A stretch of DNA of 45,071 nucleotides, from NCBI GenBank assembly GCA_030614685.1, contig JAUWTO010000005.1:1-45071 (forward strand), written 5' to 3'. Numbering within the stretch: position 1 is the stretch's first letter; each line of letters opens with the position of its first letter. This document shows, piece by piece, positions 1-45,071 of the stretch. The notes beneath the pieces are model-generated. The model had not been told where the DNA came from, did not search any database, and was given only the letters and a program-made list of their open reading frames with translations. Both the position numbers and the translations under genes were made by a program. The stretch comes from Candidatus Aminicenantota bacterium (GTDB lineage: Bacteria > Acidobacteriota > Aminicenantia > Aminicenantales > Aminicenantaceae).

Positions 1-993
1 GAATCCCAGCCTCTCGTTGGCCTCCACGGTATCGATCCCCTGGTCCTGAATGGCATAGGCCTTGATCTTGTTGGCCAGCCCGATGCCCCGGCCCTCATGG
101 TTCAAAATGTAGAGGATGACGCCCTTGCCTTCCTTTTCGATAATTTCCATGGAACGGCTCAACTGATCCCCACAGTCACAGCGGGTCGAGCCGAAGGTGT
201 CTCCAGTCAGGCACTGGGAATGGGCCCGGACCAGGGTGGGCTCGGCCGGATTGAGATCCCCCTTGACCAGGGCCACGTGTTGTTCGCCGTGGATGGTGTC
301 CTCATACGCAATGATCTTGAAATGGCCGTATTTGGTCGGCAGATCTGCCTCCTCGATCTTCTGGACCAGAATCTCGTGCTGCATGCGGTATTTAATGAGG
401 TCCGCGACGGTGATGATGGGGATGTCGTAAGTCTGGCTGAAGGCCTCCAGGTCGGGCATACGGGACATGGTCCCGTCGTCGTTCATGATCTCGCATATGA
501 CACCGGCCGTGTCCAGACCAGCCAGACGTGAGATGTCCACCGAGGCCTCTGTCTGCCCGGCCCTTTTCAGGACTCCGCCCTCTGCGGCTTCGAGAGGGAA
601 GATGTGTCCGGGCCTCGCCAGGTCCGCGGGCTTGGTTTCGGGATCGATGGCGGTCAGGATGGTCTTGGCCCTGTCATAGGAGGAAATCCCCGTAGTAGTG
701 CCCTCCTTGGCGTCGATGGAGACCGTGAAGGCGGTCTGAAACTGGGCCGTGTTGTCCGTCACCATGAGGGGAAGCGCCAGTTTCCGGGCGCGTTCTCGTG
801 TCAGGGACAGACAGATAAGTCCGCGGCCGTGCTTGGCCATGAAGTTGATGATATCCGGCGTGACCTTTTCTGCGGCGACCATCAGGTCGCCTTCGTTTTC
901 GCGGTCCTCGTCGTCAACAATGATGATCAGTTTGCCGGCCTTGACTGTCTTGATGGCGTCTTCTATGGAAGCTACGCCCGTGGATGCAGACAT
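1..993 (-). CDS. ribBA: Bifunctional DHBP synthase / GTP cyclohydrolase II (partial, C-terminus off window)
   Basis: This enzyme makes the two riboflavin precursors: 3,4-dihydroxy-2-butanone 4-phosphate from ribulose 5-phosphate, and the pyrimidine precursor from GTP. I translated it by hand because it runs off the left edge, leaving 331 of about 400 residues. Residues 1-205 are the DHBP synthase domain, with the acidic [11 protein letters not shown] loop at 28-37 and RPGHIFPL at 127-134. The GTP cyclohydrolase II domain follows, with zinc ligands C261, C272 and C274 in [17 protein letters not shown] and [10 protein letters not shown] at 297-306. The ATG at 993 precedes the expected N-terminus. 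The gene lies 29 bp downstream of ribE and is last of the visible ftsY-rib operon. The cut removes the end of the cyclohydrolase domain, so its catalytic completeness cannot be judged. Confidence 0.96.
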
Positions 994-1022
994 CGTATTT
1001 ACCTTTCCAACCTAACTTCGGC

Positions 1023-1607
1023 TCAGGATTTGACCGTCCAATTATACACATATTTGCCGATTATGTCACACTCGATATTGACCTCCCGGCCCGGTCTCCA
1101 GAGTCCGAGATGGGTCTGATCCAGGGTGATGGGTATGGCCTCCACTTCCAGAACCGACGCGGAAAGAGAGGCGATCGTCAGGCTGACTCCATCCAGAGCC
1201 ACCGATCCTTTGGGAACGAAGAATGCTTTCAGCTCCAGCGGAAAGGCGACCGCGATCCGCTTCCCGCCGCTCCGGTGTGAGACATCCCGGACCCTGCCCA
1301 CCCCGTCGATATGTCCGGTGACCAGGTGGCCCCCCAGGGGCGAGGCCAGTGTGAGCGGCGCTTCCAGGTTCAGGGGGTCGCCTCTCCTCAGAGATCCCAG
1401 CGTGGTCTTCTCCAGGGTTTCCTGCGAGAGATTGAAATACAGCGAGTCGCCATCCTTCCGGATGATGCTCAGACAGACCCCGTTGACGGCCAGGCTGTCA
1501 CCCAGAGCAAGGGTGCGGGCCAACTCCGAAACCTTGAGGCTCATCTCTTTTCGGCCCCTCTGAAATCCCAGAAACTCACTTTGGTGTGTGATTATGCCTG
1601 TAAACAT
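1023..1607 (-). CDS. ribE: Riboflavin synthase, alpha subunit
   Basis: The enzyme dismutates two 6,7-dimethyl-8-ribityllumazine molecules to riboflavin. The 194-residue protein has the expected tandem lumazine-binding domains. It begins with MFTGII, followed by NGVCL near 42-46. The centre carries GGHLVTGHIDGVG near 93-105. The second domain has DGVSLTI near 139-145, and NIECDIIGKYV lies at the C-terminus. Length is normal for the family, which is about 200 residues. Its start overlaps the ribD stop by one base (TGATG), so translation is probably coupled. Some genomes call this gene ribC. The assignment is secure. Confidence 0.96.
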   Translation of the reverse strand: MFTGIITHQSEFLGFQRGRKEMSLKVSELARTLALGDSLAVNGVCLSIIRKDGDSLYFNLSQETLEKTTLGSLRRGDPLNLEAPLTLASPLGGHLVTGHIDGVGRVRDVSHRSGGKRIAVAFPLELKAFFVPKGSVALDGVSLTIASLSASVLEVEAIPITLDQTHLGLWRPGREVNIECDIIGKYVYNWTVKS

Positions 1608-2710
1608 CAGAAATACCCCTCGATCAGGACGTCGTCCTGGATCCGGAATTCCCGGATCCGTTTGAGGCCCTGTGCGTCTTGCAGGTCCTGGATTCCCCTC
1701 CCTTGAAAAAACGACGGGGCACGGGTCCCGCCGATCAGCTTGGGAGAAACGGTGACCAGGAGCTTGTCGGCCAGGCCCTTCTCCAGGAAATCTGTGTGGA
1801 CCCGCCCTCCTCCTTCCACGAGAACGCTGGAGATCTCTTGCCCTGCGAGCCAGTCCAGGATCTTCGGGAGCTGCAGGCGTCCCTGTGAGAGCGGAACCGA
1901 GACGATTCTCACACCCATTTTTTCCAGGGTAAGCCTCTTCCTGGCTGGGGCATGCTGGCCCGTGAAGATCAGGATGCCTCCTCGGGACAGCGTCTCCAGG
2001 ATCCGTGCCGTGAGAGGAAACCTGAGGCGGGAATCCAGTATGACACGGACCTGCTGTTTCCCGCGCCAGTGGGGATGCCGGACCGTGAGCCGGGGATCGT
2101 CCTTGAGGATGGTGTCGATCCCCACCAGCAGGGCATCATATTCTCCCCGGACCAGATGGATGTATTCCCGTGTAGCCGGGGAGGATATCCACTGTGAGAC
2201 CGAAGATGCGGTTGCGATCTTGCCGTCCAGAGAAACTGCTGCCTTGAGGGTCACGAAGGGAACATTCTGCGTGGCATACTTGATGTAGACTTCATTCAGC
2301 GTCCTGTGTCTCTCCTTCAGCAACCCCACGGACACCTGGATCCCGGAGGCACGTATCCTGCGGACACCCTTACGGTAGACCTGGGGATTGGGGTCATAGT
2401 CGGAGATCACGACGCGTTTCAGGCCAGATTGACGGACGAGGTCGACACAGGGCGGTGTGCGGCCCCAGTGTGTGCACGGCTCCAGTGTGATGTAGGCTGT
2501 GGCGTCCCGGGCCCGCTGTCCCGCCCGTTCCAGGGCCACGGCTTCTGCATGGGGCCTGCCGGCTTTCTCGTGGTACCCCCAGCCGATGATCTCTCCGGCG
2601 CGTACGACCAGAGCTCCCACATAGGGATTGGGGCTGGTGTATCCCCGGGCTTTTTCAGCCAGGGCATAACACATCTCCAGGTAGTTCGTATCTTGGATGC
2701 GGGAGTTCAT
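1607..2710 (-). CDS. ribD: Bifunctional pyrimidine deaminase / reductase
   Basis: This enzyme catalyses the second and third steps of the GTP branch of riboflavin synthesis, deamination and then NADPH-dependent reduction of the ribosyl side chain. The 367 residues divide into an N-terminal cytidine-deaminase-like domain and a C-terminal reductase domain from about residue 148. The deaminase zinc site is visible: H54 and E56 in HAEAVAL, and C79 and C88 in PCTHWGRTPPC. The reductase shows LKAAVSLDGKIA near 155-166 and the VEGGG motif near the C-terminus. The ATG overlaps the ftsY stop as ATGA and the stop overlaps the ribE start, so the three genes are almost certainly cotranscribed. Confidence 0.96.
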   Translation of the reverse strand: MNSRIQDTNYLEMCYALAEKARGYTSPNPYVGALVVRAGEIIGWGYHEKAGRPHAEAVALERAGQRARDATAYITLEPCTHWGRTPPCVDLVRQSGLKRVVISDYDPNPQVYRKGVRRIRASGIQVSVGLLKERHRTLNEVYIKYATQNVPFVTLKAAVSLDGKIATASSVSQWISSPATREYIHLVRGEYDALLVGIDTILKDDPRLTVRHPHWRGKQQVRVILDSRLRFPLTARILETLSRGGILIFTGQHAPARKRLTLEKMGVRIVSVPLSQGRLQLPKILDWLAGQEISSVLVEGGGRVHTDFLEKGLADKLLVTVSPKLIGGTRAPSFFQGRGIQDLQDAQGLKRIREFRIQDDVLIEGYF

Positions 2711-3597
2711 GAGATCAGCGCATCGGCGAATTCCTGGGGAGAAAATGGGAGTATGTCCGAGTCTCCCTCGCCGGTCCCGATGAATTTAATGGGAAGCCTG
2801 AGTTCATCCACGATACTGAGAGCACACCCGCCCTTGGCCGTGCCGTCCAGTTTTGAGAGGAATATGCCCGTGATGGCGGAGAACTTCAGGAATTCCCGCG
2901 CCTGGATCAGGGCATTCTGGCCGATGCTGGAGTCCAGTACCAGAAACACTTCCTGGGGGGCCTGTTCGATCTCACGAGAGACGATCTTCTGGATCTTCTC
3001 GAGCTCGCTCATGAGGTTTGCGTTGGTGTGGACGCGGCCCGCAGTATCGATCAGGAGGAGGTCGAACTGCCTGGCCTGGAACGACTGCAGGGCATCGTAG
3101 GTCACGGCGGCCGGGTCTGCCCCGTATTGACCTCGGACGACCGGGATGTTCAGGCGTTTGCCCCAGATGGAGAGCTGTTCCTGCGCTGCGGCCCGGAATG
3201 TATCCGCCGCCACCATCATGACCTGTTTTCCATCAGACTGAAAAAATCGGGCCAGTTTGGCCAGGGAGGTGGTCTTGCCCCCTCCGTTGATCCCCACGAA
3301 CATGGCTACGGATTGGGGCTGATCCAGCGCGACCGAGACCGGATGCTGGGAAAGGATGGAGATGATCTCCTGCCTCAGTAGGGAACGGACCCCCTCTTGG
3401 GAGTCGGTTTTCCTGCTGTTTTTACGCAGGTGTTCGATGATCCTTTCGCTGGTCGACACTCCGATATCCGCAAGGATGAGGGTTTCCATAAGCTCATCCA
3501 GGATCTCCTCCCGATTCTTCTTGCTGGACAACAGCTCGTCGATCCTGCTTTTTACAGTCTGGCGGGTCCGGAACAGCTTCTCTTTGAGGTTGGTCAT
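2707..3597 (-). CDS. ftsY: Signal recognition particle receptor FtsY
   Basis: FtsY is the SRP-receptor GTPase that docks ribosome-SRP complexes at the inner membrane. From the ATG at 3597 it is 296 residues: an N helical domain (1-90) and a G domain. G1 is GINGGGKTT at 102-110, DTFRAAAQEQL is at 132-142, DTAGR at 184-188, and the G4-like LSKLDGTAKGG at 247-257 has Ser where TKxD is usual. The acidic A domain of E. coli FtsY is missing, as in many bacteria. The frame stays open up to 3702, but those codons lie across or upstream of a strong promoter (3610-3638), so 3597 is the likely start. No Shine-Dalgarno precedes it. Heading an operon with ribD-ribE-ribBA is unusual. Confidence 0.95.
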   Translation of the reverse strand: MTNLKEKLFRTRQTVKSRIDELLSSKKNREEILDELMETLILADIGVSTSERIIEHLRKNSRKTDSQEGVRSLLRQEIISILSQHPVSVALDQPQSVAMFVGINGGGKTTSLAKLARFFQSDGKQVMMVAADTFRAAAQEQLSIWGKRLNIPVVRGQYGADPAAVTYDALQSFQARQFDLLLIDTAGRVHTNANLMSELEKIQKIVSREIEQAPQEVFLVLDSSIGQNALIQAREFLKFSAITGIFLSKLDGTAKGGCALSIVDELRLPIKFIGTGEGDSDILPFSPQEFADALIS

Positions 3598-3609
3598 GGC
3601 GGCATTGCC

Positions 3610-3638
3610 ATTATATTTTTCGGTCCGCCCAAAGTCAA
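3610..3638 (-). promoter_or_regulatory. Sigma-70-type promoter for ftsY-ribDE-ribBA
   Basis: Reading the minus strand, the -35 TTGACT (3633-3638) and -10 TATAAT (3610-3615) are separated by exactly 17 bp. Transcription should start near 3602-3604, leaving only about 5 nt before the ftsY ATG at 3597. No FMN-riboswitch-sized leader exists between this promoter and the operon. Confidence 0.75.
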
Positions 3639-3686
3639 CGAGTCCCGGGAGTAGGAATGCCATTGAGGGTTGGGAGGAGTTGTGGT

Positions 3687-5411
3687 ATGGTTGTGGGCTC
3701 AATGAAGCAAAACGAGTGGATTCTTTCCGACGCAGACCCCAGGGCTGATTCTCTGGCCGCCGCCCTCGGCATCCCCGTCAAAATTGCCAGGATCCTGGTC
3801 AACCGCAAGATCACCGATGCCGAGGGGGCCCAGAGCTTCCTGCATGGGACCCTGGAGGATCTGCATGATCCCTTCCTCCTGCAGGGCATGCGCACAGCCG
3901 TAGAGAGGCTCCTGAAGGCTGCGTCTCGAGGAGAAAAGGTCCTGATCTTCGGGGATTACGATGTGGACGGCGTGCTGTCTGTCGTCATCCTCTCCCGGGC
4001 GCTCAGTACGCTGGGGGCCAAGGTAGACTACTACATCCCCGATCGTCTGGAGGAGGGCTACGGCCTCAAGACGAGTCACATCCAGATTGTAGAAGAGAAG
4101 CAGGCGCGCGTCGTCGTCAGTGTGGACTGCGGCATCAAAGCCGTGGATTTTGTGCGGGAAGCCTCCGGCAAAGGCGTGGATGTCATCATCACGGACCATC
4201 ATCTGCCAGGGGACCAGCTCCCCGAGGCCTTGGCGGTGCTCAATCCCGTGGTGCCGGGATCCGGATACCCGTACAAGAGCCTGGCCGGCATCGGCGTGGC
4301 CTTCAAGCTCATACAGGCGCTGTTTCAGGGGCATCCCAGGGAGTCCCAGCTTCCTCATTACCTGAAATTGGTGTCCATCGCGACCGTGGCGGATATCGTA
4401 TCGCTGACCGGGGAGAACCGGATCTTTGTCAGATACGGCCTGCAAGGACTTGAGGGAGTCTCCAACCTGGGACTGAAGAGCCTGCTCTCGGTCTGCGGAC
4501 TGGAGCACAAGAGCGTCCAGGTGTCGGATGTCGGATTCCGCATCGCACCCCGTATCAATGCGGCCGGGCGGATGGGTAGAGCGGACTTGGCCGTACAGTT
4601 GTTCTTTTCCGGATCAGAAGAAGAGGGCAGACGGATCGCTTCCGAGTTGGACGATATGAACGGGATCCGTCAGGGGATCGAGAAAAAGATATACGCCCAG
4701 GCGACACAACGGATCCGATCCCAGTCCCTGGACCAGCGCTATAAACTGCTTGTCCTGGGGTGTGACGAATGGCATCGTGGCGTCATCGGGATCGTGGCCT
4801 CCAAGCTCAAGGAGGATTTCCATCGGCCCGTTCTGCTGTTTGCCTACGATGCCGGGAAGGCCCACGGGTCGGGCCGCTCCATCCGTGAGTTCCCTCTGAT
4901 CGAATGCCTGGACCACACCCGCCAGTATTTTAACAACTATGGGGGACACCCCATGGCTGTGGGCTGCGAGCTGGGGATCGACAACCTCCCGCAGCTCAAG
5001 CGGGCCATGAACGCCTATGTCGACAACCGTATCACGGAAGAAGACCTCAGGCGGAAGATCCGGATCGATACCCGGCTCGACTTCGACGAGATCGGAGCGG
5101 CCTTCCTTGACCATTTTGCTCTCCTCTCCCCCTTCGGAGTCGGCAATCCCAAGCCCATCTTTACCACGGATGATGTCGAAGTCGTGGCGGCTCCCCGTCG
5201 GCTTCAAGAACGTCACCTCAAACTCCTCCTGAAACATAACGGGCGGTATTTCGATGCCGTGGGCTGGGGCAAAGGCGACTGGATCGATTCTCTCAGCAAG
5301 GGCAGCCGCATCTCAGTGGTGTACTCACTCCAGGTCAAGGAGTACCTGGGTCAAGAGCGCCTGACTCTCGTCCTGGAGGACATGCGGCCGTTCGGGACAT
5401 CTCCAACCTGA
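3687..5411 (+). CDS. recJ: Single-stranded-DNA-specific 5'-3' exonuclease RecJ
   Basis: RecJ degrades single-stranded DNA 5' to 3' in recombinational repair and mismatch repair. From the ATG at 3687 the protein has 574 residues, normal for RecJ. The DHH-superfamily metal motifs are clear: D90-Y-D92-V-D94-G, the VDCG at 146-149 and D170-H171-H172. APRINAAGRMG and a GGHPMAVG motif (DHHA1) follow, then a C-terminal OB-like domain. The start at 3687 is favoured by GGGAGGAG at 3672-3679, seven bases upstream. A second in-frame ATG at 3702 and an open frame back to 3657 are alternatives. It is divergent from ftsY with an 89-bp gap. I could not see a convincing promoter for it. Confidence 0.95.
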   Translation: MVVGSMKQNEWILSDADPRADSLAAALGIPVKIARILVNRKITDAEGAQSFLHGTLEDLHDPFLLQGMRTAVERLLKAASRGEKVLIFGDYDVDGVLSVVILSRALSTLGAKVDYYIPDRLEEGYGLKTSHIQIVEEKQARVVVSVDCGIKAVDFVREASGKGVDVIITDHHLPGDQLPEALAVLNPVVPGSGYPYKSLAGIGVAFKLIQALFQGHPRESQLPHYLKLVSIATVADIVSLTGENRIFVRYGLQGLEGVSNLGLKSLLSVCGLEHKSVQVSDVGFRIAPRINAAGRMGRADLAVQLFFSGSEEEGRRIASELDDMNGIRQGIEKKIYAQATQRIRSQSLDQRYKLLVLGCDEWHRGVIGIVASKLKEDFHRPVLLFAYDAGKAHGSGRSIREFPLIECLDHTRQYFNNYGGHPMAVGCELGIDNLPQLKRAMNAYVDNRITEEDLRRKIRIDTRLDFDEIGAAFLDHFALLSPFGVGNPKPIFTTDDVEVVAAPRRLQERHLKLLLKHNGRYFDAVGWGKGDWIDSLSKGSRISVVYSLQVKEYLGQERLTLVLEDMRPFGTSPT

Positions 5412-5480
5412 GCCAGGCCCCGGTATCTCTGTTCAGTCCCCCCCCGGCACAGCCGGATGAAGGAAACGGCCTCCAGGGAA

Positions 5481-5509
5481 TTCAATTCGCGTGTCGGACA
5501 GGGTATAAT
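5481..5509 (+). promoter_or_regulatory. Promoter of the lpt-rpoN operon
   Basis: A perfect -10 TATAAT (5504-5509) lies 17 bp from a weak -35 TTCAAT (5481-5486). The predicted transcription start, near 5516, is only about 4 nt before the ATG at 5520. An AGGA at 5510-5513 would lie upstream of that transcription start and so could not serve as a ribosome site. Confidence 0.6.
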
Positions 5510-5519
5510 AGGACCGTTC

Positions 5520-7406
5520 ATGAAAAAGCAAAGGATCCGACCGGCCTTGATATTCAAGGTCTTCATCGCGCTGTTCATGCTTGCAGCCGTGTCCCTGATC
5601 ATCCAGAATTTCGTCAGCCGGTCACGGCTCAAGCCCAGGGTTCCCGTTGTGGAAACAGAGATCGCAGAGCAGAAGGTGGAGACCACTGAGGAGATCCATC
5701 ATTTCCAATTGAGAAGGGGGAAACTCGACTATGAAGTCCGGGCGGCCCGGCATTACATCGGTGATGACGGGCTCTATCACCTGGAGGGTGATGTCCAGCT
5801 CAAGTTTCCCGGCCGGGCCGATGGGGAAGATGTCGTGCTAACGGCCGGAGAGATCGTGCACGACCGTGAGAATGCTTTCTTTCGTATGCTGGGCGGAGCT
5901 GTCCTGGCGGCCAAAGATATCCGGATCGAAGCGGAGTCTTTCGAATACCAGACCGAGGAAGAACGCCTGCTCACAGATCGCCCGGTCAAATTTACCTCTG
6001 AGCGGATTTCGGGGTCGGCAAAAGAGGCTGTGTATCGAGCTACGAACCAGAGACTGATCCTGCGGAATGAGGTCCGTTTGAGCTTTACGACCGCCTCGGA
6101 TCCATCCCGGCCCGTACAGATCGAAGGAAATGAACTGGATTACCTGCATTCCCAGGGATCGGGTACCATTCGGGGAGATGCCCGCATCCATGCCGGGGAA
6201 AACTTCGCCGATGCCTCCCTCATCCAATTCGAGCTCTTTTCCAACAAGGAAAACCTCCGGAAGGTCCTCATGCAGGGAGATGTACATCTTGTGACGACGA
6301 GCCAGGATTCCTCCCCCTCCGATCCCAATTCCGAGGAGCAGGCTGCTCGACCGGAGCGCCGGGAGCTCAGGGCCCGAAAGGTGATGATCCGGGCCTGGCA
6401 CAACTCTCAGGAGATCCGATCCCTGGAGGCCGAGGGAAAATGCTACTTGCGGCAGGATACCGCAGGAGGGGAGTTCATCGAGACCACGGCTGACCGCTTG
6501 GACATCCAGTTCAACCATAAGGGGGGGATGAGGACGTTTCATGCCAGAGGCCACGTCAACATGGCGGAGCAGCGGGAGGGAGAGAGCCGCACCGTGCGCG
6601 GCGGTGTCCTTTCCATCGAGGGGAAAAAGCAGATCTTGCACGTGGAAAGCAGTGAGGAGTCGAGGGCGCGGATCAGAGCCGGGGACTACGAGATCGAAGC
6701 GGATGTCCTGGACATCATGCTCAACAGCCGGAACCTGGAGGCGGCGGGGGAGGTCAATGTCATCATGACCTCGCAGAAGGCGGAAGCGCCTGCGGTCGGA
6801 TTCTTCGGCGGAACGGATGCCATCTTTGTTAAAGCGGAAGAAATGAGATATTCAGGGAAGAACAGACGTTTTATGTTTACAGGAGACGTAAAAGTCTGGC
6901 AGGGAAAGGAAACGATGCTGACCCAGGAGATGACCATTTTCCGGGAGGGGGGGAACATGGTCTGCCGTGAGGGAGTGGAGACCCACATCACTGTCAATCC
7001 CAAGGGTGAGGAGGAGTACGACCTCGAGATCCGTGCTGACACCCTGGAGTACAAGCCGAGTTCCAGACGCCTGACCTACAGCGGCGACGTCATTGTCAAG
7101 GTGGAAGCCTCGGAACTGAAGGCAGATGAGCTCATCATTCGCCTCAGCGAAGAGGATAACAAGATACAGACATTGCTCGCCAGTGGCGATGTCGAAGTCA
7201 TCCGAGAGCTGTACAGGGCAGAGGGTCAGAAGGCCGTTTTTAACCTGGAAAAGGAAACCATCCAGTTGAGCGGGAACCCGGTTCTGACGCATCAGCAGAA
7301 GGGCCGGGTTCAGGGGGATAAATTGACTTTTTACCTGTCCGATGATAGAATCATCGTCGAAAATAAAGGCAGGGAAAGGTCCGAGACAGTCATTAAAAAA
7401 TCGTGA
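5520..7406 (+). CDS. LptC-LptA fusion, LPS transport bridge protein
   Basis: In LPS export, LptC is the membrane-anchored periplasmic partner of LptB2FG and LptA forms the periplasmic bridge to LptD. Here one 628-residue chain seems to do both. Residues about 10-29 are a single membrane anchor. An LptC-like part follows (about 55-180, including GLYHLEGDVQL). Several OstA/LptA-like beta-jellyroll units then run to the end, with repeated GDV and adenine-free 'ADxLxY' style strands such as ADTLEYKPSSRRLTYSGDV. E. coli LptC and LptA are each under 200 residues, so this chain is about as long as LptC plus two or three LptA units. The ORF is open back to 5457, but the promoter at 5481-5509 favours 5520. 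lptB follows 3 bp downstream. Confidence 0.85.
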   Translation: MKKQRIRPALIFKVFIALFMLAAVSLIIQNFVSRSRLKPRVPVVETEIAEQKVETTEEIHHFQLRRGKLDYEVRAARHYIGDDGLYHLEGDVQLKFPGRADGEDVVLTAGEIVHDRENAFFRMLGGAVLAAKDIRIEAESFEYQTEEERLLTDRPVKFTSERISGSAKEAVYRATNQRLILRNEVRLSFTTASDPSRPVQIEGNELDYLHSQGSGTIRGDARIHAGENFADASLIQFELFSNKENLRKVLMQGDVHLVTTSQDSSPSDPNSEEQAARPERRELRARKVMIRAWHNSQEIRSLEAEGKCYLRQDTAGGEFIETTADRLDIQFNHKGGMRTFHARGHVNMAEQREGESRTVRGGVLSIEGKKQILHVESSEESRARIRAGDYEIEADVLDIMLNSRNLEAAGEVNVIMTSQKAEAPAVGFFGGTDAIFVKAEEMRYSGKNRRFMFTGDVKVWQGKETMLTQEMTIFREGGNMVCREGVETHITVNPKGEEEYDLEIRADTLEYKPSSRRLTYSGDVIVKVEASELKADELIIRLSEEDNKIQTLLASGDVEVIRELYRAEGQKAVFNLEKETIQLSGNPVLTHQQKGRVQGDKLTFYLSDDRIIVENKGRERSETVIKKS

Positions 7407-7409
7407 AAG

Positions 7410-8138
7410 ATGAACCATCAGCTGGAAGCGTTGGGGCTGGAAAAAAGCTACCACAGGAAAAAGGTCGTCGATGACGTCTCCGTCAAAGTCCGGAAGGGTG
7501 AAATTGTTGGCCTCCTGGGACCGAATGGGGCCGGAAAGACCACGACGTTCTCCTTGATCCTCGGGCTGGTCCCTTCAGATAAGGGGCATGTCTATCTGGA
7601 CGGAGAGGACATCGCCCATCTTCCCATGTATGCCCGTGCCCGCCGAGGGCTCTGTCTGCTCCCTCAGGAGCCCTCAGCCTTCCGCAGATTGAGTGTGCGA
7701 GACAACCTCCTCTCCATACGGGAGATGAGCCGCGATTTTGATGAGCGCAGCAGCGGCGATCCCGACACCATCCTCAAGGAGCTTGGGCTGATCCGGCTGG
7801 CTGATGCCAAAGCCTACACGCTCTCGGGGGGAGAGCGACGGAGGCTGGAGATCGCTCGTGCTCTGGTCGCTGATCCGGAATACATCCTCCTGGATGAGCC
7901 GTTCACCGGGATAGATCCCCTGGCGATCTCGGACCTGCAGGACCTCATACTCTCCCTGCGGGCCAGAGGGCTCGGACTGCTGATCACCGATCACAGCGTT
8001 CGAGCGACACTCAAAATCACCGACCGTGCCTACATCATCGACAAAGGCAGAATCTTGAAGGAAGGCGTCCCGGATGAACTGGTGGCTTCGTTCGAAGTCC
8101 AGCAGAGCTATCTGGGCGAGGGCTTCAATCTGGATTGA
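7410..8138 (+). CDS. lptB: LPS export ABC transporter ATP-binding protein LptB
   Basis: LptB is the cytoplasmic ATPase that powers LPS extraction by LptFG and transfer to LptC. The 242-residue protein has Walker A GPNGAGKTT (near 38-46), a Q-loop in LLPQEPSAFRRL, the signature LSGGERRR, Walker B YILLDEPF and the switch histidine in ITDH. The LLPQEPSAF and TGIDPLAI segments are typical of LptB among ABC ATPases. It lies 3 bp after the lptC-lptA fusion and its stop is 2 bp before the rpoN ATG. This is the usual lptA-lptB-rpoN order of many diderm bacteria. No lptF, lptG or lptD is in the window. Confidence 0.96.
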   Translation: MNHQLEALGLEKSYHRKKVVDDVSVKVRKGEIVGLLGPNGAGKTTTFSLILGLVPSDKGHVYLDGEDIAHLPMYARARRGLCLLPQEPSAFRRLSVRDNLLSIREMSRDFDERSSGDPDTILKELGLIRLADAKAYTLSGGERRRLEIARALVADPEYILLDEPFTGIDPLAISDLQDLILSLRARGLGLLITDHSVRATLKITDRAYIIDKGRILKEGVPDELVASFEVQQSYLGEGFNLD

Positions 8139-8140
8139 TC

Positions 8141-9589
8141 ATGGCGCTCAAACAGCAGCTTCATCAGCGGCAGGTACAGAGGCTCATCCTGGCCCCTGCG
8201 CTGCAGCAGGCCATCAAACTGCTTCCCCTGACGAACCTGGAGCTGATCGAGATCATCGATGCCGAGCTCTCGCAGAACCCCATGCTCGAAACCCAGGAAG
8301 AAGAGGCCCCTGAAAAGCAGCAGGAGGAGACGGAAAAAGAGAACCAAACGGAGGCCGCTGAATCCGAGGCCTACGATGCGGAGAGCCTGGTCGAAGACAA
8401 GGAGTTCGAGACGTTTTTTCAGGAGTATTTTGACGACGGCTTCCGCGGCCTCTCCTTTGAAAAAAAGGAAGCTCCGATGCTGGAAAACTTCATATCCCGC
8501 TCGCTCTCGTTGTGGGATCATCTGGATTGGCAGGCCAACCTGACCTTTTTTGATCCCAAGGAGAAGGAGATCGCACAATACATCATAGGGAACATCAACG
8601 AGGATGGGTATCTGACGGTCTCCCCGGACGAGCTGTGTGAGAGCACTGGAGCGGACCTCGAGCAGGTGGAGACCATTCGGGGAAAGATCAAGAATTTCGA
8701 TCCCGTGGGAGTCGGCAGCCTTTCGCTGCAGGAATCGCTCCTCGTCCAGATGGAGTATTTCGGCATAGAAGATCCGGTGACGAAGAAGATCGTCCAGGAT
8801 CATCTCTTCCTCCTGGAGAAGTCCGACTTTTCCCTGCTCGCCAAGGAACTGGGGCTGTCCCGTGACTCGGTCAGGGCCCACATCGAGGTCATCAAAAGGC
8901 TGGACCCGACTCCGGGCCGGAAGTACAGTCAGGAGAAAACGAACTACGTGGTCCCGGACATCATCGTGACCAAGGAGGACGGCGAGCTCAAGATCACTCT
9001 CAACGATGAAGGGATGCCTCGCCTTCGTATCAACAGTTACTATAAAAAAATGCTGGCGCAGGCGTCCCGGGAAGACAGCGAAGCCAGCCGGTATCTGAAA
9101 GACAAGATGAAAAAAGCCTTCTGGTTTTTGCGCAGCCTGGACCAGCGGAAGAACACGATATACAAGGTGGCACAGTACATCGTAGATAAACAGACTGACT
9201 TTCTCGAGCAGGGGCTGGATTTCATAAAACCCCTGACACTGGTGGAACTGGCCCAGGAGATCGGTGTCCATGAGTCCACGGTGGGTCGAGTGGTCGCCAA
9301 CAAGCACATGATGACGCCCCGGGGGATATTCCCGCTCAAATATTTTTTTCACAAATCCCTGTCCGGAGACTTCGGCGAAGAGATCTCTTCCCTTCGCGTG
9401 AAGGAACGGATCCGCACGATGGTGGAGAACGAGGACAAGGATCAACCCCTCAGCGACATCGAGATCGAGACCGGCCTGGCGAGGGAGAATTTCAAGATCG
9501 CCCGCAGGACAGTGGCAAAATACCGAAAACAGCTGTCCATCCCGCCCTCGCATATCCGTAAGCGAAAATACTGGATGGAGGAATCGTAA
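8141..9589 (+). CDS. rpoN: RNA polymerase sigma-54 factor RpoN
   Basis: Sigma-54 directs RNA polymerase to -24/-12 promoters that need an AAA+ activator. The protein has 482 residues from the ATG at 8141; a TTG at 8135 overlapping the lptB stop is less likely. The N-terminal activator region is Gln/Leu-rich, with LAPALQQAIKLLPLT near 20-34. A short acidic region II follows (about 50-80). The core-binding and DNA-binding domains end with the RpoN box ARRTVAKYRKQ near 458-468. Length and architecture are normal. It sits in the classical lptB-rpoN-hpf-ptsN block. I did not see an enhancer-binding activator gene in the window, so its target genes cannot be inferred. Confidence 0.97.
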   Translation: MALKQQLHQRQVQRLILAPALQQAIKLLPLTNLELIEIIDAELSQNPMLETQEEEAPEKQQEETEKENQTEAAESEAYDAESLVEDKEFETFFQEYFDDGFRGLSFEKKEAPMLENFISRSLSLWDHLDWQANLTFFDPKEKEIAQYIIGNINEDGYLTVSPDELCESTGADLEQVETIRGKIKNFDPVGVGSLSLQESLLVQMEYFGIEDPVTKKIVQDHLFLLEKSDFSLLAKELGLSRDSVRAHIEVIKRLDPTPGRKYSQEKTNYVVPDIIVTKEDGELKITLNDEGMPRLRINSYYKKMLAQASREDSEASRYLKDKMKKAFWFLRSLDQRKNTIYKVAQYIVDKQTDFLEQGLDFIKPLTLVELAQEIGVHESTVGRVVANKHMMTPRGIFPLKYFFHKSLSGDFGEEISSLRVKERIRTMVENEDKDQPLSDIEIETGLARENFKIARRTVAKYRKQLSIPPSHIRKRKYWMEES

Positions 9590-10113
9590 TGACCGTTACG
9601 TATACCGCACGTCATACCGAGTTAACGCCGAATGTAGAGAAATACTGTGAGAGACGAATGGCATCCCTGGAAAAACTCCTGGGTTATCCCTTGGAGGCGC
9701 ACCTGATCCTTTCGGTTGAGAAATACCGGAACAAGGTCGAGATCAACGTCAAAACCAAGGGCGCCACTCTGAACGCGGTGAGCGAGACCCAGGACGTGTC
9801 CAGTTCACTGGGCGCTGCGTTTGATAACATAGAGCGGAGAGCCAAAAAAGAGAAAGATAAGTTGAGGGAACGTAAGCGGAGGAAAACCAAGGAGGCCGCT
9901 CCGACCGCCCCGCCCGAAGAGGACCAGGAAATGCAAAGGCGGGTCATCCGCAGCCGTAGGTTTGCCATGAAGCCCATGTCCGTGGAGGAAGCCACCATCC
10001 TGCTCGAATCCAGCAGGGACGAGGTTCTGGTTTTCAGGAAGTCCGACACGGAAACATGGGCGGTGCTGTACTGGAGAAAAGACGGAAATTTCGGTCTGAT
10101 CGAACCCAAGTAG
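9589..10113 (+). CDS. hpf: Ribosome hibernation promoting factor, long form
   Basis: HPF binds the 30S decoding site in resting cells; the long form dimerizes ribosomes directly through its C-terminal domain. The 174 residues contain an N-terminal HPF/RaiA fold (1-105, with a basic Lys/Arg stretch at about 81-105). A short Pro/Glu linker follows, and then a C-terminal domain beginning VIRSRRFAMKPMS and ending near the family's YRRxDGxxGLIEP-like segment. The ATG overlaps the last base of the rpoN stop (TAATG). The position after rpoN and before ptsN matches the rpoN operon of many diderms, where HPF is linked to slow-growth physiology. Confidence 0.95.
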   Translation: MTVTYTARHTELTPNVEKYCERRMASLEKLLGYPLEAHLILSVEKYRNKVEINVKTKGATLNAVSETQDVSSSLGAAFDNIERRAKKEKDKLRERKRRKTKEAAPTAPPEEDQEMQRRVIRSRRFAMKPMSVEEATILLESSRDEVLVFRKSDTETWAVLYWRKDGNFGLIEPK

Positions 10114-10132
10114 ACCTGAGGGAGAACATAGA

Positions 10133-10603
10133 GTGAAAGTCTCCAATCTGCTCAATCGGGAAATGGTCCTTTCCGACTTGAAAAGCCAGGAACGGGATGG
10201 GGCCCTGCGGGAGATGGTCGGATTTCTCAAGCAGAGCGACAGGGTCGGGAAGGAGAAGGAGCTGTTCGAAAAACTGCGCCAGAGAGAAGAATTGGGGAGT
10301 ACGGCCATAGGAGATGGTGTGGCCATCCCCCACTGCAAGACCAACTCCATCAAGGAGCCACTGATCCTGCTTGCCATCTCTCGTGCTGGGGTGGATTTCC
10401 ATGCCCCGGACGGGAGCCTCTCCCAAGTCTTCTTCCTCGTCGTCTCCCCTTCGGATAATCCCAGCCTCAACCTTCAGATCCTGGCTGCCGTTGCCCACCT
10501 CGTGCGCAAAGCCGAAACGCTATTCCAGCGGATACTGGTAGCCGAGGATGCCGCTTCCATCATGAATGTCTTGCGGGAGGAAGAAGAAAGGATTAATGAA
10601 TAA
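10133..10603 (+). CDS. ptsN: Nitrogen-PTS EIIA component (PtsN)
   Basis: PtsN is the EIIA-Ntr-like phosphoacceptor of regulatory phosphotransferase chains. It does not transport sugar; in proteobacteria it controls potassium uptake and other processes. The 156-residue protein starts at a GTG (10133) with GGAG at 10121-10124 upstream. The phospho-acceptor is H67 in GVAIPHCK, corresponding to H73 of E. coli. The family's final 'hxxxxxxLQhLAxhA' segment appears as LNLQILAAVAHL. It ends overlapping hprK by 8 bp. With ktrB/ktrA in the same window, a link to potassium regulation is possible but purely inferential. Confidence 0.94.
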   Translation: MKVSNLLNREMVLSDLKSQERDGALREMVGFLKQSDRVGKEKELFEKLRQREELGSTAIGDGVAIPHCKTNSIKEPLILLAISRAGVDFHAPDGSLSQVFFLVVSPSDNPSLNLQILAAVAHLVRKAETLFQRILVAEDAASIMNVLREEEERINE

Positions 10604-11513
10604 CCGGAATGCGGGATCTGATCCCCGGGTGAAGGATTTTTTCTTTCAAGCCCGGGAGGCCCTCCGGCTGGAGGCCCCGCTCCAAGATGTGGGATTCCTC
10701 AAGAAGATCAAGGCCGACGCTTCCGGTCGGGTTTTCTCCAATCTTCAGGTATGGGATCACAAGGAGATGCAGGCCCTCGGCGGCCTCTCTCAGGATGAGA
10801 AGCGGGCCTGGCTCATCGAGAGGTTCAGGAAGGGGGTCGCTTGTGTGATCTTCGCAGATGGCCTGGCTGTACCGGAAGAGGTGGGCGCCCCGGCCCGGCG
10901 GTACAAGGTCGCTGTTTTTAGTTCTCCTCTCCCCAAGAAGCAGTGCGTTGGGGGAATCCGAAGGATCCTCGCTGATTTTTTCCCGAACAGAATTGTGGTG
11001 TCCGGTGGCCTGCTGCAGATCTTCGAACTGGGTGTCTTGATCATGGGGGACAGCGGTGTGGGCAAGAGCGAAAGTGCTCTGGAACTGATCTCTCGTGGCA
11101 ACCGGTTTGTATCGGACGATGTGACTCGGATCAGGAAGAGTGCGGCCGGCACTCTGATAGGTTCCGCCCCATCCCTGAGCCAGAACTTCATGGAGATTCG
11201 GGGCCTGAGCATAATCAACATCGAGCACATTTTCGGAGCCGCTGTGATCTGCCGCCGTTCGGAGATTGATTTGGCCATCTACCTGGAGAGGTGGGAGGCC
11301 GGAAAAGAATACGACCGTCTGGGGCTGGAGACCCCGGAAAAGGTCGAGATCCTGGGGATTGAGGTCCCGCAGGTCACGATCCCGGTTGCCCCGGGGCGCA
11401 ACATCGCCACCTTGATCGAGGTGGCCTGCAAGGTCCACATTTTGAGAAAAAAAGGGTATCACGCACCCCACGAGATCGCACGGCGACTGGACCGTGCCCT
11501 ATCCTCGCAGTAA
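10596..11513 (+). CDS. hprK: HPr kinase/phosphorylase
   Basis: HprK phosphorylates and dephosphorylates a serine of HPr, gating its role as phosphocarrier or regulator. From the ATG at 10596 it is 305 residues, the usual length. The C-terminal catalytic domain shows the special Walker A GDSGVGKSESALELI. MEIRGLSIINIEHIFG lies further on, in the HPrK signature region. The frame is open from 10566, but the earlier ATG lies inside ptsN. AAAGGA at 10587-10592 is close to the chosen start and the gene overlaps ptsN by 8 bp (ATGAATAA). The HPr encoded at 13200 has a serine at position 46, so the expected substrate is present in the same locus. Confidence 0.96.
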   Translation: MNNRNAGSDPRVKDFFFQAREALRLEAPLQDVGFLKKIKADASGRVFSNLQVWDHKEMQALGGLSQDEKRAWLIERFRKGVACVIFADGLAVPEEVGAPARRYKVAVFSSPLPKKQCVGGIRRILADFFPNRIVVSGGLLQIFELGVLIMGDSGVGKSESALELISRGNRFVSDDVTRIRKSAAGTLIGSAPSLSQNFMEIRGLSIINIEHIFGAAVICRRSEIDLAIYLERWEAGKEYDRLGLETPEKVEILGIEVPQVTIPVAPGRNIATLIEVACKVHILRKKGYHAPHEIARRLDRALSSQ

Positions 11514-11514
11514 A

Positions 11515-12390
11515 ATGGGTAAGGGGAATAGAGTACTGAACGACCGATTCCTGATCATCACCGGTCTTGCGGGATCGGGGAAGACCTCGGTCAGCCGCTT
11601 CCTGGAGGACTTTGGGTATTACTGCATGGACAACCTGCCGGCCATGCTGATCCCCAGTTTTGTCGAACTTTGGAGGCGGAGGGAGGTCGAGATCGAGAAG
11701 GTCGCGTTGACACTGGATATCCGGGAAGCCTCGTTCCTGACCGAATTCCCCAAAGTACTGCGCCGCATCCGACAGGAGATCAATCCCCGCGTCATTTTTT
11801 TGGACGCTTCTGACGAAACCCTGATCAAGAGGTTCAGCGAGAGCCGCCGCCCTCATCCCATAAAGGACAGTGGGTCCATCCGCGAGAGCGTTGCCTTGGA
11901 GCGAAAACGACTGGCGGAGATCAAGAATATGTCGGACGAGGTCATCAACACCTCCGACACGAACATCAATGACCTGAAAAAGATCCTGACGCGCAGGTTC
12001 GTCGAACAGTCTGCCGCCAAGATGCAGGTGGTGGTGGTCAGTTTCGGATACAAATACGGCCTCCCCCTGGATGCCGATATTGTCTTAGACACAAGGTTCC
12101 TGCCCAATCCGTTTTACGTCGATGACCTCCGGGAGAAGACCGGGAAGAACGCCAAGGTGCGCAAGTATGTGCTGGAGGCCCCAGAGACCAAACGTTTTAT
12201 TCAGGAGATGTTCCGCTTTGTCGATTACCTGATGCCGAATTTTGTCGAGGAAGGCAAGAGCTATGTCACGGTTGCTGTAGGATGCACCGGCGGAAAACAC
12301 CGGTCTGTCGCCCTGGCAGAGGTCCTGGGGGAACATCTCAAGGAGATGACGTTCAAGGTTCAGGTCAACCACCGCGACATATTTAAATAG
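11515..12390 (+). CDS. rapZ: RNase adapter / nucleotide-binding protein RapZ
   Basis: RapZ (YvcJ/YhbJ family) is a P-loop protein. In enterobacteria it is an adapter that guides RNase E to the small RNA GlmZ and so tunes glucosamine-6-phosphate supply; in other phyla its target is less clear. The 291-residue protein has Walker A GLAGSGKT at 17-24 and FGYYCMDNLP just after it. FLDASDETLIKRF lies in the middle, and the C-terminal domain carries GCTGGKHRSV. A GTG at 11494 inside hprK would add seven residues; the ATG at 11515 is one base after the hprK stop. It is the last gene before a 389-bp gap. Confidence 0.93.
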   Translation: MGKGNRVLNDRFLIITGLAGSGKTSVSRFLEDFGYYCMDNLPAMLIPSFVELWRRREVEIEKVALTLDIREASFLTEFPKVLRRIRQEINPRVIFLDASDETLIKRFSESRRPHPIKDSGSIRESVALERKRLAEIKNMSDEVINTSDTNINDLKKILTRRFVEQSAAKMQVVVVSFGYKYGLPLDADIVLDTRFLPNPFYVDDLREKTGKNAKVRKYVLEAPETKRFIQEMFRFVDYLMPNFVEEGKSYVTVAVGCTGGKHRSVALAEVLGEHLKEMTFKVQVNHRDIFK

Positions 12391-12497
12391 TCTGAATCCT
12401 TCTCGAGCCTGATTTCTTCCCGATGTTTCTCTTCGGAGGCTTGCCGCAGTACACACAGATCTACCTGCACACGCCTTGCAAATGTGCGACCCGGACT

Positions 12498-12532
12498 CGT
12501 GAATGATCCAGGCCCTCTGGATTAAGTATATC
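12498..12532. repeat. Dispersed intergenic motif, copy 1
   Basis: CGTGAATGATCCAGG (12498-12512) and TAAGTATATC (12523-12532) recur in the tolB-pal gap at 17789-17814 with one substitution in the first block and identity in the second. The spacer differs: 10 bases here and 1 base there. Both copies lie in gaps longer than 290 bp. Function is unknown. Confidence 0.5.
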
Positions 12533-12566
12533 CCAAGGCTGACAACAGGAGGGAAACCATGGAGAA

Positions 12567-12678
12567 GGCGAGAAGCAAGGTGCTAGCGGCTTTGAGCTGA
12601 TGGCAGGCCGGGAACACTGAAGGGGGCGGGAAGCAAGGAGTTTGTGGCTTTAAGCTGATGGTAGGGTGGGAACAGTGA
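12567..12678. repeat. Imperfect 58-bp-period tandem repeat
   Basis: Two 54-bp units, 12567-12620 and 12625-12678, match at 44 of 54 positions by hand alignment, including AGAAGCAAGG/GGAAGCAAGG and GGCTTT(G/A)AGCTGATGG. They are non-coding, lying between rapZ and the EIIA gene. The rest of 12391-12779 holds the dispersed motif at 12498 and a promoter at 12698. I see no gene or RNA there. Confidence 0.7.
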
Positions 12679-12697
12679 TGGGGGAGGGTTGGATGGG

Positions 12698-12726
12698 TTG
12701 ATTATAGGAAGAGATTTAGGTAAAGT
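12698..12726 (+). promoter_or_regulatory. Probable promoter of the EIIA-HPr-EI genes
   Basis: TTGATT (12698-12703) and TAAAGT (12721-12726) are separated by 17 bp. The same -10 hexamer is used by the ktrB promoter. The predicted transcription start near 12734 gives a leader of about 45 nt to the ATG at 12780. Confidence 0.45.
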
Positions 12727-12779
12727 TAGGGCGAGTAGCCCCACGCATAGAGGGACCGATGGTCCCTGGGAGTGATGAG

Positions 12780-13184
12780 ATGATCGGTGGCATTATTGTT
12801 TCCCACGGAAAGCTGGGCGAGGAACTCCTGAACGCACTGAACATCATCCTGGGCGAAGCGGTCAACATAGAGGCCATTTCTATCGGATGGTATGACGATG
12901 TCGAGGAATCGAAGCTCAAGATCAACCAGTCGCTGAAAAGAGTGGACCAGAAAAACGGTGTGCTGATCTTCACCGACATGTTTGGGGGCACTCCGTCCAA
13001 CCTGAGCTTTACCTTTCTGAAGGACGGCCAGGTGGAGATCATCACAGGAGTCAACCTGCCGATGCTCATCAAATTTGTATCCCTGCAGCGCAGCTATAAC
13101 CTGAAAGAGGTGGCCAAGAAGGTGGTGGAACAGGGAAAAAAGAACATCCATCTCGCCAGTGCCCTCCTCAAGGCGCGCAGCTGA
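12780..13184 (+). CDS. Mannose-family PTS EIIA component
   Basis: This is a phosphoacceptor of the EIIA-Man type, which takes phosphate from HPr. The 134-residue protein has the family N-terminus MIGGIIVSHG, with the likely phosphohistidine H9, and the TDMFGGTPSNL loop near 66-76. The frame is open from 12759, but GGGAG at 12768-12772 and the standard N-terminus select 12780. Only the A domain is present: no IIB, IIC or IID gene is adjacent, as is common in diderm bacteria where such proteins are regulatory. It is followed by ptsH and ptsI with short gaps of 15 and 6 bp. Confidence 0.92.
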   Translation: MIGGIIVSHGKLGEELLNALNIILGEAVNIEAISIGWYDDVEESKLKINQSLKRVDQKNGVLIFTDMFGGTPSNLSFTFLKDGQVEIITGVNLPMLIKFVSLQRSYNLKEVAKKVVEQGKKNIHLASALLKARS

Positions 13185-13199
13185 GTATTCCGAGTACCC

Positions 13200-13469
13200 A
13201 TGATAACCAAAGCCGTGACTATAAAGAACAAACTGGGGCTGCATGCCAGGGCGGCTGTCATGCTGGTCAACCTGGCAAACCGTTTCGAATCTTCCGTGAA
13301 GATCGAAAAAGACGGCAGTGAGATCGACGGAAAGAGCATCCTGGGGATTCTGACCCTGGCCGCGACTCAGAGATCCCAGATCACGCTCAGAATTTCGGGC
13401 CGGGATGAGGGCCTGGCCATGGAGGCCCTGGTCGATTTGATCGAGGCCCGCTTTCAGGAAGAAGAATAG
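13200..13469 (+). CDS. ptsH: Phosphocarrier protein HPr
   Basis: HPr carries phosphate from Enzyme I to EIIA proteins. The 89-residue protein has the phosphohistidine H15 in NKLGLHARAA. It also has a serine exactly at position 46 in DGKSILGILTL, the site used by HPr kinase. It therefore looks suited to both types of phosphorylation, consistent with hprK 2.6 kb upstream. The C-terminus ends in an acidic QEEE. It lies 15 bp after the EIIA gene and 6 bp before ptsI. Confidence 0.96.
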   Translation: MITKAVTIKNKLGLHARAAVMLVNLANRFESSVKIEKDGSEIDGKSILGILTLAATQRSQITLRISGRDEGLAMEALVDLIEARFQEEE

Positions 13470-13475
13470 AGGACC

Positions 13476-15248
13476 ATGGATTACTATCGGCTGAGAGGAA
13501 CCGGCGTTTCTCCGGGAATCGCGATCGGTGAGGTGCGTCTCACAGAAAAGGTCGTTTTTTCCGCACGGAAAGAGACCATCCTGGCAGATAAGGCATCCGA
13601 GGAGCTTGAAAGGCTGGAGGCGGCACTCAAGCGGACACGGAAACAGCTCGTCCAGATCAAGGAAAAGATCAGGATTAAACTGGGCGAGGACCATTCCTTT
13701 ATCTTTGAAGCGCATCTGTTGATCCTGAAGGACAAGTCTCTGATCCTCGGTTTGAGAACGAAGATCGAGGAGGATCTATTCCGGTCCGAATGGGCCATCA
13801 CTCAGGTGCACAACCATTACATGACGATCTTCGATTCCATATCCGACGACTACCTCAACCAGCGCAAGTATGATGTGACGGACGTGTTGTCCAAGGTTTA
13901 CCTGAACCTGCAACCGACCGATGCTCCCAAGAGAGAGGACGGGACGGACAGTGTGTTGGTGGCCCACGACCTGCTGCCCTCCGAAGCCGCCTCCCGGTTG
14001 AGCCGGGGAAACGTGCTGGCAGTGGCCCTGGATGTGGGCGGGACCACCTCGCACACCGCCATCCTGGCGCGTTCCTTGAATATCCCCGCAGTGATGGGCC
14101 TGCGGGACATCACCCACAATGTGAAAGACGGGGACACTCTGATCGTGGACGGAATAGACGGGGAGGTGATCATCAACCCCCCGTTGGCCATACGGCGGGA
14201 GTTCATCGGCAAGAAGAAGAAGTACGATGATTACCGCCAGGAACTGCAGAAGACCGCCACTCTGGAGGCCCGGACGCTGGATGGCGTCCGCTTCACTCCG
14301 TTGGCCAACATCGAGTTGCCGGAAGAGGTCAAGGTCGCGCAATCCATGGGAGCAGAGGGAATCGGTCTCTTCCGCTCAGAATTCATCTATTTCCAGAGCG
14401 CCGAACTTCCTGGGGAGGAGGATCATTTCCGGATCTATTCTCAGCTCGCCCAGCAGGCGGCCCCCCTGCCCGTTTACATCCGTACCATCGACATCGGGGG
14501 AGAGAAGGCCCTGCCTCAGATGCAGATCGAGAAGGAGCCCAACCCGGCCCTGGGGCTGCGTGCCATTCGTTTTTCCCTCCGTGAGCGTAAGATCTTCAGG
14601 ATCCAGATCAGGGCCATATTGCGAGCCAGCGTCACGAAGAATGTCAGCATCCTCATCCCTATGATCACCGAACTGGAGGAAGTGCAGGAGGTGAAGATCC
14701 TGCTCCGCGAGGCCCAGGATGAGCTCAGGCAGGAAGGAATCGCATTCGATGAGAACATCCCCTTGGGCGTCATGATCGAAGTGCCGGCCGCTGCCGCCAT
14801 CACGGACAAGATCGCCCGGGAGGTGGATTACCTCAGCATCGGCACCAACGACCTGATCCAGTACTATCTAGCCGTGGATCGCTCCAACGAACTCGTCTCC
14901 TATCTGTTCAAGCCGCTGCACCCGTCGGTCCTGAGGCTTCTCAAGTTCATCATAGATTCGGCCAGGAAGGCGGGCAAAGAGGTCACGGTCTGCGGGGAAA
15001 TGGCGGCCGATCCCCTCTCCGCCATCGTGCTGTTGGGCCTGGGCTTGAAAAATTTCAGCATGAATCCCATCTTCATCCCCCGGATCAAACGGGTCCTGCG
15101 TTCGATCGAATATGGGACCGCCAGAAAGATCGTCCACAGAGCCCTGACTCTGAAGACAGCCCAGGAGATCGAGGAGCATATCCTGGAGAGTGTCCTCGTC
15201 AAACATCCCACCGCCCTGCTGATGGGGGGGGAGTATCCTTCGGCCTGA
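13476..15248 (+). CDS. ptsI: PTS Enzyme I (phosphoenolpyruvate-protein phosphotransferase)
   Basis: Enzyme I autophosphorylates from PEP and passes phosphate to HPr. The 590-residue protein has an HPr-binding helical N-terminal region with phosphohistidine H193 in GGTTSHTAILAR. It also has the PEP-binding TIM barrel, with EGIGLFRSEFIYF, IRTIDIGGEK, SIGTNDLIQYYLAVDR and VCGEMAADP. Length is about normal (570-590). It overlaps nothing, but its stop abuts the convergent cupin gene at 15249. No terminator hairpin is visible between them, only a short CCTGATCAGG palindrome at 15244-15253. Confidence 0.97.
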   Translation: MDYYRLRGTGVSPGIAIGEVRLTEKVVFSARKETILADKASEELERLEAALKRTRKQLVQIKEKIRIKLGEDHSFIFEAHLLILKDKSLILGLRTKIEEDLFRSEWAITQVHNHYMTIFDSISDDYLNQRKYDVTDVLSKVYLNLQPTDAPKREDGTDSVLVAHDLLPSEAASRLSRGNVLAVALDVGGTTSHTAILARSLNIPAVMGLRDITHNVKDGDTLIVDGIDGEVIINPPLAIRREFIGKKKKYDDYRQELQKTATLEARTLDGVRFTPLANIELPEEVKVAQSMGAEGIGLFRSEFIYFQSAELPGEEDHFRIYSQLAQQAAPLPVYIRTIDIGGEKALPQMQIEKEPNPALGLRAIRFSLRERKIFRIQIRAILRASVTKNVSILIPMITELEEVQEVKILLREAQDELRQEGIAFDENIPLGVMIEVPAAAAITDKIAREVDYLSIGTNDLIQYYLAVDRSNELVSYLFKPLHPSVLRLLKFIIDSARKAGKEVTVCGEMAADPLSAIVLLGLGLKNFSMNPIFIPRIKRVLRSIEYGTARKIVHRALTLKTAQEIEEHILESVLVKHPTALLMGGEYPSA

Positions 15249-15641
15249 TCAGGATCGGCCGTACACGTCTTCAATCCGGACGATGTCCTCTTCAGTGGAA
15301 TCGCCCAGCCAGATTTCCATGATGCGGGCTGGTTTGTCGCCCATGTTGCGCATGCGGTGAGGTGCTTTGGCCGGGATAAAGATTTCCTCGTCGGGTCGGG
15401 GGCGCCAGGTCCGTTCGCCCACAGTGACCTCGAGACCGCGGTCCAGTATGACCCAGAACTCGCTGCGCCGGTTATGATACTGCAGGGACAGGGAACCTCC
15501 CGGCGATACGGTGATGATCTTCAGGCTGCCGGCCTGATCAGGGGGAAAGGCGCGAAATTTTCCCCAGGGACGGATGTCTTCCTGGATCCGGCTGCGGAAC
15601 TCCTTTTCTTCAGGGGGATCAGAAGGGGACGTCATCGTCAT
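15249..15641 (-). CDS. Cupin protein, mannose-6-phosphate isomerase type II-like domain
   Basis: The 130-residue protein resembles the C-terminal cupin of bifunctional mannose-1-phosphate guanylyltransferase / mannose-6-phosphate isomerases, found here alone. Features seen are RPWGKF near 26-31, an ITVSPGGSLSLQYH cupin motif 1 with HNRRSEFWVIL, IPAKAPHRMRN as motif 2, and an ending DIVRIEDVYGR typical of that family. Isomerase activity is possible but unproven. The ATG at 15641 lies inside the ssb 3' end (15635 is an alternative). The longer open frame up to 15944 is a shadow of ssb. It is the last gene of the pal-cpoB-ssb transcript and converges on ptsI. Confidence 0.85.
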   Translation of the reverse strand: MTMTSPSDPPEEKEFRSRIQEDIRPWGKFRAFPPDQAGSLKIITVSPGGSLSLQYHNRRSEFWVILDRGLEVTVGERTWRPRPDEEIFIPAKAPHRMRNMGDKPARIMEIWLGDSTEEDIVRIEDVYGRS

Positions 15642-16083
15642 CACCGGATTTAACATCCGGCATGGCTCTGGATTCGGCGGGGAAGTCACCGGTGCCGGCT
15701 GAAGGCCCACCGAAGCTCTCGCCTCCGCCTGCATCATCGCGCCGACCCAGTAGCGTGATGGATATTGCATGCACCTTCGTGGTGCTCCGCTGGTTGCCGT
15801 CCCGGTCCTGCCACTTCTCCGTTCGCAGGCGCCCTTCCACCAGGACCTGTTTTCCTTTGACCAGGTATTTCTCGCAGAATTCCGCCTGCTTACCCCATGA
15901 GACGATCCTGTGCCACTCGGTCTTAATCTCGCTCTCGCCCCCACCAGGGTTGAAGGCGCGCTCGTTGGTGGCCAGGGAGAAATTGGCCACAGCCCTGTCG
16001 GACTGGGGGATGTATCTGAGTTCTGGATTCTGGCCCAGGCGGCCGATCAAAATAACACGATTGAAGCTGTTGACATCTCTCAT
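15619..16083 (-). CDS. ssb: Single-stranded DNA-binding protein
   Basis: SSB coats single-stranded DNA and recruits repair and replication enzymes through its acidic tail. From the ATG at 16083 it is 154 residues. The OB fold spans about 1-110, with NRVILIGRLGQNPELRY near 7-23, FSLATNE, and TEWHRIVSWGKQAE. A Gly/Ser-rich linker follows, and the tail DDDDVPF ends the protein; this hydrophobic-acidic tip is the known partner-binding motif. The frame extends upstream to 16320 but there overlaps cpoB, so 16083 is chosen. The start overlaps the cpoB stop as ATGA. Being in a Tol-Pal transcript is unusual for ssb. Confidence 0.96.
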   Translation of the reverse strand: MRDVNSFNRVILIGRLGQNPELRYIPQSDRAVANFSLATNERAFNPGGGESEIKTEWHRIVSWGKQAEFCEKYLVKGKQVLVEGRLRTEKWQDRDGNQRSTTKVHAISITLLGRRDDAGGGESFGGPSAGTGDFPAESRAMPDVKSGDDDDVPF

Positions 16084-16961
16084 TCTCGTTTTTCCAATTC
16101 TTGAATTTTTTGCTGGGCGATCTTGGCCTCCTCCTCCAGTGGGAACTTGCTCACCATCAGCTTCAGCACGGCCAAGGCCTCGTCCGTCTTCCCCAGCAAG
16201 GACAAGCCGATGCCTTTCTTCAAATACGCGGCGGCGATCTTGTCGCTGTCCGGATAGCCTAGTATCAGATCGTTGAACTGAGTGATGGCGTCCTCGTATT
16301 TCTCCTGGCTGAAGTAACATTCGCCGACCCAGTACAGGGCATTGTCCACCAGGGGGCTGTCATCGAAGTGTTCCTGATACATGCTGAAGCCTTCGATGGC
16401 CAGCTCGAAGTTCCCCTTCAGGTAATCCGAGCGGGCCATGGTGTAGACTTCCTGGGGAGAGAGGTTGGGCGGCAGCGTCGCCTGAGGTTTCTCTTCCGGA
16501 TCTCCCGCTCCTTCGTCCCCCCCCGTTTCGGCGGCAGCGTCCTGTTCCGGGGAAGGCTGCTCGGATTGTTCCTGCGCCTCTCCGGTCTCCGTTGGCAGGG
16601 GTGCGGCGCGTTGGATCTCGATCAGCATCTCGGTGATGCGGGCCAGTTCCGCCCGGATCCCGTCATATCGCTGCAGCAGGATCCGGTACTGGGCGGGCAC
16701 GTCTTTCTGTTCAGCCTGGAATCGCGCAATTTCCGTACGGGAATCCCGGGAAAGCCGAAGGACCTCTGCCAGTTGCTGGGCCAGGGTCTGGATGTCATCG
16801 CTGTTCTGCTGCGCCCTCTGGTTCAGTTCCAACAGTTGCTGTTTGATGGCCTGGATATCCTGGTAGATGAGTTCGTAGACCTTTTTTTCCCGTTGAGCCT
16901 CCAGAGGGAGGCCCATGCAGAGAGAGAGTACTGCCAGACCGGAAAAGATCCGCTTCAGCAT
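16080..16961 (-). CDS. cpoB: Periplasmic TPR protein CpoB (YbgF)
   Basis: CpoB links the Tol-Pal machine with peptidoglycan synthesis at the division site in E. coli. The 293-residue protein has a signal peptide (MLKRIFSGLAVLSLCMGLPLEA), an N-terminal coiled coil (about 30-130, rich in Gln/Leu/Arg heptads) and a Pro/Glu/Gln-rich linker (about 130-175). Three TPR-like repeats follow to the end, including SDYLKGNFELAIEGF, GECYFSQEKYEDAITQF and KKGIGLSLLGKTDEAL. The ATG at 16961 is 10 bp after the pal stop; the upstream open frame to 17060 lies in pal. Location right after pal matches the usual tol-pal-cpoB order. Confidence 0.92.
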   Translation of the reverse strand: MLKRIFSGLAVLSLCMGLPLEAQREKKVYELIYQDIQAIKQQLLELNQRAQQNSDDIQTLAQQLAEVLRLSRDSRTEIARFQAEQKDVPAQYRILLQRYDGIRAELARITEMLIEIQRAAPLPTETGEAQEQSEQPSPEQDAAAETGGDEGAGDPEEKPQATLPPNLSPQEVYTMARSDYLKGNFELAIEGFSMYQEHFDDSPLVDNALYWVGECYFSQEKYEDAITQFNDLILGYPDSDKIAAAYLKKGIGLSLLGKTDEALAVLKLMVSKFPLEEEAKIAQQKIQELEKRE

Positions 16962-16971
16962 AAAGGCTGTT

Positions 16972-17520
16972 CTATTTCTCGATGATCGTGAATTGAACGC
17001 GCCGGTTTTTCTGCCAGGCGATCTCGTTATGTCCCATGTCGAAGGGCTGGCTTTTCCCATAGGAAATGATCTTAATCCTATTGGCGGAAATGCCCAGCGA
17101 GATCAAGTAGTCGTAGGCACTCTTGGCACGTTTCTCACCCAGGGCCAAGTTGTATTCTTCGGTTCCTCTTTCGTCGCAGTGGCCCTCGACCAGGACTTTC
17201 ACGGAGCTCCAATTTTCCAGGAACGAGGCATTGGATTCCAGAGTCGACTTGGCGTCATCCCGGATGAAGAACTTGTCATAGTCAAAATGAATCATACCCA
17301 TGGGTTTTTCGGCGTTGAGTTCTTCCAGGGTCTTGCGCTCGAAAATGTCCGCTTCGGTGAGCACGGGTTCCTGGGCCGGGGGCTGTTCCACTTTTTCGAC
17401 CGGGGGCTGTTCTTGGACTTGAGGCGGAGGCGGGGGAGCCTGCTCGACCTTCTTCTTGCAGGAACTCACAAATCCGAAAACCAAAAGACAAGCAAGCGAC
17501 AGGATGAGAAGTTTTTTCAT
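16972..17520 (-). CDS. pal: Peptidoglycan-associated lipoprotein Pal
   Basis: Pal is an outer-membrane lipoprotein that binds peptidoglycan and TolB. The 182-residue protein has a signal peptide ending in a lipobox, FVSSC, with the lipidated cysteine at about residue 21. A Pro/Gln/Glu-rich spacer follows, and then an OmpA-type domain with FDYDKFFIRDDA, VEGHCDERGTEEYN and NRRVQFTI. AGGAG lies upstream of the ATG at 17520 (within 17526-17531 on the opposite strand); the ORF extends seven codons further but without support. It has its own strong promoter at 17576-17604 and is separated from tolB by 298 bp, wider than usual. Confidence 0.96.
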   Translation of the reverse strand: MKKLLILSLACLLVFGFVSSCKKKVEQAPPPPPQVQEQPPVEKVEQPPAQEPVLTEADIFERKTLEELNAEKPMGMIHFDYDKFFIRDDAKSTLESNASFLENWSSVKVLVEGHCDERGTEEYNLALGEKRAKSAYDYLISLGISANRIKIISYGKSQPFDMGHNEIAWQKNRRVQFTIIEK

Positions 17521-17575
17521 AGTATCTCCTTTGGGTGGCATTGCATCATATATCTTCTCATGTATTTGAAAATAT

Positions 17576-17604
17576 TATATACAATGTAACATTTTTTATG
17601 TCAA
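17576..17604 (-). promoter_or_regulatory. Strong promoter for pal-cpoB-ssb
   Basis: On the minus strand a perfect -35 TTGACA (17599-17604) is followed after 17 bp by TATATA (17576-17581), itself overlapping TATAAT (17574-17579, 19-bp spacing). The region is A/T-rich. The predicted transcription start near 17568 leaves about 48 nt to the pal ATG. Confidence 0.75.
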
Positions 17605-17732
17605 ATATCTAACCTGAATTATTCATAAAAGCTGCCGACACCTTCAGTATGGAATCCTTTTTTCTAATTATCGGCATCTTTTACCCTTCGGGCGAGCCGA
17701 TCTCAGCACATCGACTTCATCGTGGCCCAATC

Positions 17733-17750
17733 GTCGTAGACAACTACGAC
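17733..17750. other. Perfect 7-bp inverted repeat in the tolB-pal gap
   Basis: GTCGTAG (17733-17739) and CTACGAC (17744-17750) flank a 4-base ACAA loop. No T-run follows on either strand, so it is not a standard intrinsic terminator. It lies 40 bp from the dispersed motif at 17789. The rest of 17605-17818 shows no gene. Confidence 0.5.
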
Positions 17751-17788
17751 TCATGAACCCCTTCTTCGTCGCTGCACTAATCTCGACC

Positions 17789-17814
17789 CGTGAATAATCC
17801 AGGGTAAGTATATC
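17789..17814. repeat. Dispersed intergenic motif, copy 2
   Basis: CGTGAATAATCCAGG (17789-17803) and TAAGTATATC (17805-17814) match the motif at 12498-12532. Unlike copy 1, the two blocks are separated by a single base. It ends 4 bp before the tolB stop codon. Confidence 0.5.
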
Positions 17815-17818
17815 GCTT

Positions 17819-19129
17819 TCACTGTGATTTATGCGCCCAGTCCGCAAGCTTATTCTGGCCTTTGGAAGTGAGCTGTCGGATGTTCTTCCCGTCATAGTCG
17901 ATGGAGAAGATCTGATTGGTGGTGCCGTACCGGTTGGATTGAAACAGGATGTGGCGTCCGTCCGACGACCAGCAGGGGAACTCATTGCGGGCGTATCCCT
18001 CCGTGAGCTTCATGATCTCGTTCGATCTGAGGTCCAGGACGTACATGTCGAATACGGACTCCACTCGGCTGACATACACGATGCGGTCTCCGGTGGGAGC
18101 CCAGGCAGGGCCGTCGTGATACGTCCCTCCGAAGCTCACGCGGCGGACGTTTGAGCCCTCCCGGTCCATGATGAAGATCTGAGGAGTGCCCAGCCGGTCG
18201 GAGGTGAATGCGATCTCCCGGCTGGTCGGGGACCAGGTTGGCGCTGTATCGGCGGCCTTGCTGAAGGTGATGCGGCGTGGTTTTTTGCCATCGCTGGACG
18301 CTACATAGATGTCTGTGTTGGACTTGTCCTCCTGGGAGCAAAAGGCCAGCCACCTGTCGTCCGGGGAAAAGCTGGGGCTGAAGCTGGTCCCCTGATCAAA
18401 GACGAGCTCGCGGCGGCCCTCGAAGGGGTGGAGGATGACGAGCCGCGCTGAAGCGCCCTCGAAGGACGTGTAGGCGATGCGCCGGCCGTCGGCAGACCAG
18501 GCCGGCATGTAGTCCTCGAAAGTGTTGAATGTCAGCCGGGTCTGGTTGTGACCGTCGTAATCCATCATGTAGAGTTCCCAGTTGCCGTCGCGGTTGGAGC
18601 AGAACACGATCTTGGTGGTGAACAGCGGGGGTTCGCCGTAGACCTGCATGAGCTCGTCCGCAAACCTGTGGGCCACCAGGCGTGTCAGCCCGGTTTCCGC
18701 GGTATAACTTTTTCCGATGATGAGGCGCTCGGATTTTACATCGTAGAGCTTGCCCTCGAACTGGAACGTACCCGCCTGCTCTCCCTGCCTGACCACCCCC
18801 ACGATGAGCAGGTTGGCCTGGAGCTCTTCCCAGTCCTTGAAGAAGATCTGTTCGGGATTCAGGGGCCGACGCAGGTAGCGGTAGTGCGTTTCCTGGATGG
18901 GCTTGAAGACCCGGCTGTATTCCAGGTCCGCCTTGATGATGTCCCGCAGTGTCCGGGCGGCAGCCTGGGATGCTTCAGAGGGATCCGCCGCGATGAACGC
19001 GGGGATGGCGACCGGGATGACCGGCACGCCCTCCCGTATGGTCATGGCCACTTCCCGCTGGCCGTACAGCGCCCCGGAGCCCCATGCCCACACCATAAGG
19101 AGAAGGAAACAAAAGGTTGTTTTTTTCAT
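17819..19129 (-). CDS. tolB: Tol-Pal system beta-propeller protein TolB
   Basis: TolB is a periplasmic protein that binds Pal and is regulated by TolA at constriction sites. The 436 residues comprise a signal peptide (1 to about 23), an N-terminal alpha/beta domain (about 25-165) and a C-terminal six-bladed propeller. The propeller has repeated WSADGRRIAYTS, FSPDDRWLAF, WSPTSREIAFTSDR, WAPTGDRIVYVS and WSSDGRHILFQSNR strands. Length is normal. The ATG overlaps the tolA stop as ATGA, showing coupling. After its stop, the transcript reaches a 298-bp gap before pal. Confidence 0.97.
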   Translation of the reverse strand: MKKTTFCFLLLMVWAWGSGALYGQREVAMTIREGVPVIPVAIPAFIAADPSEASQAAARTLRDIIKADLEYSRVFKPIQETHYRYLRRPLNPEQIFFKDWEELQANLLIVGVVRQGEQAGTFQFEGKLYDVKSERLIIGKSYTAETGLTRLVAHRFADELMQVYGEPPLFTTKIVFCSNRDGNWELYMMDYDGHNQTRLTFNTFEDYMPAWSADGRRIAYTSFEGASARLVILHPFEGRRELVFDQGTSFSPSFSPDDRWLAFCSQEDKSNTDIYVASSDGKKPRRITFSKAADTAPTWSPTSREIAFTSDRLGTPQIFIMDREGSNVRRVSFGGTYHDGPAWAPTGDRIVYVSRVESVFDMYVLDLRSNEIMKLTEGYARNEFPCWSSDGRHILFQSNRYGTTNQIFSIDYDGKNIRQLTSKGQNKLADWAHKSQ

Positions 19130-19953
19130 CGCTTGTGCTCGAATAAAAGACGGACGATCAGGTATTCGTCTGAGTACCCTTGCGGGAGGGGAGGGAACGG
19201 CGACGCATTGCGCAGTGCTCGGATAGCCGAGGAGTTCATGGTTGCGTTTCCGCTGGATCGGAGGATCAGCGGCTCGGAGATCCGTCCGGTGCGGAAGATA
19301 TGGAACCGCACCTCGGCGAAGTCGTTGCCCGTGGTGCCGCTCCGGATCAGAGCGGTCTGCCAGTTGCTGGAGATGCGGTTCTGAATCTCAGCCAAGTAGT
19401 AGGAGTAGGGGAACGAGGACAGCCCTCCTCCTCCGTACCCCTCGCCGAATCCGAATCCGCCTTCTCCGCTGCCGAGGCCCAAGCCCACACGGGAGCCTGC
19501 GCCCTCGCCGCTGCCGGTCCCTCCGGCCGCATCCGCCTGTTCGCCTGAGGCGGTCTTAGCGCCGGGCTGGGATTTTTGGATGACGGCCTTTTTTCCCGGT
19601 GTCGGCTGGATGTCTCTCTTGGGTTTGTCCACAGGGTGGGTCATGGCCGGCGGCTTGCTCTCTTCCAGCTTCTGGGGGGTGGTGAGGTCCCGCAGGCTCT
19701 GCCGTTCCGGGACGGTCGTCTCCACAGCGCTCTCGCTCTTTTTTGCCGGGGGCCTGCCCCCGCCCCCCCCGGGACGGCCTGCCCCGCCTCCTCCACCGAA
19801 GGACATGACCTCGACATAGTGGATCAGGCCCGGTCTTCTCGGTTTCGGAAGGTAGGGAGAGACCACCAGCATGATGAAAAGCAGCACATGCACGGACACC
19901 GAGAAGATAACCGAGCGCTTGAAGCGCCTGTCGTTCATGCGCAGCATTTCCAT
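19126..19953 (-). CDS. tolA: TolA/TonB-family energy transducer
   Basis: TolA transmits proton-motive force from TolQR across the periplasm to TolB/Pal. The protein (275 residues from 19953; ATG codons at 19947 and 19938 are alternatives) has one N-terminal membrane segment (about 15-34). A periplasmic stretch follows that is rich in Gly, Pro and Ser rather than the long Ala/Lys helix of E. coli. A poly-Gly run lies near 53-66 and another Gly-rich stretch near 155-180. The C-terminal domain fits TolA/TonB (SYYLAEIQNRISSNWQ, then AEVRFHIFRTGRI). It sits in a complete tolQ-tolR-tolA-tolB cluster and overlaps tolB by 4 bp, so TolA is preferred over TonB. Confidence 0.85.
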   Translation of the reverse strand: MEMLRMNDRRFKRSVIFSVSVHVLLFIMLVVSPYLPKPRRPGLIHYVEVMSFGGGGGAGRPGGGGGRPPAKKSESAVETTVPERQSLRDLTTPQKLEESKPPAMTHPVDKPKRDIQPTPGKKAVIQKSQPGAKTASGEQADAAGGTGSGEGAGSRVGLGLGSGEGGFGFGEGYGGGGLSSFPYSYYLAEIQNRISSNWQTALIRSGTTGNDFAEVRFHIFRTGRISEPLILRSSGNATMNSSAIRALRNASPFPPLPQGYSDEYLIVRLLFEHKR

Positions 19954-19960
19954 GACTTTA

Positions 19961-20395
19961 TCAGCGCCGTTCTTGGTCGTCGATCGGATCGGTCACCAAT
20001 CCCACGAGTTCCACGCCGGCTTTCTTGGCGATGTCGATGACCGTGATCACAAAACCGTAGGGAAGGTCCTGGTCCGCCTTCAGGAACACGATCTTCTTCT
20101 CTTGGCCGAGGAAGTATTCCTTGAGCTTGTCCTCCAGCAGGAACTGGTTGATGACCTGGTCCTGGACATGAATGTAGCGATCCGCGGTGAGGGTAAGGGT
20201 CAGGCCTTCCTCAGCCGGTGTGGAGCGGGTCTCGGCCTGGGGGAGGTTGATGCCGATCCCGGACTGCATCATGGGGGCCGTGACCATGAAGATGATGAGC
20301 ATCACCAGCATGACGTCCACCAGGGGCGTGACGTTGATGGCCGACATCGAGGTGCCCACCTCTTTTTTTGCGATGGAGCGGTATCTAGCTGCCAT
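19961..20395 (-). CDS. tolR: Tol-Pal membrane protein TolR (ExbD family)
   Basis: TolR pairs with TolQ to form the proton-driven motor. The 144-residue protein has one membrane helix (about 24-43, VTPLVDVMLVMLIIFMVTAP) carrying the conserved membrane aspartate D27. The C-terminal periplasmic domain ends with AKKAGVELVGLVTDP, as in ExbD/TolR. Its start overlaps the tolQ end by 11 bp, and tolA follows after 7 bp. Family and position are clear. ExbD is the only alternative and is unlikely given tolB and pal. Confidence 0.95.
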   Translation of the reverse strand: MAARYRSIAKKEVGTSMSAINVTPLVDVMLVMLIIFMVTAPMMQSGIGINLPQAETRSTPAEEGLTLTLTADRYIHVQDQVINQFLLEDKLKEYFLGQEKKIVFLKADQDLPYGFVITVIDIAKKAGVELVGLVTDPIDDQERR

Positions 20396-21047
20396 AGAGT
20401 CTTTCGGTTATGCTGAGGAATTCGATGGAAAAATCTTCCATCTCCGTGATGGACTCCTTGATGCGCTGGAGATAATGATTGTAGGCGATGACCGCCGGGA
20501 TGGCCGCGAACAGGCCCATGGCCGTGGCGATGAGGGCCTCGGCGATCCCGGGGGCGACCACCTGCAGGGCCGTGGTCTGGGACTCCCCGATCTCCTGGAA
20601 GGCATCCATGATCCCCCACACCGTCCCGAACAGGCCGATAAAAGGCGTGACGCTGCCGGTCGTGGCCAGGAAGCTCATCATCTTCTCCAGCTTGGCCACC
20701 TCACGGTTGGAAGCCTTGATCAGTGCCCGGTTGATGGTCTCCATATTGTCGGAGGTCAGCTTGGGATTGGGATCGGACTTCGTCAGGTAGGCCAGCTCCT
20801 TGTACGCGGACCGGAACAGCGAGGCCAGGGGGCTTGCCTTGTATTTTTTGGAAGCCTCGTTGACCTCGAGGAGGTTTTTGCTCTGTCGGAACACCGAAAG
20901 GAATTTCCGGGACTGCAGCGACGCGGCCTTAAGGGTATTGCGCTTGAAAAAGATCACAGCCCAGGAAAACACCGAGAAGAACAGCAGGATGAGAAGCACC
21001 AGCTGGACGATAATACTGCCCTGTAGTATGAGTTTGATGAAGTTCAT
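20385..21047 (-). CDS. tolQ: Tol-Pal proton channel protein TolQ
   Basis: TolQ (ExbB/MotA family) forms the inner-membrane proton channel with TolR. The 220-residue protein has a first membrane segment at about 11-34, a cytoplasmic loop, and two further helices near 127-150 and 168-190. The family motif is SVTPFIGLFGTVWGIMDAF, followed by GIAEALIATAMGLFAAIPAV. It is the first gene of the minus-strand tol cluster, with a promoter at 21064-21092. Only weak GAGAG pairing precedes the ATG. Confidence 0.96.
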   Translation of the reverse strand: MNFIKLILQGSIIVQLVLLILLFFSVFSWAVIFFKRNTLKAASLQSRKFLSVFRQSKNLLEVNEASKKYKASPLASLFRSAYKELAYLTKSDPNPKLTSDNMETINRALIKASNREVAKLEKMMSFLATTGSVTPFIGLFGTVWGIMDAFQEIGESQTTALQVVAPGIAEALIATAMGLFAAIPAVIAYNHYLQRIKESITEMEDFSIEFLSITERLYGS

Positions 21048-21063
21048 GACTATTCACTCTCAA

Positions 21064-21092
21064 AAATTAGCACAGACCCCTGGGAAAGTCAA
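21064..21092 (-). promoter_or_regulatory. Promoter of tolQRAB
   Basis: TTGACT (21087-21092) and TAATTT (21064-21069) are separated by 17 bp on the minus strand. The transcription start should be near 21056, giving a leader of about 9 nt before the ATG at 21047. Confidence 0.6.
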
Positions 21093-21173
21093 TGCGGCCG
21101 GCTCTGAATCATGGATACTCGGCCGCCGTGATCAGGCGGTGTAATATGATCGAGAAGCCTTTTCGCAGAGAGT

Positions 21174-21202
21174 TTGACAACCTTCCGAACCCATACTAAA
21201 GT
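21174..21202 (+). promoter_or_regulatory. Promoter of ktrB
   Basis: A perfect TTGACA (21174-21179) and TAAAGT (21197-21202) are separated by 17 bp. The leader to the ATG at 21244 would be about 34 nt and contains AAAGGAG (21223-21229), a little far from the start codon at 14 bases. Confidence 0.6.
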
Positions 21203-21243
21203 GAAAGACAAACCAATCTCAGGAAAGGAGCAAGCCCATAAGC

Positions 21244-22575
21244 ATGGAACGGCGGTTCCAGCCAGCCCTGCTGCTGGCGGTGAGTTTTGTCGTCGCCATT
21301 GTGCTGGGGACGGTCCTGCTGGTCCTGCCCTTCAGCACCGTGGGCGGCCACATCTCGTTTCTCGATGCCCTGTTCACGGCCACGTCGGCTGTGTGCGTCA
21401 CAGGACTGGTCGTACAGGACACCGCCACCTTCTTTGCTCCTTTCGGGCAGGCGATCATCCTGATCCTCTTTCAAATTGGAGGTTTGGGGATCCTGACCTT
21501 CTCCACGCTTATCCTGCTGGTGGCCGGAAAGCGCATCTCGCTCACGGACCGCCTTATCATCCAGCAGGGTTTTTTGCCCTCCGCTCCCCACAGCGTAAGT
21601 ACCCTGGTGAAAAGCATCGTTGTCTATACCCTGGGTTTTGAGCTGCTGGGGACCGTGCTGCTTATGTTACGGTGGCATACCAACTACGGCTTCCCGCGCA
21701 GCGTGTTCTTATCCCTGTTTCATTCCGTATCCGCATTCTGCAATGCCGGATTTTCGCTGTTCAGCGACAGCTTCCAGACCTACCGGGGAGATGTGTATGT
21801 CAATACCGTGCTGATCCTGTTGATCGTGTTCGGTGGCCTGGGTTTTCTGGTTCACCTGGAGGTCAGGCAGTCTCTCTACAAACTCATCCGCGGTTTGAGG
21901 ATCCAGATCTCCCTCCACACAAAACTGGTGCTCAGCATGACGCTGGGGCTCATTAGTGTGAGCCTGGGCCTGTTTCTGATCATGGAGTGGAACCACGCTC
22001 TGCAGGGGCTCCCCCTGTCTGAGAAGCTCATCTCCGCTCTCTTCCAGGTCATCAGCCCCAGAACGGCTGGATTCAACACGATGGATCTCAACACGCTCAG
22101 CTTGGCGTCGATCTCTCTGCTTATCATCTTGATGTTTATTGGAGCTTCCTCCGGATCAACCGGAGGGGGTGTCAAAACCAGTACCGTGGGTGTGATCCTG
22201 GCGTTTTTGCGCTCCAAGCTGGCTGCCCGTGAATCCATCCATCTGTTCTACCGGACGCTTCCCCTGGAATTGATCAGCAAGGCCTATACCGTGCTCACCC
22301 TGGGTATCTGTGTGATCGCCGTGGCAACGTTTGTTCTGTCCCTGGGACAGCCGGATGCAACCATGGAGGAGATAGTGTTCGAGGTTTTTTCCGCCTTCGG
22401 CACGGTCGGCCTCAGCCTCGGCCTGACTCCCAAGCTGCATGCGCTGGGCAAACTGGTGATCATATTGGTCATGTATGTCGGTCGGATCGGTCCGCTATCC
22501 CTGCTTTTGGCCTTCAGCCGCAGCAAGGCACGGGGGCGCTACCAGTATGCGGAAGAGAGCCTGTTGATCGGGTGA
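21244..22575 (+). CDS. ktrB: Potassium uptake channel subunit KtrB (TrkH/KtrB family)
   Basis: KtrB is the membrane subunit of a sodium-linked or nucleotide-gated potassium uptake system. The 443-residue protein is very hydrophobic with about eight to ten membrane segments. All four pore-loop signatures are visible: TSAVCVTGL (near 47-55), SVSAFCNAGF (near 160-169), SPRTAGFN (near 270-277) and FSAFGTVGLS (near 385-394). The GASSGSTGGGVKTST stretch matches the known KtrB mid-membrane loop. Its length fits KtrB better than the longer TrkH. The partner ktrA lies 128 bp downstream with its own promoter. Confidence 0.94.
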   Translation: MERRFQPALLLAVSFVVAIVLGTVLLVLPFSTVGGHISFLDALFTATSAVCVTGLVVQDTATFFAPFGQAIILILFQIGGLGILTFSTLILLVAGKRISLTDRLIIQQGFLPSAPHSVSTLVKSIVVYTLGFELLGTVLLMLRWHTNYGFPRSVFLSLFHSVSAFCNAGFSLFSDSFQTYRGDVYVNTVLILLIVFGGLGFLVHLEVRQSLYKLIRGLRIQISLHTKLVLSMTLGLISVSLGLFLIMEWNHALQGLPLSEKLISALFQVISPRTAGFNTMDLNTLSLASISLLIILMFIGASSGSTGGGVKTSTVGVILAFLRSKLAARESIHLFYRTLPLELISKAYTVLTLGICVIAVATFVLSLGQPDATMEEIVFEVFSAFGTVGLSLGLTPKLHALGKLVIILVMYVGRIGPLSLLLAFSRSKARGRYQYAEESLLIG

Positions 22576-22676
22576 TAAAAACGGAACTCGCTTCGCTCCG
22601 GCCTCCTCTGGATTCCCACGATCATCGCCTCGGAAAGGCTGGGGATGTGCAGCCGGTGTGCACAGGGCCGTTGAAG

Positions 22677-22685
22677 TGATATAAT
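22677..22685 (+). promoter_or_regulatory. Extended -10 promoter of ktrA
   Basis: TGATATAAT at 22677-22685 is a perfect extended -10 (TGnTATAAT). The -35 position (22657-22662, TGTGCA) is weak. The transcription start would be near 22692, with AAGGA (22692-22696) before the ATG at 22704. Thus ktrA can be expressed apart from ktrB. Confidence 0.55.
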
Positions 22686-22703
22686 ATTTATAAGGAACCA
22701 TCA

Positions 22704-23357
22704 ATGAAATTTGCAGTGATCGGCTTGGGAAGCTTTGGGGGGCATTTTGCCAAAACCCTGTACGAAAACGGCCATGAGGTTCTGGCCGTGGACAGTGATA
22801 AAGACAGGATCGAAGAGATGAAGACGTATGTCTCCCATGCTGTCAACATGGAAGCCGCCGTCAAAGAGAACCTGGAGGCTTTGGGTTTAGAGGAGATGGA
22901 CGTCGTGTTGGTCAGCTTGGGCCCCAATATGGAAGCTTCCATCCTCACTGTGCTCTATCTGCACGAAATGCGTGTGAAACGTATCTTAGCCAAGGCACTG
23001 AGCGAGGACCATCTCAAGATCCTGGAGTCCGTGGGTGCGACCGAAGTCATCTATCCGGAAAGGGACATGGCCATAAAGACCGCGCTCAGGTTGAGTAATC
23101 CCAATGTTCTGGAATATCTGCCCCTTCCTTCAGGGTTCAGCATTCAGGAGATCGCCCCGCCCGAAAAGTTCATCGGGAAAAGTATCCGTGAACTGGATCT
23201 GCGCAACAGGCTCGGAATCCTCGTCATCGCCATCCGCGAATTGGTACCCGAAAAGATCAACCTGTCGCCTTCGGCCGACTTTGTCATCAAGGACAGCGAT
23301 ATCATGGTGATCTTAGGCGAGGATGCGCAGCTCTCCAAGCTCGCCAAGAGTGGTTAG
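22704..23357 (+). CDS. ktrA: Potassium uptake regulatory subunit KtrA (RCK family)
   Basis: KtrA is the cytoplasmic RCK ring that gates KtrB in response to nucleotides. The 217-residue protein has a Rossmann RCK-N domain with GLGSFG at 7-12 and the nucleotide-binding acid D30 (VLAVDSDKDR). GANEV-type text appears as GATEVIYPERDMA near 112-124. A C-terminal RCK-C domain follows (about 135-215). A good AAGGA lies seven bases before the ATG. Its stop overlaps the stop of the convergent helicase gene. Length and motifs fit KtrA rather than the double-domain TrkA. Confidence 0.94.
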   Translation: MKFAVIGLGSFGGHFAKTLYENGHEVLAVDSDKDRIEEMKTYVSHAVNMEAAVKENLEALGLEEMDVVLVSLGPNMEASILTVLYLHEMRVKRILAKALSEDHLKILESVGATEVIYPERDMAIKTALRLSNPNVLEYLPLPSGFSIQEIAPPEKFIGKSIRELDLRNRLGILVIAIRELVPEKINLSPSADFVIKDSDIMVILGEDAQLSKLAKSG

Positions 23358-25720
23358 TTCGTTAGCAGTTCTTGAAGGATCTGGAGAGCCACGTCCTTGG
23401 CCATCTGGCCGCTGGACTTTGTAGGGCCCACACATGACGGGCATCCCCCCTGGCAGGGACACTCCCGGATAGTCCTCAGGCACTGCTCCAGCAGTTGTTT
23501 CTCCAGCTCGAACAGGGAGGGGCTGAGCCCGATCCCCCCCGGAAAGTTATCGTAGACGAAGAGGTTGGGCTCGAACGCCTCGTCCGCAGTGAACATCATC
23601 TCTTCCCTGTCCGACATCCTCTGCCGGATGTCACGCGGCGGTATGGACTTCCCGGTGGCGTTGTCTCCCAGCGAGACCCCGATGTCATGCAGGTCGCACA
23701 TCATGAACAGAGGAGAAACGTGGTGCAGGCAGTAGGTGAGCCCGAAGAGCCCGTTGATTTTCTGTTCCGAAGAGAAAGGCAGGCTCAGGAGGAGATCCGA
23801 GGGTATGGTCAGCCAGTAGGCCGTCGTGTGCATCTCATTCTGGGGCAGGCTGAGGTCGCCGGCGCCCACGTTCTCCATAGTATGGAATTTGATCTTCTTG
23901 AATCCGACCACCTGGGTAGCCACGTGGACCTCCCCGTGCTGCAGGGCACAGTTCTTGAGGTTGCGGCGGTCGAACTCATCCAGGATCTTGATCTTGGTAT
24001 AGTCTATGGCATCGGTGTAGTAATCGATGTCGGTCCGGCGGACATAGGCACGGCGCTGGTCGAAGTCGAGGTCCTCGACGATATACTGCTCCCCTTCGCA
24101 GAGGTAGATCGCCTTGGGATGCAGCGTGGTCAGGGCCGAGGAAAAGTCCACCTCGGCGATGACCCGGGATTTTTCCGTGGTGTCCACCACCACGAAATTA
24201 TCCGAGGAGATGCTGCGGAGGTTGACTCCGTCGGCCGGATATACATCGGATGTCCAGTACCATTTATCCTGGGAATGGTGGACAAGTTTCTCGTCTTCCA
24301 GAAAGGACAGGATCTCCGCGGTGTCCACCGTGCCGAATTTTTCCCCGTCCACAAAGGGGAGCTCGAAGGCGGCACACTCGATGTGGCTGACCAGGATGGA
24401 GAGATTATCGGGATTGATGAGGGCTTTTTCCGGATTCTTGGAGAAGAAGTAGTCGGGGTGGTTGACGATGAACTGGTTCAGAGGGGAACTGGAAGCCACC
24501 AGCACGGCGGCGGATTGTCCTGTCTTGCGTCCCGCTCGCCCGGCCCTCTGCCAAGTCGAGGCGATGGTCCCCGGATAGCCTGCCAGGACCGCCACGTCCA
24601 GGCTTCCGATGTCGATGCCCAGCTCCAGGGCATTGGTCGAGATCACGCCGCGGATCTCACCCGAACGCAGCTCCCGCTCGATCTCGCGGCGCTTCTGGGG
24701 CAGGTAGCCGCCTCGGTATCCACGGATGCGCCCTTTCTGAGTGACGTTCTTTTCGAAGTCGTCTTTGAGATAGGTCACGAGGACCTCGGTGATGAGGCGG
24801 CTCTGGGCGAAGACGATGGTCTGGAGGTCATGGCGTATGAAGAGAGAGGCCACGCGCCGCGCCTCCTTGACGTAGGACCGCCGGATCCCGAGGTATTTGT
24901 TGACGACCGGTGGATTGTAGAAGATGAAAAACTTCTCACCGCTGGGAGCTCCGTTGTCATCCACCAGCGAAACCGGCTCCTCGATGATCCGCTCCGCCAC
25001 CTCCTTGGGATTGGCGATGGTGGCCGTGCACAGGATGAAGCGGGGTTCGGACCCGTAGAAGCGAGCGATGCGCTTCAGCCGCCTCAGTACATTGGCCAGA
25101 TGGCTGCCGAAGATGCCGCGGTAATTGTGGAGTTCGTCGATGACGATATACTGGAGGTTTTCGAAGAGTTTGATCCACTTGGTATGGTGCGGAAGGATTC
25201 CCGAGTGGAGCATATCCGGGTTGGTGATGACGATGTGGCCCCGGGATCGGATGGCCTTGCGCGCGTCCTGTGGGGTGTCCCCGTCATAGGTGAAAATTCG
25301 GATCTCATCGGGGAGCTTCTTGATGGTGTCGTCCAACTCCGCCCTCTGGTCCTGGGACAGGGCCTTGGTGGGGAACATGTAGATGGACCGGGATGAGGGA
25401 TTGCTGAGTATGGAGTCGAGGACCGGGAGGTTGTAGCAGAGGGTTTTTCCCGAGGCGGTGGGGGTGACCACGACCGCGTTTTTTCCCTGGCGGAGGAGCT
25501 CCCAGGTCTGGCGCTGGTGCGTGTACAGGCGCGAAAAACCCTTCTCCTGCAGCGCTTGAACCAGATTGGGGTGGGCCTCCTGGGGATAATCCTGGTAGCG
25601 TCCTTCGCGTGCGGGGATGTGCTCCACGGCCCGGAGGGTATCCTCCCGGACCCCGTGTTTCTTCAGCTCCTCCAATGCCTCCTGGAAGTGGGTTGATCGC
25701 GCTGTTGTGTCCTCTTTCAC
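23354..25720 (-). CDS. MrfA-like DEAD/DEAH-box helicase with C-terminal cysteine cluster (DUF1998)
   Basis: The protein resembles MrfA/YprA, a helicase needed for mitomycin-damage repair in Bacillus subtilis. From the GTG at 25720 it is 788 residues. Seen are Walker A TPTASGKT at 86-93, DELH at 195-198, SAT-like CTATIANP, and RecA2 motifs STNALELGIDIGSLD and QRAGRAGRKTGQSA. The C-terminal DUF1998-like part includes NFPGGIGLS and C754, C756, C760 and C763 in CPCQGGCPSC. The start rests on CTCCT (25727-25731, read as AGGAG on the minus strand) six bases upstream and on a promoter whose -10 lies at 25746-25751; ATG codons at 25750 and 25774 overlap or precede that -10. No mrfB exonuclease is adjacent. 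The exact function here is inferred. Confidence 0.85.
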   Translation of the reverse strand: MKEDTTARSTHFQEALEELKKHGVREDTLRAVEHIPAREGRYQDYPQEAHPNLVQALQEKGFSRLYTHQRQTWELLRQGKNAVVVTPTASGKTLCYNLPVLDSILSNPSSRSIYMFPTKALSQDQRAELDDTIKKLPDEIRIFTYDGDTPQDARKAIRSRGHIVITNPDMLHSGILPHHTKWIKLFENLQYIVIDELHNYRGIFGSHLANVLRRLKRIARFYGSEPRFILCTATIANPKEVAERIIEEPVSLVDDNGAPSGEKFFIFYNPPVVNKYLGIRRSYVKEARRVASLFIRHDLQTIVFAQSRLITEVLVTYLKDDFEKNVTQKGRIRGYRGGYLPQKRREIERELRSGEIRGVISTNALELGIDIGSLDVAVLAGYPGTIASTWQRAGRAGRKTGQSAAVLVASSSPLNQFIVNHPDYFFSKNPEKALINPDNLSILVSHIECAAFELPFVDGEKFGTVDTAEILSFLEDEKLVHHSQDKWYWTSDVYPADGVNLRSISSDNFVVVDTTEKSRVIAEVDFSSALTTLHPKAIYLCEGEQYIVEDLDFDQRRAYVRRTDIDYYTDAIDYTKIKILDEFDRRNLKNCALQHGEVHVATQVVGFKKIKFHTMENVGAGDLSLPQNEMHTTAYWLTIPSDLLLSLPFSSEQKINGLFGLTYCLHHVSPLFMMCDLHDIGVSLGDNATGKSIPPRDIRQRMSDREEMMFTADEAFEPNLFVYDNFPGGIGLSPSLFELEKQLLEQCLRTIRECPCQGGCPSCVGPTKSSGQMAKDVALQILQELLTN

Positions 25721-25745
25721 CGGTGGCTCCTTTCGGTTACTCGCT

Positions 25746-25774
25746 ATCATAGTATGAACACCAGACCCGGTCAA
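25746..25774 (-). promoter_or_regulatory. Promoter of the MrfA-like helicase gene
   Basis: On the minus strand TTGACC (25769-25774) and TATGAT (25746-25751) are separated by 17 bp. Transcription should begin near 25739, about 19 nt before the GTG at 25720. It leaves room for the AGGAG site. Confidence 0.65.
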
Positions 25775-25813
25775 TGATCGGGATGGGTTTCCTGGGAACA
25801 GGGGACGCTGTTG

Positions 25814-25822
25814 TGCTAGAAT
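25814..25822 (+). promoter_or_regulatory. Extended -10 promoter of uvrA
   Basis: TGCTAGAAT at 25814-25822 is an extended -10 (TGnTAnAAT-like). The -35 position (25794-25799, GGGAAC) does not match the consensus. Only 8 bases separate it from the uvrA ATG at 25831, so the transcript would have a leader of 0-2 nt. AGGGG at 25823-25827 is too close to be a normal ribosome site. Confidence 0.45.
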
Positions 25823-25830
25823 AGGGGATC

Positions 25831-28350
25831 ATGTTGAGAGAGATCCGTGTCAAGAAGGCGGCCCAGCACAACCTGAAGCAGATCGATGTCAACCTGCCGC
25901 GTAACCGCCTCATCGTCATCACCGGCCCCAGCGGTTCGGGCAAGTCGTCCCTGGCCTTCGACACCCTCTTTGCCGAGGGACAGAGGCGGTACATCGAATG
26001 CCTTTCCGCCTATGCGCGTCAGTACATCGAGCAGCTGGAGAAACCGGATGTGGAGTCCATCGAGGGCATATCCCCCTCCATCTCCATCGACCAGAAGACG
26101 ATCTCTTTCAATCCCCGCTCTACCGTCGGGACGGTGACGGAGACCTATGATTTTCTCCGTCTCCTGTTTGCTCGCGCAGGCACCCCGCACTGTCCCCGCT
26201 GCGACCGTATGGTGAGCTCCCAGACTCCCGGCGAGATCGTCCGGCGTGTGTTGGCGGCGGCCGGGGGCGAAACGGTCAAGATGTTCGCTCCCGTGGTCAA
26301 GGGACGTAAAGGAGAATACCTGCGCCTCTTCGAGAGGTTCCGCAAAAAGGGCTTCCTGCGCACGCGTGTGGATGGACAGCTGCGGGACCTGGATGAGGAG
26401 ATCGTGCTGGAGCGGAACCGGAACCACAACATCGAGATCCTGGTGGATGAGGTCCGGGCGGACCCGGCTTTTCCAGAGAGGCTGGCGGAGGCGGTCGAGA
26501 CCGCCCTGGAGCTGGCCGAGGGGGATCTGCTCGTACTGCGGACTTCAGGGGAAGAGCTGTATTACTCGCTGAACCTCCTGTGCCCTTTCTGCGAGATCAG
26601 CCTGCCCGAACTGGAGCCGCGGGCCTTCTCCTTTAACAGCCCCTACGGGGCCTGCCCCATCTGCCATGGCCTGGGCTTTCAGACCCGCCTCAACCATCGG
26701 GGCGAGTATGAGGTCACGGATGAGCTCTGTCCGGCCTGTGGCGGGAGCCGCCTGCGGCGGGAATCCCTGGCGGTAAAGGTGGGGGGGAACACCATCCATG
26801 AACTGACCTCCCTGCCGGTCAGCCGGCTGATCGAGACCTTTGCCACATTTTCCTTTGTCAAACTGCAGCAGGCCGTGGTCTCCCGCCTCCAGGAGGAGAT
26901 CCTGTCCCGGCTCCGTGTGATCGATGAGTTGGGCATGGGCTACCTGCAGCTGTCCAGGACCACGGCCTCCCTTTCCGGAGGAGAGGCCCGGCGCATCCGG
27001 CTGGCAGCCCAGGTGGGCGTCAGCCTGAGGGGTGTGCTCTATGTGCTGGACGAACCCACCATAGGCCTCCACCAGCGGGACAACAGCCGCTTGATCTCGA
27101 TGCTCAGGCGGATCCGCGACCAGGGGAATTCCGTGGTCGTGGTGGAGCACGATGAGCAGACGATCCGGGCGGCGGATCATATCCTGGACCTGGGGCCCGG
27201 AGCCGGGGAGAAGGGCGGGGATAAGGTGGCCGAGGGAGACCTGCCGCACATCCTGCTCAGCGAGTCATCCCTGACGGCCCAGTATTTGACCGGGCGCAAG
27301 ACCATACCCATTCCTCCCCGGAGGCGTGCGCCCGCAGGCTGGCTCACGGTCGAAGGGGCGAGGGAGCACAACCTGAAGGACATCGATGTTCGTTTCCCCC
27401 TCTCGGTCATGACGGTCGTCACCGGAGTCTCTGGTTCGGGTAAGAGCACCCTGGTCTACGACATCCTCTACCGACATCTGGCCGAGCTCCTGCATAAGGC
27501 TCAGCACCGCTCGGGAGAGCACCGCCGTATCCGGGGTACGGGTCGGATCGACAAGGTCATCTCTGTGAACCAGAAGCCCATCGGCCGCACTCCCCGCTCC
27601 AATCCGGCCACCTTTACCGGACTGTTCACTCCCCTGCGGCAGCTCTTCGCCCGTTGTCAGGAGTCGCGGATCCGGGGATACACGGCCAGTCGTTTCAGCT
27701 TCAATCTCGCTGGAGGGCGCTGCGAAGAGTGTCAGGGGGCCGGAGCCCGCAAGATCGAGATGCACTTCCTGCCCGATGTGTTCGTAACCTGTGACCGCTG
27801 CCGGGGTGCCCGCTACAACAAAGAGACGCTGGCCGTACGCTTCAAGGGACAGAACATCGCTGATTATCTGGCTATGACCGTGGATGAGGCCTATGCCGCG
27901 CTCAAGGCCCACCCCGCGCTGCGCAAGAAGCTCGGCCTTCTCAAGCAGGTGGGACTCGGCTACCTGCGGCTGGGTCAGCCCGCGCCCACCCTCTCGGGAG
28001 GGGAGGCCCAGCGCATCAAACTCACCAAGGAGCTGAGCCGAACCGATACGGGACGGACGCTCTATCTGCTGGACGAGCCTACCACGGGCCTGCATTTTGA
28101 TGATGTGAGGAAGCTGCTGGACGTCCTATCCGAGCTGGTGGAACTGGGGAACACGGTGATTATCATTGAACATAACCTTGAAGTTATCAAATATTCCGAT
28201 TATATTATCGACTTGGGCCCGGAAGGAGGCGAGCAGGGCGGCCGTGTGGTCGCCTCCGGCACGCCGGAGGAGGTTTGTCGCGAAGACACCTCTCATACCG
28301 GGCGGTATCTGCACAAAGTCCTCGAAGCAGCGGGGCATGATCATACATAG
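25831..28350 (+). CDS. uvrA: Excinuclease ABC subunit UvrA, compact form lacking the insertion domain
   Basis: UvrA dimers find DNA lesions and load UvrB in nucleotide excision repair. This protein has 839 residues instead of about 940. Walker A sequences are GPSGSGKS (32-39) and GVSGSGKS (532-539), and the two signatures are LSGGEARR and LSGGEAQR. The UvrB-binding domain is present (about 121-255, framed by CPRC at 121-124 and CPFC at 251-254). CxxC pairs C275/C278 and C300/C303 lie only 21 residues apart, where E. coli has an insertion domain of about 110 residues. The last zinc module is C631/C634 with C654/C657. The loss is clean and in frame. No uvrB or uvrC is in the window. Confidence 0.95.
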   Translation: MLREIRVKKAAQHNLKQIDVNLPRNRLIVITGPSGSGKSSLAFDTLFAEGQRRYIECLSAYARQYIEQLEKPDVESIEGISPSISIDQKTISFNPRSTVGTVTETYDFLRLLFARAGTPHCPRCDRMVSSQTPGEIVRRVLAAAGGETVKMFAPVVKGRKGEYLRLFERFRKKGFLRTRVDGQLRDLDEEIVLERNRNHNIEILVDEVRADPAFPERLAEAVETALELAEGDLLVLRTSGEELYYSLNLLCPFCEISLPELEPRAFSFNSPYGACPICHGLGFQTRLNHRGEYEVTDELCPACGGSRLRRESLAVKVGGNTIHELTSLPVSRLIETFATFSFVKLQQAVVSRLQEEILSRLRVIDELGMGYLQLSRTTASLSGGEARRIRLAAQVGVSLRGVLYVLDEPTIGLHQRDNSRLISMLRRIRDQGNSVVVVEHDEQTIRAADHILDLGPGAGEKGGDKVAEGDLPHILLSESSLTAQYLTGRKTIPIPPRRRAPAGWLTVEGAREHNLKDIDVRFPLSVMTVVTGVSGSGKSTLVYDILYRHLAELLHKAQHRSGEHRRIRGTGRIDKVISVNQKPIGRTPRSNPATFTGLFTPLRQLFARCQESRIRGYTASRFSFNLAGGRCEECQGAGARKIEMHFLPDVFVTCDRCRGARYNKETLAVRFKGQNIADYLAMTVDEAYAALKAHPALRKKLGLLKQVGLGYLRLGQPAPTLSGGEAQRIKLTKELSRTDTGRTLYLLDEPTTGLHFDDVRKLLDVLSELVELGNTVIIIEHNLEVIKYSDYIIDLGPEGGEQGGRVVASGTPEEVCREDTSHTGRYLHKVLEAAGHDHT

Positions 28351-28372
28351 ACATAATGCAAAAGGAGAAAAC

Positions 28373-31300
28373 ATGAGAACCAAATGCCTGAGGATTTTAA
28401 CCCTTGCGGTTTTGCTCTGGGGACTGTCCGGCGGCCTGATCGCCCAGGAAGAGGCCCCGAGCGGGATCACGACAAAAGACCTGGATGTCTTTGCCTGGCA
28501 TCACATCGGCCCCTGGACGTTTTCGGGGCGGATCACGGACTTTGCTGTTCCGTCGGGCCAGAGCCAGATCTATTATGTGGCCACGGCCAGCGGGGGGCTC
28601 TGGAAGACGGATGATGGGGGCATCAGCTTCAAGCCCATTTTCGACCAGTACGGAAACATGAGCATCGGCAATGTCGAGGTCGCATCTTCCGATCACAACA
28701 TCGTTTACATGGGGACGGGTGAGGCCATGCACGCCCGGTCCAGCGCCCACGGAAACGGGATGTGGAAATCCACGGACGCAGGGAAAACCTGGACACATAT
28801 CGGCTTGGAGGAGAGCCACTACATTCCCAAGATCGCCATCGATCCAAAGAATCCCGACATCGTGTATGTGGCGGCCGAGGGCAAGCTCTACAGCAACAAC
28901 ATGGACTGCCAGCGCGGCCTGTACAAGACCACCGACGGCGGAGAGACCTGGGCGCTGGTCCTGGACCTCAAGGACCGGGGCGTGGGGGATTTTGTCATCG
29001 ATCCCCGCAACTCCGACATCGTGATCGCAGGCGGATACAAGACCTTTCGCCGGGCCTGGACCTTCATCGACCGCCAGCCCGGAAACTACTTCTATAAGAC
29101 CACCGACGGCGGACAGACCTGGAAGCAGCTCACCAACGAGCTGCCCCAGGACATCAAGAGCGGCTGGAGTGGCATCACCATCTATCCCAAGAATCCCGAC
29201 ATTGTATACATCCGGTACGACGAGGTGGTCAACCTGGGATTGAGGGAACGCGAGGGTTCCGCGAATTTCAACGCGAGGCGCTTGTTCCAGGACGGCTGGC
29301 AGCTGAAAAAGCTGAAGGCATTCAAGATAAACAAAGACATCGCCAAGCTGGTGGACTTCGAACTCATCGAATTCGAAAAGGCGGAAGACTTGGTGGAGAA
29401 GCTCAATGAGATGGTCAAGGACTCGGAATTCCAGACCCAGCTCGGCGTCGATCTCGCGGCTTTCAACAAAAAGACGCGGCAGGTGTACAAGAATGAGAGC
29501 GAGATTCTGGAAAGCATCGACGAGATAGAAAAGACCACAAAGACATACCAGGCTGCGGCCCAGGAAGAGATGGAAGCGGACAGCAAGGAAGCTAAAGTCC
29601 AGAACGCCCGTATGCAGACCATAAACCGCCACCTCCTGGAGATCATCTACAGCGGTGTCTTCCAGATTCAGCAGCCGATCAAGAAGTCCGGCGTTATCTA
29701 TCGTTCCGATGACCTGGGCGAGACCTGGCAGCGCATGACCGAATACCAGCAGTCGGGAGGCAGCGCTCAGGTGAACGATATCGAAGCCGGCTATGCCGGG
29801 CGCATTGAGATCGATCCCAACGACGAGAACGTGCTCTATGCCGTGGAGACCATCCAGAAGGTCTCCCGGGACGGCGGCAAGACCTTCAAGAACGCCCCCT
29901 GGTTCGGGAACGGGAAATGCCATGTGGACGTGCGCGGTATCTGGATCGATCCTCTCAACTCCAATCACATCCTGTGCGGAAACGACGGAGGTGTATCCCA
30001 GACCTGGAACGGCGGCAAAAACTGGTCCCAGAAAGAGACCATCAGCGCCCAGCAGTTCTATGACATCTCCGTGGATAACGAGATGCCCTACAACGTCATG
30101 GGCGGCACCCAGGACAACGGGTGCTGGATCGGGCCTTCCCGGAACCGCAATCAGTACGGAGTATTCCCGGCCGACTGGACCTACCTTCCCTCGGGAGACG
30201 GCTATTATGTGCTGCGGGACTGGTGGAACCCCGAGTGGATCTACTTCGAGAGCCAGTTCGGGCGCTCCAACCGGATGAACCTCAAGACCGGCGAGATGAT
30301 AAGCCTCTCGGTGCGCAACACCCAGGAAGAGAATGAGGCGGGCAAAGCTCCTCAGCGCTACCAGTGGGACTCTCCTATCCTTCTCTCGCCCCACAACCCC
30401 GGCATCGTCTACGTCTGCTCGCAGCATGTGCACATGTCCAGAAGCCGGGGAGAGCCGGGTACCTGGGAAACCATCAGCCCCGACCTCTCGCGCAACAACC
30501 AGGATCGGATCGAAGAGTCCAAGCTCACCAACCTGCAGTATGCCACGGTTTACACATTTGCCGAGTCTCCGGTAAAACCGGGCGTGTTCTGGGCCGGGAC
30601 CGATGACGGCAACCTCCAGCTCAGCCGGGACGGGGGAGACACCTGGACCAACATCACCTTCAATTTCTACGATACCAACGGCAAGCCCAAGAAGAACATC
30701 CAGGGTGAGCTCATCCCCTTTGACCGCTGGGTCTCGAGAGTAGAGCCTTCGGCCCACGATCTGGAAACCTGCTACGTAACCTGGTCGGGCTACCGCACGC
30801 ACGATGAGGACAATTCCTATGTCTTTATGACCACCGACTTTGGCAAGACCTGGAGCGACCTCAGTGGCGGCATGATGAATCCTGTGCGGGACATCGAAGA
30901 AGATCCAGACAATCCCGATGTGCTCTACCTGGCCACCGACTACGGTGTATTCGTCACCTTTGACAGGGGCAGCCGGTGGATCAACCTCTCGGACAAGGCG
31001 CCGGATGTGATCATGATGGACCTGGATATTCAGAAACGCGAACGCGACCTGGCCATCGCCACCTATGGACGGGGATTCTATATTGTTGATATTTATCCCC
31101 TCAAGGAGATGAAACCAGAGGTGTTCGAGGCGGCAGCCTACCTGTTCGAGCCCCAGCGCACAGTCAAGTGGAACATGCTGGAACGGCGGGGCCAGAGCTA
31201 CGGTGAATTCGCCAAGGTGAACAATCCGCGGGTGGAATCCCATATCTACTACTACATCGGGACCAAGGCCAAAAAAGTGACGGTCGTGGTCAAGGACCTG

Positions 31301-31522
31301 GCCGGCGAGACCCTGCGGGAGATCCGGGGATCCGGCGATCCGGGCCTGAAAAAGGTGTCCTGGAACCTGCGCAAGACCATCCGGCAGGCTGAGGGCCAGA
31401 GGGCCCGCCGCGGAGGAGCACCCCTGGTGGATGCGGGACTGTACAAGGTAACGTTAATGGTGGACGATGAGGAGGTGGCCACCAAGGACCTCAAGGTCAT
31501 CAACGACCCCATCATGAACTGA
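28373..31522 (+). CDS. Secreted Asp-box (BNR/VPS10-type) beta-propeller protein
   Basis: The 1049-residue protein has a signal peptide (1 to about 24, ending LIAQ) and many Asp-box/BNR repeats. Examples are STDAGKTW at 133-140, TTDGGETW at 186-193, TTDGGQTW at 243-250 and SDDLGETW at 445-452, with more such as SRDGGDTW and TTDFGKTW later. This matches the sortilin/VPS10-like or glycosidase-like proteins common in Acidobacteriota and Bacteroidota. A charged, helix-prone stretch (about 290-430) interrupts the propeller. The C-terminus (about 965-1049) resembles a FlgD-type Ig fold, with VKDLAGETLREI. AAAGGAG (28361-28367) sets the start. No catalytic residue is clear, so substrate and activity are unknown. 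Confidence 0.8.
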   Translation: MRTKCLRILTLAVLLWGLSGGLIAQEEAPSGITTKDLDVFAWHHIGPWTFSGRITDFAVPSGQSQIYYVATASGGLWKTDDGGISFKPIFDQYGNMSIGNVEVASSDHNIVYMGTGEAMHARSSAHGNGMWKSTDAGKTWTHIGLEESHYIPKIAIDPKNPDIVYVAAEGKLYSNNMDCQRGLYKTTDGGETWALVLDLKDRGVGDFVIDPRNSDIVIAGGYKTFRRAWTFIDRQPGNYFYKTTDGGQTWKQLTNELPQDIKSGWSGITIYPKNPDIVYIRYDEVVNLGLREREGSANFNARRLFQDGWQLKKLKAFKINKDIAKLVDFELIEFEKAEDLVEKLNEMVKDSEFQTQLGVDLAAFNKKTRQVYKNESEILESIDEIEKTTKTYQAAAQEEMEADSKEAKVQNARMQTINRHLLEIIYSGVFQIQQPIKKSGVIYRSDDLGETWQRMTEYQQSGGSAQVNDIEAGYAGRIEIDPNDENVLYAVETIQKVSRDGGKTFKNAPWFGNGKCHVDVRGIWIDPLNSNHILCGNDGGVSQTWNGGKNWSQKETISAQQFYDISVDNEMPYNVMGGTQDNGCWIGPSRNRNQYGVFPADWTYLPSGDGYYVLRDWWNPEWIYFESQFGRSNRMNLKTGEMISLSVRNTQEENEAGKAPQRYQWDSPILLSPHNPGIVYVCSQHVHMSRSRGEPGTWETISPDLSRNNQDRIEESKLTNLQYATVYTFAESPVKPGVFWAGTDDGNLQLSRDGGDTWTNITFNFYDTNGKPKKNIQGELIPFDRWVSRVEPSAHDLETCYVTWSGYRTHDEDNSYVFMTTDFGKTWSDLSGGMMNPVRDIEEDPDNPDVLYLATDYGVFVTFDRGSRWINLSDKAPDVIMMDLDIQKRERDLAIATYGRGFYIVDIYPLKEMKPEVFEAAAYLFEPQRTVKWNMLERRGQSYGEFAKVNNPRVESHIYYYIGTKAKKVTVVVKDLAGETLREIRGSGDPGLKKVSWNLRKTIRQAEGQRARRGGAPLVDAGLYKVTLMVDDEEVATKDLKVINDPIMN

Positions 31523-31526
31523 ATTT

Positions 31527-31615
31527 TGGGGATCGGGTTTTAGGTGTTCTACAAGATGGGGCGCCCGGGTCTGTTCCGGCTGTCCGTTCTTAGAGCTGCA
31601 AAAGCCTGATCCCCA
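31527..31615. repeat. Imperfect long inverted repeat between the propeller gene and holB
   Basis: TGGGGATCGGGTTTT (31527-31541) pairs with AAAAGCCTGATCCCCA (31600-31615) with one mismatch and one bulge. The enclosed 58 bases contain GGGCGCCC (31559-31566). It could be a folded RNA end, a terminator-like structure or a small mobile-repeat relic. No T-run follows. Confidence 0.5.
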
Positions 31616-31626
31616 CACCCTTCTGA

Positions 31627-31655
31627 TTTCCAAATCCAACGGTTTGGTATATAAT
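31627..31655 (+). promoter_or_regulatory. Probable promoter of holB-ricT
   Basis: A perfect -10 TATAAT (31650-31655) lies 17 bp from TTTCCA (31627-31632). The transcription start near 31662 rules out the TTG codon at 31655 as a start. The leader to the ATG at 31676 is about 13 nt. Confidence 0.55.
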
Positions 31656-31675
31656 TGAATGAATCGGATGGACGG

Positions 31676-32668
31676 ATGAGCTTCAGTGACATAACCGGAA
31701 ACGGGCGCATCAAAAAGATACTGGTCAAGGCGCTGCAGCGTGGCCGTATGCCCAATTCGCTGCTTTTCTCCGGGCCCCAGGGTGTGGGCAAGATCGACAT
31801 GGCCTATGTGGTGGCCAAGGCCCTCAACTGCCTGGACCGGGAAGACGACGCCTGCGAGACCTGTTCGTCCTGTGTGGCCATCAACAAGGGGGTCTTCCCG
31901 GATGTCATGCGGCTCGCACCGGTAAAGAGCGTCCTGAAGATCGATCAGATGCGGATTCTAAAGGAGGCGGCTTATCTCAAACCCATGATCGGGCGGAAGC
32001 GGGTCTTCATCGTGGACCCAGCGGAAGCGATGAGCCGGGAGGCATCCAATTCCCTCCTGAAGATCCTGGAGGAGCCTCCCTTATTTTCCCACATCATCCT
32101 GATCACATCTAATCCGTTCGTCATCCTCCCGACGGTCAAATCCCGCTGCCAGTTCTTGAGTTTTTCGCCGGTGTCCAGGGACGACATCGTCCGGTGCCTG
32201 ATCGAACATGATCTTGCCGAGGAAAAGGCCCGTATCCTCTCGCTCCTGGTTCGGGGTAACCTGAAACAGGCCATGAACATGGATTGGGAGGAGGTCAGGT
32301 CTCAGAGAGAAAAAACCTGGCAGCTCTTCCTCACCTTCCTGCATAGGGAACCCCAGGCCTCGTTCTTCAAGGAGTTCTCGGCGCGGAGCCGGGATGCCGC
32401 CGAGGAGGAAATGCGCCCCACCCTGGAGCTGCTGGCCTCGTTCAGCCGGGACCTTATCCTGATCAAGGAAAATGCCGACCCCGGGCTCCTGTTCAATCCC
32501 GATTTTGAATCGCCCCTGAGAGACGAGGCCGCCTCTATCCGGACCGGGCAGGTGCTGGCGCTGCTGGACCGAGTGGAAGAATGGCTCCTAACGCTGCAAA
32601 GGAACATGAACATCAAGCTGTTCATGAGTTCCATTATCGTCGACGCTATGGAAAGTCACAATGTCTGA
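31676..32668 (+). CDS. holB: DNA polymerase III delta-prime subunit (HolB)
   Basis: Delta-prime is a clamp-loader subunit that helps put the sliding clamp on DNA. The 330-residue protein has the AAA+ fold. The P-loop is degenerate: GPQGVGKI (33-40) lacks the Ser/Thr after Lys, in keeping with delta-prime not hydrolysing ATP. A zinc module (C60, C63, C66, plus C52), SNSLLKILEEPP at 124-135 and the SRC motif at 156-158 are present. The SRC arginine is the trans-acting finger for its neighbour. The ATG at 31676 is favoured over TTG at 31655 by the promoter. It overlaps ricT by 8 bp. Confidence 0.9.
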   Translation: MSFSDITGNGRIKKILVKALQRGRMPNSLLFSGPQGVGKIDMAYVVAKALNCLDREDDACETCSSCVAINKGVFPDVMRLAPVKSVLKIDQMRILKEAAYLKPMIGRKRVFIVDPAEAMSREASNSLLKILEEPPLFSHIILITSNPFVILPTVKSRCQFLSFSPVSRDDIVRCLIEHDLAEEKARILSLLVRGNLKQAMNMDWEEVRSQREKTWQLFLTFLHREPQASFFKEFSARSRDAAEEEMRPTLELLASFSRDLILIKENADPGLLFNPDFESPLRDEAASIRTGQVLALLDRVEEWLLTLQRNMNIKLFMSSIIVDAMESHNV

Positions 32669-33338
32669 GATATTATGCGTGTATTCACCAAGAAAGAGAA
32701 AGGTCTTCCGGGCAGAAAAAGGGACGTACGACCTGCAGGCCGGAGATCGCTGCATCATCGAATCGGATCTGGGCGGGGACCTGGGTGAGATCGTCAAGAT
32801 CTCCAGTCAGGTCTGCTGCTCGCCGAAATCCCGCAGTGTTATGACCAAGATCATTCGCGCGGCCACACCGGAGGATATCGATAAATTCGAATGGCTGGAG
32901 CAGAAGGAAAAACAGGCTTTCAAGTTCTGTCTGCAGCGCATCCAGGAACGCAAGCTGGCCATGAAGCTGGTCAGGGTCCGGTATTTTTTCAGCGAAAAAA
33001 AAGGCATATTCTACTATACCGCAGACGGCCGCATCGATTTCCGGCAGCTGGTCAAGGATCTGGCCAAGGAGTTCAAGATGCGTATCGAGATGCGGCAGAT
33101 CGGGGTACGCGACGAGGCTAAGATGATCGGAGGGCTCGGCGTCTGCGGCCGCATCTTGTGCTGCTCCAGCTTCATGCAGGTCTTTGAACCGGTCACCATC
33201 CAGAAGGCCAAAAAACAGCAGATCGCCATCAATCCCACCAAGATCTCCGGTCTATGTGGACGGCTGATGTGCTGCCTGGGCTTTGAGGACGCCACCCAGG
33301 GCCGCATGTATACGGACGGAGACAAGGTCGAAGAATAG
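32661..33338 (+). CDS. ricT: PSP1-domain protein RicT (YaaT)
   Basis: RicT belongs to the PSP1 family. In Bacillus subtilis it works with RicA and RicF, which together hold iron-sulfur clusters and influence mRNA maturation through RNase Y. The 225-residue protein shows the family cysteine sets GVCGRILCC (C162, C167, C168) and LCGRLMCC (C199, C204, C205). No RicA or RicF partner is visible here, so its role in this diderm is unclear. The start overlaps the holB stop by 8 bp. A holB-PSP1 pairing is known in many bacteria. Confidence 0.9.
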   Translation: MSEILCVYSPRKRKVFRAEKGTYDLQAGDRCIIESDLGGDLGEIVKISSQVCCSPKSRSVMTKIIRAATPEDIDKFEWLEQKEKQAFKFCLQRIQERKLAMKLVRVRYFFSEKKGIFYYTADGRIDFRQLVKDLAKEFKMRIEMRQIGVRDEAKMIGGLGVCGRILCCSSFMQVFEPVTIQKAKKQQIAINPTKISGLCGRLMCCLGFEDATQGRMYTDGDKVEE

Positions 33339-33520
33339 CCCACCTGCCCTGAATGGGATGAAGAGAATCCAGTCACATCCCTTCTAAACCACTCCCATGC
33401 CCTCCCGTTAAGGGTAGGGGGATTTCAGCGGTGAAATTGGAGACCGTATTGCGCCCCACTGGACAGGCAGCCGGACAGAGGAGCAGTGCAGGTGCAGAGA
33501 AACGAAAAAAAACGAGGGAG
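33339..33520. other. Convergent intergenic gap after ricT
   Basis: This 182-bp stretch lies between the ends of ricT and the anti-sigma gene. GGGATG (33355-33360) and CATCCC (33376-33381) could form a weak 6-bp stem. I see no gene, RNA or clear terminator. Confidence 0.3.
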
Positions 33521-34153
33521 TTACTTCTCGGGGATGAAGAACTGGATCTTGCTGGACTCGGCGATCAAAATCCCTTGCCTGGAGAAGGCCTTGACCTGCC
33601 AGGAATAGGCCACCCCTGTTTTCATCTTGTGCTTGATCTCGTCCGGAAGGATGACGAAGTTGTTGTTGGTGGTTTTGTGCCATAGGGGGTCATGGTTGTC
33701 GATCTCGATCTTGTATTCCCAGGCATTCTCCATCTTCTGCCACTCAAACCGGGAGGGGATGGAGTCCGAGATCAAGGTGATGGATTGGCCTCGGGTCTGG
33801 TGGTCATCGAGGGTGAACTGCGGCGACTGCGTTTTGAGTGCGGGGATCACGCCGAAGGTGACCACCAGGACCAGGGCGGCACTCACGGCCGTCAGGGCCC
33901 ACTGCCTGGGGGCCATGAAACCGAAAAGGCGGTCCCACACGGCCACTTTCCGGGTTTGTTCTTCCTTCATGAGGTCTGAGAAGATCTCGTGGCCTTTCCA
34001 CTTGATGGCGGTGATCATGTCGTCCCGTTCCGCCATTTTCTGGAAACAGGCAGGGCAGTTGAAGTAGTGTTCTTCGAACTGGTTTCTCTTTTCCTCGCTG
34101 AGTGTGTTCAGCAAGTACTCATCGATCAGGTCTTCAAACTTGCATTCGGTCAT
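33521..34153 (-). CDS. Zinc-finger anti-sigma factor, membrane-anchored
   Basis: The 210-residue protein begins with a cytoplasmic zinc-finger anti-sigma domain carrying HYFNCPAC: H29, C33 and C36, the HxxxCxxC motif of ZAS proteins. One membrane helix follows (about 84-106). A periplasmic domain of about 100 residues ends with YSWQVKAFSRQG, resembling an Ig/fibronectin-like fold. It probably binds the sigma factor encoded 63 bp upstream and releases it on an envelope signal; the signal is not evident. It lies in tandem with that gene, presumably in one transcript. Confidence 0.8.
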   Translation of the reverse strand: MTECKFEDLIDEYLLNTLSEEKRNQFEEHYFNCPACFQKMAERDDMITAIKWKGHEIFSDLMKEEQTRKVAVWDRLFGFMAPRQWALTAVSAALVLVVTFGVIPALKTQSPQFTLDDHQTRGQSITLISDSIPSRFEWQKMENAWEYKIEIDNHDPLWHKTTNNNFVILPDEIKHKMKTGVAYSWQVKAFSRQGILIAESSKIQFFIPEK

Positions 34154-34216
34154 TACCCTTGCCTCACTTTTGGTTTCATAAGTTTAGTCGAGGTATCCAA
34201 AATATTGAGGAAAATA

Positions 34217-34765
34217 TCATTTCTTCATCATCTTCTTGAGTAATTTCTGGGCATAATTCACACGTTCACTGACCCGCCGAGGCGAAATGTCCAGTTTTTT
34301 TGCCACTTCGTCCCGGGACAGTTCCTTGTAATAATACAGGTAGAGGATCTCTTTATATTTGGGCTTGAGCTTCTCCAGATGCCGGGCGATCATCTCCGCC
34401 CGCTCCTTGTTCTCTACATGTTCTTGTGGCTGCGGGAAAGGATTGGGTTCCGGCGCATACTTGAGCGATTTGCTTTTCTTGCGGATGTGGTCGATGATCC
34501 TGCGGCTGGTAATGGTATAGATAAAGGTCCCGACGGACGATTCACCCCTGAATTTCCCACTTTCAAGCTTCTCGATGGCGTTGAGCATGATCTCGTTGAC
34601 CACATCTTCCCAGTCCGGTGTGTAGGAGCCCAGGGATTTTTTCACACGGAAGCTGACAATGGGCCGGTATTTCGCGATGATGGCGTCCAGGTCGTGTTCG
34701 ATGTTCGGTCTTTCCACAGTCCTCACATTATAGAAGCTCTGTGCGTCGTTGACAAGTTCACCCAC
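34217..34765 (-). CDS. ECF-type RNA polymerase sigma factor
   Basis: The 182-residue protein has sigma region 2 (about 25-95, with EDVVNEIMLNAIEKLESGKF and the FIYTITSRRIIDHIRKKS segment). Region 4 follows (about 125-180, with LKPKYKEILYLYYYKELSRDEVAKKLDISPRRVSERV). No region 1 or 3 is present, the ECF layout. It starts at a GTG (34765) with CAGGAGTG upstream. The downstream neighbour is a membrane-bound zinc-finger anti-sigma factor, which strongly supports the pair. I cannot identify its regulon. Region 4 is also compatible with a LuxR-like helix-turn-helix, but region 2 settles it. Confidence 0.9.
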   Translation of the reverse strand: MGELVNDAQSFYNVRTVERPNIEHDLDAIIAKYRPIVSFRVKKSLGSYTPDWEDVVNEIMLNAIEKLESGKFRGESSVGTFIYTITSRRIIDHIRKKSKSLKYAPEPNPFPQPQEHVENKERAEMIARHLEKLKPKYKEILYLYYYKELSRDEVAKKLDISPRRVSERVNYAQKLLKKMMKK

Positions 34766-34996
34766 GAATCACTCCTGTTTCTCGGATATTCTGAAGCCCA
34801 TTTTTCCTGGTACAACTCTTGACTTGAGTTTAGTCGTTTTAGTTTGAATAAGTTAGGAAAAAAGTGCAAAGTTCAAATTCACTTTGTGTGAAGCGACTAA
34901 TTTTCAGTGAATCCGCGAGGATGCATACGGTACAGATGCCGCGCGTTCCCTCGGATCGGATCTTCGGTGACTGGTGTGAGTGGGAGAGTTCTTGAA
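34766..34996. promoter_or_regulatory. Divergent regulatory region of the sigma factor and the small ORF
   Basis: The 231-bp gap is A/T-rich near its centre. Two inverted elements are seen: TTAGTCG (34830-34836) with CGACTAA (34894-34900), and TTCAC-TTTGT-GTGAA (34878-34892). Neither a firm vegetative promoter nor an ECF consensus could be settled by eye. Confidence 0.4.
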
Positions 34997-35224
34997 ATGA
35001 GAGCGAAACCCGTTACGGCAAAAAAAAGTAAACAGGCCTTACCTAGACGCAGAGAGGCGCGGATCCTGTTGAGCCGCCTCAATCAAAGGCTTATATCAGA
35101 TTTTGAACTGGAGACACAGGACTTCGCGTTTCTGTGTCTTCTTGCCTCGGCTTCCGGGTTGATACCGGGTCTGGAGGAGTGCGATGAGCAGGATGATGAG
35201 ATCCCCTATCTGACCTTCCATTGA
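34997..35224 (+). CDS. Small hypothetical protein, 75 residues
   Basis: I do not recognise this protein. From the ATG at 34997 it has 75 residues: a basic N-terminus (MRAKPVTAKKSKQALPRRR), a central hydrophobic stretch (FAFLCLLASASGLIPG, about 48-63) and an acidic end. GGGAGAG at 34982-34988 is well placed before the ATG. The frame is open from 34907, which would add 30 residues of lower plausibility. It is divergent from the sigma factor and ends in a strong hairpin, which suggests real transcription. A role with the sigma factor is only a guess. It may instead be a spurious ORF. Confidence 0.45.
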   Translation: MRAKPVTAKKSKQALPRRREARILLSRLNQRLISDFELETQDFAFLCLLASASGLIPGLEECDEQDDEIPYLTFH

Positions 35225-35255
35225 GAATGATCCGGGTCCTGTGTGGATCATTCTC
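35223..35255. terminator. Bidirectional hairpin between the small ORF and ftsK
   Basis: GAGAATGATCC (35223-35233) and GGATCATTCTC (35245-35255) form a perfect 11-bp stem with an 11-base loop. It overlaps the stop of the small ORF and the last codons of ftsK, and so sits at a convergent junction. No T-run is present, so factor-independent termination is uncertain. Confidence 0.6.
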
Positions 35256-37563
35256 CAGAATGCTTCAAGTAGGTCTCCGGATCGACCAGGATTTCCCGGG
35301 GTTTGCTCCCCTCTGAAGGGCCGACGATTCCTTCCTGTTCCATCTGGTCAATGACCCGGGCCGCCCGCGCATAACCCAGCCTCAGCTTCCGCTGCAGGTA
35401 GGAGGCGGAGGCTTGGCCCGTCATCAGGATAAGCTCCACCGCCTTCTCGAAGATCGGGTCCCGTTCTCCGGCCTCGCTTTCCACCACTCCGGCCGGGCTT
35501 TTCAGGACCTTGATGATTCTTTCGTCATATTCCGGGGTTCCCTGTTCCTTGACGAATTTGATCAGGCGTGTGTTCTCGGGCAGCGAGATGAAAGAGCTGT
35601 GCAGCCGCAGCAGGCGCGGATAGTTCGGAGGCATGAACAGCATGTCCCCCATTCCCAGCAGCTTGTCCGCCCCCCCGGTGTCGAGGATGATCCGGGAATC
35701 GATCTTGGAGGGGACCCGGAAGGCGATACGGCTGGAGAAGTTGTTCTTGATGGTCCCCGTGATGACATCCGTGGAGGGACGCTGGGTCGCCATGACCAGG
35801 TGGATGCCCACGGCCCGGGCCAGCTGGGCCAGCCGGGCGATGCAGTACTCCACCTCCTGAGCCCCCACCATCATGAGCTCCGCCAGCTCGTCGATGATGA
35901 TCACGATGTAGGGCAGGGGCTTGAGCTTCTCTTTTTCTTCCTCCGAGAGGGTTTTGCCCTGTTCCTCCAATATCTTTTTGACCTTCTGGTTGTACTGATC
36001 GATGTTGCGGACCTTCAGCTGTCCAAGGGTATAGTAGCGCTCCTCCATCTTCTGGATGGCGTCCAGCAGGATCCCTTCCGCTTTTCTGGGGTCCTTGACC
36101 ACGGGACAGAGCAGGTGGGGAATGCCGTCGTACAAGGCGAATTCCAGCCGCTTGGGATCGATCAGGATGAGCTTGACCTCGTCCGGCGAGGCCTTGTAGA
36201 GGAGGCTGGCGATGACCGCGTTCAAGGCCACGCTCTTGCCGGTGCCCGTAGCGCCGGCGATGAGCAGGTGGGGCATGACCGCCAGGTCGGTGATATAGGG
36301 TTCGCCGTGTACGGATTTTCCAAGAGCAATGGTGAGTTTGGAGGGGGATTTCACAAACTTTTCGGTCTGGAGGATATCCCTCAGCTTGATGATCTCCCGT
36401 TTGTTATTGGGAATCTCGATGCCCAGGGTCGACTTGCCCGGGATCCTCTGGATCCGGATGGATTCTGCTCCCAATGCCAGGGATAGATCCTCAGACAGGT
36501 TGGCGACCTGGCTGACCTTGACCCCGGGGGAGGGATAGAACTCGTAGGTGGTGATGATGGGGCCGGGATGGTATTCCCGGACCTCGCCCTCCACCCGGAA
36601 CTGCAGGAGTTTTTCCTCTATGATCTGCTTTTTTTCGTACAGCTCGTTCTTGTCGATCTTTTCCGCCTCCTGCCCAGGATCCAGGAGAGTAATGGGGGGA
36701 AAATTGTAATCCCCCTTCTCGCTCATCTCGGGGAACAGGAGCTTTTCCTGAGCCGGGGGCGGGACGATCTTCACCGGCGCCGGTTTCTTCGCCGTCTTTT
36801 TCTCCGGCTTGCTTTTCTCCGGCTTTTCTTTGGGGGCGGGACGCTTCGGCTTTTCCTCACGGGGATCAGCGTATTTCTCGCTGACCCGGCGCCGCATCTT
36901 TTCTTTCTTTTTTTCCTTCTGATAGTGAGTGATGCGGATCTTGACCTCTTTGAATAGGAATCTGAAGAAGCGCATCAACATCTCGAACAGGCCTTTGACC
37001 GAGATCCTGGTCGAAAACATCAGGAACAGGAGCAGGAGTCCCACCAGGAGGAGGATCGAGACCGTGTGGTTGAAATAACTGGAGAGCAGGGGTGCGATCA
37101 GCTCTCCCAGCACGCCACCTGTCGAGATCTCGGCCCCCCGCCAGTTCACCTTGGGGGAGAGGAAATGCAGGAACGGGCAGAGCAGAAAAAACAGCAGGGC
37201 CAGACCTCCGATCCGGACCAGGGGCCGGAACTCTTCTCGCGAGAACATCATCTTGATACTCAGGTAGACCAGGGCCAGCGGAAGGAGGAACCCGGCGAAG
37301 CCGAAAAGCTGCAGCAGGGCTTCGGACACAGAGGCGCCGACGCGGCCCAGGTAATTCTGTATCCGGGCCTGTTCGGATGAGGCCGATGCCCAGGAGGGAT
37401 CGGAGGCGTGATAGCTCATGAGGCTCAGGAACATGGCCGCCGCCAGAAAGAGGAGGAGTATGCCCAGCAGTTCAGGCGAGTGCACACGCCTGGAGCGCCT
37501 GTTTTTATTGGGAGGAGATTTGGCGGTCGATCTCTTCCGCGGTGTTGGTTTTTTCCGTGCCAT
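35248..37563 (-). CDS. ftsK: DNA translocase FtsK
   Basis: FtsK pumps chromosomal DNA through the division septum and activates dimer resolution. The 771-residue protein has a basic N-terminus, four membrane segments (about 32-52, 88-107, 117-137 and 166-186) and a short Lys/Pro-rich linker (about 215-270), far shorter than in E. coli. The motor has Walker A GATGTGKS at 437-444, Walker B YIVIIIDELAELM, and ATQRPSTDVITG. A C-terminal winged-helix gamma domain (about 700-771) would read the polar DNA sequences. The ATG at 37563 lies 7 bp from the -10, suggesting a leaderless mRNA. SpoIIIE is the Gram-positive counterpart. Confidence 0.96.
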   Translation of the reverse strand: MARKKPTPRKRSTAKSPPNKNRRSRRVHSPELLGILLLFLAAAMFLSLMSYHASDPSWASASSEQARIQNYLGRVGASVSEALLQLFGFAGFLLPLALVYLSIKMMFSREEFRPLVRIGGLALLFFLLCPFLHFLSPKVNWRGAEISTGGVLGELIAPLLSSYFNHTVSILLLVGLLLLFLMFSTRISVKGLFEMLMRFFRFLFKEVKIRITHYQKEKKKEKMRRRVSEKYADPREEKPKRPAPKEKPEKSKPEKKTAKKPAPVKIVPPPAQEKLLFPEMSEKGDYNFPPITLLDPGQEAEKIDKNELYEKKQIIEEKLLQFRVEGEVREYHPGPIITTYEFYPSPGVKVSQVANLSEDLSLALGAESIRIQRIPGKSTLGIEIPNNKREIIKLRDILQTEKFVKSPSKLTIALGKSVHGEPYITDLAVMPHLLIAGATGTGKSVALNAVIASLLYKASPDEVKLILIDPKRLEFALYDGIPHLLCPVVKDPRKAEGILLDAIQKMEERYYTLGQLKVRNIDQYNQKVKKILEEQGKTLSEEEKEKLKPLPYIVIIIDELAELMMVGAQEVEYCIARLAQLARAVGIHLVMATQRPSTDVITGTIKNNFSSRIAFRVPSKIDSRIILDTGGADKLLGMGDMLFMPPNYPRLLRLHSSFISLPENTRLIKFVKEQGTPEYDERIIKVLKSPAGVVESEAGERDPIFEKAVELILMTGQASASYLQRKLRLGYARAARVIDQMEQEGIVGPSEGSKPREILVDPETYLKHSGE

Positions 37564-37570
37564 GGGCAGA

Positions 37571-37599
37571 ATTATAGCATATTTTGAGGGGAATCCTAA
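37571..37599 (-). promoter_or_regulatory. Extended -10 promoter of ftsK
   Basis: On the minus strand TGCTATAAT (37571-37579) is a perfect extended -10. The -35 TTAGGA (37594-37599) is weak, at 17 bp. Seven bases separate the -10 from the ATG, so transcription should begin at or beside the start codon. Confidence 0.6.
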
Positions 37600-37605
37600 C
37601 CCGGA

Positions 37606-38394
37606 TTAAGGGGAGAGGGCCTCATACAGACAGACGATCCGGTCCAGGGCCAACTGCTCGGACCGGTTTCCCAGGTCGATGCCGCACCGCCGAGAGGCAT
37701 CCTCGATCTCAGCTTGTGTCCACCCCATGTGTTTCAGGTTGTTCCCAAGCGTCTTCCGTCGCTGCAGGAACAGACCATGGACAAATTTACGGAAATCCGA
37801 CTCTTCACGTACAGAGGGGGCCAGCGCCTGTGTCCTTGGAGTCAGGGACAGCAGGGCGGAATCGACCCTTGGAGGCGGGGAGAACGCCCCAGGGCCGAGT
37901 GAGAAGGCGATCCGGGGATGGAAGTGGTTCTGGACGAGGATGCTCAGCGGGCCGAACTTCTTGCTCCCCGGGAGGGACCAGACCCGCTCCGCGACCTCTT
38001 TCTGCAGCAGGAAGTGCCCCGCCTGCACGGCCTCCCTCTCCTCGATGAGCTTATATAGGAATGGAGAGGAAATGGCATAGGGCAGGTTGCCCACCACGGT
38101 GACTCGGGGAACGGAGATGATATCGCGGAGGCGGACAGTCAGGACATCGACCTCGAGCAGGCTCACATTAGAGAGCTTCATTTCCCGCAGTCCCGGTATA
38201 AGGCGGGGATCCTTTTCAAGGGCGATGACGTGTCCTGCCTTTTCGGCCAGGAGGGATGTCAAGTGTCCTTCCCCGGCACCCACCTCTACGATGGTATCAT
38301 GCGCGCCGGGAGCGATGCTTGCGACGATCTTACTCAGGATCCGGGGATTCTTCAGAAAATGCTGGCCCAAGGCATGGCGGCGGCTCTTTTTCAT
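37606..38394 (-). CDS. rsmA: 16S rRNA dimethyltransferase RsmA (KsgA)
   Basis: RsmA dimethylates two adjacent adenines at the 3' end of 16S rRNA, a late step in small-subunit maturation. The 262-residue protein has GQHFL at 10-14, SAM motif VGAGEG at 38-43, the catalytic NLPY near 99-102 and FSPPPRVDSALL. QRRKTLGNNL is in the C-terminal domain. Length is normal. The start at 38394 is the first methionine of the frame (MKKSRRHALGQHFL). The 42-bp gap to ftsK holds the ftsK promoter. The 134 bp upstream of rsmA show no clear promoter. Confidence 0.96.
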   Translation of the reverse strand: MKKSRRHALGQHFLKNPRILSKIVASIAPGAHDTIVEVGAGEGHLTSLLAEKAGHVIALEKDPRLIPGLREMKLSNVSLLEVDVLTVRLRDIISVPRVTVVGNLPYAISSPFLYKLIEEREAVQAGHFLLQKEVAERVWSLPGSKKFGPLSILVQNHFHPRIAFSLGPGAFSPPPRVDSALLSLTPRTQALAPSVREESDFRKFVHGLFLQRRKTLGNNLKHMGWTQAEIEDASRRCGIDLGNRSEQLALDRIVCLYEALSP

Positions 38395-38528
38395 GCGCTT
38401 GCCTGTCCCTCGTCCGATCGGTCCGTTAAGGCACGAACTCCGCTCCTTTCAGCCCGATCTCGGGAATCTGAAACGAACGTTGGAGCCTCCGCTTTTTTTG
38501 GGAGGGGTCAGGGCCGCTGTTGAGGCAT

Positions 38529-39590
38529 TTAAAGGTTAAAGAAGTAGGAGAACCCGATACCCAGTTCGCTCCCGGTCAGGTTGATCTCGAAATTGTCCTC
38601 ATCGGTTTTCTTGGCCACGTGATAGCGTAGATAGGCCCTGAGAGACAGCTGCTGCATGAGCTTCACATGGGTCCCGATCAGGAAATTGAATCCGAGTACC
38701 GGTCCCGTGACCTCAGGCACAGAAAAAGTCTCAGGCAAAGTCTCTTTGTAGTTGAAGAGGGACGCGCCCAGACCGGCGTAAGGGATGATGTTCCCGAAGT
38801 GGCGCTGATAGAATGCCGTCAGCATCACGGGGATCAGAGTCAATTTGACCTCTTCGGCTGTGGCCGTGGTCGCTCCTGTTGCGGAAATGTAGCTCCCGTC
38901 CAGGCTGAATCCCAGGTCTTCCACGCTGCTCAGGGGGAGATAGTAGGTCACGCCCAGGCCCAGAGACATCGAGGACTTGCCGTAGACTTCTTGGAAATTC
39001 ATGCTTTGCGGCATATACAGCCCGCCTCCCAGGTTCAGGGAGAGGGCCCGGCCTCTGGCGGTCGTGCCGTACTGCGCCTGTGGGTCCGATTGAACGGCCT
39101 CCCTGGGCTGTGTGACCGGTGGCGGGGTTTCCCTCTCAGGGTCCGTCTGGACTGGCTTCTCCACCGGTTTCGGCTCCGGTTGACGACCGGCCGGCCGTTC
39201 GGAACGGAAAAAGATGTGGATGGTGCCCTGCCTGTCCTCGATGGAATATGAGGGCACGGTATCGTCGAGGTCGAAGACCACACGCACCACATCGGGCTGG
39301 TTCTTGGCGGTACGGATGCGGCTCACACCGAAGTCATTGACATTGACCTCGGCGGGATTCCTGAATTCGCTCACCTGCAGCAGGTCGATGACCAGCCGGT
39401 TGGGGTTGAACAGCGTGAAGCTTTCATAGCTGACCGGGCCGCTGACGACCAGCCGTACTTCCAGCTGGTCCGTGCCCTTCTGGACTGCGATATCAGAAAG
39501 TACCGGAGCTTCCTGCGCTCCCACGAAGGTTGCGAAAACGAACAGCCAGAGAATTCCTGCGCTGATCAAGCCATCTTTACTCTTCACCAC
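38529..39590 (-). CDS. AMIN-domain protein with C-terminal outer-membrane beta-barrel
   Basis: From the GTG at 39590 (39587 also possible) the protein has 353 residues. A signal peptide (about 1-25) is followed by an AMIN-like beta domain (about 30-132) with RLVIDLLQVS and PDVVRVVFDLDD. A Pro/Glu/Arg-rich linker comes next (about 133-175). The C-terminus (about 180-353) is rich in alternating aromatic and Gly strands such as LGLGVTYYLPL and FLIGTHVKLMQQLSLRAYLRYH, resembling OmpW/opacity-type barrels, and ends GIGFSYFFNL. AMIN domains bind peptidoglycan in amidases and PilQ. A link between cell wall and outer membrane is inferred. GGAGG at 39596-39600 supports the start. Confidence 0.78.
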   Translation of the reverse strand: MVKSKDGLISAGILWLFVFATFVGAQEAPVLSDIAVQKGTDQLEVRLVVSGPVSYESFTLFNPNRLVIDLLQVSEFRNPAEVNVNDFGVSRIRTAKNQPDVVRVVFDLDDTVPSYSIEDRQGTIHIFFRSERPAGRQPEPKPVEKPVQTDPERETPPPVTQPREAVQSDPQAQYGTTARGRALSLNLGGGLYMPQSMNFQEVYGKSSMSLGLGVTYYLPLSSVEDLGFSLDGSYISATGATTATAEEVKLTLIPVMLTAFYQRHFGNIIPYAGLGASLFNYKETLPETFSVPEVTGPVLGFNFLIGTHVKLMQQLSLRAYLRYHVAKKTDEDNFEINLTGSELGIGFSYFFNL

Positions 39591-39641
39591 TTTGTCCTCC
39601 TCGGAGAGCTGTAGGGTTTTTGAATATGAGAATAAGGACCA

Positions 39642-39670
39642 TTTATAAAGCAAAACACAGGTTTTGTCAA
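39642..39670 (-). promoter_or_regulatory. Strong promoter of the AMIN-barrel gene
   Basis: On the minus strand a perfect TTGACA (39665-39670) and TATAAA (39642-39647) are separated by 17 bp. The leader to the GTG at 39590 is about 45 nt. It is among the best promoters in the window. Confidence 0.75.
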
Positions 39671-39842
39671 TAAATCGCAGGAGGAGGACACGAACGCAAT
39701 TCTGTGAGGGGAGGCGTCTTCGTAAGTATGTTTTTGGGAAGCAGGTCGAGGCTACGGGAGAAAGACAGGTTCCTCAAAAACATACCTGTGTGTGCGATCC
39801 TCGCAGAATCGAGGCTGCGGCCCGCGGCACAGGGTGCCGGTT

Positions 39843-39871
39843 TTGACTTTGGTATTTTCTTCTGCTATAAG
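39843..39871 (+). promoter_or_regulatory. Promoter of the sulfatase-fold gene
   Basis: TTGACT (39843-39848) and TATAAG (39866-39871) are separated by 17 bp. The transcription start near 39878 leaves about 40 nt to the ATG at 39918. Nothing else is recognised in 39671-39842. Confidence 0.65.
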
Positions 39872-39917
39872 CATCATGTTCCATTGGAGCGAGCGTATCA
39901 GTCCTGCGGTGTAGAAA

Positions 39918-42182
39918 ATGAAAACAAAGATCTGTATCCTGAGTTGCCTCGGGTTGCTCCTCCTCTCCTGTTCTAAGCCTCGAGAGGCGGAGATATTTGA
40001 TCTTTTCCATGAATTTCCCAGTGCTCAGGTGATGGCGGCGGAGGATCATCTTGAGCTGTTTCAAACCTGGACCACGAGAGCCCGCATGTTTGGGTGGACG
40101 CGGAACAGGGAGGTCGACAAATCTGCCCTCCTTGTCTCCACAAATCGGGACCGGGCCGTATTTCGTTTTGGGGCGGCCCAGAGAAAAGATCAGAGGATTC
40201 AACTCAAGCTCCGCTGCCTGCTCCCCCCGGCCACGGGGCCGGCTCCCGAGCTGAGTATCCATTTGAACGGGCATCCGGTTCACTCCGCTCCCTTTCATGG
40301 GATTGAATTCCAGGAACTGACCTTCCCGGCCCCGGAAAAGTACCTCCTCTTCGGCGAGAACTACCTGGAGTTCCGCTGTACACCCCTTCCGGAACAGACC
40401 GGAGGCAAAAACTGGCTTGCACTCCAGAGTTTCCGCTTCATGGGGGGAGACCCGGTCTTTTTTCCCTGGGATGTGCCGGAACCTCAGCTGGTGAAAGCCG
40501 TGACAGAAAAGCGCCTTTTCTCCCGAAAAAATGGCCTCGCGCTGCCCGCCAACTCCAGCCTCGCCTACGTTCTCAAGCTTCCGCCGGAGGCGTCGCTCTC
40601 CTTCGAGTACTCCTTTGATGCTCCCCGGCAGGACCAGGCCTATGGGGAACGATTGGTGATCGGCCTGTCGACCTCGTCCGGGGAGAGCGCAGTTCTGTTC
40701 AATCAGGAACTCGAATCCGGACGCAGGCCCGGCAGAAACCGCATGACCCTTGATCTTTCCGCCTACCGGGATCATGTGTGCCAGGTCAGTTTTGTGTTCC
40801 AGAGCGATCTGCCGCGGGAGAGATCATCCGCCATGGTCCAGATCTCGAACGCACGGATTTCGAGCCGGGCAGGTACGCGCTTACCGGCCGGCAACCCGCC
40901 CCTGGAGGCGGCACCCTCCCAGCCTTTCAACATCATGATCTATCTGGTGGATTGTCTCCGCCCCGACCATCTTCCGTTTTTCGGATACCCGAGGGACACC
41001 GCCCCCCATATGGCCGAGTTCGTGAAGGACAGCGTGCTTTTCCAACAGGCCTATGCCCAGTCTTCATGGACGCGGCCATCCGTCGGCGTGCTGTTTACGG
41101 GCCTCTATCCCTTCCAGCACATGGCCATCGATCTGAAGAGCGGCCTCGCCAAGGAGCACCAGACGCTGGCAGAGATCCTGAAGGAAGCCGGATACCACAC
41201 TCTGGGGGTATCCTCCAACGCAGGGATCAAGCAGTTCTTCAATTTCGATCAGGGATTCTCCTATTTCAAATATCATTCCAACCTGGAGGGGGGGACCGCC
41301 GAGACGCTCAATACCTATGCTTTTGCTCAGCTGCAGGAAAAACAGACGCCCTTTTTCCTTTATGTCCATACCATGGAGCCCCACCGCCCCTACCAGCTCA
41401 AGGAAGAATTCATTCCCGTGTTTACCAAGGAGGAATTGCAGGAGCACAGCCGGATCGTAGAGGTGGAAGGCCTGGGCCGGATCGACCTTTACCAACTCGT
41501 GGCCCAATATGATGCTACCATTGCCCAAAACGATCAGAGCTTCGGCGAGTTGATGGCGGAGCTCAAACGCCTGGGACTCTATGATGAGACCCTCATTGTC
41601 TTGATGTCGGACCATGGGGAGCAGTTCTACGAACACGGCGGATTTGCCCATGGACAGAACCTGTATCAGGAATCGGTCCGGCATCTCTTTGTGGTAAAGC
41701 TACCACGCCAGATAAATGCCGGAAGGGTCATCGCAGAAAATGTCCAGGAGATCGATATCCTGCCCACGCTTCTGGACCTGGCCGGCCTGGCCGTTCCCCG
41801 ATACTGTGCGGGCAAGAGCCTGCGGGACCTGCTGCTGTCCTCCTCTCTGTCCGGCGCCCCCTCCCACAGTGAGATCTTTCTGGAGACCGGTGTCGAGTTG
41901 AACCACAAGGCTGTCGTTGCAGGACACTGGAAACTGATCCACATCGGCAGAGAGTGGAGCGATGAACTGCGGGAATACGAGCTGTTCGACCTGGAACAGG
42001 ATCCGGGTGAGCAGGTGAATCTCATCGGGAGGAACCCGATCGCTTCGGCCTATTTGAAGGGGAGGCTTTCCGGGTGGGCTCAGGCCCAGGAAAAGCTGGC
42101 CACCATCGGGAAGGAAGACATAGAAAAGACGCTGACCGAAAAAGAGATCAAGGAACTCAAGGCCCTGGGATACATCAAATAA
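39918..42182 (+). CDS. Sulfatase-fold (alkaline phosphatase superfamily) lipoprotein
   Basis: The 754-residue protein has a lipobox, LLSC with C18, so it is likely anchored in the outer or inner membrane. Residues about 25-330 form an unrecognised beta-rich N-terminal region. The alkaline-phosphatase-superfamily domain follows: IYLVDCLRPDH with metal ligand D345, then SSWTRPSVG, where T385 sits at the nucleophile position, and MSDHGEQFYEHGGFAHG as further metal ligands. The CxPxR formylglycine motif of true sulfatases is absent. It may therefore be a phosphotransferase, a phosphodiesterase or an unusual sulfatase. The membrane glycosyltransferase gene starts 4 bp downstream, so a glycan or lipid-headgroup role is suggested. 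Confidence 0.8.
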   Translation: MKTKICILSCLGLLLLSCSKPREAEIFDLFHEFPSAQVMAAEDHLELFQTWTTRARMFGWTRNREVDKSALLVSTNRDRAVFRFGAAQRKDQRIQLKLRCLLPPATGPAPELSIHLNGHPVHSAPFHGIEFQELTFPAPEKYLLFGENYLEFRCTPLPEQTGGKNWLALQSFRFMGGDPVFFPWDVPEPQLVKAVTEKRLFSRKNGLALPANSSLAYVLKLPPEASLSFEYSFDAPRQDQAYGERLVIGLSTSSGESAVLFNQELESGRRPGRNRMTLDLSAYRDHVCQVSFVFQSDLPRERSSAMVQISNARISSRAGTRLPAGNPPLEAAPSQPFNIMIYLVDCLRPDHLPFFGYPRDTAPHMAEFVKDSVLFQQAYAQSSWTRPSVGVLFTGLYPFQHMAIDLKSGLAKEHQTLAEILKEAGYHTLGVSSNAGIKQFFNFDQGFSYFKYHSNLEGGTAETLNTYAFAQLQEKQTPFFLYVHTMEPHRPYQLKEEFIPVFTKEELQEHSRIVEVEGLGRIDLYQLVAQYDATIAQNDQSFGELMAELKRLGLYDETLIVLMSDHGEQFYEHGGFAHGQNLYQESVRHLFVVKLPRQINAGRVIAENVQEIDILPTLLDLAGLAVPRYCAGKSLRDLLLSSSLSGAPSHSEIFLETGVELNHKAVVAGHWKLIHIGREWSDELREYELFDLEQDPGEQVNLIGRNPIASAYLKGRLSGWAQAQEKLATIGKEDIEKTLTEKEIKELKALGYIK

Positions 42183-42185
42183 GTC

Positions 42186-43778
42186 ATGACTGAAACCCAG
42201 GGGAAAGAGCCGGCCTCCCGGGCTCTTTTGCTCATTCTGTTATTGAGCCTGTTGATGAATGGGGTGGGCATCTGGTGGGGGCTGCCGGGCAGCGGGTGGG
42301 CCCCCGATGAGGTGGCCCCTTCGCGTGTGATCGCGGGGCTGGAGCAGGGGCTCTCTCAAGGATGGTATGTCAAATACCCTCCCCTCCACTTCTACCTCCT
42401 GACGCTCGCGTACCTTCCCATCCTCGCCCTTCACTGGCTGACCGGGCTGGATCTCCACGGATACCAGGTCAACACCGTGTTTTTTTTCATCGGCCGGTGT
42501 CTGAGCCTGCTCATGGGAACGTCCATCGTGTACATCGTCTACAGATGCGGTCGGGAGATCTTCGACAGGAGAGCGGCGCTTTTCACTGCCCTTATTTCCG
42601 CCCTGAGCGTCCCCTTTGTGTATTATTCCAAGACGGCAAACCTGGAGATCCCTTTCATTTTCTGGTTCATGCTGTCCCTCTGGTTCTACCTCCGGATCCT
42701 AAAAGCGCACCGCCTGGCGGATTATCTTCTGTTCACCGCTGCGGCGGTCTTCAGTGTCTGCACGAAGGACCAGGCGTATGGGTTCTATGTCCTGATGCCG
42801 CTGGGCATCATCCTCTCGGCCCACCTGAGGCGGCGGAAAGAGGACGGTCGGGCCGGGATCATGGCTTCTGTGTTCAATCGGAGGACAATCCTGTCGTTGG
42901 CCCTGGCCGTAGTCCTGTTCGTCCTCATTCAGAACATCCTCTTCAGCCCCGGCGGATTCCTGGGACACGTCAGATTCATCACCGGGCCGGGAAGCCAGAG
43001 GTTTCAGGTCTATGAGAACACACTGTCCGGGCATGCCGGCATGCTGTGGTCCAGCCTGCGCTACATCCGCTTCTCCGTCGGCTGGCCGATGTTCCTGCTC
43101 TGTGCCCTGGGCCTGGCGGCTTTGTTTCGGGCCCGCAAAGAGGCGCCGCTCCTGTTCTGGCTCCTGCTCCCCGGGCTCTCCTACTACATCTTTTTCATCA
43201 GTGTGATCCGGTACAACTGCGTCCGTTTCTTTCTCCCCCTGTGCCTTACGCTCGCCTTTTTTGGAGGGAGGCTGCTCGCCGGCTTCCTGGCACCGGGACG
43301 GCGGCTGCCCGGGCTCCGGATCGCCGCCGTTGTCCTCCTGTTCTTGTATACCGGCCTGTATGCGTCTTCGGGGAACATACAAATGGTCTTCGATGCCAGA
43401 TACAAAGTCGAGAGATCCCTGGAGCGCAACATTGCGCCGGACGCCCTTATCGGACTGGTAGGGTCGAGGATGTATCTGCCCCGGCTCGAGTCCTTTGAGA
43501 TCACACGCCGGATGAAGACCCTGACCAGGAGAACCCTGCAGCGCCTCAAGCCCGATTACCTGCTGGTGAACTCGGATTTTGCCCGGATCAACTCCGAAAA
43601 AGTCTATGACCGCCTGCGCCGGGAGAAGCTGGGTTATCGCCTGGTCCTGCGCTACCGGTTCGAATCCCCATGGCTGCTGTGGAGCTACCGGGATATCTAC
43701 CGGAATGATCAGAAATGGATCTTCACCAACCTCGACAAGATCAATCCTGAGGTCGAGATCTATGAGCGGATCGATTAG
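42186..43778 (+). CDS. GT39/PMT-like membrane glycosyltransferase (ArnT-like fold)
   Basis: The 530-residue protein has about ten or more membrane helices and the GT-C signature of lipid-linked sugar transferases. The first periplasmic loop has WAPDEVAPS with D41 and E42, and KYPPL is at 63-67. FYYSK-type text appears as VYYSKTANLEIPF in the following helix. These match PMT_2/ArnT-type enzymes that move a sugar from polyprenyl phosphate. The C-terminal soluble domain (about 400-530) is without close resemblance. The gene is 4 bp after the sulfatase-fold gene, suggesting cotranscription. The donor sugar and acceptor cannot be told. Confidence 0.82.
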   Translation: MTETQGKEPASRALLLILLLSLLMNGVGIWWGLPGSGWAPDEVAPSRVIAGLEQGLSQGWYVKYPPLHFYLLTLAYLPILALHWLTGLDLHGYQVNTVFFFIGRCLSLLMGTSIVYIVYRCGREIFDRRAALFTALISALSVPFVYYSKTANLEIPFIFWFMLSLWFYLRILKAHRLADYLLFTAAAVFSVCTKDQAYGFYVLMPLGIILSAHLRRRKEDGRAGIMASVFNRRTILSLALAVVLFVLIQNILFSPGGFLGHVRFITGPGSQRFQVYENTLSGHAGMLWSSLRYIRFSVGWPMFLLCALGLAALFRARKEAPLLFWLLLPGLSYYIFFISVIRYNCVRFFLPLCLTLAFFGGRLLAGFLAPGRRLPGLRIAAVVLLFLYTGLYASSGNIQMVFDARYKVERSLERNIAPDALIGLVGSRMYLPRLESFEITRRMKTLTRRTLQRLKPDYLLVNSDFARINSEKVYDRLRREKLGYRLVLRYRFESPWLLWSYRDIYRNDQKWIFTNLDKINPEVEIYERID

Positions 43779-43781
43779 GTC

Positions 43782-44504
43782 CTAGGCTTTCCTGGCAAAG
43801 ATCTGCAGGGATCCCGCGATCTCCCGCAGCCCGGGGACCCTTTCCAGGAACCGGCCGAACCTGTCCACAACTCCGATCATCTTCTTCGGGACCCAGGGAT
43901 GAAGGAAGTCAAAGGGCTCGACAACGATGTCGGTGAAACCCCGATCCTTCAGGAACTTCTTGAGCCTCCACCGGAAGAACGCGGTTTCGTCCGGGGTGTC
44001 GCCCATTAGCCGCTTGATGAAGGGGATGTTCTTCTGCAGCGCCAGCTGGGGATTGACCATGTTCGGCTCACAGAATGCGATGACCCCTCCCTTTTTCAGG
44101 GTCCGCCCGATCTCCTTGAAAGCCGGGTCCATATCCAGGTGATGGAGAACACGAACCCCGATGATGGCATCGAAGAACTTGTCCTGGTAGGGCAGATATT
44201 CGATGTCACTGACCTGGAAGTCCGCCTGCGGGCCGCAGAGCCGGGCTGCCTCGATGACCAAGTCTTCGGCGATATCGATGGCATGCAGGCTGGCCCCGGT
44301 CCTGATAAAGATCTCCGAGAGAAAGCCGGTGCCGCAGCCCACCTCCAGTACGTGCTGGCCGTGGCCCATTCCCGCAGCCTCGATGATCCAGTCCGCCCGG
44401 CGTAGCGTCCCCTTTTGCCCTGCCGGGGTCCCGATGTTCAAAAGCCCGGGCTTCTGGATCAGGTTCTTCGCCCTCTGCGTCTCATAGGTTTTGTTCTGAG
44501 GCAT
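43782..44504 (-). CDS. Class I SAM-dependent methyltransferase
   Basis: The 240-residue protein has a Rossmann methyltransferase fold with motif I VLEVGCGTG at 52-60. The acidic loop LHAIDIAEDLV follows, then DIEYLPYQDKFFDAIIGVRVLHHL and LKKGGVIAFCEPN. These fit the Methyltransf_11/25 group. The C-terminal stretch may help bind substrate. It converges on the GT39-like gene with a 3-bp gap and lies 39 bp downstream of the partial GT2 gene. Its neighbours suggest a lipid or glycan target, but none can be named. Confidence 0.82.
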   Translation of the reverse strand: MPQNKTYETQRAKNLIQKPGLLNIGTPAGQKGTLRRADWIIEAAGMGHGQHVLEVGCGTGFLSEIFIRTGASLHAIDIAEDLVIEAARLCGPQADFQVSDIEYLPYQDKFFDAIIGVRVLHHLDMDPAFKEIGRTLKKGGVIAFCEPNMVNPQLALQKNIPFIKRLMGDTPDETAFFRWRLKKFLKDRGFTDIVVEPFDFLHPWVPKKMIGVVDRFGRFLERVPGLREIAGSLQIFARKA

Positions 44505-44543
44505 GTGTCCGTACCTGTATTAAATCCGGGGTCATCCCCTTTT

Positions 44544-45071
44544 TTATTTGAAAAATCGGTAGTGAAAAAAAGTGGAAATAGCCTTGAATCCGAACATCCA
44601 GCGCAGCTTCTTGCCCTGCTCCTTGGAACGGGGATGGTAGGAGATGGGCACTTCGTGGATCTTGTGGCCGGCCTTCCGCACCTTGGCTGTCACCTCCATA
44701 CAGAATTCAAACCCGATGCAGTTCAAGGGAATCTCCTGCAGGACCTCGGTCCGGAACGCTTTGTAACAGGTGGCGGTATCCGTGGTGTTTGCGGAAAACA
44801 GGATGTTCGCGATCATGTTCAGGGCCTGAACTCCCGCAAAATGATGAAAGTATCCGACCTGGTAGTTCCCGCCCAGAAAACGGTTGGAGAACCACTGGAT
44901 AAGGAAGCGGAAATTCTTTACGTTCAGGTGGCGGCTTCCGTAAACCACCTGGACCGTGGGATCCTTGAACAATTCATAGATCGGGAGGTAGTCCTGTGGA
45001 TCATACTCGAGGTCGGCATCCTGGATAATGACGATGTCGCCCCGAACGTGGCCGAGTGCGGTGCGGATGGC
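44544..45071 (-). CDS. Family 2 glycosyltransferase (partial, N-terminus off window)
   Basis: The frame continues to the right edge, giving 176 residues of the C-terminal part. I read VIIQDADLEYDP, whose DAD is the metal-binding DxD motif of GT-A enzymes. VYGSRHLN follows, then TDTATCYKAFR near the acceptor site and GFEFCMEVTAKVRKAGHKIHEVPISYHPR. These match dolichyl/polyprenyl-phosphate sugar synthases (DPM1-like). Such an enzyme would make the lipid-linked sugar used by GT39-type transferases such as the one encoded at 42186, a plausible but unproven link. The start codon and the UDP/GDP-binding half are outside the window. Confidence 0.88.
   Translation of the reverse strand, partial: AIRTALGHVRGDIVIIQDADLEYDPQDYLPIYELFKDPTVQVVYGSRHLNVKNFRFLIQWFSNRFLGGNYQVGYFHHFAGVQALNMIANILFSANTTDTATCYKAFRTEVLQEIPLNCIGFEFCMEVTAKVRKAGHKIHEVPISYHPRSKEQGKKLRWMFGFKAISTFFHYRFFK

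Follow-up and report, generated by a model that had tools for sequence, protein, structure and literature searches.

The LptC protein of E. coli consists of a single N-terminal membrane helix beside one jellyroll and ends there, at about 190 aa. LptA is a separate periplasmic protein of 16 strands, and the tunnels of the LetAB/LetB type have the MCE fold. The LptA copy number in the E. coli bridge is called unknown in three articles (PMC10863985, PMC7237710, PMC10094684), the first of which gives 40 Å per LptA and about 15 nm for LptC–LptA–LptD with one LptA. In the LetAB tunnel of E. coli one polypeptide spans both membranes, and PMC8727689 contrasts this with the Lpt system, bridged by interacting small jellyroll proteins. 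Diderm Firmicutes are described in PMC5007114 as having just one LptF/G homologue together with two OstA proteins, each about 200 aa long. In an Lpp+21 strain the Lpt bridges seem prone to disruption, according to a paper on Lpp (PMC8824477), and the sigma-54 neighbourhood with lptABC is given as conserved in PMC3162934. As for the Acidobacteria, lptF and lptG are apparently absent according to one survey (PMC8871954), and an LptF/LptG permease is listed for one genome in another text (PMC8787282).

In our study, a frame of 628 codons, uninterrupted from ATG 5520 to the stop at 7404-7406, was analysed in the window (the whole stretch of 45,071 nucleotides, from an uncultured member of the Ca. 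Aminicenantes lineage of the Acidobacteriota), and its product probably replaces LptC and the LptA oligomer by one natural chain. Like lptC of E. coli, the gene lies near lptB and rpoN, and the first jellyroll of the chain matches enterobacterial LptC, whereas the chain adds about 24 beta passes to this part and its strands run to about residue 625. The OstA jellyroll of E. coli LptA and P. aeruginosa LptH is recovered at two places with an rmsd of 2.0-2.8; unlike LptA, about three such lengths are here covalently joined and membrane-anchored. The N-terminal domain of LptD has the same fold, but the chain is followed by no outer-membrane barrel, and separate LptD-like genes of 713-755 aa are found in relatives. 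With LetAB the chain would share bridging by one polypeptide, whereas the fold appears unrelated, and no MCE family was found in the Pfam scan of the chain or among the structure matches listed. The models of LptB, LptF and LptG, the partners in LptB2FG, are all above cut-off in the window's genome, whereas LptF and LptG form one 777-aa chain there. The arrangement of the diderm Firmicutes, with their two OstA proteins and single LptF/G, also differs from that of the chain.

Table 1. Coordinates of the bridge gene, its predicted parts and its neighbours in the window.
Feature	Position	Strand	Remarks
recJ	3657..5411	+	upstream neighbour; DHH, RecJ_OB, DHHA1 matches
Putative single-chain LptC–LptA bridge protein gene	5520..7406	+	628 aa + stop
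Single transmembrane helix, residues 8-35	5541..5624	+	predicted by model; Lys/Arg-rich N-terminus precedes
Low-confidence linker, residues 36-53	5625..5678	+	pLDDT < 50
LptC-like jellyroll, residues 51-201	5670..6122	+	VIA-align 6mit_C, TIGR04409
LptA-like jellyroll length, residues 196-352	6105..6575	+	middle segment folded alone
Low-confidence loop, residues 263-275	6306..6344	+	pLDDT < 50; in middle segment
Overlapping jellyroll stretch, residues 279-416	6354..6767	+	fits LptC structure 4b54_A
LptA-like jellyroll length, residues 430-564	6807..7211	+	E. coli LptA match
C-terminal LptA-like stretch, residues 495-618	7002..7373	+	overlaps 430-564; 8bss, LptD_N, TIGR03002
Most conserved chain end, residues 583-620	7266..7379	+	proposed LptD docking edge
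lptB, exporter ATPase	7410..8138	+	TIGR04406 321.8 bits vs cut-off 240, E 2.2e-96
rpoN (sigma-54)	8135..9589	+	downstream neighbour
hpf (S30AE ribosome hibernation factor)	9589..10113	+	
ptsN-type EIIA	10133..10603	+	

Predicted fold and length of the chain

The first in-frame ATG lies at 5457 and would give 649 aa; ATG 5520 was preferred because L046, L047 and other relatives share M-K-K there. Both curated equivalog models of NCBIfam were found to score above their cut-offs on the chain, TIGR04409 for LptC at residues 18-187 (42.8 bits, cut-off 38) and TIGR03002 for LptA with its best match at 498-626 (114 bits, cut-off 71.7). The Pfam scan has shown LptD_N in four stretches (4e-37), one of them at residues 503-607, as well as LptC (2.2e-8). 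At E <= 0.001, the LptA model matches all 29 chains of alignment A2 and the LptC model 24 of them.

The full chain was modelled by AlphaFold2 with 29 sequences (mean pLDDT 84.4, pTM 0.71), and the model has one helix (8-35) followed by strands only, from residue 56 to 625. By the positive-inside rule, the Lys/Arg-rich N-terminus before the helix places the body of the chain in the periplasm. Residues 51-201 fit the enterobacterial LptC structure 6mit_C (Z 12.5, rmsd 2.6, 141 aligned). The middle segment 186-432 was folded separately (pLDDT 85.9, pTM 0.80), and residues 196-352 fit LptH 4uu4 (Z 13.2, rmsd 2.5, 127 aligned) and LptA 2r1a_C (Z 13.2, rmsd 2.8, 126 aligned), while the overlapping residues 279-416 fit LptC 4b54_A (Z 11.2, rmsd 3.7, 123 aligned). 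Further along, residues 430-564 fit E. coli LptA 2r1a_C (Z 13.3, rmsd 2.0, 126 aligned), residues 495-618 fit 8bss (Z 9.4, rmsd 3.3, 123 aligned) and residues 425-621 fit the LptD N-terminal domain 4q35_A (Z 15.0, rmsd 2.8, 167 aligned), which was also matched by the middle segment folded alone (Z 16.1). Taken together, these matches leave little of 51-621 uncovered, and the entire periplasmic part is therefore predicted to have the OstA fold. Matches to OspA (Z about 7-8.5) were set aside as a common beta arrangement.

Comparison within the chain was made with segment profiles scored against one sequence. The profile of 190-313 reached 27.6 bits at 495-561, which is sequence support for the OstA fold, and that of the LptC part reached 10.0 bits at 335-423, whereas the profile of 300-434 did not exceed 3.5 bits anywhere else in the chain. 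Sequence support for the unit at 300-434 is weak, and this unit is suggested by the predicted fold.

For the length of the bridge, a strand of at least 10 residues was counted as one pass and a shorter one as half. About 33 beta passes were obtained in this way, the LptC part accounting for 9 and the rest of the chain for 24, the latter corresponding to 3.0 LptA equivalents at 8 passes each. With 40 Å per LptA the chain would be about 16-17 nm long, a value which is a count and not a measured distance. A preliminary description of this DNA had read the product as one chain with a single membrane anchor, an LptC-like part and several OstA-like units, and the family models and the predicted fold agree with it. 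It had called for the jellyroll units to be counted by structure prediction; more than one OstA unit was found, with about three LptA lengths after the LptC part, and a fold of one unit is ruled out by the predicted models of the full chain and of the middle segment.

Relatives, gene order and the fused permease

A search of genome contigs with the single protein sequence gave no match, and it was then made with a 12-row alignment (A1) together with the pattern GDKLTFxLxD. This search of named genomes yielded 34 loci; Candidatus Aminicenantes stands in the title of 31, and the remaining three are titled Acidobacteriota, Acidobacteria and Clostridiales. The locus titled Clostridiales bacterium (L057, JARYMI010000012.1) is of the Aminicenantes type, with a best segment 29% identical and with recJ-like and lptB-like neighbours, and its label is probably wrong. 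In other public records, 28 further chains align along the chain, and the order of the parts is kept in the 29 sequences of A2. Across the phylum the protein was matched in 192 of 297 genomes at E <= 0.001, many of the matches being partial.

The nearest relative, L046, has 72% identity over the chain. The dN/dS against it is 0.18 overall and 0.08-0.25 across six segments and, judged from these sequence ratios, the whole chain appears to be under purifying selection. The conservation at 599-608 in A2 is biased because the search selected on the pattern GDKLTFxLxD; in A1, which was gathered without this pattern, 10 of the 20 invariant columns lie within 583-620, a concentration at the C-terminus.

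The rows of A2 have chain lengths of 572-660 aa, some being clipped by contig ends, and the longest chain in the phylum has 810 aa (L032). The lengths of L038, L040 and L042, which are cut N-terminally by the end of the locus, were excluded, and L037 has a 659-aa frame, for which an overlapping 670-aa frame was picked by the script. The LptC-like segment measures 133-139 aa in all 29 rows, in which the C-terminal segment has 193-198 aa; the middle segment, containing the low-confidence loop, is the most variable (189-268 aa). From residue 56 onward the mean length is 576 aa with an SD of 16. This pattern fits a conserved number of strands but is no demonstration that the periplasm takes its width from the length of the chain. 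Such a role of protein length had been put forward in the preliminary description, and it is unsupported because chain lengths in the phylum span 572-810 aa, which suggests that the bridge must fit the width rather than set it.

The position of lptB immediately after the gene, noted earlier, was confirmed by its family model (Table 1). In relatives, this neighbour was recognised when the following gene encoded a P-loop motif, at most 150 bases downstream. Such an LptB-like ATPase gene was found in all 30 loci of the first phylum survey, the window's own included. In a second set, picked by the LptD_N model and repeating some genomes of the first survey, lptB adjoins in 19 of 29 loci (15 by script and four, L098, L099, L100 and L115, by eye). 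Seven of the other 10 have no lptB beside the frame in the stretch examined, L118 resembles an LptD, and L093 and L116 stand outside the lptB counts. Two members of the same taxonomic class, L094 (G129) and L104 (G034), carry a chain of 620-625 aa without lptB directly downstream in the stretch examined, and hence the gene order is not universal. The recJ gene was also read by eye upstream in many relatives, with a different gene at that place in L025.

In the window's genome the 777-aa LptF–LptG chain (G000:C110:4343-6640; L011:292-2625, L045) matches the LptF model at residues 4-375 with 351.0 bits against a cut-off of 230 and the LptG model at residues 420-772 with 330.2 bits against 240. 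In the order, an LptF_LptG match was found in 87 of 94 genomes; among the 84 order genomes listed, both matches fall in one frame of 769-930 aa in 66; a frame of 700 aa or more is present in 78, and the other six have shorter frames of 403-665 aa. The phylum gave a match in 148 of 149 genomes, many being listed with two matches per frame of about 750-950 aa. In family f30 (G027, G053, G065, G106, G115 and others) the LptF_LptG matches are weaker and come in 3-4 pieces, and these permeases may be diverged or split. The fusion bears on the statement, in PMC8871954, that Acidobacteria apparently lack lptF and lptG.

LptD was not found in the window's genome by PF19838 (LptD_2), nor with the protein of a relative (L081), a search without a positive control. 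PF19838 matches 13 of 38 family genomes; the window's genome, the same-genus G313 and G304 are not among them. Since G304 is the source of the LptD-like protein L083, this absence is not proof that LptD is lacking. In relatives (L081-L085), reading by eye showed LptD-like genes of 713-755 aa whose products have an OstA-like N-terminus; of the two proteins scanned by Pfam, L081 matches LptD_2 (2.8e-18) and L083 matches LptC only, below cut-off. In the window's genome, a predicted outer-membrane barrel of 717 aa (G000:C177:5777-6328; L009, L010) was the source of a weak LptD match, and it was rejected because the barrel matches the GSU2204 and MtrB/PioB families.

Search for separate subunits and competing explanations

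The preliminary description had also called for a search of the genome for separate lptA or lptC genes. In the window's genome (2.94 Mb, 397 contigs, 83.47% complete), all five LptD_N matches and all three LptC matches at E <= 10 lie in the bridge gene and none elsewhere. Both models match E. coli among 14 controls, the responsible gene not being stated. Neither of the outcomes named there as contrary to its reading, separate full-length genes or a fold of one unit, was encountered.

In the order, LptD_N matches 87 of 94 genomes at E <= 1, and among the matches listed its frames have at least 358 aa, mostly more than 600, except two of less than 300 aa. These are G323:C5 (176 aa), which forms the end of a 60,285-base contig, and G311:C113 (101 aa), which begins at base 16. 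There was no clear standalone LptA among the matches listed for the 94 genomes. Frames of 358-504 aa were found in G310, G332, G336, G339, G341, G348, G359 and G369. In the last of these (G369:C268:2816-4352), a single contig carries frames of 367 and 358 aa between which the LptC-like and LptA-like matches are divided, by a frameshift or a natural split. The LptC models are weak detectors; they match 72 of the 94 genomes at E <= 0.1, and matches below cut-off occur in frames of 346-356 aa (G322:C148, G307:C60, G321:C115). In the phylum, at E <= 1e-6, LptD_N matches 80 of 149 genomes, leaving 69 without a match, and no frame below 548 aa is present among the matches listed.

These searches bear on a reading which we regard as quite unlikely, namely that the long chain supplies no more than the inner-membrane part of the bridge, which is completed by one or more free LptA or LptA-like subunits, missing or diverged. 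The genome is 83% complete and in 397 contigs, LptD is also unfound there, so that Lpt genes do escape detection, and the models miss diverged members, as seen from the counts of LptD_2 in the family and of LptD_N in the phylum. A small LptA might accordingly have been missed, given this completeness and the undetected LptD. However, both LptD_N frames below 300 aa among the order matches listed lie at contig ends, the listed phylum matches contain none below 548 aa, and the E. coli control was matched by the model, with the gene not stated. A rather unlikely reading keeps the bridge as described and changes its cargo to a lipid other than classical lipopolysaccharide. The literature search on lipopolysaccharide or Lpt in Aminicenantes found nothing, and the Lpt apparatus of T. 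pallidum is said, in PMC8407342, to serve an uncharacterised non-LPS substrate; on the other hand, the LptB, LptF, LptG, LptC and LptA models are all above their cut-offs, and the LptD-like genes adjoin apparent dTDP-sugar genes in L082 and L085, as read by eye.

It is highly improbable that the chain is made whole and then cut after export into conventional LptC and LptA pieces. The low-confidence loop 263-275 in the middle could be a cut site, but it falls inside the LptA-like stretch 196-352 and not at a unit border, the only other long strand gap past residue 56 is at about 417-434, and the part order is kept across the 29 sequences. An assembly or frameshift artefact joining separate lptC and lptA genes, conceivable in a draft genome of 397 contigs, is refuted by 28 more sequences of other public records that carry the long chain as well, by the high-confidence fold of the full chain and of the middle segment, and by the low dN/dS, and its probability is negligible.

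Proposed function of the covalent bridge

With the chain taken as a replacement for LptC and the LptA oligomer, the single helix would anchor it in the inner membrane, with the LptC-like jellyroll next and then about three LptA lengths. LptB2 and the one fused LptF–LptG chain would load lipopolysaccharide or a similar glycolipid into the start of the groove in the LptC-like part, and the lipid may travel along a covalent groove of about 16-17 nm. At the outer membrane, the conserved C-terminal edge would then join the jellyroll at the N-terminus of LptD; residues 583-620 appear suited to a docking surface because half of the invariant columns of A1 fall there. Free LptA would not be needed, and in this way the gene would set the number of bridge units, with the bridge fitting the periplasm and not by itself setting its width. 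The earlier proposal of a covalent bridge in place of the LptA oligomer has held in its part on a fixed number of units, which is supported; that it works instead of free LptA we infer from absence. The transporter and bridge are thus formed by two long chains and LptB, LptD being read in relatives.

A wider proposal, on which we are evenly divided, is that the Aminicenantes, and probably most Acidobacteriota, have a fixed-stoichiometry exporter (LptFG, LptC–LptA3, LptB and LptD). Its bridge would be permanently joined to its start and open at LptD alone, there would be no exchange of LptA, and its length would co-evolve with the envelope width of the lineage. The E. coli bridge is reportedly transient; with the chain, a transient joint could exist only where it meets LptFG or LptD. 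A covalent bridge cannot part between LptC and LptA, and it therefore tests the need for a reversible LptC–LptA joint.

In the literature searched (open-licence PMC texts), neither an LptC–LptA nor an LptF–LptG fusion was found described as occurring in nature. The novelty of this study lies in a covalent LptC–LptA bridge that is natural and accompanied by a fused LptFG, and the replacement reading is well supported. A natural chain with about three units would be one evolutionary answer to the question of LptA copy number, and the length of such a bridge would be alterable unit by unit through gene editing. Moreover, the LptF–LptG fusion would be an obligate heterodimer, useful in structural work.

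Further along the window, a compact PTS-regulatory block of hprK, rapZ and a ptsI-like gene (10566-15248) lies after the rpoN cluster. Long frames were also found to overlap on opposite strands at 23354-25774 (-) and 23495-25396 (+) and at 28166-31522 (+) and 28397-31243 (-), and in each pair only one frame is likely to be a real gene.
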